Positions 1 to 64,000 of a stretch of DNA of 64,000 bases are shown here, piece by piece. The stretch's first letter is position 1. Every line of letters starts with the position of its first letter. The stretch is taken from positions 186,001 through 250,000 of the forward strand of contig NZ_FNVA01000009.1 in assembly GCF_900108185.1 (NCBI RefSeq), in the 5' to 3' direction. This DNA comes from Bryocella elongata. Its GTDB lineage: Bacteria > Acidobacteriota > Terriglobia > Terriglobales > Acidobacteriaceae. Under the pieces are notes generated by a model. It saw nothing but the letters and a program-made list of their open reading frames with translations. It was not told the origin of the DNA and searched no databases. The position numbers were made by a program, and so were the translations under genes.

Positions 1-35
1 TACGACACGCCCGGAGAGTTCACCTGTAACGTCAG

Positions 36-1703
36 CTACGGAATGTTGTTCTGCAGCGTGACCACCGCCTTGTCGCTGCCGGGATCAAGCGCCTGCTTCG
101 CCTTTCGCAAGTCGCAGCCGGAGAGCAGTACGTCGCTCGTACCTTCGCCACTCGCACGCAGGAAGCTCGCACAGTTCGCGGGCGCCTGCGTATCGCGGAC
201 CCACACGGCGGAGCTTGCATGCAGGGAGATTACCGGCTCTGCACCTCGGATCGGTGTTGTGCGAAGGTTTGAGATGCCGACCTCATGCACATCATCGAGC
301 ACGAAGGTGGGCCGCATCTCGGCTTCGGGGTTGCGGAACTCGATATCGCGCAGTTGTATGTTGCGTGCGTGACGGAGATACATACCTGAGGCAGGCAACA
401 TACCGAACATGCGCGCCTCGGGGTACTTGTCTTCCTTCTCGGGCACCTTGAGGTCAACCCACTCGGGCTTTGGCTCCAGCACGTTTTCGATGCGCACGTT
501 GGAGATGGTGACATTCTCGACGAAGTGGCCGGGAATACCGACGATGGAGCCCGCGAGCAAAGCCTCCGAAGCTTCGATGTTGCTGATGGTTACATTGCGC
601 ACACCGTTCTGCGGGTAGTGATGCTTGTTCGCGCGATTCCCCAGGCGAAGGAAGATGGGCGTGCGGGTGCGCTGCATGCGGATGTTGGTGATGGTGACAC
701 CGTCGATCCAGCCACCATCCACCGTCTCCAGTGCAATACCGGCGATAACACGGTCCTTGTAGGGTCCGGGGGAGTTATAGATGACCGAGTTAGAGAATAC
801 GATGTTCTCGAAGCCGCCCTCTGTCGCTGTTCCAATCTTGAAGCCATTGCAGCAGGTCGTCAGCGTGCAGTTGGTCACGGTGACGTTGCTGGTCAGCCGC
901 GGGGCCGTGCCGTAAGGATTCTCACTCTTGAAGCAGATCGCATCGTCTCCTGTGTCGATCGCACAGTCCGAGATGAAGACGTTCTGGCAACCGCAGATAT
1001 CCATGCCATCTGTGTTGGAGCCGTAGTTCGGGTTCTTGATGTTGAGCCCATGGAGGACGACGTTGTCACAGTTGATAGGCCGCATCGTCCAGCCTGAGGC
1101 GTTTTCGATGCGGAGCCCTTCGATGCGCAGCCAGCGGCAGCTGACGAACTCGAGCATCGGACTGGGACGGCCGTTCGGATTCTTCTTGTAGGCGTGTGCG
1201 GTCACCTCGGCCCATTGGTCGTCCTCAGGGAGCGGCTTGCGTCCTGAAGGAAGCCAGAAGCTGGGGCCCTGGCCATCGATCCTTCCCGGGCCTGCAAGCG
1301 TCACGTTCTCCGCATCGCGAGCAAAGATGAGATGAAACTGATTGGCATCGCCCTTGAGCGAGGGACCCTTCATCCCTGTGTAATCGCTCATCTCGGTGCT
1401 GCCGAGGATGGTCGCGCCGGCCTCGACGTAGAGCGTGACGTTGCTCTTCAGTTCGACGGTGCCGGAGCGGTAGACGCCGGGCGGGAGGTAGACGATGCCA
1501 CCGCCTGCCGCGGTGCAGGCATCGATGGCTTTGTTGATGGCAGGCGAATCGAGCGCCTTGCCATCGCCGCGTGCTCCGAACGCACGAGGATCGAAGAAAG
1601 TGGGCCGCTGACCATGCGCCGTCTCCTGCCCGGCGAAGGGCAGAGAGACGGCGGCAGCACCCGCTGCGGTCAACGAACGAAGGACACTGCGGCGATCAAT
1701 CAC
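36..1703 (-). CDS. GH28 family glycosidase (polygalacturonase-like), Tat-exported
   Basis: Pectin-type glycosidase expected to act outside the cytoplasm. The N-terminus carries a twin-arginine signal (DRRSVLRSL followed by an Ala-rich stretch). The rest is a right-handed beta-helix with repeated NVTISN-type turns. GH28 acid motifs are present (NTDGMD, then DTGDDA), but the usual GHG histidine region reads CNGFKIGT, so substrate preference may differ from classical endo-polygalacturonase. I prefer the GTG at 1703: AGGAG lies 7-8 nt upstream, and it avoids overlap with the receptor gene, whereas an ATG at 1733 overlaps that gene's stop. It lies directly downstream of the TonB receptor and is probably cotranscribed with it. 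About 555 residues. Family assignment is firm; the substrate is inference. Confidence 0.85.
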   Translation of the reverse strand: MIDRRSVLRSLTAAGAAAVSLPFAGQETAHGQRPTFFDPRAFGARGDGKALDSPAINKAIDACTAAGGGIVYLPPGVYRSGTVELKSNVTLYVEAGATILGSTEMSDYTGMKGPSLKGDANQFHLIFARDAENVTLAGPGRIDGQGPSFWLPSGRKPLPEDDQWAEVTAHAYKKNPNGRPSPMLEFVSCRWLRIEGLRIENASGWTMRPINCDNVVLHGLNIKNPNYGSNTDGMDICGCQNVFISDCAIDTGDDAICFKSENPYGTAPRLTSNVTVTNCTLTTCCNGFKIGTATEGGFENIVFSNSVIYNSPGPYKDRVIAGIALETVDGGWIDGVTITNIRMQRTRTPIFLRLGNRANKHHYPQNGVRNVTISNIEASEALLAGSIVGIPGHFVENVTISNVRIENVLEPKPEWVDLKVPEKEDKYPEARMFGMLPASGMYLRHARNIQLRDIEFRNPEAEMRPTFVLDDVHEVGISNLRTTPIRGAEPVISLHASSAVWVRDTQAPANCASFLRASGEGTSDVLLSGCDLRKAKQALDPGSDKAVVTLQNNIP

Positions 1704-1722
1704 GAACGAGGCTCCTGCAAGG

Positions 1723-4700
1723 TTAGAAGACAAACTCAGCGCCGATACGAATCACGCGCGAAAGGTTGGCGGTGTTGGGATTGAGCTTGCCGAAGGTCGT
1801 TGCCGCCGGCGTGGGCGTGATGATTGGCGTCGTGCCGTTTACGGTGTACGTCTCGCCGCTGGTCAGCGGATCATTGGCCGTGCTGTTCGCCGCGAAGTAC
1901 ACGGGATGGTTGAAGACGTTGTTGAAGGTACCGATGAGGTTGAGCTGGTAGCGCTCCTTGATGTAGAAGCCCTTCTTCACGCGCATATCGAAGAGGAACT
2001 CGCGCGGCGAGCGGGCGCCAGTGAGGGTACGAGGTGCGTTACCCAGCGTTGGGGCTCCGACCGTTCCGGGCGGCGTGCAGCTTACCGGCGTGCCCGTGGA
2101 GTTGACGGTGCAGCCAAAGGCTGCGGCGTTGAGATACGGCGTGAAGGTACCACCGTTCAGGCCGAAGGGATTGTCCTTCCAGTGCGGGTTGATGAGCGGC
2201 ACACCCGGAATGAGGTTGGGCCGAAGGACGTAACCGCTGGGCAGCGCAGCACTGCTGCAGAAGTTCTTGGTGGTGCAGCCATTCGTTCCGTTCGGCGTAA
2301 ACGACACGAAGTTACCGTTCGCACCTGAACTGTTGCCGAAGATGACGAAGTTGGGGTAGCCCGAAGCCACGGTCGCGATGCCGGCAGTGGAGATGTTGCC
2401 AACGATCTGGTTCAACAAGGTGTGGTGCAGATCGAAGCGCTCCCCTTTGCCGAAGGGAAGGTTGGCGTTATAGCCCACCTTGAGGCGGCTGGGCTGATCG
2501 TAGCTGGAGACGGCCCATTCGCCGAAGGCATTGCTCGGGTCCTGCGGTGCTGTCGTACCGAAGTTGCCGAGGCTGCCCGCGTTGGTGTCTGGCACGTTGT
2601 CCATCGACTTCGACCAGCTGTAATAGACAAGCGCCGTGAGGTTGTGGCCGATGCGCTCGATCGCCTTGAGATACAGCGCGTTGTACTCGTTGGTGCCGCG
2701 CCGGGCGTAGCTTTCGGTGATGCTCTGGTTGAAGAAGTTCTGGTACGGATTCAAGCGCTGCAGGTTGGTTTCGGAGACCAGCGAGCTGGTTCCCGGGGTC
2801 ACGATGCCGTAGGTGTTCGTCGAAGAGGCCGCGAGGTTCTGGTGCTGGCTGATCGCATTGTCGATGGTGTTCAGCGAGGGCACATTGATAGCGCCGGCAA
2901 AGCTGCCAACCAGGTGCACGCCGTGCAGGCCCTGGTAGGTGCCTTCGAGCAGCGTATTGTGCAGCTCGTACTGCAGGGTGACGTTGTAGTTCTGCATGTA
3001 GGGCACAGCGGAGGTCTGCTGGATATACGTGGGCGTGAAGCCCTGCGCGGTGGAGATAGCCGTGCCGCGCTGTGCATTCAGGGCTGCATAGGCTCCGGTA
3101 AGCGGGCCAACTCCGTTGGTGATGTAGTCGGTGATGTTCGGCGCATTCACCGAGCCCACGTTGTACGTCACCTGCTGCGCCGAGATGTTGAAGTTAGGAT
3201 CGGGCAGGTTCTCGTAGCCGGTAAGCGGAAGACGCATCATGCCATAAGCAGCACGCGCGGAAAGGTGCGGCGTGGGGGCATACTCCAGACCGATGCGAGG
3301 CTCAAACCCATGCCAGTTCGTGGGCCAGAGATTGCGGCCCAGGCCGCAGGTGCCGGAGAAGCAGAACGCTGCAGGTGAGTTGAGGGTGCCTACGGTGATG
3401 TTCTGATTCAGCAGGATCGTTCCCTGGTTGTTGTACTTCTCGGTGCGGGGCGTCTCCACCTCATAGCGCAGGCCGAGGTTGAGGGTCATGTGCGGCGTCA
3501 CCCGCCAATCGTCCTGAAAGTAGCCGGCGTTGTAGTGCCAGCGATAGTAGCCAGGGACGTTCGTCGGTGCGGCGCTGTAGGTGTTGATCTCACCGAGGAT
3601 GAAGGTTGCTTCCGCGTTGCCGCCGGTTCCGGCCGAGGTGCCGGTGGTGTTGGTCAGGGTCTGCGAGAAGTTGTAGGCTCCGCCGTAGGTCTTGGAGTAG
3701 TCATACTCGTTGGACTGGATCCAGCGCAGGTCCACGCCAAACTGGAAGAGGTGGCTGCCGTGGGTCCAGGTGAAGTCGCCGCCGCCGATGAAGTTCTGGT
3801 CGACATCGGTGTAGGGGGTGGAGGCGCCGAGCTGCAGCGTGGAGGTGCCAAGGGTGCCCAGCGCAGGGAAACCAACCCCAGCGGCCGCAGGCGTCAACCC
3901 GTACTTCGCGCCGAAGTCCTCGGTGAGCGCACCCGCCGGCGGGGTGCGCTTCTCGTTCACGCGCAGGAAGGAGTAGCGCAGCACGCCCACCAGGCTGGAG
4001 CTGAAGGTGTGCGTGTAGCCGATGGCGAGGTCGTTCGTGGCGATCACGTCCGTGGGAACCTGATTGATCGGGCTCGATTGGGACAGCGCGAAGAAGCGTG
4101 GTCCGGAGATGGGGACATCCGCATAGCGCACGTAGATCTGGTTGGAGTTGTTGAACTGATGGTCGATGCGGAAGCTCCAGCGGTTGTCAACGTCCGAGAC
4201 ACCACGCTTGTAGTTCGCATTGTTGCCCGAGTTGTCGTAGGTCCCGTCTGCGTGGTCGAAGGTGACATACGGCCCAGGATTGGAGGGCGTGGGGAGAAGC
4301 GACAGCACGTACTTCGCAAACGGATTAGCCGCAAGCTGGTTGGAGACATCATCCACGCCGTGGGGGCCCGTCGCCTGCGTGTGTGCCGAGCCGAGCGTGC
4401 TGATGGGGAAGCCCTGCGCGTTGGCGGTGCTGTTGATGTAGATGCCGCCGATGCGCGCGGCGTTAAGGGCCGCTGCGTAGCCGCTGGTCTTCAACACGGT
4501 CGGGTCCAGCAGTGTCAGCGAGTCATGCAGATAGCCGGTCAGGTCCTCTGGCGTGTTGAACGAGCCGCGATAGGACTGCGCATTCTGGATGCGGGCCGGC
4601 TCGCCGGCGGCGTAGAAGAAGGTCCTGTCCCTGCCGTTGTACAGCCCGGGGATGCGCACCGGGCCGCCGATGTAGAAGCCGTAGTAGTTCTCATGCTGGG

Positions 4701-5589
4701 CGTTGGGCGCCGTGTTTCCCAGCGGGAAGGCGTTGAAGAAGGGATCGGTGTGCCGCCAGGTGATGCGTCCGTGGTAGGCATTGGTGCCGCTGCGGGTGGC
4801 CTGTACGATGACGCCGCCGCCGGTGCGGCCGTAGCGCGCCGAGAGGCCGGAGGTGATGACTGTCGTCTCCTGCACGACCTCGTTGGAGAGATTGAGGCCG
4901 GTGCGGGCGTAGCTGGCCTGGGTGACGTCGGAGCCATCGACGAGGATCGACCCGGTTCCCGGAGGCGCGCCGGCGATGGAGATGCTTGCGCCGGGGACGA
5001 CGGGGCCGGTGGTGATGACCGGGTTCTCGCCGAAGACACCGCCGGGGACCGAAGGATCGCCCGTGACGCCGGGGACGAGCAGCGCAGCGCCGAGGGAACT
5101 GCGGTCGGGATAGGGCAGGGCCTCGACGATCTGGTGGTCGACGGTGGTTGCGACGTCGGGGCTGGTGGTGGCTACCTGCAGTGCGTCTTCGGTGACGGTG
5201 ACGGTCTCATTGACGCTACCGACCTTGAGCACGGGGTTGACCGTCGCGGTCTGGTCCGCGCTGACGACGATGTTGTGGACGATCTCGTTCTCGAAGCCGG
5301 TTCCGTTGACGGTCATGGTGTAGCTGCCGGGGTTCAGCGAACGGACGCTAAAGACACCGGACTGGTCGGAGCGGGTGGTGAGGCGAACCCCGGTCTCGTC
5401 GCCGACGATCGTCAGCTGCACGCCCGGAATGGCGGCGCCGTGGCCGTCCTTGATGACGCCGGAGAGAGCGCCCTGGCCGGTCTGAGCGAGAAGAGAGACA
5501 GAGTGCAGCGGGGGCAGCAGAAGGGCGGCGGCCAGAGCGAACCGCCACGCCGGGCGAGAGCAGGTGTTGCGAAACGAGAGTAGTGCCAT
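1723..5589 (-). CDS. Oar-like TonB-dependent receptor with carboxypeptidase-regulatory N-terminus
   Basis: Outer-membrane receptor of 1288 residues. A signal peptide (about residues 1-36, ending LLAQ) is followed by a CarboxypepD_reg-like beta-sandwich (GALSGVIKDGHGAAIPGVQL), a plug-like region with TVTEDALQV, and a long beta-barrel ending in IRIGAEFVF with a terminal aromatic residue. This architecture is greatly expanded in Acidobacteriota and is usually linked to glycan or large-ligand uptake. AGGAG sits 4 nt before the ATG. It lies between a GH92 gene upstream and a GH28 gene downstream on the same strand, which suggests an oligosaccharide ligand. That ligand is inferred from context only. 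Confidence 0.9.
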   Translation of the reverse strand: MALLSFRNTCSRPAWRFALAAALLLPPLHSVSLLAQTGQGALSGVIKDGHGAAIPGVQLTIVGDETGVRLTTRSDQSGVFSVRSLNPGSYTMTVNGTGFENEIVHNIVVSADQTATVNPVLKVGSVNETVTVTEDALQVATTSPDVATTVDHQIVEALPYPDRSSLGAALLVPGVTGDPSVPGGVFGENPVITTGPVVPGASISIAGAPPGTGSILVDGSDVTQASYARTGLNLSNEVVQETTVITSGLSARYGRTGGGVIVQATRSGTNAYHGRITWRHTDPFFNAFPLGNTAPNAQHENYYGFYIGGPVRIPGLYNGRDRTFFYAAGEPARIQNAQSYRGSFNTPEDLTGYLHDSLTLLDPTVLKTSGYAAALNAARIGGIYINSTANAQGFPISTLGSAHTQATGPHGVDDVSNQLAANPFAKYVLSLLPTPSNPGPYVTFDHADGTYDNSGNNANYKRGVSDVDNRWSFRIDHQFNNSNQIYVRYADVPISGPRFFALSQSSPINQVPTDVIATNDLAIGYTHTFSSSLVGVLRYSFLRVNEKRTPPAGALTEDFGAKYGLTPAAAGVGFPALGTLGTSTLQLGASTPYTDVDQNFIGGGDFTWTHGSHLFQFGVDLRWIQSNEYDYSKTYGGAYNFSQTLTNTTGTSAGTGGNAEATFILGEINTYSAAPTNVPGYYRWHYNAGYFQDDWRVTPHMTLNLGLRYEVETPRTEKYNNQGTILLNQNITVGTLNSPAAFCFSGTCGLGRNLWPTNWHGFEPRIGLEYAPTPHLSARAAYGMMRLPLTGYENLPDPNFNISAQQVTYNVGSVNAPNITDYITNGVGPLTGAYAALNAQRGTAISTAQGFTPTYIQQTSAVPYMQNYNVTLQYELHNTLLEGTYQGLHGVHLVGSFAGAINVPSLNTIDNAISQHQNLAASSTNTYGIVTPGTSSLVSETNLQRLNPYQNFFNQSITESYARRGTNEYNALYLKAIERIGHNLTALVYYSWSKSMDNVPDTNAGSLGNFGTTAPQDPSNAFGEWAVSSYDQPSRLKVGYNANLPFGKGERFDLHHTLLNQIVGNISTAGIATVASGYPNFVIFGNSSGANGNFVSFTPNGTNGCTTKNFCSSAALPSGYVLRPNLIPGVPLINPHWKDNPFGLNGGTFTPYLNAAAFGCTVNSTGTPVSCTPPGTVGAPTLGNAPRTLTGARSPREFLFDMRVKKGFYIKERYQLNLIGTFNNVFNHPVYFAANSTANDPLTSGETYTVNGTTPIITPTPAATTFGKLNPNTANLSRVIRIGAEFVF

Positions 5590-5756
5590 GGGACTCCTGA
5601 AGGGACTTGCGGTATCGCCTGGAGCTTCCGCGACGCCTTTCGAGACGCGCTACGGTGCTCTTTTGCGGACCCCGAAGCATCCCCCAGGAACCCCATGCAC
5701 TCGCAAGTCAATTCACTGGAAAGACCCACGTAAGGAGTTGTAAGGAGCTTTCCAGA

Positions 5757-8057
5757 TCAATGCGAAGTGGCTTGTGGCCATGTAGTTACAGGCGTTGCGG
5801 ACATGCGGAAGCGAAGCTCGCCTCCGGCGAGGATCTCGGCGTGAGAGATCCACGCTCGGGTGAGAGGCTTGCCGTTCAACGTCGCCGCAGCAATATATGG
5901 ATGGCCCGGACCTGCGTTGTCGGCCACGATGCGGAAGGTTCCGCCGCCAGGCAGATGCAGCGTGACCGACGGGAAGAGCGGCGTACCGATGGCATAGCGT
6001 GGCAGCCCCGGCGTAACCGGATAGAAGCCCATGGCGCTGAAGACATACCAGGCCGACATCTGGCCGGAGTCGTCGTTGCCGATGAGCCCGTCGGGGCGAT
6101 CGGTGTAGGAAGCGAAGAGGCCGGCGAGGTGCCGCTGCGCCTTCCAGGGAGCGCCCGCCTCGTCGTACAGGTAGGCGATGTGGTGGCTGGGCTCGTTGCT
6201 CTGATCGTAGGCGCCGTCGGCAAAGAGCTTGTCGAGCTTTGCGACGAAGGCCTCGCGACCGCCCTCCGCGGCGATCAGGCCGGGGACATCCTGCATGACG
6301 AAGAAGGTCTGCTGCGAGGCGAGGGCTTCGGTGAGCCAGCGGAACTGCTTGTTGGGGTCGAAGGGCGTCACCCAGGAGCCGTCTTCGTGGCGTCCACGAG
6401 CGTAGCCGGTGGAGGGGTCGAGGACGTTGCGCCAGTTCCCTGCCCGTTTCGCGAAGAGCTCGGCGTCGGTGGTGTGGCCGAGGTCGGCGGCGAAGCGCGA
6501 GACGAGGCCATCGTCGAAGGCGTACTCCATGGTGCGCGAGACCTGCTCCTCCTGGTGGGGCGAGAAAGCGTCGAGGACGTGGTCCTCGAGCGGGATGTAG
6601 CCAAACTTCAGGTAGGAGGCGAGGCCCCGGCGGCCCCGGCCATCGGCGGACTCGGCGGCGTTGGGAACGTCAGCGGCGTTGTGGCGCACGAGGCGGTAGG
6701 CCTCGGAGACGTCGAAGCCGCGAATGCCCTTGGCGAAGGCGTCGTAGATGATGGCGATGGCGTGGTCGCCGACCATCTCCGAGGTGTAGTTGTTCCAGGC
6801 CGGGAAGATGGGCAGGAACCCGCCTTGCTGCCCCTTGGCGACCAGCGAACGGACCATGTCCCGGTCGCGGTCAGGCGCGAGCAGGGTGAAGAGCGGATGC
6901 ACGGCGCGGAAGGTATCCCAGGCGGAGAAGTCGTCGTAGTAGGTGAAGCCTTCGGCATGCATCAGCTTCGAGGGGTCGGCGAAGCGGGGATAGGCACCAT
7001 CGGAGTCGGAGACGGTGCGAGGGTGCGCAAAGGAGTGATAAAGCGAGGTATAGAAGACCTCACGCTGGTCTTTGGGGGCGTCGGGATCGATTTCGACCTG
7101 CCCGAGGAGCTCGTTCCAGCGGGCGGCGGTATCGCGCTCGACGGCGGCGGCGTCCCAGCCCGGAATCTCGGCGACGAGGTTGCGCCGGGCCTCCTCGACG
7201 CTGACGAAGCTGGTGCCGATGCGGGCGAGGAGGGTCTCGCCGGGCCGAAGCTCGAAGCGGAGGTAAGCGCCGGTCTGGGCCGCTACGCCCTCCAGCGTGG
7301 GCTGATTCGCTGAGCCATCGTGCCTCCCGGTGGTATCCCAGGTGCCGCTGGATTTGATCGGGTGATCGAACTGGACGACGAAGTAGCCGGAGAACCCGGC
7401 GGGCTCCCCGGCTCGGGCGTACAGCCGGCGGGCAGGGTTGGAGCCGCTGATCTCGTTGTGGGCACGGTCGATGGTGGTAGATCCGCCGGCGGCCCAGGCA
7501 TTGTTCTGAAGCACGACCCAGGCCGGTGCGTCGTGGCGGAAGGTGAAGCTCATGAGGCCGGAGCGGGTTCGCCCGGTCGCGACGATACCGATTCCCTGCT
7601 CGGGCAGGTCGAGCCGGTAGGCGGCGGGCGAAAGGTGCTCGTGGGCGTGGTCGAAGGGGACGGCGCGCGCCGCGGATTCGAGGCGGAGGTTGCCCGACTC
7701 GGGCATCAGGGTGAAGCTGCCGTAGTCTCGCACGCAGGAGCCCGAGATCCAGTGCGTCCCCCGGATGCCGCTGAAGGTCCGGTCGGTATCGTAGTAGGGT
7801 GCGATGCACTTGACCTCGCCGGCGCGGGTCTCGGGGCTCCAATAGGTCATGGCAAAGGGAGCGCCCACCCACGGAACGATCTGGCCCTGGCCAGCGGTGC
7901 CGATGCGAAGATTCAGGCTCTCCAGCGGGGAAAGCCTGGGGTGGGTGGAAGGTGTTTCCGACGGGTGCGGGGAGCTTTGGGAGGGTGCCGCGAAAGGAAA
8001 AGCCAGAGAGAGAGCCAAGGGTAGCAGTGCTATAGTGGACGCCGATGCCATCTGCAT
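5757..8057 (-). CDS. GH92 family alpha-mannosidase, secreted
   Basis: Exo-acting alpha-mannosidase of family GH92 (typically calcium-dependent, alpha-1,2 or related linkages). Hallmarks visible in order: GTHWISGSCVRDYG near the N-terminal sandwich domain, SAWDTFRAVHPLF, NEPSHHIAYLYDEAG, and GNDDSGQMSAWYVFSAMGFY in the catalytic (alpha/alpha)6 domain. The longest reading frame begins at 8279, but its first 74 residues do not look coding and run into the divergent regulator. The ATG at 8057 starts a good signal peptide (MQMASASTIALLPLALSLAF), giving about 766 residues, the same size as the second GH92 protein in this window. It heads the unit that continues with the receptor and the GH28 gene. 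Confidence 0.9.
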   Translation of the reverse strand: MQMASASTIALLPLALSLAFPFAAPSQSSPHPSETPSTHPRLSPLESLNLRIGTAGQGQIVPWVGAPFAMTYWSPETRAGEVKCIAPYYDTDRTFSGIRGTHWISGSCVRDYGSFTLMPESGNLRLESAARAVPFDHAHEHLSPAAYRLDLPEQGIGIVATGRTRSGLMSFTFRHDAPAWVVLQNNAWAAGGSTTIDRAHNEISGSNPARRLYARAGEPAGFSGYFVVQFDHPIKSSGTWDTTGRHDGSANQPTLEGVAAQTGAYLRFELRPGETLLARIGTSFVSVEEARRNLVAEIPGWDAAAVERDTAARWNELLGQVEIDPDAPKDQREVFYTSLYHSFAHPRTVSDSDGAYPRFADPSKLMHAEGFTYYDDFSAWDTFRAVHPLFTLLAPDRDRDMVRSLVAKGQQGGFLPIFPAWNNYTSEMVGDHAIAIIYDAFAKGIRGFDVSEAYRLVRHNAADVPNAAESADGRGRRGLASYLKFGYIPLEDHVLDAFSPHQEEQVSRTMEYAFDDGLVSRFAADLGHTTDAELFAKRAGNWRNVLDPSTGYARGRHEDGSWVTPFDPNKQFRWLTEALASQQTFFVMQDVPGLIAAEGGREAFVAKLDKLFADGAYDQSNEPSHHIAYLYDEAGAPWKAQRHLAGLFASYTDRPDGLIGNDDSGQMSAWYVFSAMGFYPVTPGLPRYAIGTPLFPSVTLHLPGGGTFRIVADNAGPGHPYIAAATLNGKPLTRAWISHAEILAGGELRFRMSATPVTTWPQATSH

Positions 8058-8104
8058 AGCGTCCCGATCCGGGGGGCGATGTGCAAGCAAATTAGCCGTA
8101 AAAC

Positions 8105-8128
8105 GTGAGTCCTTACGTAAGAACTCAC
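8105..8128. promoter_or_regulatory. 24-bp near-perfect palindrome, candidate operator
   Basis: The site reads GTGAGT-C-CTTACGTAAG-A-ACTCAC and is symmetric at 22 of 24 positions, with a perfect 10-bp core. It lies in the 149-bp divergent gap between the GH92 gene and the winged-helix regulator. The word ACGTAAG recurs at about 5729, inside the gap before the TonB receptor, beside a direct repeat of GTAAGGAG. I infer a regulator-binding site shared by the locus; the cognate protein is not proven. Confidence 0.6.
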
Positions 8129-8206
8129 AGTGAAAACGTAGAGAATCCGGCAACTTTGGAGTTTTTTGACGAAGGCCCGGCATAGGCTTGTGAGGTTGGA
8201 TTCGAA

Positions 8207-9598
8207 GTGTCAGTGACCCTGCAGCGCGAGACGAAGGGCCTTCGCGAGTCGCCGGGAACAGCTCGCTCGTCTGCGCCACTGGATCCTGAAGCTTGCCGGA
8301 GGGTGGTGGAGCGGATCTGTGAGTCTGCGGAGGTGCGTCGCGCGGCGCGGCTGCGCGACTTCCTCCACTACGTGAGCCGACGCACCCTTGAACAGCCGGA
8401 GGTTCCGGTCAGCGAGCAGGAGATCGGCGTTCATGTCTTCGAACGGCCGGCGGACTACGACACGGGCGTGGACAACATCGTCCGCGTCAATGCCTCGGAG
8501 CTTCGCAAGCGCATCACGGCGTACTTCGCGGCAGAGGGCGCACGCGAGCCGGTGTGGTTCGACATCCCGCGCGGCAGCTACGCGCCAAGGTTCTTCATTC
8601 CGGAGACGAGCGCACCCCCGACGCCGCCAACTACCGGCGTCTCGGTCCCCATCGAGCATGCGGTCATGGCCATCCAGGCGGACACGGCTCGAATCGAAGC
8701 GCATCCTCTGCCTGCATCGACCTCAAGCCCCAGCGGCGTTGAGAGAAGGTTGCTGTTCGCGCTCATCGGGGTGCTGCTTTGTGCCTGCATCGCACTCGCC
8801 ATCGCGTGGCGCAGCGCGGCGGGTGCTGCAGCAGTTGGGCGCGGCGGGCCCACAGTACGTGCTTTCTGGTCACCCGTTCTCGAAAGCTCGCGGACTACGG
8901 ACGTGGTGCTGGCGGACACCTCGTTTACCCAGGCCGAAGATGTGCTTGGGCACCAGATCCCGCTCGACCAGTACCTGAAGCACACCTATGTGACAGAGCT
9001 GAACCAGTCGCAGCTGGCGCCTGAGTTCAAGTCAGCGATCACCGCGCTGGTGGACAGGAACTATGGCAGCTTCGGCGACTTCCAGGTAGCGCGTCGGATC
9101 CTGTCGCTCGCACCGCGCTCGCCGAACCTCAACCTTGTGTACGCTCGCACGCTCGAACCACCGACGCTGAAGACGGACAACCTGGTGCTGATCGGCAGCA
9201 GCTACTCCAACCCATGGAGTTCGTTGTTCGAATCGCGGCTGAACTTCCTGGTCGTATCGAACGGCTTCCACCAGCTGATGTCGGTGACGAATCGGCAGCC
9301 GGGGAGTGGAGAACAGGCGAGTTATGAAGCTCCAGCGCAGGCGGGAGCCTCGGTGGGCTACAGCGTCGTCGCCTCGCTGCCGAGTGAGGATGGGCACGGT
9401 GAGGTGATCCTGCTCGAAGGGACCTCGGCCGAAGCCACGGAGGCAGCGGGTGAGTTCCTCACCTCCGAAGATCAGTTGCGTCACCTTCAAAGCGTGATGC
9501 ATGAGCCTTCGCTGCGGCACTTTGAGGTGCTGCTTCGGACGACGAGGCTGGCAGCGACGCCGCTCTCGGCGGAGATCGTGGCCTGGCGCAAGCGCTAG
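8207..9598 (+). CDS. Winged-helix transmembrane regulator (one-component, ToxR/CadC-like layout)
   Basis: A 463-residue protein with an N-terminal domain (about residues 30-115) containing LRDFLHYVSRRTLEQ, EIGVHVFERPADYDTG and DNIVRVNASELRKRI. This domain is widespread in Acidobacteriota regulators and resembles OmpR-type winged helices. A Pro/Ser/Thr-rich linker, one membrane helix (LLFALIGVLLCACIALAIAW, about residues 183-202) and an extracytoplasmic domain of about 250 residues that I do not recognise follow. The start is GTG with GAGG upstream. Facing the GH92-receptor-GH28 unit across a palindromic gap, it is a plausible sensor for that unit. The layout is seen; the regulatory target is inference. 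Confidence 0.7.
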   Translation: MSVTLQRETKGLRESPGTARSSAPLDPEACRRVVERICESAEVRRAARLRDFLHYVSRRTLEQPEVPVSEQEIGVHVFERPADYDTGVDNIVRVNASELRKRITAYFAAEGAREPVWFDIPRGSYAPRFFIPETSAPPTPPTTGVSVPIEHAVMAIQADTARIEAHPLPASTSSPSGVERRLLFALIGVLLCACIALAIAWRSAAGAAAVGRGGPTVRAFWSPVLESSRTTDVVLADTSFTQAEDVLGHQIPLDQYLKHTYVTELNQSQLAPEFKSAITALVDRNYGSFGDFQVARRILSLAPRSPNLNLVYARTLEPPTLKTDNLVLIGSSYSNPWSSLFESRLNFLVVSNGFHQLMSVTNRQPGSGEQASYEAPAQAGASVGYSVVASLPSEDGHGEVILLEGTSAEATEAAGEFLTSEDQLRHLQSVMHEPSLRHFEVLLRTTRLAATPLSAEIVAWRKR

Positions 9599-9887
9599 GC
9601 GGTGTTCGGTCCCGCGGCTTGGGCTGCAGCTTTCTCCCCTGTTACACTTCCGCCAACACCCCTTTGTCTGGCCGCTGTTCCGGGCCATCTATGAAACGCC
9701 GCGGCCCTCGTCTCCGCAGCACGCTCGCTCTCGATCCAACGCCATACAACGGCGGGTCGTGAGTCGCCGCATCTGTTCCGGGACTTGATGAGCGCTGCAT
9801 ACCCTGCAATGTCTCCGGGCGAAACCGGAACGCCTCTCCTTTTCTCTGCTGCGCCCTTTCAACCTGCAATCACCAAGGAGCGAATCG
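9599..9887. other. Intergenic region, no confident gene
   Basis: This 289-bp gap precedes the M20 peptidase gene. A 23-codon Arg-rich frame starts at 9690 without a convincing ribosome site and was not called. A strong AGGAG at 9876-9880 belongs to the downstream ATG. No clear terminator or repeat was seen. Confidence 0.5.
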
Positions 9888-11621
9888 ATGTCCCCGAACA
9901 ACTCACGCCGCCACAGAAGCTCTCCGGCACGACGCTGGGCTGCACTTGGCGCTGCCGCTGTACTGCTTGTCCCTTCTGCGATGGTCGCGCAGAGCAAAGC
10001 GATGTCCGCAGCGAAATCCACGACAGCCGCTGCCACGAAGCCTGACAGCAACGCAGCTCGCAAGCAGGCGTTGATTGCAGCGATCGACAAGCAGGCCAAG
10101 CAGGCGCAGGTGATGAACGACATGATCTTCAGCTTTGGCGAGCTGGGGTTCCAGGAGTTCGAGACGTCGAAGTATCTCGTCGACGTGCTGGAGAAGAACG
10201 GCTTCACGGTCGAGCGCGGGATCGACGGCATCCCCACGGCGTTCATGGCGACCTGGACCAACGGCACAGGTGGGCCAGTGATTGCGCTGGGATCGGACAT
10301 CGACTGCATCCCGCAGGCCTCGCAGAAGCCTGGTGTGGCGTATCACGATCCCATCGTGCCGGGGGCTCCGGGGCATGGCGAGGGCCATAACTCGGGCAAC
10401 GTGGTGAACATCCTCGCGGCGCTGGCCGTGAAGCAGATGATGATCGACCAGAAGATTCCGGGCACGCTGAAGATCTGGCCGGGCGTTGCTGAAGAGCTGC
10501 TGGGATCGAAGGCCTACTACGTGCGCGATGGCTACTTCAAGGGCGTCGATGCGGTGCTGTTCGCGCATGTGGGCGACAACCTCGGCACAGGCTGGGGTGG
10601 GCCTTCGTCGAACGGGCTGATCTCGGTGCTGTACAAGTTCCACGGCGAGAGCGCGCACTCGGCTGCAGCGCCATGGCGTGGGCGTTCGGCGCTCGATGCC
10701 GTCGAGCTGATGGATGTGGGCTGGAACTTCAAGCGCGAACACCTGCGCCTGCAGCAGCGTTCGCACAACGTGATCCCCGATGGCGCGGACCAGCCCAACG
10801 TGGTGCCGCAGCATGCGAGCGACTGGTACTACTTCCGCGAGGCTGACTACGAGCACATCAAGGGCCTGTGGGACACGGGCGACAAGATGGCGACCGGAGC
10901 GTCGATCATGACCGGCACCACGTGGGATAGCGAAGTGCTGGGCGCCGCATGGCCAGGCCACTTCAACAAGGCCATGGCGGAGGACTCTACCGAGAACGCG
11001 AAGCTCGTTGGGCTGCCGGTGTGGAGCGACGACGATCAGAAGCTCGCGAAGGCGATCCAGACGGAGCTGAAGCAGGAGCCGAAGGGCCTTGCGACCAAGC
11101 TCGATGAGCTGCGGCCTCCGCGGCCTGCAGAGCAGTTCACCGGCGGCGGATCGGATGACATCGGCGATGTGAGCTGGGTAGTGCCGACGATCGTGCTGCG
11201 GTATCCCTCGAACATTCCCGAGATGCCAGGCCACAACTGGGCCAACGCAATCTCGATGGCAACGCCCATCGCGCATAAGGGCATCATCGCGGGCGCCAAG
11301 GTGCAGGCGATGACGCTGCTGGACCTGCTGACCAAGCCTGACCTGATGGCCGCGGCGAAGGACTACTTCGTCAACGTGCAGACCAAGGACCAGAAGTACA
11401 TTCCGTTGCTGCGTCCGGGCGATAAGCCTGCGATCTGGCTCAACGAGAAGACGATGGCGACTTACCGCGAGCAGATGAAGAAGTTCTACTACGACCCGAG
11501 TAAGTACGGGACGTACCTGGAGCAGCTCGGCATCAAGTACCCGACGGTGCGCACGGCTTCCACTCCCAAAGGCCCAGCCGCAGCCAGCGACGACGAGGAT
11601 GACGACAGCTCGATCCAGTAG
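9888..11621 (+). CDS. M20 family metallopeptidase/amidohydrolase, AbgB-like, exported
   Basis: A 577-residue zinc-dependent amidohydrolase most like the aminobenzoyl-glutamate hydrolase subunit B group of M20. It begins with a signal peptide (RRWAALGAAAVLLVPSAMVAQ), unlike cytoplasmic AbgB, so it probably acts in the periplasm. Metal-site motifs visible are GSDIDCIPQ, GHGEGHNSGN, a dimerisation segment with GESAHSAAAPWRGRSALDAV, and a late GHNWANA. The C-terminus is acidic (DDEDDDSS). AGGAG stands 7 nt before the ATG. The M19 dipeptidase downstream is on the same strand, suggesting joint peptide scavenging. The exact substrate cannot be told. Confidence 0.85.
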   Translation: MSPNNSRRHRSSPARRWAALGAAAVLLVPSAMVAQSKAMSAAKSTTAAATKPDSNAARKQALIAAIDKQAKQAQVMNDMIFSFGELGFQEFETSKYLVDVLEKNGFTVERGIDGIPTAFMATWTNGTGGPVIALGSDIDCIPQASQKPGVAYHDPIVPGAPGHGEGHNSGNVVNILAALAVKQMMIDQKIPGTLKIWPGVAEELLGSKAYYVRDGYFKGVDAVLFAHVGDNLGTGWGGPSSNGLISVLYKFHGESAHSAAAPWRGRSALDAVELMDVGWNFKREHLRLQQRSHNVIPDGADQPNVVPQHASDWYYFREADYEHIKGLWDTGDKMATGASIMTGTTWDSEVLGAAWPGHFNKAMAEDSTENAKLVGLPVWSDDDQKLAKAIQTELKQEPKGLATKLDELRPPRPAEQFTGGGSDDIGDVSWVVPTIVLRYPSNIPEMPGHNWANAISMATPIAHKGIIAGAKVQAMTLLDLLTKPDLMAAAKDYFVNVQTKDQKYIPLLRPGDKPAIWLNEKTMATYREQMKKFYYDPSKYGTYLEQLGIKYPTVRTASTPKGPAAASDDEDDDSSIQ

Positions 11622-11638
11622 GCAACAGCGGTAAAACG

Positions 11639-11680
11639 CGGCCGGCCAATGCTTTCTTGCGTGGCCGGCCGTTGCCTTTG
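11639..11680 (+). terminator. Candidate terminator after the M20 gene
   Basis: A 10-bp GC stem (CGGCCGGCCA with TGGCCGGCCG, 13-nt loop) lies just downstream of the M20 stop. Only a weak T-rich tail (TTTGCTTT) follows, so some readthrough into the dipeptidase gene is likely. Confidence 0.45.
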
Positions 11681-11781
11681 CTTTGGGCCGGTACTCCACG
11701 CAGATGCTACAAAAGAAGAGTCCGCACCTCAACAGAAGCCATACCCAGCCAGAAGCCACATCCGCCCTGAAAGGTTTGCCT

Positions 11782-13056
11782 GTGTCCCCGTCCGCACGTT
11801 CTGTTCTCTCCGCCATTGCAGTTACGCTCACGATTGCATCGCCACTGATGGCGCAGACGCCGCGCACCAAGCCTGTTACGCAGGCCGAGGTCGACAAGAT
11901 CACGCGCGAAGCGATCCTGATCGACACGCACGATGATGTGACCTCGCAGACCGTGGAGGGCTATGACATCGCCACGCCCAACAAGCGCGGGCAGACGGAT
12001 CTTCCGCGCATGAAGGGCTTCCTGGGTGCGGAGTTCTTCGCGGTGTTCGTTGATGCGAGCTATGACAAGGATCATCATTCGGCGAACCGCACACTGGAGA
12101 TGATCGACACGGTGCGGACCGATGTGGTCCTGAAGCATCCGAATGACTTTGTCTTCTCGACGACCGCAGCGGACATCGAGCGAGCGCACAAGGAGAAGAA
12201 GATCGCCGCGCTGATGGGCATCGAAGGCGGCCATGCGATTGAGGATTCGCTGCGCCTGCTGCGCGACTACTACGCGCTGGGTATTCGCTACATGACGCTG
12301 ACGCACTTCAACACCAACAACTGGGCGGACGCGCAGGGCGACATCACGAATGAGAGCGTAAAGCATCATGGCGGACTGACGCCTTTCGGTGTGGATGTGG
12401 TCCACGAGATGAATCGCCTGGGCATGATGGTGGACATCTCGCACACCGCCGACGACACATTCTATGCAGCGATCAAAGCTTCGAGCGCACCCATCATCGC
12501 TTCGCACTCGTCGTGCCGCGCGATCTCGTCGAACACGCGCAATATGACGGATGACATGATCGTTGCGCTGGCGAAGAATGGCGGCACGATGCAGATCAAC
12601 TTCGATTGCGGCTACCTGTCGCAGCGTTACGATGACGAATCCAAGCCGCTGCAGACCGCGATGCGCGCGCAGTATGGCGAGATCATGAAGATCCAGGACC
12701 CCGCCGCGAAGGAGGCAGCGATCGAGAAGATGCGCGCCGAGTTCGCCAGCAAAGTTCCGCCACCGACGCTGCAGGATGTCGTCGCGCAGATCGACCATGC
12801 GGTGAAGATCGGTGGCATCGACCATGTGGGCATCGGCACCGACTTCGATGGCGTAGCGTGCGTGCCATCGGACCTCGACTCCTACAACAAGTTCCCTGCG
12901 CTGACCCGCGCGTTGCTGGAGAAGGGATACAGCGCCGAGGACATCAAGAAGATCTACGGCGGCAACCTGCTGCGCGTGATGCGGGCGGTGGAGAAGCGGG
13001 CGGAGGAGCTGAAGAACGAGGCGCCGATCGAGACAACGATCGCTACTGCAAAGTAA
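11782..13056 (+). CDS. M19 family membrane dipeptidase-like protein, exported
   Basis: Zinc dipeptidase of the renal-dipeptidase family. Metal-site motifs in order: IDTHDD (the H-x-D pair), GIEGGHAI with the bridging Glu, ISHTADD and ASHSSCRAI supplying histidines, and HVGIGTDFDG with a conserved Asp. I chose the GTG at 11782 because AAAGG lies 7 nt upstream and the protein then opens with a signal peptide (SARSVLSAIAVTLTIASPLMAQ). Longer frames from 11683 or 11704 add unlikely residues. About 424 residues. The neighbouring exported M20 peptidase fits a role in extracytoplasmic peptide breakdown. Confidence 0.88.
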   Translation: MSPSARSVLSAIAVTLTIASPLMAQTPRTKPVTQAEVDKITREAILIDTHDDVTSQTVEGYDIATPNKRGQTDLPRMKGFLGAEFFAVFVDASYDKDHHSANRTLEMIDTVRTDVVLKHPNDFVFSTTAADIERAHKEKKIAALMGIEGGHAIEDSLRLLRDYYALGIRYMTLTHFNTNNWADAQGDITNESVKHHGGLTPFGVDVVHEMNRLGMMVDISHTADDTFYAAIKASSAPIIASHSSCRAISSNTRNMTDDMIVALAKNGGTMQINFDCGYLSQRYDDESKPLQTAMRAQYGEIMKIQDPAAKEAAIEKMRAEFASKVPPPTLQDVVAQIDHAVKIGGIDHVGIGTDFDGVACVPSDLDSYNKFPALTRALLEKGYSAEDIKKIYGGNLLRVMRAVEKRAEELKNEAPIETTIATAK

Positions 13057-13075
13057 ATTCGCGGCTGTCAGGCGA

Positions 13076-13106
13076 GGCCCGCTCCTGGAGCGGGCCTTTT
13101 CTGTTT
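13076..13106 (+). terminator. Rho-independent terminator
   Basis: An 8-bp stem, GGCCCGCT with AGCGGGCC and a 5-nt loop, is followed by TTTTCTGTTT. It ends the M19 dipeptidase transcript. Confidence 0.85.
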
Positions 13107-13153
13107 GCGCTATCAGAAATCGCTTGCCTTCGTCTCATGGGAGGCTCGTATAC

Positions 13154-15424
13154 TTGGCGGCTGTGAAGACTGCTGCCCTCTCGCTCGCGCTCTGCTCTCT
13201 CCTCGCACCGGCGATTTCCGCCCAGCGTGGCGATGCCGTCTCTTACGTGAACCCACTGGTTGGTACGCAGCGAAGCGCGATTGGCTACGGAGGCACGATG
13301 CCGTTCGTTGCGCCTCCGTTCGCGATGACGGACTGGACGCCGCAGACGCGGCAGAACAAGATCAGCGTGACGAGTTACAACTATGACGATCCGCAGATCA
13401 CGGGATTCATGGGCACGCATCAGCCTGCGATCTGGATGGGGGACTACGGCTACGTCACGCTGATGCCGCAGACTGGCCCCTTGCGCGTGTTGCCGCAGGA
13501 GCGCGGGCTTGCGTACGACCATCGCGAAGAAGAGGCGAGCCCGGACCGCTACAGTGTGTGGCTGCGCACACCTGATGGCCAGCGCATTCACGCCGAGATG
13601 ACGGCAACCGATCGCTGCGCTCTCTTGCGCTTCACCTTCCCCAAAGGCGTAGCTGGGCGTGTGCTCGTGGAGACGGCGCGGGCAGGCATCGAGGGGCATG
13701 TTGCCATCGATGGCACAACGCATGACATCGTCGGCGACAATCCCGACCGCATGGACAAACACCTTGGGCCGCTGGCCCTGCCGAACTTTCGTGGTTACTC
13801 CGTTGTGGAGTTTGAGCAGGCGCCAACGAACGAGAGGACTTTCGACGGCGAAGACAAGACGTTGCCGCACGGTGCGTATGCGGAGTTCGCTGCCGGCGAG
13901 ACGGTACTTGTGCGCGTGGGCACATCCTTCCTGAGCGCAGAACAGGCGCGTGACAATCTTCGACGGGAGCTTCCCGACTGGGACTTTGAACGTGCGCGGG
14001 CGAAGCTGCATGCGACGTGGGAGGAGAAGCTTGGGCGGTTGAAGATCGATGGTGCGACGGATGCGGAAAAGACGCGGCTCTATACGGCGCTCTATCACTC
14101 GCTGCTGTATCCGCGCGAGTTCTCCGAATATGGCCGCTACTACAGCGCCTATGACGACGCTGTGCACAATGGAGCGAGCTACACCTCGTTCTCTATCTGG
14201 GATACGTTTCGTGCCGAGAACAGCCTGCTGACGCTGGTGGCTCCAGAGCGCGTGGATGGCATGATCACCGCGCTGCTGCAGGACTTTCGCGAAGGCGGAT
14301 GGATGCCGAAGTGGCCGAACCCGAGTTACACGAACATCATGATTGCGACGCATGCGGACTCGCTGGTTGCCGAGGCCGTACGCAAGGGCTTCCATGGCTT
14401 CGATCGCGAGACGGCCTGGGCTGCGGTGTACAAGGATGCGATGACGCCGCCGGACGGCGACCTCACGAGGCGATGGTCCGACCGCGAACCGCACACACCC
14501 TACGAAGCCCGGGCAGGCCTGACGCTATACAAGCAGCTCGGATACATCCCGGTGGACAAGACCGATGAGGCCGCGTCTTCGACACTGGAGGACAGCTACG
14601 ACGACTGGTGCGTAGCGCAGATTGCGAAGGCTTTTGGCCGCACGAAGGACTACGGGTTCTTCCTGAGCCGCTCGCTGAACGATCGCAACCTCTACAACCC
14701 GAAGTATGGGCTGATGGACGGACGCAGGTCCGATGGCAGCTGGGCGCCGATTGGCGGCGAGCGCGATAACCCGGGCAACCGGTCGGAGTCGGGATGGACC
14801 GAGGGCAGCTCGTGGGTGTACACGTGGGCTCCGTTCCATGATCAGGCTGGGATACTCGACCTGATGGGCGGTGCGGACAACTACGCCGCGAAGCTCGACC
14901 AGCACTTCGCCGGCGGTCACAACGTGCACTCCAACGAGCCCAGCCATCACTACCCATACCTCTATGACTTCGCGGGCCAACCGTGGAAGACGCAGGCCAA
15001 GGTGCGCGAGATCGCGGCGAAGGAGTATGGCTTCGGCCCGGGTGGCCTGGATGGCGATGACGACTGCGGACAGATGTCCGCGTGGTTGCTGTTCACGGCC
15101 TTCGGCTTCTATTCCGTGAACCCGGCGAGCGGCGAATATATGATCGGAAGCCCGATGTACGGCCGCATGTCGCTGAAGCTGGCTAACGGGAAGACATTCA
15201 GCGTGGATGCGGAGAACAACTCCGCTGAGAACATGTATATCCAGAGCGCGACGATCAACGGCAGGCCGCTGAACATCCCGGTGATTACATGGGAGCAGAT
15301 CCAGGCGGGATCGCATCTACGATTTGTGATGGGCGCGAAGCCCTCGCAGTGGGCCGCGCAGTGGAGGCCTACGCCGATTGCCGCGAAGCCGCTGATTGCG
15401 GTGCGTTCGTCCACACCGCAATGA
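13154..15424 (+). CDS. Second GH92 family alpha-mannosidase-like protein, secreted
   Basis: GH92 enzyme with the same ordered hallmarks as the first copy: GTHQPAIWMGDYGYVTLMPQ, SIWDTFRAENSLLTL, NEPSHHYPYLYDFAG and GDDDCGQMSAWLLFTAFGFY. The two are clearly diverged paralogs. The start is uncertain. TTG at 13154 sits 9 nt after GGGAGG and opens a signal peptide (LAAVKTAALSLALCSLLAP); GTG at 13166 or TTG at 13124 are alternatives. About 756 residues. It is separated from the dipeptidase by a strong terminator, so it should have its own promoter, and it converges on the acetamidase-like gene with a 9-bp gap. Confidence 0.88.
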   Translation: MAAVKTAALSLALCSLLAPAISAQRGDAVSYVNPLVGTQRSAIGYGGTMPFVAPPFAMTDWTPQTRQNKISVTSYNYDDPQITGFMGTHQPAIWMGDYGYVTLMPQTGPLRVLPQERGLAYDHREEEASPDRYSVWLRTPDGQRIHAEMTATDRCALLRFTFPKGVAGRVLVETARAGIEGHVAIDGTTHDIVGDNPDRMDKHLGPLALPNFRGYSVVEFEQAPTNERTFDGEDKTLPHGAYAEFAAGETVLVRVGTSFLSAEQARDNLRRELPDWDFERARAKLHATWEEKLGRLKIDGATDAEKTRLYTALYHSLLYPREFSEYGRYYSAYDDAVHNGASYTSFSIWDTFRAENSLLTLVAPERVDGMITALLQDFREGGWMPKWPNPSYTNIMIATHADSLVAEAVRKGFHGFDRETAWAAVYKDAMTPPDGDLTRRWSDREPHTPYEARAGLTLYKQLGYIPVDKTDEAASSTLEDSYDDWCVAQIAKAFGRTKDYGFFLSRSLNDRNLYNPKYGLMDGRRSDGSWAPIGGERDNPGNRSESGWTEGSSWVYTWAPFHDQAGILDLMGGADNYAAKLDQHFAGGHNVHSNEPSHHYPYLYDFAGQPWKTQAKVREIAAKEYGFGPGGLDGDDDCGQMSAWLLFTAFGFYSVNPASGEYMIGSPMYGRMSLKLANGKTFSVDAENNSAENMYIQSATINGRPLNIPVITWEQIQAGSHLRFVMGAKPSQWAAQWRPTPIAAKPLIAVRSSTPQ

Positions 15425-15433
15425 GCGACTGGC

Positions 15434-16459
15434 CTACTTAAAGAGACTCTTCGCGCAGGTGACGTGAACTCCATCGTTGGTGTCCACGAGCTGCGTGATG
15501 CTGAGATTGCAGGCCACGCTGATCAACATGTAGGAGTCGGCTTCGGTCATGTGCTTGTTCTCGACGAGGAACTTGATCATGTTGCGAGTCGCCATCTCGG
15601 CGGCTGTCTTCAGGTCAGGCGAGAAGCCCATGGCGATATAAGACGTTGGCGTCTCTGCACGCGGCCAGCGCAAGTGCATGTCCTTGTGCACGATGAAGCG
15701 GAAGGTGCCGGTGAGGTTCGTCTCGAGCGCGGTGATGTCGACCTCGCCATCGCCCTGGCCTGCGTGCCCGTCGCCTGCTTCGAAGAGTGCGCCCTTCGAG
15801 AGCACGGGATAGTAGATGGTGGTGCCCGCGACGAGATCCTTGTTGTCCATGTTGCCGCCGTGCATCCACGGAGGAGCGCTGCTGATGCGCATGCGACCGG
15901 GCGCGACTCCCATGCTGCCAAAGAAGGGATGCAGCGGGATATCGATATTGGGCGCGAAGTGGCCAATCATCTTCTCGCGATCGAGGGGGATGATCTTGTC
16001 TCCGGAGTAGGGGAAGTCGTCCTGCAGAAAGCCGGCGCCGGGGCGAAAGTGGTTGCAGGCCCACGGTGTATCGATGTTGATCTTGACGACCTGCACCTCG
16101 AGCACATCGCCAATCTCCGCGCCTTCAATCGCGACAGGGCCGGTGAGGATGTGGCCTCCGGGGCCCTTGTCCTTGACCTCATCGTAGATCGGCTTCACGT
16201 AGGCGGGGATCTGATCTTCCGGCACGCCATCTCGCTTCAGAGCATCGACGTTGCCGCAGGTGGAGAGCGTCTGCATGATGACGGTGTCGCCAGAGTGAAC
16301 TGTGAGAGCAGGCTTGGCCGAGCCGGAGTAGTAGCCCCAGGCGACGGTCGATGGCGTGGCGAGCAGGGTCTGCGGCGCGGACTGCGCGGTGGATGTCGAG
16401 ACGACAAACAGTGGAAGGCCCAGTACAGCGGCGATGGCTGCAAGGCGATGCATTCTCAC
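15434..16459 (-). CDS. Acetamidase/formamidase family protein, exported
   Basis: A 341-residue member of the FmdA/AmdA amide hydrolase family, recognised by HSGDTVIMQTLSTCGNVDAL near the N-terminus, HILTGPVAIEGAEIGDVLEV, a GDGHAGQGDGEV segment and the C-terminal ACNLSITQLVDTNDGVH. Family members release ammonia from formamide or acetamide. This one has a signal peptide (LAAIAAVLGLPLFVVSTSTAQ), which suggests action outside the cytoplasm. It lies downstream of queE on the same strand with about 78 bp between them. The amide substrate is unknown. Confidence 0.85.
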   Translation of the reverse strand: MRMHRLAAIAAVLGLPLFVVSTSTAQSAPQTLLATPSTVAWGYYSGSAKPALTVHSGDTVIMQTLSTCGNVDALKRDGVPEDQIPAYVKPIYDEVKDKGPGGHILTGPVAIEGAEIGDVLEVQVVKINIDTPWACNHFRPGAGFLQDDFPYSGDKIIPLDREKMIGHFAPNIDIPLHPFFGSMGVAPGRMRISSAPPWMHGGNMDNKDLVAGTTIYYPVLSKGALFEAGDGHAGQGDGEVDITALETNLTGTFRFIVHKDMHLRWPRAETPTSYIAMGFSPDLKTAAEMATRNMIKFLVENKHMTEADSYMLISVACNLSITQLVDTNDGVHVTCAKSLFK

Positions 16460-16537
16460 ACGGAGCTCCGGGGAAGCTGAGATATCAGTTGCGGTGAGTT
16501 CATCCTACCGCAGCATCTCGCAGTTGCCTCGGGATAG

Positions 16538-17185
16538 TTAGCGAATGCCGATGATCTTATGCGTCTGCAGGCTCAGCCGCCAGGCAGGATGAGCTCGGCA
16601 GTAGTCTATGGTCGCGGCGAGGGAAGCTGCGGCGTCTGGACCATCCTTGGGCTGGAGGTAGAAGTTCTCGAAGTCGAGCTTGAGGAAGTCATCAGGATCA
16701 ACCTCTTGTGGGTACACGAGCTTGAGCTCCTGACCGCGCTCGACGATGAACTTCGACCCGATCTTGGGGCTGACGCAGACCCAGTCGATGCCGTCGGGCA
16801 CGGCGACGGTGCCGTTGGTCTCGACGGCGATGACGAAGCCTTCTTCGTGAAGCGCGGCGATGAGGGCGGCATCGAGTTGCAGCAGCGGCTCGCCGCCGGT
16901 GCAGACGACGAAGCGCTGAGACTTTCCGCGTTGGCTCTCTGTACTTGCGGGCCACCTGGCTGCGACGGCCTGCGCGAGCTCGCGTGCTGTGGCGAACTTG
17001 CCGCCGCCATCGCCATCGGTGCCGATGAAGTCGGTATCGCAGAACTTACAGATTGCGGAGGCGCGGTCCTCTTCGCGACCGGTCCACAGGTTGCAGCCAG
17101 CGAAGCGGCAGAAGACGGAGGGACGACCAGCGTTCGCGCCTTCGCCCTGCAGCGTGTAGAAGATCTCTTTGACGGAGTAGGCCAT
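16538..17185 (-). CDS. queE: 7-carboxy-7-deazaguanine synthase
   Basis: Radical-SAM enzyme converting 6-carboxy-tetrahydropterin to 7-carboxy-7-deazaguanine in queuosine (preQ0) synthesis. The N-terminus has EIFYTLQGEGANAGRP. The cluster motif is the expanded CX14CX2C form (C30 region, then CKFCD), known from some QueE proteins instead of the usual CX3CX2C. TGGEPLLQ, the radical-SAM GGE motif, is also present. 215 residues, normal for the family. It starts 2 nt after the queC stop, so the two are translationally linked. Confidence 0.93.
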   Translation of the reverse strand: MAYSVKEIFYTLQGEGANAGRPSVFCRFAGCNLWTGREEDRASAICKFCDTDFIGTDGDGGGKFATARELAQAVAARWPASTESQRGKSQRFVVCTGGEPLLQLDAALIAALHEEGFVIAVETNGTVAVPDGIDWVCVSPKIGSKFIVERGQELKLVYPQEVDPDDFLKLDFENFYLQPKDGPDAAASLAATIDYCRAHPAWRLSLQTHKIIGIR

Positions 17186-17187
17186 GG

Positions 17188-17895
17188 CTATTCCGTAAGC
17201 CCGCGGTAGAGCGTGGGGTCGGCGATGCCGCCCTCTTCGAAGCCGCGCCGGCGCAGGAGGCAGGCATCGCAGGAACCGCAGGCCGCGCCATCATCGGAGG
17301 CGTCGTAGCAGGTCGTGGTGATGCTGTAGTCCACGCCGAGCGCGATGCCCGCCTGCACGATCTGCGCCTTGGTCATCGAGATGAGGGGCGTGTGGATGGT
17401 GATGCGCTGGCCGTCGGTGCCGATCTTTGTAGCGAGGTTCGCCATGGTCTCGAAGGCGTGGATGAACTCAGGGCGGCAGTCGGGATAGCCGGAGTAGTCG
17501 AGCGCATTGACTCCGATGAAGATGTCGGTGGCTCCGAGGCTTTCTGCCCATGCGAGTGCGAGGGACAGGAAGACCGTGTTGCGCGCGGGCACGTAGGTGA
17601 CGGGCACACCTTCGCCAATCTCTTCCAGCGAACGATCCTTGGGCACGTCGCCTTTGCCGGTGAGCGCCGAGTGAGCAAGCGCCGCGAGGTCGAGCTTGAT
17701 GATCGCGTGCTGCGCCACGTTCTGGCTCTTTGCGACACGCGCCGCGGCATGAAGCTCGGCCTTGTGGACCTGGCCGTAGTCAAAGCTTAGAGCGTAGACC
17801 GCATAGCCCTGGGCGTGCGCCATCGCCACGACGGTGGTGGAATCAAGACCGCCGCTGAGCAGCACGATCGCCTTTTTGCCGGTTCCTTCAGACAT
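17188..17895 (-). CDS. queC: 7-cyano-7-deazaguanine synthase
   Basis: ATP-dependent ligase producing preQ0 from the QueE product and ammonia. The PP-loop SGGLDSTT is at residues 15-22 and [11 protein letters not shown] follows. A zinc site near the C-terminus has spacing C-x9-C-x2-C-x2-C, one residue longer in the first interval than in E. coli QueC. 235 residues, full length. queD and folE homologs are not in this window, so the pathway is completed elsewhere. An upstream bidirectional hairpin insulates it from the nitrate porin gene. Confidence 0.93.
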
Positions 17896-17928
17896 CTCCT
17901 TAAGTCTAGCTGATTGGCCGCCACAAAC

Positions 17929-17969
17929 GACGAATCCCCGCCCGGCATGATGCCTGGCGGGGATTCGTC
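17929..17969. terminator. Perfect 14-bp hairpin between nitrate porin gene and queC
   Basis: Arms GACGAATCCCCGCC (17929-17942) and its exact complement (17956-17969) enclose a 13-nt loop that itself contains GGC/GCC. On the minus strand it ends the porin transcript, followed by GTTTGT. The T-tract is weak, so function rests on stem strength and position. Confidence 0.75.
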
Positions 17970-17992
17970 ATGTAGCACCTGCGGGATTAGGA

Positions 17993-19492
17993 CTAAAGCT
18001 TCTTCTGCAGCTTGTAGGTCAGCTCGAAGTAGCCATAGTTGGCGTTGCGGTTGGTGGTGTAGATGTTGCCGACGACCGTCTTGCCGAAGGCGTGCGCGTA
18101 GTACATGCCGAGCGACAGCTGCGAGGTCATGGCGTAGTCGCCGCTGATGTCATACAGCGAGCTGAAGCTACCCGAGGTGCCGACACCGCTGCCTGGCCGT
18201 CCGGTGAAGCCGAAGACCTTGTTATCGAAGGCGCCGCCGCCCTGGTACCAGAAGTCGCCCGGCGCGGTGAGCTTGAGGAAGTGCATGTCGGTACGGAGAT
18301 CGAGCTTCTTCGATGGCTTGTCGACGATCTGCACGAAGGAGTCGGTGGAGTTCATGAGGTTGTAGAACGGGAAGCGAGCGTAAACGCGCGGCGTGGGAGC
18401 GATCTGGAAGAAGGTGTTGTGCACGCCATCGGTGTTGTTGTTGTCGCCGGTGGAGCGCCAGTAGCCGCCGCGCAGCCAGGGACTGGTGCGGATCGTATCC
18501 ATACGCAGACCGCCTTCAACAGCAACCGCTCCGGCGCGGTGGTCGATGAGTCCCCAGGTACCGAACTGCCCTGCGCCCCAGACGACGAAGTCGATGGTGT
18601 TGCCGCCTGCGGGAAGAGCGGCCACGAGATCTCCGCCATAGGTGCCGATGCGGATGTTCTTGTGGTCGAGCGCGCGGGCTGCGGCAGTGCGGTTGTCGGT
18701 CTTGGTGAGGCCGGTGCGGCCGTCGTGATACCCAATGCCAAAGCCACGCACGATGATCCGCTGCTTCGCGAGCATCCGCGTGTAGCCAAGGTACTGGACA
18801 TCCACGTTGAGTTCGGGGTTGGCATTCATGTTGAAGACGCCCTGCACGGCGCGGCCACCGAATGCAGTGAGGTTCCAGTCTTTGCCGCCGAGGCGGCCCT
18901 CGATGCCATCGAAGGAGCGTTGCCCGTTCGAGAAGCCGAAGTTGCCGACGAGCCGCTGTGCGACGCGGTTGGTCTGCAGCCAGGCGAGGGCTGAGTTCTT
19001 CTGCGTCATCTCCTGCCCTTCGAAGAACTCAAAGCGGCCGATGCGGAGCGTGTCTGCATCGCCCTTAAAGTGGTAGCGCGCATAGCCCTGGCGGAAAGAC
19101 GCTGCGGCGGGGTACTGGTTGTTGCTGTTGGAGGCGTAGTAGGTGCCGCCCAGCCCTAGCTGTCCCTGGGCGGAGACGATGGATACAGCATCGGTGGGGA
19201 GGCCAAGCTCAGCACTCTGTCCAAGCTCGAGCATGTAGTCCCAGGCTTTGATCTTCTGGGCGATGCCGAGGCGAAGCATGGAGTCCTGGTGGCCGTAGGT
19301 CTCGGGGTTCGGAGTCGCGGCGAACCACTCGGTGGCATTGGTGCGCTCACGAAGGAAGAGGCTGAAGGTGACGGGATTGGAAGCGGCGGGGGCGGACGAA
19401 AGAGTGGACGAAGGGGTGGAAACGGGCGCTGTCTGCGCAGCAAGACCCGAAGCACACACCAATGCGGTGAGTGCAAGCAATGCACTTCTCAT
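17993..19492 (-). CDS. Outer-membrane porin, alginate-export-like, at the end of the nitrate locus
   Basis: A 499-residue protein with signal peptide (LLALTALVCASGLAAQ), a Ser/Pro/Ala linker, then alternating beta-strands typical of a barrel, ending YFELTYKLQKKL. The segments RIGRFEFFEGQEMTQ and FSNGQRSFDGIEGR resemble the alginate-export porin family. It is the last gene after the nitrate transporter on the same strand, so passage of nitrate or nitrite across the outer membrane is a reasonable guess. AGGAG precedes the ATG. Alginate itself is unlikely here because no alginate genes are nearby. Barrel prediction is good; the solute is inference. Confidence 0.65.
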   Translation of the reverse strand: MRSALLALTALVCASGLAAQTAPVSTPSSTLSSAPAASNPVTFSLFLRERTNATEWFAATPNPETYGHQDSMLRLGIAQKIKAWDYMLELGQSAELGLPTDAVSIVSAQGQLGLGGTYYASNSNNQYPAAASFRQGYARYHFKGDADTLRIGRFEFFEGQEMTQKNSALAWLQTNRVAQRLVGNFGFSNGQRSFDGIEGRLGGKDWNLTAFGGRAVQGVFNMNANPELNVDVQYLGYTRMLAKQRIIVRGFGIGYHDGRTGLTKTDNRTAAARALDHKNIRIGTYGGDLVAALPAGGNTIDFVVWGAGQFGTWGLIDHRAGAVAVEGGLRMDTIRTSPWLRGGYWRSTGDNNNTDGVHNTFFQIAPTPRVYARFPFYNLMNSTDSFVQIVDKPSKKLDLRTDMHFLKLTAPGDFWYQGGGAFDNKVFGFTGRPGSGVGTSGSFSSLYDISGDYAMTSQLSLGMYYAHAFGKTVVGNIYTTNRNANYGYFELTYKLQKKL

Positions 19493-19524
19493 GAGGCTCT
19501 CCTAAATTTTGAAAACACCCAGCC

Positions 19525-19549
19525 CGGCTGCGACGGAATGCCGCAGCCG
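19525..19549 (-). promoter_or_regulatory. Intercistronic hairpin between transporter and porin genes
   Basis: An 8-bp stem, CGGCTGCG with CGCAGCCG and a 9-nt loop, lies in the 107-bp gap. It could be an mRNA processing or stability element, or a partial attenuator setting porin dose. No long T-run follows it directly. Confidence 0.4.
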
Positions 19550-19599
19550 TGGCGAACGAACCGGATCAGTGCGAGTGTCCGGCTTCTATGTGGCGAGAC

Positions 19600-20868
19600 C
19601 TACGCGGCGTCGGGAATCTGCTCCGGCAACACGTCGGCATCGGTGCGCACCACACTATCCGATGCAGAGAGCACACGTCCACCAGCGCCGATCCACGTGC
19701 CCGCCCACTTGCGCGAGACGGCGGCCAGCATCACGACAACGCACGCCGCGAAGGCTGCATAGGCGGCGAAGCCAGGGCCGAAGGAACCCAGGTGCTGCTT
19801 GCTCTGCCCAAGGATGTTTGGGAGGATGCCGCCACCGAGCGCGCCGATCTCACCGATCATGCTGCCGGCGATGGCCGTGGTGAGCGGCCAGCGATGGGGC
19901 ACGAGCTGGAAGGTCGCGCCGTTCCCTGCTCCGAGTGCCGCGAAGGCGACCATGAACAGAGCCGTCGTGGCTCCAAGAGCGGGCGAGAAGGAGAGCCCGA
20001 TGAGAGCGCCGATCACAATGAGGAAGACGCCATAGAGAGCGTTCACGCCGCCAAGTTTATCGGCGAGCCAGCCGCCCACGACGCGGGTCAAGCTGCCGAG
20101 CAGCGTCGCGAACATGGTCAGCGTGCCGGCCTGAGTCTTCGCGATGTGGAACTGCGCTACGTAGAGCGAAGGCAGGAAGGTGGCGAGCCCGAGGAAGCCG
20201 CCGAAGGTGATGATGTAGACGAAGTTGAAGTACCAGCCATCGGCGTCCGTGAGGCACTTGAGGTGCTGACGCAGCGTCTGATGCTGGGTATCCGGTGGCT
20301 CTTTTGCGAAGACGATCATGACGATGATCGGCAGCAGCATGAAGAGGGCCGCGATGCCATACACGTGAGACCAGCCATAGGCCCTGGCGAGACGCGGAGC
20401 GAAGAAGGCAGCGAGCGCCGTGCCCGAGTTTCCAGCGCCTGCGATGCCCATGGCAAGGCCTTTGTACTCCCTGGGGAACCAGCCGGAGCCAAGCGAGAGC
20501 GCAACGCCGAAGCTGGCGCCGGCGGTGCCGAGCAGCACGCCCATGGCGAGAACGTTCGAGAACGAGTGCACGAAGAAGTAACCGAAGAGCAGAGCGACGA
20601 TGATGGTGCTCATCTCGACGATGGCAGCGTTCTTGCGGCCGATGTACTGACTGAGCACACCAAGCGGAAAACGCATCAGCGCACCTGCGAGCGTGGGGAT
20701 CGATACCATCAGGCCGATCTGCGCTGGAGACAGATGGAACTGTTGCGAGATGAATGGGCCCATCGCGCCATTCAGCACCCAGACAGCGAACGTGAAGTCG
20801 AAGTAGAGGAAGGACGCGAACAGCGTGCCCGGATGTCCGGACTTGAGAAACGCTTTGGTGTTGGCCAC
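19600..20868 (-). CDS. Nitrate/nitrite MFS transporter, NarK/NasA type
   Basis: A twelve-helix major-facilitator protein that imports nitrate or exchanges it for nitrite. NarK-family signatures are present: the early FLYFDFTFAVWVLNGAMGPF, the RFPLGVLSQYIGRKN loop, and two Gly-rich segments, GTAGASFGVALSLGSGWFP and AALGAGNGATFQLVPHRWP, typical of the nitrate signature helices. I prefer the GTG at 20868, with AGGAG 6 nt upstream, over the ATG at 20901. About 422 residues. Adjacent nitrate reductase and porin genes support the role. Confidence 0.9.
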   Translation of the reverse strand: MANTKAFLKSGHPGTLFASFLYFDFTFAVWVLNGAMGPFISQQFHLSPAQIGLMVSIPTLAGALMRFPLGVLSQYIGRKNAAIVEMSTIIVALLFGYFFVHSFSNVLAMGVLLGTAGASFGVALSLGSGWFPREYKGLAMGIAGAGNSGTALAAFFAPRLARAYGWSHVYGIAALFMLLPIIVMIVFAKEPPDTQHQTLRQHLKCLTDADGWYFNFVYIITFGGFLGLATFLPSLYVAQFHIAKTQAGTLTMFATLLGSLTRVVGGWLADKLGGVNALYGVFLIVIGALIGLSFSPALGATTALFMVAFAALGAGNGATFQLVPHRWPLTTAIAGSMIGEIGALGGGILPNILGQSKQHLGSFGPGFAAYAAFAACVVVMLAAVSRKWAGTWIGAGGRVLSASDSVVRTDADVLPEQIPDAA

Positions 20869-20999
20869 GAAAGACTCCTGAGAGACACAAGATGAGATCA
20901 CTGCGGACTGCGGTGGTACGGAGTGAGCGAACGTCCTGGTTCGGCTCGGGGTATCCTCGCGGCGGCCATGGGCACGAGGAGAAGTTGATGCGAAACCTG

Positions 21000-23252
21000 T
21001 CAGTTCCAGCTGGTGCGCTCAATCCGCACCGCACACTGCTTGTAGTTGGGCTCGCGGCTGATGGGATCGAAGTCGCCCAGCGTGACGAGATTGCTGTTGT
21101 GCTCCGCAAAGTGGAAGGGCATGAAGACCTGCCCGGGAGCAACGATGCCCGTGATGCGAAGCTCCACATCCGGCACGCTGGCGCGGCGAGAGGTCACGGT
21201 GATGCGATCGTGCTGACGGAGCGAGAGGCGCTCGGCGTCAATGGGGTTCATCTCGAGCCAGGCATTCGGCACCATGGCATCGAGCAACTTCACCTGCCCG
21301 GTCTTGGTGCGCGTGTGCCAGTGCTCGACGGTGCGACCGGTATTGAGAATGAAGTTGAACTCGGCGTCGGGCTGCTCGGCGAAGGGGATGCAAGGCACGC
21401 AGTGCAGGAGTGCGCGTCCGTTGGCGCGTGGGAAGATGCCATCGCGATAGAGGCGTTCGCCACCCCACTGAATGCCACCTGCGTCCTCCACCTGTTGCCA
21501 GGTGAAGCCGCTGTAGTCGCACATGCGGCCGGCGGAGACACGCTGCCACTCGAGCCATGCATCGTGCGTTGAGGTCCAGCCCGGATAGATTCGATCGCGC
21601 ACACCAAGACGTTCCGCGATGGCGACAAAGATGTCGAAGTCAGCACGGGCCTCGCCGGGAGGAACGGCGAAGGCATTCACCTTGCTCACGCGGCGCTCGG
21701 AGTTCGTATACGTGCCTTCCTTCTCACCCCAGATGGCAGCAGGCAACACGAGGTCTGCGTACTCCATCGTGGGCGTGGGATAGAAGCCATCCTGCACGAC
21801 GATGAACTCGGCCGAGTCAAAGGCCTGTTTGAGCAGGTTGTGATTCGGGAAGGAGACGACCGGGTTGGTCGCGATGATCCACAGCGCCTTCACCTCGCCG
21901 CGCACGGAAGCTTCGACGATGTCGGGGTAGGCGAAGCCACGCCTCGTCGGAAGGTCATTTGGGGCGACGTTCCACAATGCCGCAAGCTGGTTGCGATCTT
22001 CTTCGCTCTCGAACTTGCGATAGCCGGGTAACGAAGAGGTGAAGCTGGCCTCGCGTGAGCCCATCGCATTGCACTGGCCGGTGATGGAAAACGGTGCGCC
22101 GCCGGGGCGGCCGATGTTGCCCGTCAACAGCGAGAGGTTGTTGATCGCCGCGACCGTCATCGCACCTTGCGTCGAGTGATTCACGCCCATGGTCCAACCG
22201 ATGAACGCAGACTTTGCGTGACCATAGAGGCTTGCAACGGACTCCAGCACAGCGACGCTCAGGCCTGTGGTCTTGCTGACAGCTTCAGGGGTATAGTCTG
22301 CGACGAAGCTGATGAAGTCATCAAGGCCATCTGCGTGATGCGCGAGGTAACTGCGATCGATGAGCCCATCGCGCAGAAGGATATGCGCGATGCCATTGAT
22401 CAGTGCGATGTCGGAGCGTGGCTTGACCGGCAGGTGCATGTCGGCCATCATCGCGGTCTTGGTCACGCGCGGGTCGACGACAATCAATAGTTGCCCGGGC
22501 CGCTTGCGCAGGCGGTTGCAGAGGATCGGATGGTTGTCCGCGATGTTGGCGCCGATCAGCAGCACAACATCGGCCGACTCCATGTCGGCATACGCGCCGG
22601 GAGGTCCGTCGCTGCCGAAGCTCAGCTTATAGCCGGAGACTGCACTGGCCATGCAGAGCGTGGTGTTGCCGTCGTAGTTGCTGGTGCGGAATCCCAGCTG
22701 AACCAGCTTGCCCAGCGTGTAGAACTCCTCGGTGAGGAGCTGGCCGGTGCTGATAACGCCGAGCGATTCTCTCCCGTGCTCTTGCTGGATGGAACCGATG
22801 CGACTCACCATCACATCGAGCGCTTCGTCCCAGCTGACAGGCTCCAGCGGAGAGGTGCGGCCATTGCGGCGGAGCATAGGCTGCTTCGCGCGGCCAGGCG
22901 CTTCCACGATGAGGTGTTCGCTGAGCCCTTTGGGGCAGAGCTTGCCGAGGTTCACAGGATGATCAGGGTTTCCGCGTGCAGCAACAGGCTTTCCATCCTT
23001 TGTGCCGACCAACATGCCGCAGCCGACTGAGCAGTAGCCGCAGGTGGTCTTCGTCCACTTGTCCGCAACGCGCGATTCCGAGATATAGCCGAAGCGCGGA
23101 TCGTGCGCGTAACGATAGAGACTGCTCTTGTTGTCGAGGCCAAGCCAACGCGTGATGCGCTGCAGCAGCGTGGGCTTGGCGAGAGCGATGCGCTCTTCGG
23201 ATGTAGCGTTGGCGCGCTGGGTCGCCGTATTTTTCTTCGCGATGAAGCTCAT
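21000..23252 (-). CDS. nasA: Assimilatory-type molybdopterin nitrate reductase, catalytic subunit
   Basis: Mo-bisMGD enzyme reducing nitrate to nitrite. With the ATG at 23252 the protein is 750 residues. An N-terminal [4Fe-4S] site uses C71, C74, C78 and C106 (TCGYCSVGC, then KLCPKG). NTTLCMASAV near residue 200 supplies the likely Mo-ligating cysteine. A C-terminal MopB-binding barrel follows. The longer frame from 23555 adds 101 implausible residues and is rejected, because the chosen ATG overlaps the upstream stop as ATGA. There is no Tat signal, so it should be cytoplasmic. It lacks the C-terminal NasA-type BFD iron-sulfur extension. The partner is the upstream fused Fe-S/membrane protein. 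Confidence 0.9.
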   Translation of the reverse strand: MSFIAKKNTATQRANATSEERIALAKPTLLQRITRWLGLDNKSSLYRYAHDPRFGYISESRVADKWTKTTCGYCSVGCGMLVGTKDGKPVAARGNPDHPVNLGKLCPKGLSEHLIVEAPGRAKQPMLRRNGRTSPLEPVSWDEALDVMVSRIGSIQQEHGRESLGVISTGQLLTEEFYTLGKLVQLGFRTSNYDGNTTLCMASAVSGYKLSFGSDGPPGAYADMESADVVLLIGANIADNHPILCNRLRKRPGQLLIVVDPRVTKTAMMADMHLPVKPRSDIALINGIAHILLRDGLIDRSYLAHHADGLDDFISFVADYTPEAVSKTTGLSVAVLESVASLYGHAKSAFIGWTMGVNHSTQGAMTVAAINNLSLLTGNIGRPGGAPFSITGQCNAMGSREASFTSSLPGYRKFESEEDRNQLAALWNVAPNDLPTRRGFAYPDIVEASVRGEVKALWIIATNPVVSFPNHNLLKQAFDSAEFIVVQDGFYPTPTMEYADLVLPAAIWGEKEGTYTNSERRVSKVNAFAVPPGEARADFDIFVAIAERLGVRDRIYPGWTSTHDAWLEWQRVSAGRMCDYSGFTWQQVEDAGGIQWGGERLYRDGIFPRANGRALLHCVPCIPFAEQPDAEFNFILNTGRTVEHWHTRTKTGQVKLLDAMVPNAWLEMNPIDAERLSLRQHDRITVTSRRASVPDVELRITGIVAPGQVFMPFHFAEHNSNLVTLGDFDPISREPNYKQCAVRIERTSWN

Positions 23253-24871
23253 GCGGCTGCCCTCCCATGGGTTCCGCGGTCGCGGATGAAGGTGAGGCCC
23301 ATGCTGAGCGGAACCACCGACACGAAGAAGAGGTAACGATTGAGCAGGACGGCAGCGGTCGCCGCCAATAGCGAAAGCAGCGCCATCCAATGGAGTGGCG
23401 CAAACAGGAAGAGGACTGCCTGAAGGGCACAGATCCAGGAGAGAGCGACACACCACCAGAGCTGTTCCCCGCGGAGATGGTGGAAGCTGGCGCGGTGCTC
23501 GAAGATGGCTGAGGCACGCAGGCGGGCGACGCGAACCATCTGGTTGAGTATCCACACGCCGGCAGTGAGCGCGAGCAGGCGTGGATAGAGCGTGAAGTGA
23601 GGCCGCGCTACTTCAAAGCCGTGGCGATGCAGGAACGCCGTAATGATCAACGCAGGCCGGGCGAGCACGGAGAGGAGTGGAATACCCACGAGAGCCGACG
23701 AGAGGAAGAAGTCCAGCGGCGTGTGGACCATGTTCCAGGAGGGGCGCGCCTTGACGAGATAGATCGATGCGCTCGCATAGGTGCCTGCCACACCGGAGGC
23801 GATTGCCGCCCATGCGAGCGGGGCAACGAGCCGTTGCAGCTGGAGATGCCACGGCAGCAGAGGTGTCCAGGCGCACAAGGTTGCGGCGGTGACAAAGCCG
23901 AAGAACAACGTGAAGCAGAGAACCTCGCGGCTTAGCCAGGAGCGACGCCACATCTTCAGTGCGCGCCATGCGTATGCCGGGCGACCGAGATGGAAGACCG
24001 AGACATTGAGTGCGGCTGCGGTGACGAGCAGGAGAAGCAGCAGGCTTACCGCATCCAGGTTGCGAACGAGGGCAAGACCGCACAACAGTCCGAAGGACGC
24101 TTGCATCGCGGTCGTCATCACGACCAGCGAAGAGTGAGCGTGCTCCAGAGCGATAGCGCCGGTGTCCACCCTTTCGAGCCAGGCTGTTGCCGCAGTGCTG
24201 CTCTGCGGGAGCGTGATGCGGGTCGTCGAGATGGTCTGCCCCGCGGCCGGCATGCCGGGAGACTCTGCGAGAGAATAGTCCTCGGTCCACGCGATCTTGT
24301 TCACGATCTCGATCTGGATGGCGTTCTCGGGACAAGCGTTGGCACAGGCGGGCTCGCGGTTGTCGATGAGCCGCTCGCGGCACATGTCACACTTGCCCAC
24401 GACGCCGCGCTCGGGATTGAACTGTGGCACGCTGTAGGGGCAGTTCCAGACGCAGTACTGGCAGCCAATACACGCGTCGGCGGAGTGCATCACGATGCCG
24501 GTGAGTGGGTCCTTTTTGTACGCGTCCACAGGGCAGCCCTTCAGGCAGTCCGCGCTGATGCAATGGTTGCAGCCCATGGAAAGATAGGTGCGGCTTACCT
24601 GCGGATAGACACCGCCTTCGAGTTCGCCCACGCGACGCCACTTGATGTCTGCGGGATTGCCGTTCTGCTCATTGCACGCAACCTCGCAGGAGCGGCAGCC
24701 GATACACTTCGTCATGTCGAAGTGGAAGCGATATTGTTCGCCTTCCTCGAGCGGACGGCTGGGGATGAGCGAAGCGACCAGCTGCGGAGAAGCACCACCC
24801 TCAAGAAGCGTGAGCCGCACCAGCTCGGCGCTGTCGGTGTCCATCGCGCGATCATGTAGTGGAAGTGCCAC
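23249..24871 (-). CDS. Fused DmsB-like four-cluster ferredoxin and DmsC-like quinol-linked membrane anchor
   Basis: A 540-residue fusion. Residues about 45-190 form a DmsB/NrfC-type protein with sixteen cysteines in four groups (56/59/62/66, 101/104/109/113, 134/137/140/144, 161/164/176/180), enough for four [4Fe-4S] clusters. Residues about 245-540 form a DmsC-like anchor with about eight membrane helices, which in relatives oxidises quinol. There is no Tat signal, so the ferredoxin part faces the cytoplasm. GTG at 24871 has GGAG upstream; ATG at 24844 is an alternative without a good site. It is coupled to nasA by an ATGA overlap, so it probably feeds electrons from the quinone pool to nitrate reductase. 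Confidence 0.85.
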   Translation of the reverse strand: MALPLHDRAMDTDSAELVRLTLLEGGASPQLVASLIPSRPLEEGEQYRFHFDMTKCIGCRSCEVACNEQNGNPADIKWRRVGELEGGVYPQVSRTYLSMGCNHCISADCLKGCPVDAYKKDPLTGIVMHSADACIGCQYCVWNCPYSVPQFNPERGVVGKCDMCRERLIDNREPACANACPENAIQIEIVNKIAWTEDYSLAESPGMPAAGQTISTTRITLPQSSTAATAWLERVDTGAIALEHAHSSLVVMTTAMQASFGLLCGLALVRNLDAVSLLLLLLVTAAALNVSVFHLGRPAYAWRALKMWRRSWLSREVLCFTLFFGFVTAATLCAWTPLLPWHLQLQRLVAPLAWAAIASGVAGTYASASIYLVKARPSWNMVHTPLDFFLSSALVGIPLLSVLARPALIITAFLHRHGFEVARPHFTLYPRLLALTAGVWILNQMVRVARLRASAIFEHRASFHHLRGEQLWWCVALSWICALQAVLFLFAPLHWMALLSLLAATAAVLLNRYLFFVSVVPLSMGLTFIRDRGTHGRAAA

Positions 24872-24942
24872 GCTTGCTTCGCTCCGGTCGAGGTGCAGGT
24901 GCTGGTGCTATTGCGCATTGGGCTTGCAGCGTTGCTGCGGGC

Positions 24943-26718
24943 TTAGTAGACGTCCTTGTGATAACGGCCGTCGTCGTGCATCTGCGATACGTACTCTTTC
25001 GCGGCATCCGCGCTCATCGCGCCGTGCGTTTCGATGAGACTATGCAACGCCTGGTCGACATCCCTGGCCATGCGCGAAGCGTCGCCGCAGACGTACACGC
25101 GAGCGCCCTCGGCGAGCCAGCTCCAGAACATCGAGCCATGCTCGATCATGCGGTCCTGCACGTAAATCTTGTGCGCCTGGTCGCGCGAGAAGGCGGTATC
25201 GAGCCGCGTGAGATGGCCGCTGGCCGCCATGGAAGTCAGCTCCTGCTCGTAGAGGAAGTCCGTGCTTGCGCTGCGCTCACCGAAGAAGAGCCAGTTGCGT
25301 CCCTTGTGGCCGAGCGCTTCACGCTCATGCAGAAAGGAACGGAATGGAGCGATGCCGGTGCCGGGGCCGATCATGATGATCGGTGTGCTGCTTTCCTGCG
25401 GAAGACGGAAGCGCTTGTTGGGCTGGATGTACATGGGGACGCGCTCGCCCATCGCAATGCGCTCCGACAACATCGTGGAGGCGACGCCGCCGCGCTCGCG
25501 ATTGTGAGAGCGATAGCGAACCACCGCGATGGTGCAGTTGAGTTCGTTGCCATGCTTCGCGGGGCTGGACGAGATGGAGTAGAGGCGCGGCGCCAGGCGT
25601 GGCAGCATTGCGAGCAGCTCCTGCGGCGATTCGATCGCGCCCGGATACTCGAGGACGAGGTCGATGAGCCCGCGATCCCAAAGGAAGGAGTCGAGGTGCG
25701 CGCCCTGCTCGGCAGGAAGCAGCGCGGCTAGGGTCTTGCATTGTGTCTTCTCGGCGAAGGCCTGCACGATCTTTCGCGTCAGGCGGGTGTGCTGATAGTG
25801 ATGCGACAGCGCCTGCTGCAGCGTGCAGGAACCGAACTTCGGAACTTCGACTGGAGCATCCGGGACGAAACCGAGCTTCGCGATGGTCTCATCGACCAAC
25901 GCAGGATCGTTCTCGGCAAGCACACCGCAGGCATCCCCGGCTTCATACTTCACCGATTCATCGAGCTGCAGTCCGAGATGGATGGTGAGCTTGCTTGAGA
26001 TGTCATTGGTCAGGGCATGACGGGCGACGATCTCTGCGTGAAACGGGTTATCGCGCGTGTAACGCGGGGCCTCGGTCGAGGGGCTCGCCGGCGCAGTGAC
26101 GGCGGTGCTGCCTGAAAGTGCAGGAGCCTTCTCCGTGTCGATCGCGGAGAGGCGAGCCAGCGTTACATCCTTCCATGCGGCGAACGGCGGATCGACATCG
26201 ACGTCGCTTTCGACACGAGCTTCGATACGCTGCGCACCAAGCTCCGCGAGACGCTCATCGAGCTCCACACCGAAGCGGCAGAACTGTTCATAGCTGCTGT
26301 CGCCCAAAGCGAAGACGGTGTACTTGAGCTTGTTGAGGACGATGGACTCGGCCAGCAGCGACTCACGGAAGCTCTTCACGGAGTCAGGTGCTTCGCCATC
26401 TCCATAGGTGCTGGCGAAGATCACGGCATGCGTCTGCTTCGCGAGATCGGCCGGCGCGATGGAAGACAGGCAGGCGAGCTGGGGCTGATGCCCGTGCGTC
26501 TTCAGCTCCTTCGCGAACTTCTTCGCAAGGCGCTCTGCGGTGCCGCTCTGCGAGGCGAAGTACACCGCTACGCTGTGTGACGCGCGTGCTGGAAGCGCCG
26601 GGAGACCCGGCACAGGTGATGCGGAGAACATGCCGGCAAGCAGACCGTTGAGCCATGCGCGCTGCGCAGGCGAGAAGGGAGCGTTCTCGGGAATGTATGG
26701 AACCGGTGTGTGGCTCAT
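24943..26718 (-). CDS. CysJ-like NADPH diflavin reductase in the nitrate/nitrite locus
   Basis: A 591-residue NADPH-cytochrome-P450-reductase-type flavoprotein. An N-terminal helical piece (FSPAQRAWLNGLLAGMFSA) is followed by a flavodoxin domain (ASQSGTAERLAKKFA, ASTYGDGEAPD, ALGDSSYEQFC), an FAD domain with RLYSISSSP, and an NADP domain with GPGTGIAPFRSFL, ending in the usual HKDVY. It resembles the sulfite reductase alpha subunit, but it overlaps the nitrite reductase gene by 4 nt (ATGA), so its likely job is NADPH supply to nitrite reductase. It could also serve sulfite reduction. Confidence 0.88.
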   Translation of the reverse strand: MSHTPVPYIPENAPFSPAQRAWLNGLLAGMFSASPVPGLPALPARASHSVAVYFASQSGTAERLAKKFAKELKTHGHQPQLACLSSIAPADLAKQTHAVIFASTYGDGEAPDSVKSFRESLLAESIVLNKLKYTVFALGDSSYEQFCRFGVELDERLAELGAQRIEARVESDVDVDPPFAAWKDVTLARLSAIDTEKAPALSGSTAVTAPASPSTEAPRYTRDNPFHAEIVARHALTNDISSKLTIHLGLQLDESVKYEAGDACGVLAENDPALVDETIAKLGFVPDAPVEVPKFGSCTLQQALSHHYQHTRLTRKIVQAFAEKTQCKTLAALLPAEQGAHLDSFLWDRGLIDLVLEYPGAIESPQELLAMLPRLAPRLYSISSSPAKHGNELNCTIAVVRYRSHNRERGGVASTMLSERIAMGERVPMYIQPNKRFRLPQESSTPIIMIGPGTGIAPFRSFLHEREALGHKGRNWLFFGERSASTDFLYEQELTSMAASGHLTRLDTAFSRDQAHKIYVQDRMIEHGSMFWSWLAEGARVYVCGDASRMARDVDQALHSLIETHGAMSADAAKEYVSQMHDDGRYHKDVY

Positions 26719-28556
26719 GCCATCACCTCCGTGGATTTTTCTGAGCAGATGGAGCGCAGCTGCTCCACGCTATGGCGACGCGTAAAGGTGAGGAAGCTCT
26801 CACCGGTGTGCCGCGTCGCCAGGTAGAAAGTGAAGAGGCGCTGGAGCATGGGCAGCACCTCGGTGTACTTCATGGCGGGAAAGAGCTGCCGGGCGATGGC
26901 CTGGTCGTTGTCTGCGCCGCCGCCGAGGTTAACCTGGTAACCCTCCTCGCCGCCTACCTTCACGCCCATCAAGCCGATATCGCCGATGTAATGCTGCGCG
27001 CAGGAGTTGGGGCAGCCGGTGACGTGCAGGTTGACCGGTTGGTCGAGGATGAAGAGCTTGTCGAGCGAGCGAGCGATTTCGAGCGCATGGGTCTTGGTGT
27101 CGGCCTGCGCAAACTTGCAGCCCTGGCTTCCGGTACAGGCCACGGTGCCGCTCATCACGTGGCCTGCTGAGGTCTCGAGCCCGGCAGAGGCCAGGGTCTC
27201 GCAGAGATCGACGGCGCGCTGCGACGAGACGTTGGGGATCAGCAGGTTCTGCCATACCGTGAGACGCACTTCGCGCGAGCCGAACGAATCTACGGCATCG
27301 GCGATGGCGCGAGCCTGTTCGATGGGGAGCCAGCCAACGGGCGTGCATACGCCAACGTAGCTGAGCCCGGGCTGCGACTGCGCGTGCACGCCGAGGTGTC
27401 CGGCGCGATCGATGGGGCCACGCGGCTCGCACTCGTCCGCGGCGATACGCAGGATGGGGAATGCGAGCTTCGTCTCGGTCTCGGCGAGAAAACGCTCTAC
27501 CCCTTGCTTACCGGGCCCCCACTTGTCAATGAGGTACTTGAGCCGCGCCTTCCTGCGATCGGTACGGTCGCCATGTTCGGCGAAGACACGCACCATCGCC
27601 GCAGCGACAGCCACCAGTTGATTGGGCTCCAGCAACAGGCCGCAGTCCGTTGCAAACTGCTTGTGCCCGGTGATGCCGCAGAGCAGCACGCGGAAGTACA
27701 CGCCCGCGGGAACGCTGCGTCCTTCGCCCACCCGCACGGCGACGAAGCCGATGTCGTTAGTGTCCGCGAGTGCGCTGATGGCGCCGCCGTTGTCGAAGGC
27801 GATATTGAACTTGCGGGGAAGGCCGAACATGTCGCGCGAGTTCGAGATGTAATTCTGCAGCGCCTCGGCAAACGGCTGTACGTCGATGAGCTCCTGCGGG
27901 TCGAAGCCGGAGATGGGCGACGCTGTAATGTTGCGGATGTTGTCAGCACCGGAGCCATGCGAGGACATACCGAGCTTCCGCACCGCATTCAGGACGTTGA
28001 CGACGTCCTTCGGCGCGAACTCACGCATCTGGATGTTGGCGCGGGTGGTGAGGTCGAGACGCCCGTTGCCATAGCGCTCGGCGATATCACAGAGGCCGCG
28101 CAGCTGGGTGCTGGTGAGAACACCGCCCGGGACGCGCATGCGAAGCATGAAGGAATCCTGCGCGGGCGCTACATGGAAGAGGCCATGAAACTTCATACGA
28201 TAGCGTCGCTCGGGGTTCGGCGCGGCGTTCGTCGACGAGCACTCCAGCAGCTCATCCCACAGATCCAGGGGATTGCGCTGGTACTTCCAGAGTTCTTCCT
28301 GGCAGAGATCCGAGATCGGAGTGCCAAAGAAGCTGGGCTCTTCCACTGGCGCGGCTAGATTCACGCCGGCCTGCGTGGGATCAACGGTCAAGGAGCCGGA
28401 TGCCGTCTGTCCAACAAAGGGCAACCGGTTCGCGACACCGGCAAAGAAGCCACGGAGATATTGCTCCTGCTCGGCAGTGAAACCCGAGCCCGTGCGCTGC
28501 AGAGCATGCTGCAACGGATTCGCGTGCGTCGAGTTGGACGGCGTCGACATCATCAA
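26715..28556 (-). CDS. nirA: Siroheme nitrite (or sulfite) reductase, NirA/CysI family
   Basis: A 613-residue hemoprotein reducing nitrite to ammonia by six electrons. The coupled siroheme/[4Fe-4S] ligands are CTGSQGC (about residue 473) and GCPNSC (about residue 514). Two ferredoxin-like half domains are present, the first with PGGVLTSTQLR. The N-terminus carries FTAEQEQYLRGFFAGVANR, similar to a segment in the diflavin reductase encoded next. It is the first gene of the nitrate operon; the ATG at 28556 follows an AAGG. Nitrite is favoured over sulfite because of the neighbouring nitrate reductase and transporter, but the two families are hard to separate by eye. Confidence 0.85.
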   Translation of the reverse strand: MMMSTPSNSTHANPLQHALQRTGSGFTAEQEQYLRGFFAGVANRLPFVGQTASGSLTVDPTQAGVNLAAPVEEPSFFGTPISDLCQEELWKYQRNPLDLWDELLECSSTNAAPNPERRYRMKFHGLFHVAPAQDSFMLRMRVPGGVLTSTQLRGLCDIAERYGNGRLDLTTRANIQMREFAPKDVVNVLNAVRKLGMSSHGSGADNIRNITASPISGFDPQELIDVQPFAEALQNYISNSRDMFGLPRKFNIAFDNGGAISALADTNDIGFVAVRVGEGRSVPAGVYFRVLLCGITGHKQFATDCGLLLEPNQLVAVAAAMVRVFAEHGDRTDRRKARLKYLIDKWGPGKQGVERFLAETETKLAFPILRIAADECEPRGPIDRAGHLGVHAQSQPGLSYVGVCTPVGWLPIEQARAIADAVDSFGSREVRLTVWQNLLIPNVSSQRAVDLCETLASAGLETSAGHVMSGTVACTGSQGCKFAQADTKTHALEIARSLDKLFILDQPVNLHVTGCPNSCAQHYIGDIGLMGVKVGGEEGYQVNLGGGADNDQAIARQLFPAMKYTEVLPMLQRLFTFYLATRHTGESFLTFTRRHSVEQLRSICSEKSTEVMA

Positions 28557-28585
28557 CCTTCCCTGTGGGTGCGGCGACCAATGAG

Positions 28586-28685
28586 ACGACGAGCCTGGCG
28601 GGAATCACGGAACGAGTTGATGACGGAGCTGCACGAAGACGAGCGCAGTCACACAACACATACGTGAAGGTGTCAGGCTCGTCGT
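28586..28685 (-). promoter_or_regulatory. Long-range 12-bp inverted repeat in the nitrate operon leader
   Basis: The minus-strand leader holds ACGACGAGCCTG (28685-28674) and its perfect complement (28597-28586), separated by 76 nt, ending 29 nt before the nirA start. In RNA they would close a multi-branch structure, which includes CTGCGC/GTGCAG. With an ANTAR regulator encoded opposite, this is a candidate antitermination or translation-control element. I could not find unmistakable tandem hexaloops with the ANTAR consensus. Confidence 0.45.
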
Positions 28686-28783
28686 GGAGCGGGCAAAACT
28701 TTCTGAGTATCGGATGGCGAGCGCGTCAGGGGGCTCAACCAGAGAGAACACCGTTGCGGTCAGGGCTGCGGTGTAATAGCGCG

Positions 28784-28813
28784 AGTATAGGGGCAAATCC
28801 GCCTGCCGCGCAA
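28784..28813 (-). promoter_or_regulatory. Candidate promoter of the nitrate assimilation operon
   Basis: On the minus strand TTGCGC (28813-28808) is separated by 18 nt from TATACT (28789-28784). This would give a leader of about 220 nt before nirA. An inverted repeat, CTGGAG (28814-28819) and CTCCAG (28831-28836), abuts the -35 box and could be an activator or repressor site. Confidence 0.45.
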
Positions 28814-28896
28814 CTGGAGATTTATATTGCCTCCAGGGCTGGCCCACTCTGGAGCAGCCTCACGCGACGCGCGGAGGCGCTATGGCGGAGCAAACT

Positions 28897-28926
28897 TTGG
28901 TGCGTCACTCGCGAACCAGCTAGAAT
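28897..28926 (+). promoter_or_regulatory. Candidate promoter of the HemD-GAF-ANTAR gene
   Basis: TTGGTG (28897-28902), an 18-nt spacer and TAGAAT (28921-28926) give an untranslated leader of about 60 nt, ending in GGGAGAG before the ATG at 28994. It is divergent from the nitrate operon promoter. Confidence 0.4.
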
Positions 28927-28993
28927 CGAAATATTCACGACTTTTCAATGTATCTTCGCTTCGAAGGCCGCCAACCTCCACCGGGAGAGACTC

Positions 28994-30679
28994 ATGCCTC
29001 ACGCCAGCTTTGATGGACTTCGAGTGCTTTCGCTCGAGTCCCGGCGTGCCCGCGAGGTCGAAAAGCTGATCCGCACCTACAACGGCGAAGCCATCGTTGT
29101 GCCGTCGATGCGTGAGATCTCCCTCACCTCGAATACGGTTGCGCTCGAGTTTGGACGCCGACTGCTGGCAGGTGAGTTCGACGCCATCGTGTTCATGACG
29201 GGAGTCGGCGTCGCCAAGCTCGTAGAAACACTCTCGAGCACCTTCGACAAAGAGAGCATTCTTGCCGAACTGCGCAAACGAGAGATCATCGCACGCGGCG
29301 TGAAGCCACTGCAGGTGCTGCGCGAACTGAACGTCTCCGCTGCTGTGACGACCGCCGAGCCGAGTACGTGGCGCGAGGTCGTCGCGCAGATGGAGAAGAA
29401 GTACGGCGAACGCCTGAGCGCGATGAGCGTCGCGGTGCAGGAGTATGGTGCGACCAACCCCGAGCTCATTGCAGAGCTGGTGGCACGCTGCGACGAAGTG
29501 ATGAAGGTCCCTTTGTATCAGTGGGGGCTGCCGCTGGACATCGCTCCTCTGCAGCAGACGGTGCGTGATCTCATCGATGGCAACATCGATGTCGTGCTGT
29601 TTATGACGGCGGTGCAGGTGATTCATCTGTTTCAGGTGGCAACCGAGATGGGCGTCGCCACCGAGCTCCGCAGCGCCCTGAATGCCACGGCCGTGATTTC
29701 AGTGGGACCGACGACGACCGAAGAGATCCTGCACTACGGCTTCAAGCCGGACTTCGAACCTTCGCGCCCACGCATGGGCTTCATGATCAATGAAGCCGCG
29801 CAGTACTCGGGCAAGGTGCTCGCTGCCAAGCGCAGCCGCGTGCCGGAGGACGAGGTCTCTTCCCTGCTCGATGTGCCGCGACCGAATCTTCCCGCAGAGT
29901 CAGCTCCGCTTGCAGTGCAACATACGCATGCCGTGCCGCAGGTCGCGTACTCCACACCCACGATGGCGGGCTTTCGCGATGGCCTGGCTCCGTTGGATGT
30001 ACTGGAGCAGGTTTCCAGCAGCCTCACGTCTTCCGATCCGCTGCATGTGGTGCTCTCGCGCATCGTCGCCTGCGTCTGCGCGATCGTGCCGTGCGACTCA
30101 TGCTTCATCTACACGCTGGAAGAGGACAAGCTGGTGCTGCGCGCATCGCGCAACCCTCATGTCGGGGATATCGACCAGTTTCGCATCGCTGTTGGCCAGG
30201 GTGTGACTGGTTGGGTTGCCGAGCATCGCGAGCCGGTTGCAATCTCAGAGCGTGCCAGCGACGATCCTCGCTTTGCGGCGTTCATGCAGATTCCTGAAGA
30301 TACCTTCGAAGCGATGCTGTGCGTTCCTGTGCTATGCGCGGGCGGCGTCGTAGGTGTGCTGAATCTGCAGCACCGCAAGCCGTACCACCATACCGAGCTG
30401 GAGCGGCGGCTTCTGGCTACGATCGGCGTACTGGTGGGTGCGGAGATCGAGCGTGCAAGGCTCGAGACGGTGAACCTGCAGCTTACCGATCGGCTCGAAT
30501 CGCGCAAGGTCATCGACCGCGCGAAGGGGCTGCTGCAGCGCGATCTGAAGATCAGCGAAGACGAAGCGTATCGCATGATGCAGAAGGAGAGCCGGCAGCG
30601 TCGCCGCTCGATGCGCGAGGTCGCGGAGGCCATCCTTCTCTCCGAAAGCATGCGCAACCCGCGTGCCTCTGCCACCTGA
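28994..30679 (+). CDS. HemD-like / GAF / ANTAR fusion, probable nitrate-locus regulator
   Basis: A 561-residue three-part protein. Residues about 8-265 match uroporphyrinogen-III synthase (HemD) fold segments (AIVVPSMREI, DAIVFMTGVGV, VGPTTTEEILHYGFKP). Residues about 335-490 form a GAF domain (VGQGVTGWVAEHREPVAI, AMLCVPVLCAGGVVGVLNLQ). Residues about 495-555 form an ANTAR RNA-binding antiterminator domain (ESRKVIDRAKGLLQRDL, SEDEAYRMMQ). I take the ATG at 28994 with GGGAGAG upstream; the frame open from 28565 is not coding before it. ANTAR proteins such as NasR and NasT control nitrate operons, and the actinobacterial nitrate regulator NnaR also carries a HemD-like domain. Whether the HemD part is catalytic or senses a tetrapyrrole is unknown. 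Confidence 0.85.
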   Translation: MPHASFDGLRVLSLESRRAREVEKLIRTYNGEAIVVPSMREISLTSNTVALEFGRRLLAGEFDAIVFMTGVGVAKLVETLSSTFDKESILAELRKREIIARGVKPLQVLRELNVSAAVTTAEPSTWREVVAQMEKKYGERLSAMSVAVQEYGATNPELIAELVARCDEVMKVPLYQWGLPLDIAPLQQTVRDLIDGNIDVVLFMTAVQVIHLFQVATEMGVATELRSALNATAVISVGPTTTEEILHYGFKPDFEPSRPRMGFMINEAAQYSGKVLAAKRSRVPEDEVSSLLDVPRPNLPAESAPLAVQHTHAVPQVAYSTPTMAGFRDGLAPLDVLEQVSSSLTSSDPLHVVLSRIVACVCAIVPCDSCFIYTLEEDKLVLRASRNPHVGDIDQFRIAVGQGVTGWVAEHREPVAISERASDDPRFAAFMQIPEDTFEAMLCVPVLCAGGVVGVLNLQHRKPYHHTELERRLLATIGVLVGAEIERARLETVNLQLTDRLESRKVIDRAKGLLQRDLKISEDEAYRMMQKESRQRRRSMREVAEAILLSESMRNPRASAT

Positions 30680-30706
30680 GTACGGACGAAGATCCAGACC
30701 TCACGC

Positions 30707-32587
30707 TCAGTGTGCCGGCACGCTGCTTGTTGGCGTCACCCACATATAGAGAACCGTCTGATGGACTCGATCGCCATCGCGCCGCTCAAGGAATCGCTCC
30801 GTATTGAGCGAAGAGAAGCTGCGGCTCAGTCCTCCCATCGTGTCGTGAAAGAAGGCTGGCTGGGACGATCCGGCAGGTTGATCGGCTGAGGACGTAGCCG
30901 AAGCAACCTCGCCTGCGGCTTGCGAACCGGCGTCCTGCGCGCTGCCATCCTGCGCCGAGCTTGTTCCGGAGGCAGCAGCGAAACGAGAGCTGCCGCCCGT
31001 CGCACGATCCAGCGTGGAGGTGAGCTGCATGAAGGCCGGCCGCACCTGAGGCGGGCGGAACTCGGCGATGGTTGCAGCGGCGGCATGATGGCCGGAGCTC
31101 TTCGGCATAAGAGCCACGATGGACCTCACGATCTCTGCGTCGGTGCCCACTACCGCCGTGTTGCCACTGATCCCAAGAGCGACAGGAGTAGCCCCGGTCG
31201 CAACCAACATCGTGCCTCCCTCAACGGCCTGCTTCGACCACGAGACTCCGACTCCACCAACGGTCATGCGACTGCGCAAGCCATCGAGCACCGCGCGAGA
31301 GAGAGTGGCTTCATCCCACGGCCCGCTGCGACGAAGTACCACCGCGGAGTGAATGGGTAGGAACAGCGAAGTGGGCTGCGCCATTGAGCGGCTCACACTA
31401 AGCATCGCCGTGAGTGGTGCGGCCTTGAGCGCCTGTTGCAGTGGCGCGAGCCACGTGTCGGGAGATTCCTTCGGCGGCTGTATAGCGTCGATGCGAGTTT
31501 CGAGATCGGTCACGTCCCCGGACGGCGCTACCTCCAGCTCGGCTTCGGGCGCATATTCACTCTGCGTTTGCTGGGCAGCGGAGCGCTCCAGCACCTTGTC
31601 GCGAAGCTCGGTGATTGCCTGCTCCACGGTTGGATTGGAGCTTGCGCGGAAGGTTCCTGCATCCTGAGGTACAAGCTCAGCCAAGGCAGACGTGTCTTCG
31701 CTGTCGTAACTAAGGTTCGTTCCTGTTGCAGGCAGGAGCACGCGCTCTTCACGAAACTGTCCCGCCTCGCGGTAGAGGTCGATCTCGGCAGCACGATAGC
31801 GCCGCGTGTCCGAGATGTTGCGCTGGATCCAGTAGCTTTCGAACTGCGGCGTGTGTGCGATGCGAGCGAGATCGAGCTGCATGTGCAGGTCGCCATGCTG
31901 CGCAGGTGAGGCCTTCGCCGCAGCGTCATACCAGCCCTCCTCGACGAGGCTCGGCGCCTTCGTGGTGCCCTGCATCAACACCAGGGCATTGGCCAGAAGA
32001 TCCTCGCGAGTGGCGATCAGCAGCCATTCTCCGCGCTGCGCAAACGCCACGGTGCGCTGTTGCCCGTTTGATCCGGAGTCCGAGCTCGCGAGGCCTCCGC
32101 TACGAACATAGAAGGTGGTGTCACCGGCCTTGCGCGCAGTGAAACGGGAGCGGTTCGCGAGCAGTTCGATGCCTTCACTCTGCCCGGACTTCAGATGCGT
32201 GATGTACACAAACTCGAGGTTGCCGATGTCATACCAGGCGAAGATGCTTTGCGTTCCGGCAACGGACTTGAGGAAAGGCGAGCCGAATTCGGTGCCAGCC
32301 GCAGCTCCGGCGAACTCCTGTTCGGCATCGGTGAGGCGGCCCCATAGACGCGAGTTGGAGAAGACGTTATAACTCGCGCTTCGCATCCACGCGGCCTGCT
32401 CCTGCGAGCTGTTCCAATCCGCGAGCAGCTTTGAGAAGTCCGGCGACTCGATGGTGAGCAGCGCGCCGGGAGGCAGATCCGCGGCTAGCCCTCGCGATGC
32501 GGACGCCCGCTGCTGTGCTGCCCAGATCCATGCCGAGGCCGCCAGCGTTGCCAGGCCAACTGCCACTATCACTCGTGACGTTTTCAT
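30707..32587 (-). CDS. Unrecognised 626-residue envelope protein, last gene of the propeller/vWA/TPR operon
   Basis: Family not recognised. The N-terminus is a signal anchor (VIVAVGLATLAASAWIWAAQQ), so most of the protein lies outside the cytoplasm. The body is mixed alpha/beta and begins LPPGALLTIESPDFSKLLADW. It resembles secreted acidobacterial proteins that model threshold or energy-like quantities but contains no catalytic motif I know. A Ser/Ala/Gly-rich stretch (about residues 545-585) precedes the C-terminus. Its ATG overlaps the stop of the giant TPR gene as ATGA, so the two are translated together and the products probably associate. Confidence 0.7.
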   Translation of the reverse strand: MKTSRVIVAVGLATLAASAWIWAAQQRASASRGLAADLPPGALLTIESPDFSKLLADWNSSQEQAAWMRSASYNVFSNSRLWGRLTDAEQEFAGAAAGTEFGSPFLKSVAGTQSIFAWYDIGNLEFVYITHLKSGQSEGIELLANRSRFTARKAGDTTFYVRSGGLASSDSGSNGQQRTVAFAQRGEWLLIATREDLLANALVLMQGTTKAPSLVEEGWYDAAAKASPAQHGDLHMQLDLARIAHTPQFESYWIQRNISDTRRYRAAEIDLYREAGQFREERVLLPATGTNLSYDSEDTSALAELVPQDAGTFRASSNPTVEQAITELRDKVLERSAAQQTQSEYAPEAELEVAPSGDVTDLETRIDAIQPPKESPDTWLAPLQQALKAAPLTAMLSVSRSMAQPTSLFLPIHSAVVLRRSGPWDEATLSRAVLDGLRSRMTVGGVGVSWSKQAVEGGTMLVATGATPVALGISGNTAVVGTDAEIVRSIVALMPKSSGHHAAAATIAEFRPPQVRPAFMQLTSTLDRATGGSSRFAAASGTSSAQDGSAQDAGSQAAGEVASATSSADQPAGSSQPAFFHDTMGGLSRSFSSLNTERFLERRDGDRVHQTVLYMWVTPTSSVPAH

Positions 32588-35500
32588 GGCTGATCCTCTC
32601 TGCTCGATACAGCGACGTCATCCTCTGGAGGCTGCTCTAACCGCACTCGCACCACTGCCGCCTGTGCCAGTTCGCGATGAATCAACGGGCGCCTTGCGGC
32701 GTTCGCAGCATCGCGCCGCGTGAGGTCCTGGAGTTGCTCTATCTGCGCGAGCACCGGCTTCGCTGCGGGAACATCCCCCAGCACCGAGGCCTCGCGTTGC
32801 AGGGCGTTGATGGCCTGAGCGCGATCGTTGGTCGCGAGATATACCTCGGCCATTGCTTTGTCCAGATCCGCGTCCGCTGTGGAACTTGCCGTGGCACGGC
32901 CGCTCGATATAACCGAATCGTCCTGCGCATCAGCATTCATGGCATCCGCGCCGGCGTCGTTCGAACTCCACGGCTGCGCCGCCGGGGTCGAGCTGCGGAC
33001 TGCCATCCACTCATCGAGCACCGTGCGAGCTTCACGCATCTGCCTGGTCGAGTACTCCGCAAGGAAGAGCTGCTGCCGCATCGCGTCGGCCCCCGGACCG
33101 AACGGTGCTATAGCGATTGCATCCTGGAGCAGGGTTCTCTTTGTCGCGGGATCGGATGTGTGTTCTGCCGCAGCGGCACGCGCGAGCGTGAAGTATGGTT
33201 GCGCGCTGGCAGACGCATCGAGGGTGTCCGAGGCGAGCAGATCAAGTTCCCCGCTACCGAGCCCATGACCGTCAGCATGAAGTGAGCGAAGATCTCGCGC
33301 AGCCCGCACACGGAGCGCATATGGAGCACTGTTGTCAGATGCGACGGCATGCAGAGCCGTAGCGGGCTGGCCCGCGTGAGCCTTGCTCTGCGCTTCCGCG
33401 AGCCGCACGGTGTAACTCATCTCCCAGGGAACGCTTGCCGCGAGACGCGTCAGGAACGGCAGTGCTTCCGCCAGATGATCGTTGCGTTCGAGAAGGCTCG
33501 CCGCACTATCGAGATTGCCCGCAGCATCTCCGCCACTCCGGATGAGAGCTTCGAGGGTCGCGACGGCATCGCTCACATCATCTGTCTTCAACCTGGCTTC
33601 GGCGAGGAGCAGATATTCCTTTGGAGTAAGTTCGTGTGCGCTCTGGGCGCGCGTGAAGACGAACTCCAGCACGGAGCGGGCAGGCTGGTACTCCTTCGCG
33701 GTTGACAGCTGTGCGGCCGCTGCCTCCAAGGCCGTCACGCCTGGCGCAGTCTCATCGTCAGCCGCATACGAAGCAAGCAACGCCGGCAAGCCACCGGAGC
33801 GCGCGGCAATGACGACCGCCGCCTGTTGAAAGGCGTCTTCGGCGCGCTCCTTGTCTGTAAGGGATTGCAACAGGCCATGCGCTTCGGAGGTCTGGCCATC
33901 CGCAAGATACAACGTGAGCAGGTTGCTGAGAATTCCGCTCCGCTTGTACTGCCAGGATGCGTAGTCTTCCGCGCGTGCAGGGTCCTTGCTCGCGGCACGG
34001 AGCAACTGCAGCTCGCGTTCCAGCACAGCGACTCGAGCCCGATCGACAAGCCACGGCTCCGCGTCGAGCCCATTGAGCACGTCGAACTCGGCTTTGGCGC
34101 TCGATGCCAGCGCGAAGAGATGCGAGAGGGCGACCTTCTGATCGGCCCACGCGCTGTACTCTGCGTGTAGCAGTTCCGTGGAACGGTACGATCCGTTACG
34201 CGCGAGGTAGGTGCGTAAGACATCCTCGCGTGCAGACTGTAGCTCCTGCGTGAGCCCGCGACGTGACGTATGCTGCGTGATCGCCGCGAAGTCGATCCAG
34301 AAGCTTTCAGGGACAGCTCCGCCCTTGTCTTCGAGGACGCGAAGATCACTATAGGCACGGCGCCATGCGGTGATCGCATCGGGCTTTCGGTTCATGTTCC
34401 ACAACAGCGTTGCCGCGGCATCGTCGAGCTCGGCATTCTCGGGTGAGAGCTCGCGGGCATGGGCGATCTGCAACAATGCGGCCTCGGGATGACCGGCCTC
34501 TGCATAGGACGTCGCGAGTGTGCGGTAGCTATCGACGTCCGCCGATGACTCGAGGTCCGCTGCCATCGCGCTCTCGTAGTCAGCGTGCGTTCCTGGCAGT
34601 GACATCCACTGGCCATAGCGCGCGGCCAGATAGAACCACGGCACGCCCGTGAGCTCTTGAGTTGCATCAGGCTTGCGTTGAACTCGCTCGCCGATGCTGC
34701 GATCCCATGCGAGCGCGGAGCGGAAGGCTGCTCCGGCAGGGGGTGTTGCATCACCGACATAGAGCGACGCGAGGCCGTGATACTCCGCGCCCCAGATGGG
34801 CTCGAGCTTGCTGCCGCGGGCTGCGACGACCTGGAGAGACAACGGTGGCTGGACCTCTGCCAGCGCCGTGTTTGCGACGGTATCGGCAAAGGCGTCGTTG
34901 CTGCTCGATGCCAGTGCGATCAACTGCTGCGGGGCTCGCTGCACGATCTCACGTAAGACGATCTGCTGCGCACTCGCGTCGGTCTCGATGAGCGCGACCT
35001 GCTGATGCACCATCCGCAGGAGGGCGTCGGTGTCTCCCGTCGCCGCGGTTACACGCAGCATCTCGACCAGCGCATCTTCGCGTGTACCGGGCTTTGGCGC
35101 AGGACCAACGTACGTCGTCAGCGTCTGCAGGAGATCCTTGAAGCGAAGGCGCGCGTGCTGCAGCGAGATGAGAGGACGCAGCTGATCGCCGGACTGCTGA
35201 TCCGCACTCAACAGGATATGTGTGCGCCAATGCTCTTGAAGCTCAGCCAGATGTGCCGTCTCGGCAGCGGGTATCCAACGCTGGCGGAGATCCTGGTTGC
35301 TCGCGCGTGAGCCCTGCGCCTGGAGCATCGCGGCAAAGGATGCGCGTTCCTCCGGCGTGTCATAGGCATCGGCGGTCCTGCACATCTCCTGCAGAGCATT
35401 GGTGAACGCAGCCGCGGCCTCCTGCTTTCGCATGGCGGTGTAGCGCGCACGCCATTCGGCGTCCGTTACGCCCAGCGGTCCCTGCTGCTTCAACTGAGCG

Positions 35501-38500
35501 AGCATGGCGTCGACGACCGGCGATGCCGTGGCCTCGTCGAGTGAGGCCTGCAGCGCTGTCATTGCTGCGGGAGCAGCCTGCGCCCGGGTCATGATGCGAG
35601 CGTAAGACGCTGCATCCGACTCCTCAATGCGACGGCCCTCCGCATGCAGAAGCTCAGCGCCGGCCATGCGCGCACCGAGCTCCGCATCATGCTGTGCCTG
35701 CGGAATCATGTTCCAAAGCTCAAGCTGCGCGGCGAGTGCGATGTAGTCGTGCGGCGTCGTCTGTGCGCCATGGAGGAAAGCGAGTTCGAGTGCAGCAATG
35801 GCGTCTGCGGTGCGACCTTGTCTAGCGCGTGTGCGAGCCGCGGCGATCATCCACTGCGGGTCCTGATAACTGAGCTGGTAGAGGCGTGTATCGTCAGCCA
35901 CTTCATCGTCGAAGCGGCCGAGCGTGTCGTCGAGCGAAGCCTTCGCGGCATACCAGTCCGCACGATCTCGGCGGATCGCAATCGCATGCGCGTAGGCATC
36001 GACTGCCGCTGATGGATCGCTGAAGATGACCTGGCTGATCGCAAGCGCCACAAAGAATCGCGAGTCCCGTGGAGAGGCTTTTGTCGTGGTGGTGAGGAAG
36101 TCGAGCCACTGCTGCTTGCGGTCGTACCGGAGTGCATAGAGCGCTGCCTCGTTGATGAGGCCATCGTCTTCTGGATAGGCGCTGAGCAGAGCGATGTACT
36201 GATCCACTGCACCGGCGTAGCCCTTCGATCGTGTGAGCGCGGGGATCAGTCCGCGACGCAGCAATGCAGTGCGGGCCTTGCGATCCTCCGCCGGCATGGT
36301 GTCCGCGTGAAGTGCGTCGAGTCGTGCGTGATAGAAGCTGGCGAGCCCCGCGGGATCGTTGACGTAGGTGGCTGCCACCAGTGCGAGATCGCGGGTGTTG
36401 TAGGGATCATGCGCCAGCAAGGACTCCGCGATGCTCCGAGCCTGCACGGTGTCGCCTGCGCTGTTGGCCTTCTCCGATGCCTCGGCGAGGAACTGCTGCG
36501 AGAGCTCGGGCTGCGCTGCGTGGGCCGCTTCAAGCAGGACCTTCACAGCTTCCTGCTGGCGCTTCAACCGCCAATCGAAGTCGACCGTCGCACGCACCAC
36601 ACCGAGGATCTTTGGCTCATCGTGATAGACCGCATCGACGACGCGCGCGGCGTTTGCGTTGTCCCCCTGACCTTCATAAACGCCTGCAAGTGAATAGCGA
36701 AGCTGCAGGCGTTCCACGGGATCGGTGGCGAGCGATGCCTGGCGATCCAACGCGGCCTCCTGTACCGCAGGCTGGTCGTGCGCACCCGCGTAGCTCGCGA
36801 TCTCTGCCGCTTCATCCTCCGTGGTAACGCGAGCCAGGGCCTGCGTGAGCAGGGGGCCGACCTCCTTCGCACGCTGCTGCTCTTCGAGCACGGCGATGCG
36901 CAGGCGAAGTGCAGCGACGCTCGGGTGCGAGGCCAGAGCCGCCGCAGTTGCGCTGTCGGCAAGCTTCGCCGTCGCGGGTCGATGGGCCAGTGTGAGCAGG
37001 CGCGTGCGCGCGGGACTGTAGGTGTCTTCCTCGGGACCACTCTCCAGCGACGCCGCAACATACTCTGTGATGGCTGCGGAGGAATCGTTCTTCGCTTCCG
37101 CGATGGCACCGGCTTCGTAACCAAACAGGGCTGGCCGAGCGAAGTGGGTGCGGCCCAGTTGAATTTCATGCAGGGCGTCGTCGAACTGGAAGTAGTCCCA
37201 GAAGACGGTCGCGGCTTCGAGGTAGGGCTGTGTCTCGCCGGGAGCGATCGCGGGGATACGACGCCAGTAGGCGGCTGAGGCAGCAAGGCTCTGCGGATTT
37301 CCGTCGGCATGATCAGCAAGGATGTCGCCGATGCGTTCGAGGCGCGCGGTGTCGCCCGGGTTGCTGGCCAGCAGACGATTTTCGATTGCGACCGCACTCG
37401 CGATCTTCGCAGCTGGCCCCATGGGATCGAGCCACGCCAGAGAGCGCTGCAGATCAGCGGCGCGGGTGCCCGTCTCTTCATCGGCAGGATACTGCTCCGC
37501 GAGCGACACGTAGAGAGGAGCGCTCTGCTCGAAGTGAGACCTCCACATCTCGGCTGTCGCGAGCTCGCGCACGGCAGCAGGATTCGACGGCGCGTCGCCC
37601 AGCTTCGCGACCTCGGCGTCGAGCTTGCCGCTCGAGCTGAGGAACTCGAAGTAGCGCTGCGTCAGCTCGGGCGACTCCCACCAGGTGTGACGCAGCAACG
37701 CCTCCCATGCAGCATCGTCACGCGTCGGCTTCGCCTGGTAGTCGTTCAGCAGGTTGTCGATGAAGACGGTGTCATGCGGGAAGCGGTCATGCGCGAAGAG
37801 ATTGAGTTGCAGTGCGAGTTGCGGGCCTCCTCCGGACACAGTGCGGAACCATGTGTCGACCTGTGTGCCGTTGAAGATGCGGGTCACATTGCGTGTGAGC
37901 GTGGCATAGTCGTTGGTCCTCTTGTGGCGCAGGTAGAAGCGCGCGAGTTTGGAGTACCAGTCTTCGCCCTTGAAGCGCGCTATCGCGGTGCGGTACAGCT
38001 CTTCCGTCTGCGCGGAGAGATTGTTGCCCTCAAGGAATTGCGCGAGCCGATCGTAGATCGCGGGATCATCGGGTGAGCGATCGAGCTCATGCCGGAGCAC
38101 GGCCAGAGCCTGCGGAAGTTGGCGGAGCTCCGTGAGGCGCGCGAGGTATCGCTCCAGCACCTGGCTATATTCAGAGGCGGCCTCGTTGGTCGGCAGCTGC
38201 GGGTCAGAGACGTTGAGTTCGAAGGCGGAGGATCGCTCGGCCTTTGACTTTGGAGTTGCAGGCGCATCCTGCTCCGATGGATTGAACTGTACGCGCGGGC
38301 CCGAGGAGAATCGCGGCGAGGCCGAGGTCAATGGCCTGGCGCCGGCCTGTTGCGAGAGCTCCGAGAGCAGGCGGTCATACAGTGCGAACTCGGCAGTGCT
38401 GTTCTTCTGGCGCGCATAGACGTCAGCCAACGCAAACGCAACACGAACGCGATCGTCTGCTTTGGGGAACGCGTCGAGGAATGCAGTTCCTTCCCGAATG

Positions 38501-39990
38501 ACAGCAGGATCGTCACCATAGGCCACGTAGGCATCCAGCAACTTCGCATGCAGCGCCGGCCGGTCGGGAGATTGCGGCGCATCATGGTCAAGCTGCGCGA
38601 GTAACTCGGCGGCCTTGGCGCGATGGAAGTACGGTTGGGCCTTCGCATCCTCCTGCGCGTACTCGCTCTCAGGAGACTGCCCGTTGAGCCAGAGTGAGAG
38701 CACACCATTCCAGTAGCCGGGCCCCTGATCCAGCGTTGCGATGTCGCGATACATGCTGAGATTTCCTGCGCCGAGAGACGTACCAGCCTCAGGCGCAGAG
38801 AGCAGCACGTTCACCATGCCGGCGAGACCAGCTTCGTGCGCGCTGCGGCCATCGGTGAGCTGCCCCTTGGTCTCCGCGAGGGCGAAGTTGTAGCGGGCAG
38901 CTTCGGGATAGCTCGCCGTCAGGGTCGTGAGTTGAGCGAAGGTGTAGAGCTCCTGAGCGCTCCACGCTGCGTGACGCTGCTCTTTGCCCGCGCGATAGGA
39001 GTCGAGGCTGTCGAGCGCCTGTTGCAGCCTGCCCTGCTCGCGGTAGTAGGTGAAGACCCGCGCTTCGGCCTCGTAGTCATCCGGCTTCGCCTGGAGGCGG
39101 GCGTTAGCCTGCGAGAGGAAGTCGCGCGTGCGGTGAATGTCCGCGAGGAGTGCAAAGTAACTCTTCTGCAGGTCTTCAGGCCAAAGCGGCTGGAAGGCCG
39201 AGTCGTAGACCTCGAGCGCCTTCGCAGGCGCATCTTTACCGCCGGTGCGCAATGCGAGGAGAGCTTCAGCCTTTACGGGAAAGACCAACTCGTGCGGGAA
39301 GGTCGTGCGGTATCTCTGGATCCATTGTTCCGCTTCCGTGGCATGTGCGTGGTCGAGCTCCCACACGAAGGCATGCTGGTAGACGGGCTGCAGCGGATAA
39401 CGTGCTGCCCAGCGCTGCAAGGCTGCACGCACGACCGCATCATCGAAGGCCTGCTCGTTGGCGAGCTCCATCGCGCGCTCGAACGCGTGCCAGCTGCGCT
39501 GGTTTGTGGGCGGAGTGGTCGCGTCACTTCGCGCGGGAGCGGACTCGCCGATCTTCAGCTGCTCTTCGAACTCGGCCTTGACCTGATGACGCCGCTGGTA
39601 GAAGTCAGCGAGCTCCACCATCGCAGCTGGCTGATCGGTGCTCTTTGCAACGTAGCTCTTCCAATCGGCCTCGGCACGATCGAACTGCTGCGCGGCCTCC
39701 TCCTGGCGGGCGCGCAGGCTATAGAGCGCGGGTGTGGGCTTCGCCGCTACGAGCTTGTCCAGCTCCGCAACGCTCTCTTTGGGCGGACGCGGGAAGAGCA
39801 CCTCGACACCGGGCAGGGACATCGCGCGGTAGAGTGCAGCTTCGACCGGGGTATTCGCGATTGCGTGTTCCAGCCACTCCGACGTGGCCCCCGCGCGCAG
39901 ACCTGCAAGAGCAGCTGCCGCGACGACGATGCCTGCACCGATGCGATACGAGGGACGATGGAAGAACCGAATGCTGTTAGGGGACGACAT
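32584..39990 (-). CDS. Giant TPR-type scaffold protein (2468 residues)
   Basis: One of the longest genes in the window. A membrane anchor near the N-terminus (YRIGAGIVVAAAALAGLRAG) is followed by about 2400 residues of almost purely helical, Ala-rich repeats of TPR type (for example YLARLTELRQLPQALAVLR and TSYAEAGHPEAALLQIAHA). A superhelical scaffold in the periplasm or at the membrane is expected. There is no enzymatic domain I can see. AGGAGG lies 9 nt before the ATG, and the gene overlaps the VIT/vWA gene by 14 nt. The reading frame is intact throughout. Its likely role is protein-protein assembly with the other three operon products. Confidence 0.8.
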   Translation of the reverse strand: MSSPNSIRFFHRPSYRIGAGIVVAAAALAGLRAGATSEWLEHAIANTPVEAALYRAMSLPGVEVLFPRPPKESVAELDKLVAAKPTPALYSLRARQEEAAQQFDRAEADWKSYVAKSTDQPAAMVELADFYQRRHQVKAEFEEQLKIGESAPARSDATTPPTNQRSWHAFERAMELANEQAFDDAVVRAALQRWAARYPLQPVYQHAFVWELDHAHATEAEQWIQRYRTTFPHELVFPVKAEALLALRTGGKDAPAKALEVYDSAFQPLWPEDLQKSYFALLADIHRTRDFLSQANARLQAKPDDYEAEARVFTYYREQGRLQQALDSLDSYRAGKEQRHAAWSAQELYTFAQLTTLTASYPEAARYNFALAETKGQLTDGRSAHEAGLAGMVNVLLSAPEAGTSLGAGNLSMYRDIATLDQGPGYWNGVLSLWLNGQSPESEYAQEDAKAQPYFHRAKAAELLAQLDHDAPQSPDRPALHAKLLDAYVAYGDDPAVIREGTAFLDAFPKADDRVRVAFALADVYARQKNSTAEFALYDRLLSELSQQAGARPLTSASPRFSSGPRVQFNPSEQDAPATPKSKAERSSAFELNVSDPQLPTNEAASEYSQVLERYLARLTELRQLPQALAVLRHELDRSPDDPAIYDRLAQFLEGNNLSAQTEELYRTAIARFKGEDWYSKLARFYLRHKRTNDYATLTRNVTRIFNGTQVDTWFRTVSGGGPQLALQLNLFAHDRFPHDTVFIDNLLNDYQAKPTRDDAAWEALLRHTWWESPELTQRYFEFLSSSGKLDAEVAKLGDAPSNPAAVRELATAEMWRSHFEQSAPLYVSLAEQYPADEETGTRAADLQRSLAWLDPMGPAAKIASAVAIENRLLASNPGDTARLERIGDILADHADGNPQSLAASAAYWRRIPAIAPGETQPYLEAATVFWDYFQFDDALHEIQLGRTHFARPALFGYEAGAIAEAKNDSSAAITEYVAASLESGPEEDTYSPARTRLLTLAHRPATAKLADSATAAALASHPSVAALRLRIAVLEEQQRAKEVGPLLTQALARVTTEDEAAEIASYAGAHDQPAVQEAALDRQASLATDPVERLQLRYSLAGVYEGQGDNANAARVVDAVYHDEPKILGVVRATVDFDWRLKRQQEAVKVLLEAAHAAQPELSQQFLAEASEKANSAGDTVQARSIAESLLAHDPYNTRDLALVAATYVNDPAGLASFYHARLDALHADTMPAEDRKARTALLRRGLIPALTRSKGYAGAVDQYIALLSAYPEDDGLINEAALYALRYDRKQQWLDFLTTTTKASPRDSRFFVALAISQVIFSDPSAAVDAYAHAIAIRRDRADWYAAKASLDDTLGRFDDEVADDTRLYQLSYQDPQWMIAAARTRARQGRTADAIAALELAFLHGAQTTPHDYIALAAQLELWNMIPQAQHDAELGARMAGAELLHAEGRRIEESDAASYARIMTRAQAAPAAMTALQASLDEATASPVVDAMLAQLKQQGPLGVTDAEWRARYTAMRKQEAAAAFTNALQEMCRTADAYDTPEERASFAAMLQAQGSRASNQDLRQRWIPAAETAHLAELQEHWRTHILLSADQQSGDQLRPLISLQHARLRFKDLLQTLTTYVGPAPKPGTREDALVEMLRVTAATGDTDALLRMVHQQVALIETDASAQQIVLREIVQRAPQQLIALASSSNDAFADTVANTALAEVQPPLSLQVVAARGSKLEPIWGAEYHGLASLYVGDATPPAGAAFRSALAWDRSIGERVQRKPDATQELTGVPWFYLAARYGQWMSLPGTHADYESAMAADLESSADVDSYRTLATSYAEAGHPEAALLQIAHARELSPENAELDDAAATLLWNMNRKPDAITAWRRAYSDLRVLEDKGGAVPESFWIDFAAITQHTSRRGLTQELQSAREDVLRTYLARNGSYRSTELLHAEYSAWADQKVALSHLFALASSAKAEFDVLNGLDAEPWLVDRARVAVLERELQLLRAASKDPARAEDYASWQYKRSGILSNLLTLYLADGQTSEAHGLLQSLTDKERAEDAFQQAAVVIAARSGGLPALLASYAADDETAPGVTALEAAAAQLSTAKEYQPARSVLEFVFTRAQSAHELTPKEYLLLAEARLKTDDVSDAVATLEALIRSGGDAAGNLDSAASLLERNDHLAEALPFLTRLAASVPWEMSYTVRLAEAQSKAHAGQPATALHAVASDNSAPYALRVRAARDLRSLHADGHGLGSGELDLLASDTLDASASAQPYFTLARAAAAEHTSDPATKRTLLQDAIAIAPFGPGADAMRQQLFLAEYSTRQMREARTVLDEWMAVRSSTPAAQPWSSNDAGADAMNADAQDDSVISSGRATASSTADADLDKAMAEVYLATNDRAQAINALQREASVLGDVPAAKPVLAQIEQLQDLTRRDAANAARRPLIHRELAQAAVVRVRLEQPPEDDVAVSSREDQP

Positions 39991-42376
39991 CGACTGTCAC
40001 CTCCTGCGTTCCGAGGTTGTGGGCCACGTCCTCGGCTGTAACGGTGAGCTTGTACGTCCCCAGCGGCATATCTGCGGGCACGGTGAGGCGCGCTGCATTG
40101 GTGGCGAGCTGCGGGCTCCATCGCAACGTAACCGGGAGTGCGCCGGGCAATCGCGCTGTCAGCGTGCGGGTGCTCTGCGAAGCGTTGGCACGCAGGAGCA
40201 CCGTCTCGCCGCGATGCAGGCGATTGGAAGCGAGCAGGACCTTCACCGTCGGCGGCGTGCTTGCGATGACGAAGCTCTTGTTCTCGCGATAGGTATTGCC
40301 ACTACCATCGCGCAGGATGAGCCGCACGTCGTAGGTGCCATCGCGCATGTCCTCGGGGGCGAGGAAACGCGTCTCCCAGGCAAGGCCGCCAGTACCGTCG
40401 CGGTCCGGCGTGTCTTCGCCGGCAAGATGGCGTAGTTCTTTGGTGAGGCCGAAGGGGAAGATGGCGACGACCGAAGTAATAGCCGGATCGGTGCGCACGC
40501 GGAGGACAGGATCACCTGGCCGGATGACGCGCGGCCGCAGGAGCGAGCGTGGCACAGCGAGGAACGAGGTATACGGCGTGACGAGCTTGTAACGGCGAGC
40601 GAGGCGGATGATCTCGTCAATCGCGGCGCGCGATTCGCCGTCGCGGTTGATCTGCTCCAGCAGCGCATCGACGCGAGCCTGCGCCCAGAGACGCGGCAGC
40701 TGCAGATGGGCGGGCTCTGCGGCCGGCAGTTCCGCGCTGGCGTGCAGCGTGAAGATCTTGCCATCGCGGGAGCCGTGCGCGTCCATCGTCACCGAGGAGG
40801 GCCTGGCATACTGCCCGACCCAGGTTGCGGTCGAGCCGGGATAGACGCTCGACTCCAGCGGATAGACCATCTGCACAGCAGCGTTCGGCGAGACATCGAA
40901 AGCGAGGCCCGTTACCGGAGCGCGGGTGAGCTTGGCGAGGAAGGCCCGCAGGTGCAGATCGAGCGGCTCAGTCGATAGCGTGTGCTCGAGGAAGCCACCG
41001 TTCTTCGCGAGAAGTTGCAGCAGGCCGAGCTTCGCATCGTCGCCCACCGCGAAGACATCCGTGTGCGGTGGTTGCTTCATCGCCTTCCACTGCTTCGTGT
41101 AGTTCGCAGCGATGCGGCTAGTGAGGATCGTGTCGCCAAGATCGCTGCCACCATCGCTGAAAAGTACGAGCGAGCTGTTGGGCTGGGTGCATTGGGCCAG
41201 GCCATCATGCAGCGCCAAGCCCAGGTCGGTGCCTCCGCGCAGGTGGCTGGCACGAAGAAAGTCGAGCGCTTCGTTGACATGCTTTGCATCGGCGGAGACA
41301 GGCTGCTTCTGCCAGCGCTGTGTCTGCTGGTTGAAGAGGATGAGGTTGAAGTGGTCCGCTGGCGTGAGGGTGTGCAGCAGCGCCTCGGTGGCGGCATAGC
41401 TGCGCTCCAGCTTCTCCCATTGCATGGAGAGCGAGGTATCGAAGAGCACAACGATATTGCGCGGAGGTCCGACTGGCGCGGTGCCAGAGGATGCTGCGGA
41501 GTCAGCGAGCAGCGCGCTGGCCTGGAAGAAGCCGGGCTCGGGTCCAGCAGGTGGTCTTGGGGACGTCTCGTCGACTTGTGGGGCAGGCGGTGCAGGATCT
41601 CGATGCGTGATGACGGTGAGGGCATCAGTTCCGGAGGAAGCGAAGGTCCACGCGGCGCCCATGTCTTCACCAAGCGAAAGGTTCTCCGCTGCGAGGTCAG
41701 CGGTGAGGCCGTGGTCATCCTGCTGCGCGATCTTGAAGCCGTAGCCGCCCGTGAGCGCGAGCTTGGACAACGGGTGTGACGAGTGAATCACCATGTGCGC
41801 ATGGAAGTGGTGCACGCTCTGCGTCCCCGCGGCGTCCGGCTTGATGGGCAGCACGAATCCCTGAGCGAGAGCGGTGGCCTCAAGGCGCTGGTGGTATTCG
41901 AGCTCCAGCCGCTTGGTTCCCCACGCGGGGATGGGCACGATCTTTGCGGTGAAGAGCGTGCGCTCGGCGGGGTCTGCGCCGGAGCGCTCGCCCATCTGCA
42001 GCAGGCCGGGGTCGATGGCCTGCGCCTTGGCCTCGGCGTAGACCTCCTGCGCGCGTTTGCGCTCCAGCACCACGGCGGGGATGCGCACGGCACCGTCCCA
42101 CACGGCGAAGTCCGAGACGGTGGCCTCCGACGGCAACGGGAAGCGGTAGACGCCCTCCTGCGCAAGGCCGGTGTGGTTGAGGAAGATCTGCGTCATGAAG
42201 ATGCGGGCGTCGCCGTCGTCGATGGTGATGTCGACGGTCATCTCTTCGAGCGAGAGCACCTTCGGGTCGGGCGTGTCCTTGTCGCCGGGGAGGAGGACAC
42301 CCGTCTGCGCGAGAGCGGGCAGCAACGTCATAGGCAGCAGAGCAGCGAGCAGCAATCGTGAGAGGTGGTGGCTCAT
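39977..42376 (-). CDS. VIT and von Willebrand A domain protein, exported
   Basis: A 799-residue protein from the ATG at 42376, chosen because it overlaps the propeller gene's stop as ATGA and opens a signal peptide (LSRLLLAALLPMTLLPALAQ). The longer frame from 42526 is rejected. Order of domains: a VIT domain (EEMTVDITIDDGDARIFMTQ, PLPSEATVSDFAVWDG), then a vWA domain with complete MIDAS residues (DTSLSM at about residue 311, LRGGTDLG, LFSDGGSD), then a C-terminal beta-sandwich region with Ig-like strands. Such proteins usually bind metal-dependent protein ligands. The operon context suggests it docks to the propeller or TPR partner. Confidence 0.85.
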   Translation of the reverse strand: MSHHLSRLLLAALLPMTLLPALAQTGVLLPGDKDTPDPKVLSLEEMTVDITIDDGDARIFMTQIFLNHTGLAQEGVYRFPLPSEATVSDFAVWDGAVRIPAVVLERKRAQEVYAEAKAQAIDPGLLQMGERSGADPAERTLFTAKIVPIPAWGTKRLELEYHQRLEATALAQGFVLPIKPDAAGTQSVHHFHAHMVIHSSHPLSKLALTGGYGFKIAQQDDHGLTADLAAENLSLGEDMGAAWTFASSGTDALTVITHRDPAPPAPQVDETSPRPPAGPEPGFFQASALLADSAASSGTAPVGPPRNIVVLFDTSLSMQWEKLERSYAATEALLHTLTPADHFNLILFNQQTQRWQKQPVSADAKHVNEALDFLRASHLRGGTDLGLALHDGLAQCTQPNSSLVLFSDGGSDLGDTILTSRIAANYTKQWKAMKQPPHTDVFAVGDDAKLGLLQLLAKNGGFLEHTLSTEPLDLHLRAFLAKLTRAPVTGLAFDVSPNAAVQMVYPLESSVYPGSTATWVGQYARPSSVTMDAHGSRDGKIFTLHASAELPAAEPAHLQLPRLWAQARVDALLEQINRDGESRAAIDEIIRLARRYKLVTPYTSFLAVPRSLLRPRVIRPGDPVLRVRTDPAITSVVAIFPFGLTKELRHLAGEDTPDRDGTGGLAWETRFLAPEDMRDGTYDVRLILRDGSGNTYRENKSFVIASTPPTVKVLLASNRLHRGETVLLRANASQSTRTLTARLPGALPVTLRWSPQLATNAARLTVPADMPLGTYKLTVTAEDVAHNLGTQEVTVDVVP

Positions 42377-44283
42377 TGGATCAACTTCTCTTCCTGGATG
42401 CGAACAAGTCCGTTTTCCGTCCCAACGTACAACTCTCCGTTGTGGCTGGCCAGAGCCGTAACGTTCAGCGAGGGCAGACCCGCGGTCACCTGCGACCACC
42501 GCGCCGCACCCGCGGAGTAGACCCAAAGGCCGTGATCGAGCGAGCCTGCATACACCCGCCCACCTGAAACCAGCAGGGCGTTGGGATTGACGATGAGGTC
42601 CCGCGGCGCGCCGTCCATCGGCTGCACCTTGCCTGCCGCGTCCATCCGCTGGAGCCCGCCGCCATAGGTGCCGATGACGTAGCTGTCCCCCACCGGCGCG
42701 ATCGCTGTAATCCAGTTGTGATGCAGTCCCGAGTTGGAGACGGTGAGATTGTGTTCGACCGCGTCGCGGCGCAGCACCGAGATCCCGCCCAGCGTACCCG
42801 CGAGCAGCGTGTCGCCAGTGCTTGCGAGCGCGTAGACGTGGTTGTTGACGAGCCCCTGGAAGGCATAGACGCTATCGATGCCGCTCTCGCGGACGAAGCT
42901 TAGGCCAGCAGGGGTCGCCACGGTCATGCCTGCGGTGGTGAAGGCGATATCGTTAACGTGATCGCTGAGCAGGCCATCGCGGCGGCCGAGAACCTGGCGC
43001 GGCTTGCCGCTGCGGTCGAAGAGGACGAGGCCGTTGGCGGTGGCGACGTCCATCGTTCCGCGCAAGGGATCCGCGACGATGCGGTTGATGCAGAAGAGAT
43101 GATCGTTCTCAAAATGATGCGCGCTGGCCAGCGCGGGATCGAGCACATCGAGCCCGTGGTCGAAGCTGCCGACCCACAAGCGGCCGTCGGCGTCGAAAGC
43201 CAGCGCCGCGACGTTGCGGTCGGCGAGCGTGGCAGTGGCAGCCGTTGCGATGGGAAGCCACGCTGCGCCGTGGTGCTCAAAGACCCCACTGGGGCGCACG
43301 GCGTAGAGCGTGCCATCGGGCGTGGCGAAGAACTGGGCGTCGTGAGCGTCCGCGGCTGCAAGCGATGCGGGACGGATCCGCGCGCGAGCTTCGCCCAGCG
43401 GGAGCTGCACCGTCCCTTCGCCATAGGCCGCGAGCGTCAGCGTATCTGCGTCGGCGTGGAGCGCGTGGGCGAAGGTGCCGCGGGCCAGCACGCGCTTGGG
43501 GCGTCCGTTCTCAAACTCGGCAACACCCACGGGTGTTGCCGCGAAGACGTGATCGCCACTGGCCGTCAACGCAGCCACATGCGGATCCGGGAGCTCGGCC
43601 TCGTAGTGATCGGTCACGCCGGCGTGGGTGTGCAGGACGCCGTGCTCCTCGGTGCCAGCCCAAACGTCCTCGCCCACCGCGGCCAGGGAGGTGATCGCAG
43701 CGGCCGCGTACTCGGGCCGATAGAGCTGCAGTGAGCCGCCGTCGAAGAGCAACACCCCGCGATCGTGAGTTCCGATCAGGAGATCGCCGCTGTCCAGCGT
43801 CGCCAGCGCGGTCACATCGCGCAGCGCGGCTTCCTCTGGCAGTATCTGGCGAAAGGTCGCTGAGTGGGGGTCGTAGATCAACAAGCCGGCGCCGTGCGTT
43901 GCGATGAGCAACTGCGTGTGCTCGGCGCCGCGCAGCCTGGCTGCGACGACACTGACGAGCGGCGCGGCGGGAAGCTCCTGCCCGACGCGGAACGTCCGCT
44001 TCGCTTCGCCGTTCTGGTACTCGACGAGACCGCCGGAGCCTGCGACGTAGAGGCTTTCGCCGATCACCGCGGCTGAACGGAAGGCTGGGGGTGCGGCGAG
44101 GGCCTCGAAGCCGGGATTTGCTGCAGGCTGCAGCGGACCGAGACGGTAGCGCAGAGAGTGAGTGGCCTGCACCTGCTGCTCGCTTTGCCGCAGGACGTGC
44201 CGCATGTGCAGGAAGAACGCAGCTCCGCCGGTGAGCAGCACCGCTGCGGTCGTGAGTGAGATCGATTGTCGAGAGACGCGCAT
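42373..44283 (-). CDS. Membrane-anchored beta-propeller protein, first gene of the four-gene operon
   Basis: A 636-residue protein with one N-terminal membrane helix (SISLTTAAVLLTGGAAFFLHM) and many repeats of the two-component-regulator propeller kind, each about 40 residues with LLIGTHDRGVLLFDGG, DVWAGTEEHGVLHTH, RLWVGSFDHGLDVLD or YVIGTYGGGLQRMD. No kinase or DNA-binding domain follows, so it is a free-standing sensor or ligand-binding module outside the membrane. No Shine-Dalgarno sequence is visible before the ATG. It precedes the VIT/vWA gene with a 4-nt overlap. Confidence 0.8.
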   Translation of the reverse strand: MRVSRQSISLTTAAVLLTGGAAFFLHMRHVLRQSEQQVQATHSLRYRLGPLQPAANPGFEALAAPPAFRSAAVIGESLYVAGSGGLVEYQNGEAKRTFRVGQELPAAPLVSVVAARLRGAEHTQLLIATHGAGLLIYDPHSATFRQILPEEAALRDVTALATLDSGDLLIGTHDRGVLLFDGGSLQLYRPEYAAAAITSLAAVGEDVWAGTEEHGVLHTHAGVTDHYEAELPDPHVAALTASGDHVFAATPVGVAEFENGRPKRVLARGTFAHALHADADTLTLAAYGEGTVQLPLGEARARIRPASLAAADAHDAQFFATPDGTLYAVRPSGVFEHHGAAWLPIATAATATLADRNVAALAFDADGRLWVGSFDHGLDVLDPALASAHHFENDHLFCINRIVADPLRGTMDVATANGLVLFDRSGKPRQVLGRRDGLLSDHVNDIAFTTAGMTVATPAGLSFVRESGIDSVYAFQGLVNNHVYALASTGDTLLAGTLGGISVLRRDAVEHNLTVSNSGLHHNWITAIAPVGDSYVIGTYGGGLQRMDAAGKVQPMDGAPRDLIVNPNALLVSGGRVYAGSLDHGLWVYSAGAARWSQVTAGLPSLNVTALASHNGELYVGTENGLVRIQEEKLIQ

Positions 44284-44550
44284 GGTGGACGGAAGGTCCG
44301 GGTCGAGGTGAGTGGAACTGTACCACGAGGCTTGCTTGTGGCAAGTGAGGAGTCAAAGAAAGACTCGCAGTTGCCCCATGTGACGCAGCGTCTCACGAAA
44401 GGGCAGCGTAAGTGTGAAGAAATATTTGCGAGTGACTTATCCGGCATCAACGGTGGCATGATGCGGAGCTGAGTTTCAGCGGCCAGAGGTGCGGCCGGGG
44501 GTTGGAAGCCGGCTTGGGTGAGGTGAGTGTTCCACTCTGCTCAGCAACAC
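44284..44550 (-). other. Intergenic region before the propeller operon
   Basis: No gene is supported here. It contains the candidate operon promoter at 44317-44344 and, at its far end, the YceI terminator hairpin. Reading frames within it are short and lack ribosome sites. Confidence 0.55.
44317..44344 (-). promoter_or_regulatory. Candidate promoter of the four-gene operon
   Basis: On the minus strand TTGCCA (44344-44339), a 16-nt spacer and TACAGT (44322-44317) place a start site about 27 nt before the propeller ATG. Confidence 0.45.
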
Positions 44551-44577
44551 AAAAGGCGCGAGCTGATTGCTCGCGCC
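44551..44577 (-). terminator. Rho-independent terminator of the YceI gene
   Basis: A 9-bp stem, GGCGCGAGC with GCTCGCGCC and a 5-nt loop, is followed on the minus strand by TTTTGTG. It separates the YceI gene from the propeller operon. Confidence 0.85.
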
Positions 44578-44602
44578 TCTTGTATATCGCTTACATGATC
44601 GC

Positions 44603-45136
44603 TTATGCCTGCAGGAACTGCACATCCAGCGTGATCGTGACGTCTTCCCCGATCAGGATGCCACCCGTTTCGAGCGCTGCGTTCCAGGTCAGGCCGAAGT
44701 CCTTGCGGTTGATCTTCGTCGTGGCCTCGAGGCCGATGCGGGTGTTGCCGTAGGGATCCTTGCCGGGAGCGCTGGGGCCTTCGACTTCGAACACCACCGG
44801 CTTGGTGACGCCGTGGACGGTCAGGTCGCCGGTCACCTTGTACTCGCCTTCGCCTTCCTTCTCGACCTTGGTGGACTTGAAGGTCATGTGGGTGTGCTTG
44901 TCGGCTTCGAAGAAGTCGGCGCTCTTGAGGTGGCCGTCGCGCTGCGGATCGCCGGTGCTGAGGGTGTCCATGTCGATGGTCGCTTCGATCGAGCTGTTGG
45001 CCGGATCGGTGGCGTCTTCGACGAGGGTTCCGGTAATCCCGCTGAAGGAGCCCTTCACGTTCGAGATCATCATGTGCTTTACCTTGAACGACGCGCTCGA
45101 GTGGGCGGGATCGATCTTCCAGGTGGTGGTCGACAT
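44603..45136 (-). CDS. YceI family lipid-binding-like protein
   Basis: A 177-residue YceI domain protein, an eight-stranded lipocalin-like barrel that binds polyisoprenoid-type ligands in characterised relatives. Signatures: WKIDPAHSSASFKVKHMMIS at the N-terminus, GTLVEDATDPANSSIEATID, HLKSADFFEADKHTHMTF and LTVHGVTKPVVFEVE. The ATG at 45136 has AAGGAG upstream; the longer frame from 45502 lies over the neighbouring hydrolase gene and is rejected. There is no signal peptide, so it is predicted cytoplasmic, as in the shorter YceI subgroup. It lies downstream of the quinone-defence genes, a frequent pairing in stress loci. Confidence 0.9.
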   Translation of the reverse strand: MSTTTWKIDPAHSSASFKVKHMMISNVKGSFSGITGTLVEDATDPANSSIEATIDMDTLSTGDPQRDGHLKSADFFEADKHTHMTFKSTKVEKEGEGEYKVTGDLTVHGVTKPVVFEVEGPSAPGKDPYGNTRIGLEATTKINRKDFGLTWNAALETGGILIGEDVTITLDVQFLQA

Positions 45137-45257
45137 TGCAATTCTCCTTTGGCGATTAGCCGATGTGGCATTCTGCCGGTGGTGTTTGGATGCCCGGCCC
45201 GAAGTCCGGCGTGACTCTTTCGGGTGGGGAAACGATGAAACTTCAGTAAAGGCGGTG

Positions 45258-45935
45258 TTACGCGAGAGCCTGGCGAAGCAGGTCTCTACCCAGCCAGATC
45301 TCGTCCTGCGTGATCGTGTGGGGCCGGCCGGGATAGCGCTTGGTCGTGACCTCGGCGCCCAGTTGGCGAAGCATCGCTGCAGACTCCTCCACCCGCGTCC
45401 AGGGCACGTGCGGATCGGGATCGCCGCTGAGCAGCAGAGCTGGCGTTCCGGCCAGAGGCGAGCCGCTGACTCCGGTACCCGACAGCTTCGTTCCGGGCGC
45501 ACCGATGAGGCCGCCGGTGAAGGCGATCAGCCCGGCGTATTTTGCCGGATGGCTCGCGACGAACTCCGTCGAAAGGCACGCACCCTGCGAGAAGCCTGCA
45601 ATCACGATGCGGTCCGGGCCGAAGCCCTTCTTCGCCAGCGACGCAACAATGGATTCGATCTTCGCCAGCGCCGAACTCAGGTACGGCTCGTTGGCCTCGC
45701 GCGGCGCGAGGAACGACTGAGGGTACCAGGTGTGTCCCGCGGCCTGCGGAGCGATAAAGGCCACGTCCGGCACGCTGAAGGCCTCGCCCAGGCCGAGGAT
45801 GTCCTCGGCCGAGGCTCCACGGCCGTGCAGCAGCACGACCGCAAGCTTTGCCTTGTCCAGTGGAGCGCCGGCCTGGAGCACCGGCGTTCCCGCATGCGGA
45901 TCAGCTACTTGTTTAGGATCGAGAGTCGCGTTCAT
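45258..45935 (-). CDS. Phospholipase/carboxylesterase-like alpha/beta hydrolase (MhqD-like)
   Basis: A 225-residue serine hydrolase of the carboxylesterase type. Motifs: VVLLHGRGASAEDILGL (oxyanion loop), GFSQGACLS with the nucleophile Ser, and late GDPDPHVPW and GRPHTIT giving the Asp and His. Its ATG overlaps the dioxygenase stop as ATGA. In Bacillus the paired MhqD hydrolase and MhqE/MhqO dioxygenases under MhqR handle quinones and catechols, and the same three parts occur here. Function by analogy only. Confidence 0.8.
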   Translation of the reverse strand: MNATLDPKQVADPHAGTPVLQAGAPLDKAKLAVVLLHGRGASAEDILGLGEAFSVPDVAFIAPQAAGHTWYPQSFLAPREANEPYLSSALAKIESIVASLAKKGFGPDRIVIAGFSQGACLSTEFVASHPAKYAGLIAFTGGLIGAPGTKLSGTGVSGSPLAGTPALLLSGDPDPHVPWTRVEESAAMLRQLGAEVTTKRYPGRPHTITQDEIWLGRDLLRQALA

Positions 45936-46921
45936 GCCTGCACCTCTTCCTTGGCTTCCGCCTTCACGGCCTTGTGGAGCGTGATCGGCGTCAGCGCCTT
46001 GTCGATCTGGTCATAGTGCGGCTGCAGCCAGGCCGGGACGCGGAGCGCCTCGCCGAGGGATTCGAGCGGTTCGTCCACGGCAAAGCCGGGGATGTCGGTG
46101 GCGAGCTCGAAGAGCACGCCGCCGGGCTCGCGGTAGTAGATGGAGCGGAAGTAGTCGCGGTCCATCACGGGCGAGACGCCGAGGCTCTCGCTGATGACCT
46201 TGAGCCACTCTTTCTGGTCCGCATAGTCCTCGCTGCGGAAGGCCACATGGTGCACGGTGCCCGCTCCCATCCGGCCACGCGGCGCGGCGGGATCGACGAC
46301 GACGTCGATGCGGTGCGCCAGGGCGTCGCCAGCGACCTCGAAGCGAACGCGGCGGCCCTCTTCGGCGACCTTGGAGTAGCCCATCAGCTTCAGGGCAGAC
46401 TCCGTCGGAGCGAGATTGCGCTCCAGCAGGGTGACGCCGTAGAAGCCGCGCACGGCGACCTCGTCCGGAACGTCAGCGAAGCGGGGGTTCGCGAAGGCGG
46501 ACTCAACCGCCGCAGCCTCGGCGTTGCCGACCAGCTCGATCTTCATGCCGTCGGGGTCCGAGAACTCGAGGACGACCTTGCCGAAGCGCTCATGCTTGGC
46601 TTCGATGCGGACGTCGTTGGCCTCCAGGCGTTGCTCCCAGTATTCGATCGCGCTGACCGGGACGCTGAAGGCGGTGTGCGAGACCTCTCCCGCACCGAGT
46701 GTGCCGCGATTGGCGTTCGGCCAGGGGAAGAAGGTGAGGATCGTGCCCGGCTTGCCGGCGTCGTCGCCGAAGTAGAAGTGATAGGTGCCGGGATCGTCAA
46801 AGTTGACGGTCTTCTTCACGAAGCGGAGACCCAGGACCTGGGTATAGAAGTCGAGATTGCGCTGCGGGTCGCTGGCGATCGCTGTAACGTGGTGGAGTCC
46901 TACGATGGGCTTGGTGGCCAT
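45932..46921 (-). CDS. Ring-cleaving dioxygenase, glyoxalase superfamily (MhqO/MhqE-like)
   Basis: A 329-residue extradiol-type dioxygenase with two vicinal-oxygen-chelate modules. The likely Fe(II) ligands are in GLHHVTAIASDPQ, VHHVAFRSEDY and GVLFELATD (a 2-His-1-Glu set). The ATG at 46921 has AAGGAG 10 nt upstream and is preferred over the start at 47011, which runs into the divergent promoter. Relatives open hydroquinone-type rings and are induced by quinones. It is coupled to the hydrolase gene and faces a MarR regulator. Confidence 0.85.
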   Translation of the reverse strand: MATKPIVGLHHVTAIASDPQRNLDFYTQVLGLRFVKKTVNFDDPGTYHFYFGDDAGKPGTILTFFPWPNANRGTLGAGEVSHTAFSVPVSAIEYWEQRLEANDVRIEAKHERFGKVVLEFSDPDGMKIELVGNAEAAAVESAFANPRFADVPDEVAVRGFYGVTLLERNLAPTESALKLMGYSKVAEEGRRVRFEVAGDALAHRIDVVVDPAAPRGRMGAGTVHHVAFRSEDYADQKEWLKVISESLGVSPVMDRDYFRSIYYREPGGVLFELATDIPGFAVDEPLESLGEALRVPAWLQPHYDQIDKALTPITLHKAVKAEAKEEVQA

Positions 46922-46960
46922 GGCTGTTTTTCTCCTTCGTGCCATTTCTCTTACGCTCAA

Positions 46961-46977
46961 TATGATTCGACATCGAA
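46961..46977. promoter_or_regulatory. Candidate MarR operator in the divergent Mhq-like promoter
   Basis: A perfect 12-bp palindrome, TTCGA-CA-TCGAA (46966-46977), overlaps a plus-strand TATGAT (46961-46966). It lies midway between the dioxygenase and MarR genes, the usual position of an autoregulated MarR site. The TCGAA half-site also occurs in the Bacillus MhqR operator. Confidence 0.55.
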
Positions 46978-47094
46978 GTAAAAGATTCAGACGGTCCAGC
47001 TGGATTCGCAAGCTGCTGATTCCAGATGGAGCTCGCCAGGGCCAGAAGAATCGTTTGCATCTTGCTTCGACGCCGAAGCATCCTTCAGAGTGCC

Positions 47095-47622
47095 ATGTCG
47101 AAGACAGAACAGACCGGGAATGACACTACGGGGCCGAAGCTCTGGGTGGTTCTCGCGCGGGCGTATGGGGCCCTCGCGCACTATGTAGAGCAGTGCATCG
47201 CAGCCGAGGGCCTTTGCCTGAGCGACTTCATGATGCTGGAGGTGCTGCTGCACAAGGGCCCGCTGAGCATCTCGGCTATCGGGGAGAAGGTGCTACTGAC
47301 CAACGCCTCCATGACCGCCGCGACCGACCGGCTGGAGAAGCGGGGCTTTGTCGAGCGGCACAACTCCGAGGAAGACCGGCGCAGCAAGATCGTGACGCTG
47401 ACGCCTGAGGGCCGCACCTTTATCAGCGAGCTCTACGAACGGCACGTGAAGGATATTGAGGCGGTGACTTCGGTCCTGAGCCAGAAAGAACAGAACAAGA
47501 TGCGCGGACTGCTGAAGACGCTGGGGCTGGCGGCCAAAGAGGCTTCGGAACGGAAGCGCGAGGCTGCCGACGCCGAAGCGAGCGCACCTATTAAGGACCG
47601 CGCGCGCGTAAAGAAAGCCTGA
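47095..47622 (+). CDS. MarR family transcriptional regulator (MhqR-like)
   Basis: A 175-residue winged-helix repressor. The core is LSISAIGEKVLLTNASMTAA (recognition region) followed by RLEKRGFVERHNSEEDRRSK, the typical wing and basic motif. The C-terminus is a charged Lys/Arg/Ala tail. I take the ATG at 47095 rather than 47026, as the earlier residues look non-coding. It is divergent from the dioxygenase-esterase pair, which suggests it represses both them and itself in response to quinone or phenolic electrophiles. There is no obvious Cys pair for redox sensing, so ligand binding is more likely than thiol oxidation. Confidence 0.88.
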   Translation: MSKTEQTGNDTTGPKLWVVLARAYGALAHYVEQCIAAEGLCLSDFMMLEVLLHKGPLSISAIGEKVLLTNASMTAATDRLEKRGFVERHNSEEDRRSKIVTLTPEGRTFISELYERHVKDIEAVTSVLSQKEQNKMRGLLKTLGLAAKEASERKREAADAEASAPIKDRARVKKA

Positions 47623-47639
47623 GCCAGTCGAACGGCGGC

Positions 47640-47954
47640 CTAGCCCTTGACCTGAACCCGGCCGCCCTCGACCTGAACGGGGAACATCTTCAGGTGTTCC
47701 CCCGGCGAGGACACGCACTCGCCGGTAAGCGCATTGAAGACCATGCCGTGCCAGGGGCAGGAGAAGGTGTGGTCGGACGCGATCTCGGCGCGGGCCATGG
47801 AGAGCCCCATGTGGGGGCATTCGTCCAACAGGCAGCGGATCTCGTCTCCGGCGCGGACAAAGAGGACATCCTTGCCGCTGACCTTCCCGCGCAGTGGCCG
47901 TGCCTCGGGAATCTCGCTGACGAGGGGCCCAGTCACCCAGTGTTGATCCGACAA
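47640..47954 (-). CDS. Rieske [2Fe-2S] ferredoxin-like protein
   Basis: A 104-residue stand-alone Rieske domain. Cluster ligands are visible in DECPHMG (Cys-x-His) and FSCPWHGMVF (Cys-x2-His). There is no signal peptide or membrane helix, so it is soluble. It resembles ferredoxins of aromatic dioxygenase systems or the small nitrite reductase subunit NirD. It converges on the MarR gene with a 17-bp gap, and no oxygenase partner is adjacent, so its partner is unknown. Confidence 0.88.
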   Translation of the reverse strand: MSDQHWVTGPLVSEIPEARPLRGKVSGKDVLFVRAGDEIRCLLDECPHMGLSMARAEIASDHTFSCPWHGMVFNALTGECVSSPGEHLKMFPVQVEGGRVQVKG

Positions 47955-47990
47955 CCAAACCTCCTGATGTAGCCGCGGCTCGCCCTGAGG

Positions 47991-49097
47991 CTACGGCTTC
48001 TGCTTCGCGATGCCGCCGCTGGTGACGTGGCGGAGGATGAACTCCTGGAAGAGAGTCCCGATGGCGCCTTCGCCGATGCCGATGATGCTGTTGGTCAAAC
48101 GGACCTGGGCGCTCTGCTGGCTGGTGGCCGGGTAGTAAAGCGTCGAGATCTCCGCCGAACCAATGTTCCCCAGGACATTGGAGAAGTTCGGCTGCCAGTG
48201 GCCGTTGTCCCCTTTGCACATCACCGTGGTCGAGATGGCATACAGGGCCCGGTGCACGACGTTGCCGTGCCCCAGGTAGAAATAGCGCGGGTCCTGGTGG
48301 AAGAGTGATGGGAAAAAGGCCGCGCCCAGGAAGGTTGCGGAGAGCTTGTCGCCGTAGGTTGCGGCGTAGCGCTGGCCGTACCCTCCCATTCCCTGCCCGT
48401 AGCCGGAAAAGTTGTTGTTGGCCTGCTCGATACCCGCGGTGACGCCGGTGGTGAAGAAGGTGACGGGGTCGACGCTGACGACGGCGGCCAACTTGAACTT
48501 CTGCTTGCGGGTCAGCGGCATGGGGTGCTTCTCGTAGCTGACGAAGAAGTTGGGCAACACGCCAAGGATGCGCTGGTGCTCTTCGTTGGTGATCTGCTGT
48601 TCGGCCAGGTCCTCCACCGTGATGGCGGTGACAGCGGTGGTGATCTCCTCAACGCCCAGTTCCACTCGTTCAAGGATCACAGCCTGCTGCGGCGCAACGT
48701 CAAAATCCTTCACTTTCCATGGGGAGAAGCCCTTGGCCGAGATGTGCACACGGTAGGTACCCGCCGGCACCCTCTCGAACCTGTAGGCTCCTGCCTGATC
48801 GGTGACGCTCTCGGTGTGAGTCTCGCCGGTCCTGGCGTTGATCAGCGTCACTTTCGCGTTGGGGATCAGTGCTCCGTCGATGTCCGTGACTTCGCCACCT
48901 ACCGTTCCAGCGTCGGGAGCATCGGGGAGCTCTACTGCGGGAGTTCCCAGGGCAGTCGGCGGCGGCGCGGCGTTCGGTGCAGGGACAGGACGCTGAGCAG
49001 GCAATCGCCCCACCGCACCGAGCAGCACGCCCGCACCCAGCGTCAGCCAGAAGGGGCGGGGCCGCGATCTGCGCTGCAGCCGGATGAAACGATGCAT
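47991..49097 (-). CDS. Exported carboxypeptidase-regulatory-domain protein, Acidobacteriota-type
   Basis: A 368-residue protein from the ATG at 49097 (AAAGGG upstream). The longer frame from 49469 overlaps the divergent gene. The signal sequence (WLTLGAGVLLGAVGRLPAQ) is followed by a Pro/Ala linker, then a CarboxypepD_reg-like domain (GGEVTDIDGALIPNAKVTLI, AGTYRVHISAKGFSPWKVKD). The remainder contains GYGQGMGGYGQRYAATYGDK and FHQDPRYFYLG and looks like an envelope-associated domain common in this phylum. Function is unknown. Confidence 0.7.
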   Translation of the reverse strand: MHRFIRLQRRSRPRPFWLTLGAGVLLGAVGRLPAQRPVPAPNAAPPPTALGTPAVELPDAPDAGTVGGEVTDIDGALIPNAKVTLINARTGETHTESVTDQAGAYRFERVPAGTYRVHISAKGFSPWKVKDFDVAPQQAVILERVELGVEEITTAVTAITVEDLAEQQITNEEHQRILGVLPNFFVSYEKHPMPLTRKQKFKLAAVVSVDPVTFFTTGVTAGIEQANNNFSGYGQGMGGYGQRYAATYGDKLSATFLGAAFFPSLFHQDPRYFYLGHGNVVHRALYAISTTVMCKGDNGHWQPNFSNVLGNIGSAEISTLYYPATSQQSAQVRLTNSIIGIGEGAIGTLFQEFILRHVTSGGIAKQKP

Positions 49098-49269
49098 AAG
49101 GCCCTTTCGTGACGAGGAGGGTAAGGGGCCAACTCTCGCCGGGACAATGACTCGTGGCACGCATGGCTCACGTAACTCAGAGGATACCCGCAGTCTGATG
49201 GACGGCAACAGGACCCAAATGGTTGCGGGGAGCAACGGACATGCGCCAGTGCGGTAGCCTTGAGTGCAG

Positions 49270-50301
49270 ATGCGCGCCTTCGTGTCCTTGCCGTTCGCTT
49301 CACCCCTGCTGTTCGCTTTGAGCTTGCTGCCCGCCGCGGCGCTCCCTGCCTGTGCGCAGCAGCCTTCTCCGCAGGCGATGGGGACGATCTCGACGGCCGA
49401 CGCGAAGATTGCCGGCGGCCTGGAGGTGCTGGGATCGAAGGCCCAACTGGTCAGCAATGCGTCCATCACGGCCTATGACCACACGGCGGAGTTGGACCTC
49501 AACCGCGGCGGCGATGTGCTGGTGTGCTCAACGAGCCAGTTCCACCTGCTGCGTGCCGGGGTTGGCCCGGCACTGCTCTTCGGGCTGGATCGCGGCGCCA
49601 TCGAGATTCACGCGAAGACCGCACAGGACGATCTGATCCTGACGCCGGACCTGCGCTTCACGCTGGAGACCGGCGGCACGCTGAACCTGAGCCTGCGCGT
49701 GACCCGCAACGGCGACACCTGCGTCGACAACGCCGGGGCTAACGCTCCGACGATGCTGCTGAATGACTCGTTCTCCGCAGCGGTCTATCGTCTGACGGCC
49801 GGGCAGCATGTGCTCTTTGAGCATGGCAGCCTGCGCGAGGTGGTGGACAGCGAGACCTCCGCTTGTGGTTGTCCGGAGCCAACGCCGATCCCGGGTTCGA
49901 TCTCGGCCAGCGCCGCAGCAGCGATGACGCCAGCCCAGCGCGCGGCGCTGGAGCACCCGTTTCCCGCCGCAGCCAGCCAGGATCTGGCCACGACGCCAGC
50001 ACCGGCAATCGAGCCACAGAAGCCTGGTGAGGCTCACGTGCAGATCTCGTCGACGCTGGTGTACACGCCGGGGCAAGCTCCTCCGGCGGAGAGCTCTCCT
50101 GCGGGCGAAATGCCCGTGTCGCCGACCGGAGAGCCGCCGGCCTATGCCAGCCCCAGCGGCAAAGGACCCGACCAGGGGCCGCCGCCGCAGACGCCGCCAG
50201 CGCCAAAGGACTTCTTCCACGCCATCGGCAGGTTCTTCCATCGCATCTTCCATCCGGGAGACAAGAAAGCCGACCCTACAACGACCACCCTGCAGAAGTA
50301 G
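49270..50301 (+). CDS. Secreted protein of unknown function with Pro-rich tail
   Basis: About 343 residues; family not recognised. The signal peptide (LLFALSLLPAAALPACAQQ) is followed by a beta-rich domain to about residue 190 (SNASITAYDHTAELDLNRGG, LRAGVGPALLFGLDRGAIEI), which resembles a FecR-like fold only loosely. A long Pro/Ala/Ser-rich linker follows, then a basic amphipathic end with FFHAIGRFFHRIFHPGDKK. GTG at 49264 is an alternative start, and neither has a clear ribosome site. It is divergent from the carboxypeptidase-regulatory-domain protein. Confidence 0.65.
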   Translation: MRAFVSLPFASPLLFALSLLPAAALPACAQQPSPQAMGTISTADAKIAGGLEVLGSKAQLVSNASITAYDHTAELDLNRGGDVLVCSTSQFHLLRAGVGPALLFGLDRGAIEIHAKTAQDDLILTPDLRFTLETGGTLNLSLRVTRNGDTCVDNAGANAPTMLLNDSFSAAVYRLTAGQHVLFEHGSLREVVDSETSACGCPEPTPIPGSISASAAAAMTPAQRAALEHPFPAAASQDLATTPAPAIEPQKPGEAHVQISSTLVYTPGQAPPAESSPAGEMPVSPTGEPPAYASPSGKGPDQGPPPQTPPAPKDFFHAIGRFFHRIFHPGDKKADPTTTTLQK

Positions 50302-50399
50302 CGGGATCACTGGACACCTTCCACACCGCTCCGATACCTTGCGGAGGCTCGCGCGCATCTCCATGGCACGCACCTCAATACCGCAAAGGGACCGGACGA

Positions 50400-51755
50400 A
50401 TGAACAGGCGAGAGTTCTTGAAGACGACCAGCTCCATCACCGCAGGCGCCATGCTTACCGGAAGTTCGGTTGCCCAGAGCGTGACCGCACCACACCAGGG
50501 TGCGCACACCAACTGGGCGGGTAACTATACCTTCACCGCACCCCAAGTGGACCACCCGGCCAGCGCGGAGGAGGTGCGGAAGCTCGTGGTGGCGGCGAAG
50601 CATGCCAAAGCTCTCGGCTCCGGGCACTCGTTCAATAACATTGCGGATACGGCCGGCGACCAGCTGGGAATGCTAACGCTCGGCGGCATGGCGCTGGACG
50701 CGCAGGGCAAGACAGTCACCGTGGGAGCGGGCGTGAAGTATGGCCAGTTCGCTCCGTGGCTGGACCAGCAGGGGTTTGCGGTACACAACCTCGCTTCCCT
50801 GCCGCATGTGACGGTGGCCGGAGCGTGCGCCACCGGGACGCATGGATCGGGCATCCGCAACGGATGCCTGTCGACGGCGGTGGAAGCCTTCGAACTAGTG
50901 GACGCAAGTGGCGAAGTGCATACGATCTCGCGGGCGGCCAATCCGGATATCTTTCCGGGCGCGGTCGTCGCGCTGGGAGCGCTGGGAGTAGTGACAAGAA
51001 CGACGTTGCGCGTCGTGCCACGCTTCGACATCGCGCAGGTGGTGTACGAGAATCTCTCCTTTGACCAGCTCGAGCACAACTTCGACGCGATCATGGGATC
51101 CGGCTACTCGGTGTCGCTGTTCACGACGTGGCAGGGACATCGCGCGAATCAGGTCTGGCTGAAGCAGCTTCCTGGAGACCATACGCCGCTGCCGGGCAAC
51201 TATCCGGCAGAGCTCTATGGCGCGTCGATGCAGGTGACGAAGCTGCATCCGGTCCCCGGCCACGAGGCTACGGCGTGCACCGATCAGTTCGGCCAGCCCG
51301 GCCCCTGGTATGAGCGGCTGCCGCACTTCAAGATGAACTTCACTCCTTCGAGCGGCAACGAGATCCAGACCGAGTACTTCGTTCCGCGGGAACACGCGTA
51401 CCAGGCGATCCTGGCGGTGGAGAAGCTGCGCGACAGGATCACGCCGCACCTGTTCATCACCGAGCTGCGCTGCATCGCAGCGGATGACCTATGGATGAGC
51501 ATGGCCTACCAACAGGACTCGCTGGCCATCCACTTCACCTGGAAGCCCGAACCGGCAGCCGTAAACGCGGTGATTCCGCTGATCGAGCAGGCGCTGAAGC
51601 CGTTCCGCCCCCGGCCGCACTGGGCGAAGGTGAATACGATTCCTGCCAGCGATCTGAAGGCGGCTTACCCGCGCTATGGCGACTTCGTGGCGCTGGTGAA
51701 GAAGTTCGATCCGCAGGGCAAGTTCCGGAACGCGTACCTGGAGCGAGTTCTGTAA
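50400..51755 (+). CDS. FAD-linked alditol/xylitol-oxidase-like enzyme, Tat-exported
   Basis: A 451-residue vanillyl-alcohol-oxidase-family flavoprotein. The Tat signal (MNRREFLKTTSS) is notable because characterised Streptomyces AldO is not Tat-dependent. The FAD domain has ALGSGHSFN, where the His aligns with the covalently flavinylated residue of AldO, and SLPHVTVAGACATGTHGSG. The C-terminal substrate domain ends HWAKVNT and FVALVKKFDPQGKFRNAYL, typical of alditol oxidases. It probably oxidises polyols with release of hydrogen peroxide outside the cytoplasm. AAGGGA precedes the ATG. Confidence 0.88.
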   Translation: MNRREFLKTTSSITAGAMLTGSSVAQSVTAPHQGAHTNWAGNYTFTAPQVDHPASAEEVRKLVVAAKHAKALGSGHSFNNIADTAGDQLGMLTLGGMALDAQGKTVTVGAGVKYGQFAPWLDQQGFAVHNLASLPHVTVAGACATGTHGSGIRNGCLSTAVEAFELVDASGEVHTISRAANPDIFPGAVVALGALGVVTRTTLRVVPRFDIAQVVYENLSFDQLEHNFDAIMGSGYSVSLFTTWQGHRANQVWLKQLPGDHTPLPGNYPAELYGASMQVTKLHPVPGHEATACTDQFGQPGPWYERLPHFKMNFTPSSGNEIQTEYFVPREHAYQAILAVEKLRDRITPHLFITELRCIAADDLWMSMAYQQDSLAIHFTWKPEPAAVNAVIPLIEQALKPFRPRPHWAKVNTIPASDLKAAYPRYGDFVALVKKFDPQGKFRNAYLERVL

Positions 51756-51761
51756 TGGTGT

Positions 51762-52688
51762 CTAGCGGGACGCGTGGTCTCGATTGACCGTAGCGACCTG
51801 GGCGTCGGCGGCGTGCGATCCACTTTCAAGGATGCTGACAGCTTCGGGGATCGAAAGGCTGGCGTCGAGGTAATGGAAGTCCAGCCGATGGACATTGGTG
51901 TTGTGCGTGATGGTCTTGAACAGCAGCGCGTGTCCGCGGATGTCGGTGTGCACGCGCGTCATGCGCCAGTTGCCGTCTGCCTCTGCGCGGTCGCTGGAGA
52001 AGTTGCTGCCCGCGAGGATATTGATGAGCCCGAAGCCGATGGAGACGTTGCTGGCCAGGTGCCCCTCGAGGTGGATCAGGCGCTTCTGCTTGTCGTCGAT
52101 GGAGAACCAGCCGCTCATGCCGTGGAGGACCTTCTCGGCCATGCTGGTTGGTGAGTAGGCCGGGTTGGGGCGGAACTCGATGCGCCACACACCATTGTTG
52201 AGGGTGACGTTTTCCAGGATGAAGCAGCGCGGCAGGCTGTCGAGCATCTGCCGGGCGCGCAGCTCGTCGTTCTGCTGTGCGGCCTCAAAGCGATCGAATG
52301 ATGCAGGGTCCCTGACGATGGCGTCGAGGCGCCGGCGCTCGGACGCGGCGCGATCAGGACTAAGCGGCTGACCGTCGACCTGTTCAAGGATCGCCAGCTT
52401 GCCTCGGCCGGTTTCGAGGATATGTTCCCTCCAGAGGTGGCCGCCGGTGCGTTCGGAGCGCTCCTCGTTCCAGTATTCGTAGCGATCCGGATGCGGCAAC
52501 TGTTCCTGCCGGACCATCTCCTGGACAAGCTTGAGTGGCGTTGAGGTGGAATCCGGCTCCGCAGCGTGGACGGTGGCGGCTGGGCAGAGGAGCAACAGGG
52601 TTGCAGCGCCGGCGAGGCATCGGAAGCAAAGACGGAGGTCGAGCTTCAGATTGCGCCGTTCGCGCTCGCGAAGAGACTGCTCAATCAT
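51762..52688 (-). CDS. Secreted protein of unknown function (308 residues)
   Basis: Family not recognised. A charged N-terminus precedes a signal segment (CLAGAATLLLLCPAATVHA), then a mature region with paired beta strands (RGKLAILEQVDGQPLSPD, GMSGWFSIDDKQKRLIHLEG, LIHLEGHLASNVSIGFGLIN), resembling an outer-membrane-lipoprotein-sorting-like beta fold. AGGAG is 7 nt before the ATG. It converges on the alditol oxidase gene with a 6-bp gap. Confidence 0.65.
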   Translation of the reverse strand: MIEQSLRERERRNLKLDLRLCFRCLAGAATLLLLCPAATVHAAEPDSTSTPLKLVQEMVRQEQLPHPDRYEYWNEERSERTGGHLWREHILETGRGKLAILEQVDGQPLSPDRAASERRRLDAIVRDPASFDRFEAAQQNDELRARQMLDSLPRCFILENVTLNNGVWRIEFRPNPAYSPTSMAEKVLHGMSGWFSIDDKQKRLIHLEGHLASNVSIGFGLINILAGSNFSSDRAEADGNWRMTRVHTDIRGHALLFKTITHNTNVHRLDFHYLDASLSIPEAVSILESGSHAADAQVATVNRDHASR

Positions 52689-53308
52689 GGGTCAGCTCCT
52701 GGTCATCGCTGGAGGAATGCCGCCGTCAGCATTGCCTTTTCAGCCTGATTCTTACGGAGATGGTTGAGAGTGCACGTTAATCTCCGGTTTTTTCCGGGTT
52801 AACAGGTGACTTGTCGTGCTGTTTGGGAGCAATCCGGGCCCAGCGCTGATCCAGGGGAAGCCGACGACGACCCTCCGGCGCGGCGGGAAGGGACCGATCC
52901 GGAGACCGCGTTCCTGATCCCGCATCCGGGGAGGATGAAGTCTCAGGGGATACCCCCTTCCCCTCATTTTGCTCAAAGTCTTCAGGCGGAAGACCTTAGT
53001 GACGGACTTCCATTCCATTCTTGCGGTGGCTGCGATCCGGCGGGACCGGAACTGGCTCTACTTCCATGATAGCGAGTCCAGCAGGTTACTACGCCACTTG
53101 TCGCCAAGCCACTTGTCACTGGGCCACGTGTCGTTGGAGCACTTCAGCGCGTGCGAGCGGCGTCAGAGAATCCTCTTTCGGGGAAGCGGTCGGAGGGTTT
53201 GGAGCGGTACCGGAAGGGTGGCTGCCCCTCGGCTACAATGGTGGGCAGGGCTCGCGTGGGTTCTTCCGTGTGCCCGCATATCCGATCCGACCCCTTTAGG
53301 AGTTTCCA
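52689..53308. other. 620-bp intergenic region upstream of efp
   Basis: No gene is supported; plus-strand frames here lack ribosome sites and protein-like composition. It contains three tandem 15-bp repeats at 53094-53138 and a possible -10 box (TACAAT, 53234-53239) before efp. Confidence 0.6.
53094..53138 (+). repeat. Three tandem 15-bp imperfect repeats
   Basis: CCACTTGTC begins at 53094 and 53109 and CCACGTGTC at 53124, an exact 15-nt period with the rest of each unit less conserved. It may be a regulator-binding array or chance. Confidence 0.5.
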
Positions 53309-53869
53309 ATGTCGATTCCGGCCACGCAGATGCGCCCCGGCATGATTATCAAGTACAAGGACGACCTGCACCTGGTCTTCTCCGTCGAGCACCGCACGCC
53401 GGGCAATCTTCGCGCGTTTATCCAGGCCAAGCTGCGTAACGTGCGCACCGGCGCGATGTTCGTGGAGCGCTTCCGCTCGCCGGACCCGATCGATCGCGTC
53501 CATGTGGACTCCGTGAAGATGGAGTACCTGTACAGCGATGGCGACGACTACTACTTCATGGACCAGGAGACGTTCGAGCAGCTGAACCTGAAGCGCGAGA
53601 CGCTGGGCGATGCGGTGGACTACCTGACGCCGAACCTGCTGATCGAAGTTTCGAGCCATGACGGCAAGCCGGTGGGTATCGAGCTGCCGCCGTCGGTGAT
53701 CCTGACGGTGATCGAGACGGAGCCGGGTATCAAGTCGGCGACGGCGAGCAGCGTGACCAAGCCTGCGAAGACGGATACGGGGCTCGTGGTGCAGGTGCCC
53801 CCGTTTATCAACGAGGGCGAGAAGATCAAGGTGGATACGGCTGAAGGCGCGTACATGTCGCGGGCGTAA
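53309..53869 (+). CDS. efp: Elongation factor P
   Basis: Translation factor that rescues ribosomes stalled on polyproline. 186 residues, full length, with KOW-like domain I, OB domains II and III, and the signature GIELPPSVILTVIETEPG. The tip of the domain I loop reads HRTPGNLRAF, so residue 33, at the position of the modified Lys34 in E. coli, is Asn, neither Lys nor the Arg of rhamnosylated forms. No EpmA, EpmB or EarP gene is nearby. TAGGAG precedes the ATG. Confidence 0.96.
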   Translation: MSIPATQMRPGMIIKYKDDLHLVFSVEHRTPGNLRAFIQAKLRNVRTGAMFVERFRSPDPIDRVHVDSVKMEYLYSDGDDYYFMDQETFEQLNLKRETLGDAVDYLTPNLLIEVSSHDGKPVGIELPPSVILTVIETEPGIKSATASSVTKPAKTDTGLVVQVPPFINEGEKIKVDTAEGAYMSRA

Positions 53870-53888
53870 GCGCAGTGCGAACGTCGAG

Positions 53889-53924
53889 AAGGCGATGCGG
53901 GCAGCCGTATCGCCTTTTCTGTTT
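53889..53924 (+). terminator. Rho-independent terminator of efp
   Basis: Stem GGCGATGCGG with CCGTATCGCC (one G-U pair), 4-nt loop, then TTTTCTGTTT. Confidence 0.85.
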
Positions 53925-53935
53925 GGGAGGCGAGG

Positions 53936-54538
53936 TTGTCAGAGATCGTGAAGAATGAGGCCTTCGAATTGCGCGTCGCAACGATGGACGACGTCCCCGC
54001 GCTGCATCGGCTGATTGAGCGCAGCGTGAATGGGCTGCAGGCGGGCGAGTACACCGAGGCGCAGCGGGCCGGAGCGCTGGGGCATACTCTGGGGCTGGAT
54101 ACGCAGCTGGTGAAGGATGGGACGTATTTTGTCGTCTCGCCAGCCGGCGAGACGGAGATTCTTGCGGCGTCGGGCGGGTGGAGCTATCGGAGCACCACGT
54201 TTGGCTCAGACGGCGCGGCGGTGCGGGATGCGAGTGTGCTCGATCCGGCGAAGGATGCGGCGAAGATTCGCGCGATCTTTGTGGATCCGGAGTTTGCGCG
54301 GCGGGGGCTGGGGTCGCTGGTGCTGGCACATTGCGAGGCGGCGGCTATGGCTGCGGGATTCACGAGCTTCGTGATGGGGTCGACGCTGACGGGTGTGCCG
54401 CTGTACACGCTGAAGGGCTATCGCGAGGTGGGTCGGATCGACGTGCCGCTGCCGAATGGCGAGGTGCTTCCGATCGTATCAATGACGAAGAAGGCCACCA
54501 ACGAAGAAGCGCCGCTGCATGACAGCGGCGCTTCCTGA
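53936..54538 (+). CDS. GNAT family N-acetyltransferase
   Basis: A 200-residue acetyl-CoA-dependent transferase. The GNAT core is visible as VRDASVLDPAKDAAKIRAIF, FVDPEFARRGLGSLVLAHCE (the R/Q-x-x-G-x-G/A acetyl-CoA motif) and GSTLTGVPLYTLKGYREVGR. The TTG start at 53936 follows GGGAGGCGAGG; GTG at 53948 is possible. The substrate is unknown. It follows efp after a terminator, so it is independently transcribed. Confidence 0.85.
   Translation: MSEIVKNEAFELRVATMDDVPALHRLIERSVNGLQAGEYTEAQRAGALGHTLGLDTQLVKDGTYFVVSPAGETEILAASGGWSYRSTTFGSDGAAVRDASVLDPAKDAAKIRAIFVDPEFARRGLGSLVLAHCEAAAMAAGFTSFVMGSTLTGVPLYTLKGYREVGRIDVPLPNGEVLPIVSMTKKATNEEAPLHDSGAS
54506..54534. terminator. Hairpin overlapping the 3' end of the GNAT gene
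   Basis: A perfect 12-bp stem, GAAGCGCCGCTG with its complement around a 5-nt loop, lies inside the last codons, between convergent genes. It has no T-run. Confidence 0.5.
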
Positions 54539-54567
54539 TGGGCTGGCCGGTTGACCTGGCCGATTGT

Positions 54568-55248
54568 TTAGAACTTCACGTAGACGCCGGCGTAGGGCTC
54601 CTCGGTGGAGACCCAGCGCGAGGATGAGAGCTGGCCGACGTTGAAGTCGGGAGCGCGGTAGGCGAGCTCGCGGGCACCGATGCGGAAGCCGAGCTTCGAG
54701 ACGGTCTGGAGGTCGAAGCCGACGTCTGCCAGTGCTGTCCCGCGCCACTGGTGGTGGACGTTCACCGTAGACTGCGAGGGCTGGAAGTCCAGGTAGCCGC
54801 CGCCGACGGCGAAGTACGGCTTGAAGTGGTACAGATGGCCGATGTGCACCATGTAGGCCGCGGTGCCTTCATGCACACTGGTGGGAACCGAGACCGCATA
54901 GGATGAGGTGACCGGCAGCCCGTTGGCGACGACGTAGCGCTCCGAGAAGCGGGTGAACTGGTAGTTGACCTCAAAGCCTGCCCAGTCATAGGGCTGCGCA
55001 TGGAAGGACACGACCGCTCCGGGGCTCATGGTGGTGGCCTGATGCGGCAGCGGGTAGCCGTTGGTGGAGATCTGCTGGTTGGTGTAGTCCGTGGTGAACT
55101 GGCCGGCTGCGGCGACGCCGAGGTCCATCCTCGACCAGTGGGACTTCATGGGATCGGTGCCGGCTGCGGGCGCCTGGGCGAAGGTGATGGCTGCGCTGCC
55201 GCACAAAGCTGCGGCGAGGGCGATACGGGTGATTTGAGAGATAGACAT
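54568..55248 (-). CDS. Outer-membrane beta-barrel protein
   Basis: 226 residues from the ATG at 55248 (AAGGGG upstream); the frame open from 55350 is rejected. A signal peptide (LAAALCGSAAITFAQ) precedes alternating strands (FEVNYQFTRFSERYV, AAYMVHIGHLYHFKPYFAVG, LGFRIGARELAYRAPDF) and a final YAGVYVKF with a C-terminal aromatic residue, typical of an eight-stranded OmpA-like barrel. No ligand can be proposed. Convergent with the GNAT gene. Confidence 0.75.
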   Translation of the reverse strand: MSISQITRIALAAALCGSAAITFAQAPAAGTDPMKSHWSRMDLGVAAAGQFTTDYTNQQISTNGYPLPHQATTMSPGAVVSFHAQPYDWAGFEVNYQFTRFSERYVVANGLPVTSSYAVSVPTSVHEGTAAYMVHIGHLYHFKPYFAVGGGYLDFQPSQSTVNVHHQWRGTALADVGFDLQTVSKLGFRIGARELAYRAPDFNVGQLSSSRWVSTEEPYAGVYVKF

Positions 55249-55495
55249 CTGGGCCCCTTGAGATTTAAGACAATGGATTTCCTGCGCGCCTATGAAGGCG
55301 CCTGGATGACGGATGCAGTTTGCAGGAGTGACTCGAACGTTCGCGGCCACCCCTCGACCTGAACGATCGAGGCCACGCGTTCTTTCATTCGTTACGCACG
55401 AATGAACAGCAATGCATTGATGGACGCGCCGGGGGCGGAGTGAGTTGTATGCGCGGGGCGCGGGTGTTCACGCGTCGTGCGGGCGGCACCGTATC

Positions 55496-55786
55496 ATGGC
55501 AGATATGGTGCTTCACTTCCTCGTTCGCGGCCGTGTGCAGGGTGTTGGTTTCCGGTGGTACGTGCACCGCGAGGCAGCCGAGCTTGGGCTGCGCGGATGG
55601 GTGCGGAATACCGATGGGGGCGAGGTGGAGGCGGTGGCCGCGGGCGACCCTGAGGATTTGGCCGAACTGCGCCATGCGATCCGCAAGGGTTCGCGGGGAT
55701 CGCGGGTGGACAAGGTCGTCGAGCATGAGCTGGACGAGGCGGAGGCCGAGAAGCTGGGGGCGTTCGCGATCGAGGGCGCCTGGTAG
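55496..55786 (+). CDS. acyP: Acylphosphatase
   Basis: Small enzyme hydrolysing acylphosphates. The active-site loop VRGRVQGVGFRWYVHREA contains the conserved Arg and the GVGFR motif, and the GWVRNTDGGEVEAVA region supplies the conserved Asn. 96 residues, normal size. The start is ATG 55496 or 55505, with weak ribosome sites for both. It stands alone between divergent and unrelated neighbours. Confidence 0.92.
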   Translation: MADMVLHFLVRGRVQGVGFRWYVHREAAELGLRGWVRNTDGGEVEAVAAGDPEDLAELRHAIRKGSRGSRVDKVVEHELDEAEAEKLGAFAIEGAW

Positions 55787-55938
55787 GTGGCGTTCGTGGC
55801 GGCTCGGTGAAGCAGATCCTTCGTCGCCTTCGGCTCCTCAGGATGACAACCTGAGGGCGTGAGACAATCAGCGCGGCCCTCCCAGCGCTTGGCGTGAGGG
55901 ACAGCGGCCGGCTCAAACCCGCCTGCTTTGCTTTGTCA

Positions 55939-55968
55939 TTGACAGCGAAGCGTGCGGGTTTGTACTGT
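55939..55968 (+). promoter_or_regulatory. Strong promoter of the sugar transporter unit
   Basis: Consensus TTGACA (55939-55944), an 18-nt spacer and TACTGT (55963-55968). It reads into the small membrane peptide and the sugar transporter. Confidence 0.65.
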
Positions 55969-55975
55969 TTTGCCG

Positions 55976-55995
55976 CAACGTTACCGGTTACGTTG
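55976..55995 (+). promoter_or_regulatory. LacI-type operator at the transporter start site
   Basis: CAACGT-T-ACCGGT-T-ACGTTG is symmetric at 18 of 20 positions with a central CG, as in LacI/GalR-family operators. It covers the expected transcription start, so a sugar-released repressor is likely. No lacI-type gene lies in the window. Confidence 0.6.
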
Positions 55996-56027
55996 ACCGA
56001 TCCCAAACTTCGCAGGTGTCCTGATTC

Positions 56028-56129
56028 ATGGCGAGCAGCAAAGCCAAAGCGATTCTTACTGACAGCCACTTCTGGGTTCCGTTCCTCGTCCTGCTGGCGG
56101 GCATTGGCCTGCTGGTGGCCTTGCACTAA
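56028..56129 (+). CDS. 33-residue single-helix membrane peptide upstream of the sugar transporter
   Basis: Short gene with no known family. The protein starts MASSKAKAILTDSHF and continues into one hydrophobic helix (WVPFLVLLAGIGLLVALH) that reaches the C-terminus. The ATG has AGGTG upstream, and the stop lies 23 nt before the transporter ATG, downstream of a shared promoter. A small subunit or stabiliser of the transporter is possible. Coding status rests on position, ribosome site and the clean helix. Confidence 0.6.
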   Translation: MASSKAKAILTDSHFWVPFLVLLAGIGLLVALH

Positions 56130-56152
56130 ATCGACGCGACGGAGACCTGAAG

Positions 56153-57460
56153 ATGGCAACCCTTACCGGCAAGACGCCCCCTCGCAGTCAGCAGCGCGAC
56201 TCCGTTAGCCTTTCGCTGCACATGCTGGGCGTCATCTGTGGCCTGACCGCCGGCGTGTGGCTGGGAGCGGCGGAAGCTCCGACCAAACTCGTCACCGCGG
56301 GCTTCTCCCCGTACGCGATCTCGCTGGCGATGGTGGCCGGCGTCTTCACCGCGCGCTGGACGTTCCCCACGCTGCTGAAGGGCACCGGGTATGTGTTTAC
56401 GGATCTGCGGGAGAAGAAGCACCTGATCGTGTGGGCGCTGCTGGCGGGGGCGCTGTGGGCGGTGGCCAACACGCTGACCGTCTTCGCGATTCGTGATGTG
56501 GGCCTGGCGGTGGCCTTCCCGCTGTGGAATGCGAATGCGCTGATCGGGATGTTCTGGGGGCGGGTACTGTTTGGCGAGCTGAAGGGCGCGGGCGCGGGGA
56601 CGATGATGAAGGTGGTGCTGGGCGCGGTGCTGATCGTGATTGCGGCGACGATGCTGGGCTTCAGCACCATTCACGGCGGTGCGTTGGGAAGCCATGCGGT
56701 TGAAGGCATCTGCGCGGCGCTGGGCGCGAGCCTGATGTGGGGCACGATGTACGTTCCCTACCGAAAGGCTTATCTGAGCGGGATGAATCCGCTGAGCTTT
56801 GTGACTGCGTTTACGGTGGGCGAGCTGGGCACGGTTCTGGCTCTGACGCTGCTGCTGGATGGCGGCGTGCACTCCTCGGCGTTCCAGCTGATCCGGATGC
56901 CGGGCGTGCTGTTCTGGCTCTTCCTGGGCGGGTTTGTGTGGGTGATCGGCGACCTGTTCCAGCAGTTTGCCGCGAAGTACCTGGGAATCGGCCGCGGGAT
57001 TCCGCTGTCGAACACGAACCAGCTGTGGGGGCTGGCGTGGGGCGCGCTGGTGTTTGGCGAGCTGGCGGGCGCAAGCCACAACCAGATTCTGCTGGTGCTG
57101 GCTGGCTCCATCGGCATGATCCTGGGAGCGCTGGCGATCAGCACGGCGGTTGCGGGTGCGCGGGAGCAGAGCTCGACGAACGAGGCGGTGCTGCGCGAGT
57201 GCGAGCGCTATGGGCTGGACTACAACCGCGCGATCCTCGCGCAGATGGGCGACGAGTTCGACGGCAAGGGCGAGAGCCGGCGCTGGTGGGACTATGCGAT
57301 CGTGCTGACGGCGACGGCGGTGTTCGTGGTGCTGGGGCTGCGGGCGACGGTGCCTCCGTTGGAGATGAACCTGCGCTGGATCGGCGGGCTGGGCGCGGTG
57401 CTGCTGCTGAGCCTGGTGGTAGGGACTTGGAACCTTTGGAAGCGGACGCGGTTCAGCTAG
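56153..57460 (+). CDS. GRP-family sugar transporter (GlcU/RhaT-like)
   Basis: A 435-residue membrane protein of the drug/metabolite superfamily, glucose/ribose/rhamnose-porter type. About ten helices in two related halves. Recognisable segments: NANALIGMFWGRVLFGELKG and SNTNQLWGLAWGALVFGELA, one in each half, and ICAALGASLMWGTMYVPYRK. A cytoplasmic loop of about 50 residues (ECERYGLDYNRAILAQMGDE) before the last two helices is unusual. GGAG is 8 nt before the ATG. The sugar is unknown. The upstream LacI-type operator supports sugar control. Confidence 0.8.
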   Translation: MATLTGKTPPRSQQRDSVSLSLHMLGVICGLTAGVWLGAAEAPTKLVTAGFSPYAISLAMVAGVFTARWTFPTLLKGTGYVFTDLREKKHLIVWALLAGALWAVANTLTVFAIRDVGLAVAFPLWNANALIGMFWGRVLFGELKGAGAGTMMKVVLGAVLIVIAATMLGFSTIHGGALGSHAVEGICAALGASLMWGTMYVPYRKAYLSGMNPLSFVTAFTVGELGTVLALTLLLDGGVHSSAFQLIRMPGVLFWLFLGGFVWVIGDLFQQFAAKYLGIGRGIPLSNTNQLWGLAWGALVFGELAGASHNQILLVLAGSIGMILGALAISTAVAGAREQSSTNEAVLRECERYGLDYNRAILAQMGDEFDGKGESRRWWDYAIVLTATAVFVVLGLRATVPPLEMNLRWIGGLGAVLLLSLVVGTWNLWKRTRFS

Positions 57461-57477
57461 AGATCACTTCGGGGATG

Positions 57478-57525
57478 CAACAAGAACGGCCGCCAGATTT
57501 GGCGGCCGTTCTTGTTGTGGGTTTG
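57478..57525. terminator. 17-bp bidirectional terminator hairpin
   Basis: A perfect 17-bp stem starting CAACAAGAACGG with a 6-nt loop is followed by GGGTTTGTT. It lies between the convergent sugar transporter and TonB receptor genes. Confidence 0.8.
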
Positions 57526-57621
57526 TTCGGATGAAGCGGATTCTCGAAGGTGTGCAGATGTCGATATGTCGGGCTTTCGGCCCTGAAATGCGCCTGCCGT
57601 TTGTGCAACGTAATCAGAGCT

Positions 57622-60600
57622 CTAAAACACCAGCTTTGCGGAGAGCTGCGCGATGCGGGGTGCGATGTCGGAGCCGATGCGGCCGAAGCTGGCGGAGGTC
57701 TGCGTGCCGGTGGGGTCGCCGAGGTTGGTGTGGTTGAGCAGGTTGAAGTACTCGGCGCGGAACTGGAAGGTGGTGTGCTCGTAAAGCTTGAAGTTGCGGG
57801 TGAGGCTGGCGTCCCAATCGACGTACCGCGGGCCGACGAAGGAGTCCTTCTTGACGTTGCCGAAGGTATCGAGCGCGGGTGTGGCGAAGGCGGTGGGGTC
57901 GAGGTAGTTGACGCAGGTGGTGGTCGCGGCGATGCCGTAGGAGCAGGCGCTGCCACCGTAGCCGTTGCCGGTGCGTACGGGAACATCCAGAGCGGTGCCG
58001 AGGCCTGCGAGAGAGCGGTCCGAGCCCACGGTGATGTTGAGCGGGTCGCCGCTATGCAGCGTGACGAGCCCAGCCATCTGCCAGCCATTGACGATCGCCT
58101 TCAGCACCATGGGACCGGGCTTGAGAAGCGGGAAGACCCAGGTGTAGGAGAGCGAGAGGTTGTTGCGGTGATCGAAGACTGACGGGCCGTAGTCGAGGCG
58201 CTTGAAGTTTGGCACGTAGATGGGAAGGATGAAGGCCTGCCCTGCTCCAGCGCTGGTGACGGCGGTGTTATAGGGAATGTCGTCGAGGCTCTTGGACCAG
58301 GTGTAGCTAAGTGTGGCGGAGAGGCCGTGGGCGATGCGCTGGGTGAGGGTTCCCTGCAGCGCATTGAAGAGCGTGTTGCCGCCCATGTTGGTCTCGCTGA
58401 TGCTGGCGAAGTTCTTGTAGGGGCGGCGCCCCTGCTCGTTGCCGGCGGTATCGGTGGCGCCCATCTGCACGGCGGGGTTCAGCTCGACGTTGGTGAAGAT
58501 GTGGGAGCCATGCGAGCCGACGTAGGCGATCTGCGAGGAGAGGGTGTGCGTGAGCTGCTGCTGCACGGAGAGGTTCCAGTTGTACATCAGCGGCGTATGG
58601 AAGGTGCCTGAAGGGTCGAAGGTGATGACGGTGACAGGCGTGGGGAACGGCGTGTTCGCGGGCAGCGGAAGCGTGACCGGGAAGGGATTGGGGCTCGCAC
58701 CGTAGGGGTTGGAGAAGGTTGCGGTGGGATCGGTGGCTGTCGGGTTGGAGACGCTGTAGGTCTCGGTGAAGGGGTTGGAGCCAATCCAGCCATTGTTGAA
58801 GAGATCATTCATGCGGGTGTCGTAGAACATGCCCGCGCCGCCACGAAGGCTGGTGGTGGCGTTGCCGAAGACGTCCCAGGCGAAGCCGAGGCGTGGCATG
58901 AAGTTCTTGTAGTTGGGGCGAACACCATCGCGAGGCATGCCGGTATCGCCGGGAAAGAGCAGGCCGGCGGGCGCGAGCGGATAGACGGTGGAGATGCGGT
59001 TCGTCGCGTAGGCCGTGGGGTTGAACTGGCCCATGCGCCCGGCGTCGGTCTGCGGAATGAACGGCTCCCAGCGCAGGCCGTAGTCGAGTGTGAGGCGGGG
59101 CGTGGCCTTCCAGCTGTCCTGCACATACGTGCCGATGAACTTGGCGCGGTTGTCCTGGAACTGACCGGCGGACTGGCTGAAGGCGCTCATGTAGCCAAGG
59201 AAGAAGCTGGCCATGGCATTGTTCGTGCCGGTGGCGGCGAAGGTGAACTGGCCGGGCTGGCCGTTCTGGTTGACGACGTCGAGGCGAGCGAGTTCACCGT
59301 GGAAGCCGAAGCTGACATCGTGCGAGCCCTTCACCCAATGCACGTCGTCGGAGAGGGTGATGTTCGAGCGCTTGAAGGTCGCGTGCGGATTCTGGCCGAA
59401 GGAGAAGTCGCCGGAGACGCTGATGGACTGGAACGACGGGAAGGCCGGCTGCCAGATGTTCACCCCGAGCGTGCCGGCGTCGATGCCGCCGGGCAGCGGG
59501 CCGCGCACGGAACCTTCGCGCTGGTAGTTGACGATGAGGTTGTTCAGCCAGCGCTCGTTGAAGGTGTGCGTCTCCGACAGCAGCGCTGTCTGGTAGGTGA
59601 TGTCGGACTGGTCCTGGTAGGTGAGGTAGTTCTTCGGATTGAGCACGCCGACGAGGTGGAACTTGTCCACGTAGTAGCGCGCGGTCATGCGGTCCTTCGA
59701 GGTGAGCGCCTGATCGTAGCGGCCGACGCCTTCGTCGTAGTTCTGCGAGTTGGGTTGCAAGTAGCTGAAGGGCGTGCCGTTGGACGAGGCCACGGGGATG
59801 TAGTTGAGCAGCGCGAGCGAGGCCTTGTCGAAGCGGGTCGTGGGGATAGTGGCCTGATAGAGATTGGTACCGATCTGGGTGTAGGGAAAGCAGGCCTTGG
59901 TGCTGGGGTCGACGATGCAGTTGGAGGTCGTGGGCGTTCCGTTGGCAGTGAACTGGAAGAGGCCAGCCTGGTTGGCGGTGGACGGCAGCGACGCGTCGTT
60001 GGAGGTGGTGGCGGACTGATCACGCAGACGGCTGCCCTGGTAGCCCGCGAAGAAGAAGCCCTGCTTCGACTTCCAAAGGAACGGGATGCCCACTGGACCA
60101 CCGATGACGCCACCGAACTGGTTGCGCTTGAGAGGATCGGTGAATGGCGTGAGGACGCCGTTGACCACGGTCGTCGAGAAATGGTCGTGCGCATTGAAGA
60201 TGCGGTTGCGGACGTACTCGAAGACGTCGCCGTGGAAGTTGTTGGTACCGGACTTGGTGATGATGTTGACCACGCCGCCGGCGTTCTCGCCGTACTCGGC
60301 CTGGTAGTTCGAGGTCTGGACGCTGAACTCCTGCAGCGCGTCGGGGAACGGGAACGGGGCGTTGACGTTGGTGTACTCGTCGACGTTGTTGCCGCCATCG
60401 AGCATGAAGTTGGTCTGGTTGGTGCGGGAGCCGTTGACGGTGATGAGCACGACGACGGGGAAGGTCTTGGTGTTGCCCTGGTCGATGGAGCTGATGTTGG
60501 GCGCAGGCAGCACGCCGGGAGCAAGCAGCGTGAGCTGCGCGGCGTTGCGGCCGTTCAACGGAAGCTCATTGACCTGGCGCTGCTCGACTACCTGCGACAT

Positions 60601-61011
60601 GGTGCCCGTGACGGTATCGACCTGCGGCGCTTCGGTGGTGACGATCACGCTCTGCGTCTCGGAGCCCACCTTGAGCATGGGGTTCACCGTAACAGCCTGA
60701 TCGGCTTTGAGTGCGACGCCGTTCTGGACGAAGGTCTGGAAGTCGGGCGCGCTGGCGGTGAGGTTGTAGGTGGTGGGCGGCAACGAAGCGAAGACGAACT
60801 CGCCCTGGCCGTTGGCGATGGCCGTCGAGGCATACCCCGTGCCGGCATCCGTGGCGATGACCTTAGCGGAAGGCACCGCTGCGCCGGTGGCATCGGTGAC
60901 GATGCCGGAGATGCGACCGAGTCCCTGGGCCCGCGCCGACGCGAGGCCGGCGGCGAAGAAGATCGTGAGGGCGAACAGCAATCTGAGCGCGGAGCGAGCG
61001 TGGATGTGCAT
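57622..61011 (-). CDS. Second Oar-like TonB-dependent receptor
   Basis: 1129 residues with the same architecture as the first receptor: signal peptide (LLFALTIFFAAGLASARAQ), CarboxypepD_reg-like domain (GRISGIVTDATGAAVPSAKV), plug with VNELPLNGRNAAQLTLLAPG, and a long barrel ending IAPRIAQLSAKLVF. The ATG has no ribosome site, and a strong promoter sits only a few nt upstream, so translation may be leaderless. Ligand unknown. It converges on the sugar transporter gene. Confidence 0.9.
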   Translation of the reverse strand: MHIHARSALRLLFALTIFFAAGLASARAQGLGRISGIVTDATGAAVPSAKVIATDAGTGYASTAIANGQGEFVFASLPPTTYNLTASAPDFQTFVQNGVALKADQAVTVNPMLKVGSETQSVIVTTEAPQVDTVTGTMSQVVEQRQVNELPLNGRNAAQLTLLAPGVLPAPNISSIDQGNTKTFPVVVLITVNGSRTNQTNFMLDGGNNVDEYTNVNAPFPFPDALQEFSVQTSNYQAEYGENAGGVVNIITKSGTNNFHGDVFEYVRNRIFNAHDHFSTTVVNGVLTPFTDPLKRNQFGGVIGGPVGIPFLWKSKQGFFFAGYQGSRLRDQSATTSNDASLPSTANQAGLFQFTANGTPTTSNCIVDPSTKACFPYTQIGTNLYQATIPTTRFDKASLALLNYIPVASSNGTPFSYLQPNSQNYDEGVGRYDQALTSKDRMTARYYVDKFHLVGVLNPKNYLTYQDQSDITYQTALLSETHTFNERWLNNLIVNYQREGSVRGPLPGGIDAGTLGVNIWQPAFPSFQSISVSGDFSFGQNPHATFKRSNITLSDDVHWVKGSHDVSFGFHGELARLDVVNQNGQPGQFTFAATGTNNAMASFFLGYMSAFSQSAGQFQDNRAKFIGTYVQDSWKATPRLTLDYGLRWEPFIPQTDAGRMGQFNPTAYATNRISTVYPLAPAGLLFPGDTGMPRDGVRPNYKNFMPRLGFAWDVFGNATTSLRGGAGMFYDTRMNDLFNNGWIGSNPFTETYSVSNPTATDPTATFSNPYGASPNPFPVTLPLPANTPFPTPVTVITFDPSGTFHTPLMYNWNLSVQQQLTHTLSSQIAYVGSHGSHIFTNVELNPAVQMGATDTAGNEQGRRPYKNFASISETNMGGNTLFNALQGTLTQRIAHGLSATLSYTWSKSLDDIPYNTAVTSAGAGQAFILPIYVPNFKRLDYGPSVFDHRNNLSLSYTWVFPLLKPGPMVLKAIVNGWQMAGLVTLHSGDPLNITVGSDRSLAGLGTALDVPVRTGNGYGGSACSYGIAATTTCVNYLDPTAFATPALDTFGNVKKDSFVGPRYVDWDASLTRNFKLYEHTTFQFRAEYFNLLNHTNLGDPTGTQTSASFGRIGSDIAPRIAQLSAKLVF

Positions 61012-61022
61012 GACGGGAGCCG

Positions 61023-61052
61023 ATAGTAGTCAGGCAGGAATCGGCGTGTCAA
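61023..61052 (-). promoter_or_regulatory. Near-consensus promoter directly before the second TonB receptor
   Basis: On the minus strand TTGACA (61052-61047), an 18-nt spacer and TACTAT (61028-61023). The expected start site is about 5 nt from the receptor ATG, implying a very short or absent leader. Confidence 0.65.
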
Positions 61053-61289
61053 TAGAAATGTATAGCTGCATAAATATGATTACATCGAGGCATGATCTTC
61101 TGTTTGGCTGGCGTCCGCACTGCTATTGGCGATTCCACACACCACGGCGCCTGCACGGGGAAAGTCGCAGTCCGCTACAGTTAGCGATTACTGCGTTGCC
61201 CCTCTCGAGCGTCGGGCCGCGGGTTCGTCGACGGAGCAGTCCGCGGAGCGGACCCGCAGCCGGACACGCGCTGCATTGGCGGGGCTGCC

Positions 61290-61892
61290 TTATGGCTGGG
61301 TGGTGAGCTCCAGCTGCTCGCTCGCGTGCTCGTCGATGTGCGGAGAGAAGTGGGCGCGGCAGCGGGCTTCGTACAGGCCGGCGGCGCCGACGACGACTAG
61401 CTCCTGCGACTGGCCGAGGCGCTGGGTGTGGATGGCGGGCTGGCCGCAGACCATGCAGACGGCAGAGAGCTTGGTGACCTTGTCGGCGAGGGCCATGAGA
61501 TTGGGAACGGGGCCGAAGGGCTCGTTGGCAAAGGTGGTGTCGAGCCCGGCCATGAGGACTCGCTTGCCCATGGCGACGAGTTCGAGCGCCAGGGGGATGA
61601 TCTCTCCGGAGAGGAACTGGACCTCATCGACGCCGATCACCTCGATCTCGTCGAGGCGGGTGGCGAGGGCGGCACGCAGGTCCTCGACGGTGCGGACGGT
61701 GTCGGCCTCGTGGGTCTGATCGCTGTGGCTGGCGATGGCGGTGCGGTGGTAGCGGAGGTCGATGTCCGGCTTGAAGCAGGCGACGCGCTGGCGGGCGATC
61801 CGCGCGCGCTTGAGGCGGCGGATGAGCTCCTCGCTCTTGCCCGAGAACATGGGGCCGGTGATGACTTCGAGGACGCCTGGAGTGGTCTGCAT
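61290..61892 (-). CDS. tdk: Thymidine kinase
   Basis: Type II thymidine kinase of the salvage pathway, making dTMP from thymidine. 200 residues. P-loop GPMFSGKSEELIRRL near the N-terminus, the DEVQFL Walker B-like motif, the lid/zinc region CMVCGQPAIHTQR and ARCRAHF with the second Cys pair partner, and the substrate segment VVVGAAGLYEARC. I use the ATG at 61892; a TTG at 61928 would add 12 residues. 278 bp upstream of the second receptor gene's start, on the same strand. Confidence 0.93.
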   Translation of the reverse strand: MQTTPGVLEVITGPMFSGKSEELIRRLKRARIARQRVACFKPDIDLRYHRTAIASHSDQTHEADTVRTVEDLRAALATRLDEIEVIGVDEVQFLSGEIIPLALELVAMGKRVLMAGLDTTFANEPFGPVPNLMALADKVTKLSAVCMVCGQPAIHTQRLGQSQELVVVGAAGLYEARCRAHFSPHIDEHASEQLELTTQP

Positions 61893-62106
61893 CGTGACGA
61901 TCTGCCTTGGCCGAAGTGTCCGGCTCAAGTGTCCGGTTCAAGGGATATCGTAAAGCTGCGGTTTCCGCGAAACGGTGGATTTCGGGCCTGAAACCGTTGT
62001 CTCGCGGGATTGAGCGGAGATGCGGCAGAGGCAGTGCGCTTACCGGAGGCAGGTCGGGGCGCACGGGTAGAATGGCGAAAACTCTGCATCTGCTGGAGAT
62101 GACGTC

Positions 62107-63669
62107 GTGGAGCCCAATAGCCGTTCGGAGAGGGTTCGCGATCGCATCGACCAGCTGCTTGCGTGGCTGGCGCTGGCGATGGCCGCGGGATGCGTGTTCC
62201 TCGCGAACCAGCGGTTTGGCTCTGCGGTGATGGGCGTCGCCTTCCAGGACGACTTCTACTATTACGCGACGGTCGCGAGAAACCTTGCGCTGCATGGGCG
62301 TTCGACCTTCGATGGCATTCACCTGACCAACGGCTATCACCCGCTGTGGCTGGGGATTCTGACGGTGCTGATGTGGCTCAGCCGGGCCTCGGATCAGCGA
62401 TTCGCGTTGATGGTGGAGTGTGTGCAGTCGGCGCTGCTGGGAGCTGCGGCTCTGTTTGCGTTTCGCATTGCCAGGCGGTTCTGTTCGGTACCGTGGGCGG
62501 TGACGATTCAGCTGCTCGCGGCGAGCGTTGTGCTCATCCAGCTGCGTTCGGGCATGGAGTCCGGGCTGGCGGTAGCTGCAGGATTGGCGTTGCTGGCCTA
62601 CAGGACGAGCGGGAGTTTCTCCTGGACGACGCGGAGGGCGTTTCTGTATGGCCTTCTGGCTGCGACGTTGATCCTCTCGCGGCTTGATGCCGGGTTGCTC
62701 GTGCTGCTGCTGATGGTCTTCGACGTGACGCCTGCTGCGCGCCGCAGAGAAGCGACGCGAACGGGTGCGGCGGCGTTCGTTACAGGGCTCTTCCCTGTCG
62801 CTCTGTACCTGTGTGTGAACGCGGTGATCTTCGGCGCGATGCTGCCGCTCTCCGGTACCGCGAAGCAGCTGCGACGCCACCACACGCCCTCGGTGCAGTC
62901 ACTGTCTTCCTTCCGGGAGCAGATCTTTCATGGCAAGAGCCCGGTGTATGGGCTGTTCGCGGTGCTTGTGGTGGTCGCGCTGGTATCCCTGCTGGCGAGG
63001 CGCAGCCGGACCGCAGCACCGGCACCCGGAGTCATCGTTGCGGTGCTTCTTTTCCCCTTCGTACAGATGCTTCTGGTCTCCTGCATGAGCGACTGGCCGG
63101 TTTGGGACTGGTACCTGTATCCATGGCCGATCGCCGGGGTCTTCGCTTGTGGTCTGCTGGTGCGGCTGGCGGCTGGGCGGATCCGGCTCATGGACCGGGC
63201 GGGGCAGGCTGCGTTCGCCGTGTCGCTGGTGTTGTTCGCGACATACACCCTGCTGCTGCTTTCGGGGACGAACCCTGCACAGAGCCTCACGTACCTCGCG
63301 GGGAAGGATGTGCAGCGGTTTGCGGCGGAGCATCCGGGCCGATATGCGATGGGAGACCGCGCGGGTGCGGTGGGCTACCTCAGCAGCGAGCCGCCGATCC
63401 AGCTCGAGGGGCTGATGATGGACAAGCCATTCCTGCAGAACATACGCGAGGAGAAGGATCTCAGAACGGTGCTGCGGAGCTATGGTGTGCGCTACTACAT
63501 CTCGACGGAGTATCCGGACAAACTGGGGCGGTGCGTCGAGGCGCGGGAGCCTGTGCAGGCCGGGCCGGACTCGCCGGTGATGCGAGGGACGATCTGCGGC
63601 ACTCCGCTCGCGGTCTTCCCGCACGGGTACCTTACCAACCGCATCTTCGACGTGAGTTCTCCCGACTGA
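62107..63669 (+). CDS. GT-C fold membrane glycosyltransferase-like protein
   Basis: 520 residues with about ten to twelve membrane helices. The N-terminal loop after the first helix has QDDFYYYATVARNLALHG and TNGYHPLW, resembling the DD-type catalytic loop of the ArnT/PMT-like GT-C superfamily, whose members use polyprenyl-phosphate sugars. The C-terminal about 150 residues are soluble and extracytoplasmic. The GTG start is preceded by GGAG at good spacing. Substrates are not predictable. Confidence 0.7.
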   Translation: MEPNSRSERVRDRIDQLLAWLALAMAAGCVFLANQRFGSAVMGVAFQDDFYYYATVARNLALHGRSTFDGIHLTNGYHPLWLGILTVLMWLSRASDQRFALMVECVQSALLGAAALFAFRIARRFCSVPWAVTIQLLAASVVLIQLRSGMESGLAVAAGLALLAYRTSGSFSWTTRRAFLYGLLAATLILSRLDAGLLVLLLMVFDVTPAARRREATRTGAAAFVTGLFPVALYLCVNAVIFGAMLPLSGTAKQLRRHHTPSVQSLSSFREQIFHGKSPVYGLFAVLVVVALVSLLARRSRTAAPAPGVIVAVLLFPFVQMLLVSCMSDWPVWDWYLYPWPIAGVFACGLLVRLAAGRIRLMDRAGQAAFAVSLVLFATYTLLLLSGTNPAQSLTYLAGKDVQRFAAEHPGRYAMGDRAGAVGYLSSEPPIQLEGLMMDKPFLQNIREEKDLRTVLRSYGVRYYISTEYPDKLGRCVEAREPVQAGPDSPVMRGTICGTPLAVFPHGYLTNRIFDVSSPD

Positions 63670-63731
63670 AGGGTGGGAAATCAGCGTATCCTTGCGTTGT
63701 CTTGAGTACTTCAATCGGAGGACGAATCACG

Positions 63732-64000
63732 ATGCGGTTTGGATGGTTGGCGATGGCGGGCGTAGCACTGACGGCGACCCTGGCGGTTGCGCAGGGGCCG
63801 AAGGAAATCAAGGTGCCGTTGCTGTCTTCGAAGGGCGAGGACGCGGGCTCCGTGACGTTCAAGACAGTCAAGAAGGGTGTGAAGGTCCACGTGGTGCTGA
63901 AGAATATGTCCTTCGGCGACCATGGGGTACACATTCACCAGCATGCGGTCTGCGATGCTCCTGACTTCAAGGGCGCGGGCGGCCACTACAACCCGGACAA
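63732..64000 (+). CDS. sodC: Cu,Zn superoxide dismutase (5' part, cut by window end)
   Basis: Partial gene; the first 89 codons are in the window and it continues beyond it. GGAGG is 11 nt before the ATG, and a signal peptide (LAMAGVALTATLAVAQ) directs it to the periplasm. GDHGVHIHQHAVCDAPDF and GAGGHYNPD carry the copper and zinc histidines and the first disulfide Cys of SodC. The C-terminal zinc loop and catalytic Arg lie outside the window. Confidence 0.9.
   Translation, partial: MRFGWLAMAGVALTATLAVAQGPKEIKVPLLSSKGEDAGSVTFKTVKKGVKVHVVLKNMSFGDHGVHIHQHAVCDAPDFKGAGGHYNPD

Follow-up and report, generated by a model that had tools for sequence, protein, structure and literature searches.

The gene at 28994-30679 of the window, by which we mean the whole 64,000-nucleotide stretch of Bryocella elongata DNA analyzed here (contig NZ_FNVA01000009.1, positions 186,001 to 250,000), probably encodes a one-component RNA-binding regulator, likely an activator, of nitrate assimilation, acting through two hairpins, P1 and P2, in the nirA leader. 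According to the mechanism that we propose, the ANTAR domain of this HemD-GAF-ANTAR fusion would bind the P1/P2 hexaloop hairpins in the leader at the 5′ end of the nirA operon mRNA, and this binding would let the operon be expressed. In the clade to which the window belongs, the bound P2 would stay intact, its 3′ strand being kept from a competing long helix. The GAF domain would report nitrogen status and the HemD-like domain a tetrapyrrole, the latter as others have proposed for NnaR. From the sequence comparisons presented below, which concern the domain architecture, the leader element and ANTAR features, the placement before nitrate and nitrite genes, the co-occurrence with NirA and the intact HemD residues, we infer binding of this RNA by the fusion, activation as its effect, and the ligands of the two sensor domains.

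The gene and its domains are located as follows:

28994..30679, + strand: HemD-GAF-ANTAR regulator gene, 561 aa (Pfam; alignment with 16 relatives)
29057..29788, + strand: HemD-like domain, residues 22-265, NnaR-like subtype (PF02602 (HEM4/HemD), E 2.2e-26; NCBIfam; Thermus HemD 1wcx)
30041..30448, + strand: GAF domain, residues 350-485 (PF01590, E 8.3e-16; 3trc, 3ci6)
30479..30637, + strand: ANTAR RNA-binding domain, residues 496-548 (PF03861, E 1.1e-19; aligned to EutV 6wsh and NasR 4akk)

As the preliminary description of this DNA had suggested, the Pfam search places HEM4, GAF and ANTAR in one chain. The same database gave no match in the fusion to a NIT domain at E≤0.001, nor to an OmpR-type winged helix, the C-terminus being the ANTAR domain. 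The reading frame has no stop upstream as far as 28565, and the start at 28994 fits the 16 aligned relatives, which begin exactly at the M-x-HASF stretch or within one residue of it. Among open-licence PMC papers, no published description of a HemD-GAF-ANTAR or HEM4-ANTAR regulator was found.

The structure predicted from an alignment of 31 sequences has a mean pLDDT of 79.8, with values below 50 for residues 283-348, and a pTM of 0.48, for which reason the placement of the domains relative to each other is not trustworthy. An unbroken helix (residues 468-518) runs from the GAF into the ANTAR domain in this prediction. Foldseek matches the N-terminal part to the uroporphyrinogen-III synthase of Thermus (3d8r, E 1.5e-16; 1wcx, TMt 0.85) and the middle part to PtsP GAF domains (3trc, E 2.5e-11, TMt 0.85). 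By both sequence and fold, the PtsP domains 3trc and 3ci6 are the solved structures nearest to the GAF domain of the fusion. EI-Ntr/PtsP responds to glutamine and 2-oxoglutarate, which suggests a nitrogen-status input, and the GAF domain thus probably reports nitrogen status. The domain also contains a C-x-x-C pair, C367 and C370 (window 30092-30103), that is invariant in 31 of 31 sequences, and a further cysteine, C448, present in 28 of the 31. The invariant pair makes a redox or metal input possible, and an input of redox, metal or NO through the GAF cysteines is conceivable.

We now turn our attention to the genes that face the fusion, all of them on the opposite strand:

26715..28553, − strand: nirA, siroheme-type nitrite reductase (NF007126 NirA family, above cut-off; ATG at 28553, ORF from TTG 28556)
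24943..26718, − strand: CysJ-like flavoprotein reductase (profile matches)
23249..24871, − strand: fusion of an FeS protein with a DmsC-like membrane anchor (profile matches)
21000..23555, − strand: NasA-like molybdopterin oxidoreductase, the ORF start being probably too early (profile matches)
19600..20901, − strand: NarK-family MFS transporter (profile matches)
17993..19492, − strand: Alginate_exp-type porin (Pfam)

This row had been called a complete nitrate assimilation operon, which is a fair term for uptake and both reduction steps. At 21000-26718, the electron partners that accompany the nitrate and nitrite reductases, a CysJ-like flavoprotein and an FeS-DmsC fusion, are in our judgement unusual for an assimilatory system. 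Elsewhere, the window encodes two large PF25183-type outer-membrane beta-barrels with an N-terminal CarboxypepD_reg (1723-5589 and 57622-61011 (−)).

The suggested link of the fusion to nitrate assimilation holds beyond the divergent nirA row of the window. A full fusion is found in 61 of 200 genomes of the order (in G082 as two overlapping pieces), and each of the 50 genomes with NirA at E<1e-200 has it (Fisher's p 9e-37, a value that ignores shared ancestry). In eleven of the 61 fusion genomes NirA does not reach this threshold; G131 and G153, among these eleven, contain partial or fragmented matches. Gene neighbourhoods were counted in the fetched flanks for L033-L091, the 59 fusion loci whose records are named. 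The nirA gene is present in the flanks of 34 of them and is divergent in 33; nasA and dmsBC occur without nirA at two (L077, L090), and nirB, or the small gene after nirB, adjoins four (L080, L081, L083, L086). At L081 only this presumed small gene is seen, without nirB. At one locus, on a short contig (L047), there is the porin alone. At the remaining 18 loci, several on short contigs, nirA, nirB and nasA are all absent from the flanks; L082 among them has a CysJ-like fragment and L064 the gene that occupies the porin position at other loci. Some of the unlinked fusions are second copies in the same assembly as a linked one (L066 with L036, L088 with L042). These 18 loci and the 11 genomes without NirA indicate that some copies of the fusion do something else. 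In a phylum-wide sample of 396 genomes, with three candidates scored per genome, full-length fusions were seen only in the family of the window.

Some further observations were made in the course of this survey. The nitrate-unlinked fusions at L068, L070, L074 and L088 have neighbours in common, namely a two-component system whose kinase is of the propeller type and a large glycoside hydrolase resembling MGH1. In two genomes that lack NirA at the threshold, there are matches to only the first 128-129 residues of the HemD part, with 59-60% identity (G038:C1:1737051-1737431, G049:C2:2384128-2384508), and these look like fusion remnants. The loci L039 and L064 come from MAGs labelled Rhodanobacteraceae and are likely mis-binned acidobacterial contigs.

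The leader of nirA contains the following features:

28784..28789, − strand: TATACT, a candidate −10 hexamer for nirA (found by eye)
28719..28736, − strand: P1 hairpin with the loop CCTGAC and a single C.C mismatch in its stem (leader comparison)
28677..28690, − strand: P2 hairpin GCTC[CACGAC]GAGC (leader comparison; match to the covariance model R1 at 28675-28738)
28674..28685, − strand: 5′ arm of a competing 12-bp helix, which takes up the P2 3′ strand (leader folding)
28586..28597, − strand: 3′ arm of the same helix, ~30 nt upstream of the nirA start (leader folding)

Written on the nirA strand, the P2 consensus is GCTC[CNNGAN]GAGC. With C1 and G4 of the loop required, P2 is present in 32 of 35 nirA leaders, with weaker forms in L045, L058 and L059; loop position 5, not a search requirement, is A in 29 of the 32. 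When the criterion demands G4, C-G closure and a stem but leaves C1 free, P1 is found upstream of P2 in 22 of the 32 leaders, versus 1.6 in dinucleotide-keeping shuffles, and not in the other 10. Position 1 of the P1 loop is C in 21 of the 22. G4 and the closing C-G pair, being search requirements, are true by construction in the counted leaders, and the support therefore comes from the excess over the shuffles. The distance from the end of the P1 loop to the P2 hairpin is 25-46 nt, that is, ~20-40 nt after the P1 stem.

The C1/G4 form of the loops emerged from the direct comparison of the leaders. The canonical ANTAR motif, with A1 and G4 in both loops, was rejected, with 0 occurrences in the 35 leaders versus 0.25 expected. 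For the window leader, a known Rfam family could likewise be dismissed, the sole match at E≤5 in 28400-29100 being a microRNA model on the + strand with 24.8 bits versus a gathering threshold of 93. At the DNA level, 36 of 200 genomes contain the pattern GCTCCNNGANGAGCNNTGA, at 38 places in total, versus 5 places when it is read backwards. Of these 38, 23 are found upstream of nirA at a distance of up to ~250 nt, and the other 15, located elsewhere, include one in the B. elongata genome itself; the nirA leader of the window is one base short of the pattern and is thus outside the 38. For the shorter GCTCCNNGANGAGC, the B. elongata genome has 16 occurrences (48 backwards), which means that the P2 hairpin alone is not a specific marker.

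The arms of P2 are palindromic and nearly invariant, and P2 alone hence gives no covariation. This would also suit a scenario in which GCTC-N6-GAGC is the DNA operator of another regulator and is not recognized as RNA by the fusion. We consider that scenario very improbable, however. The P2 loop is conserved asymmetrically, as seen from the A at position 5, and the site in the window is located downstream of the candidate −10 hexamer. In addition, P1 has a different stem that obeys the same loop rule and covaries. Its covariation is 0.271 versus 0.102 shuffled in alignment A2, which was made for building a model and holds 20 of the 35 leaders (15 being omitted as near duplicates or with atypical P1/P2), and 0.232 versus 0.088 in A3 (35 distinct rows), both figures being optimistic because the A2 P1s were partly picked by pairing and A3 was fitted to the model.

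The protein side can be compared with the ANTAR systems for which the target code has been described. According to the cited parts of PMC7496416, the RNAs selected by NasR contain two stem-loops, each closed by a C-G pair and bearing a hexaloop with a preference for A1 and G4. The EutV structure, as given in the portion of PMC8934654 cited here, has the protein reading base G4, with A1 making no specific contact. The EutV residues that contact G4, R142, K149, E160 and Y164, correspond to R504, K511, E522 and Y526 of the fusion, once an offset of two between the EutV numbering and the printed chain is allowed for. The first three are conserved in 31 of 31 sequences and Y526 in 30 of 31. The methionine plug of EutV, M172, is replaced by R534 in the fusion (31/31), and it is doubtful whether a hydrophobic plug defines the ANTAR family. 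Reported spacers are 2-25 nt for ANTAR targets (PMC8164766) and, in the cited section of PMC3369931, 5-12 nt for eut targets. Judged at the sequence level, the fit of the nirA leader and the fusion to the NasR and EutV rules is good, not identical.

The covariance model R1 has one good match in the B. elongata genome, which is located at nirA and belongs to the training set (E 1.4e-8); the next has E 0.067. Over 150 genomes of the family, matches at E≤0.1 occur in 45, mostly weak, and at E<1e-3 in 15, which include some genomes of training loci. All 15 carry the fusion (in two pieces in G082 and G240), and their matches are located just upstream of nirA in 13 cases and upstream of nirB in two (G136, G217). 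In this search, 35 candidates were scored per genome with strict filters, and absence elsewhere is therefore weak evidence. Among the window and L033-L091, matches at E<1e-3 outside the training set were obtained for L055, L050, L034, L086 (nirB), L065 and L039, of which L034 and L055 are near duplicates of training loci. Weaker matches, with E of 0.001-0.1, were found for L042, L049, L077, L090, L063, L059, L036 and L058, those of L077 and L090 preceding dmsBC-nasA. In 21 other HemD loci (L092-L112), nothing better than E 0.17 was obtained.

Some R1 matches are on the opposite strand (L061:6772-6821, L048:6547-6582, L043:5880-5910, L227:4996-5047). They have E values of 0.03 to 1.4, plus 0.0039 in L227, each weak alone, and likely represent a second copy of the element, carried by the leader of the porin or porin-position gene that is divergent. 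The copy at L061, for example, contains GACAC[CCTGAC]GTGTC, and the porin-side copies have in addition a P2-like hairpin with six or seven loop bases. Autoregulation through the same element was also considered and rejected, as within the window there is no + strand R1 match near the start of the fusion; the two + strand matches have E 0.62 and 1.6, at 31886 and 35680.

These data also bear on the option that another ANTAR protein, for example a stand-alone GAF-ANTAR, reads the leader while the fusion has another job. Stand-alone GAF-ANTAR genes, 44-58% identical to the C-terminal part of the fusion, are indeed present in many genomes, and 18 of the 59 fusions are not beside nirA, nirB or nasA. 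On the other hand, all 15 genomes with a strong element carry the fusion, which is the usual neighbour of the element, and we therefore regard this option as rather improbable.

As to the mode of control, the preliminary description had proposed RNA antitermination. Of this, the RNA level of the control stands, a two-hairpin element of the ANTAR type being present in the nirA leader, while strict antitermination would be only one possible mode, as neither a U-tract nor a terminator-like site was found around the window leader in a scan of 28450-29050. Neither did a consensus scan of the same region yield a sigma-70-like promoter. Ten of the 32 leaders, namely the window, L033-L040 and L087, have a competing helix that is significant relative to shuffles (p≤0.05), with L033-L035 being near duplicates. 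In minimum-free-energy folds, 22 of the 32 leaders have the 3′ strand of P2 paired with downstream sequence, and the whole leader of the window folds no better than shuffles (z −1.29). The comparisons give good support to RNA-level control of the nitrate operon, and the natural reading is regulation by binding of the protein to the leader RNA, which may act on transcription or on translation.

It is a real possibility, not far short of even, that the same protein and RNA element act on translation, mRNA stability or Rho access and not on an intrinsic terminator. In addition to the missing terminator-like site near the leader, this would be consistent with a competing helix that is significant in only 10 of 32 leaders and has its 3′ arm ~30 nt before the nirA start. 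P2, however, is ~120 nt upstream of that start, too far to cover the ribosome site, and the targets of NasR and EutV act by antitermination according to the cited sections of PMC3369931 and PMC7496416.

We now consider the HemD-like domain. The preliminary description had left room for a catalytic HemD that is the only copy of the genome, and this can be set aside. B. elongata has a separate hemD on another contig that scores better (E 4.4e-49 versus 6.4e-27 for the fusion), and each of the 61 fusion genomes has exactly one HEM4 gene more than it has full fusions. HEM4 was also counted in 18 further genomes, and 17 of them have at least two copies; the eighteenth, G427, has one and had come up only through its GAF-ANTAR match. 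The HemD of the fusion and the other HemD of the same genome match different NCBIfam HemD models. The best ones for the fusion are NF004584 and NF005568/PRK07239, none of which reaches its curated cut-off; the latter we take to be the NnaR-type model.

An anticipated loss of HemD residues is not borne out. A comparison of the regulator HemDs (58 and the window) with 29 others of the subtype, the ambiguous L092 being placed among the latter, yields 49 positions at which the two groups have the same residue with ≥93% conservation; a single weak switch is seen, V36 versus A. A loss of residues that would mark a dead enzyme was not seen, and the domain retains what is conserved in its family. With the fold and these 49 positions intact, the HemD of the fusion looks able to bind its usual tetrapyrrole. 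By analogy with NnaR, and from fold and conservation, we infer that it probably reports hydroxymethylbilane, uroporphyrinogen III or a relative on the siroheme path; sensing of a siroheme precursor in particular is only plausible.

HemDs of this type stand alone in other Acidobacteriota, where some adjoin a siroheme-synthesis gene (PF13241, PF14824) and purH, and others ATP synthase genes. Another Acidobacteriota family encodes HemD-HemE proteins (L232:542-2650 (−), L233:2012-4084 (+)), in which a HemD of the same subtype is joined to uroporphyrinogen decarboxylase, and has a separate HemD in the same genomes.

One could also envisage that the HemD domain of the fusion is a working uroporphyrinogen-III synthase that raises siroheme for NirA, which would make the protein enzyme and regulator in one. 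The 49 conserved positions shared by regulator and other HemDs, with one weak switch, the fusion of the subtype to uroporphyrinogen decarboxylase and its location beside a siroheme-synthesis gene in some loci are all in line with this. We nevertheless find it unlikely, because all 61 fusion genomes have a separate HemD, and because the HemD domain of Streptomyces NnaR is reported to be without activity in the cited parts of PMC6277429 and PMC11162112. The role of that domain is called unclear in the cited part of the latter.

What is new here is an NnaR-like HemD module joined to an ANTAR output, with an altered target loop. More generally, we suggest tentatively that the HemD-like domain may be a portable tetrapyrrole sensor for nitrate assimilation, joined in the course of evolution to a DNA-binding output in NnaR of actinomycetes and to an RNA-binding one in Acidobacteriaceae, and that it may, together with a GAF domain for nitrogen status, gate a small nitrate regulon by means of a two-hairpin RNA, the new C1/G4 loop code of which is paired with the plug arginine. 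The same kind of HemD with a different output, in the same pathway and in another phylum, argues that HemD is the sensor. The question of the HemD ligand thereby becomes testable with a short RNA as the readout, and the ANTAR target code would widen to C1 loops. Such loops would be missed by models that require A1, and the ANTAR regulons of Acidobacteriota, perhaps also elsewhere, may thus be under-counted. Acidobacteria are abundant in soils, and their decision on nitrate use therefore bears on soil nitrogen cycling.

Finally, we compare the fusion with the known systems. With the actinomycete HemD-OmpR protein NnaR it shares an N-terminal HemD-like domain of similar subtype, present as an extra copy, and, according to the cited parts of PMC6277429 and PMC11162112, the association with nitrate and nitrite assimilation genes. 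NnaR differs in having a DNA-binding winged helix and in its occurrence in actinomycetes, whereas the fusion has a GAF and an RNA-binding ANTAR domain and is found in Acidobacteriaceae. NasR, the NIT-ANTAR protein of Klebsiella, has the same one-component ANTAR design and a nitrate leader with two hexaloop hairpins, C-G closure and G4 (cited sections of PMC7496416), but it has a NIT domain and A1 where the fusion has HemD and GAF domains and a C1 target. EutV, the receiver-ANTAR protein of Enterococcus, has in common with the fusion the G4-contact residues and a two-hairpin target (PMC3369931, PMC8934654, in the parts cited), and in the clade of the window also an overlap of P2 with a competing helix. 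It carries a receiver domain, in contrast to the fusion, the system of which has the plug arginine, a longer spacer and no U-tract terminator. Control of nitrate assimilation by an ANTAR protein is shared, lastly, with NasT/NasS. In that system (PMC3795266), NasT is reported to be a separate RNA-binding protein released by NasS, while the fusion combines the sensors and the ANTAR domain in one chain.
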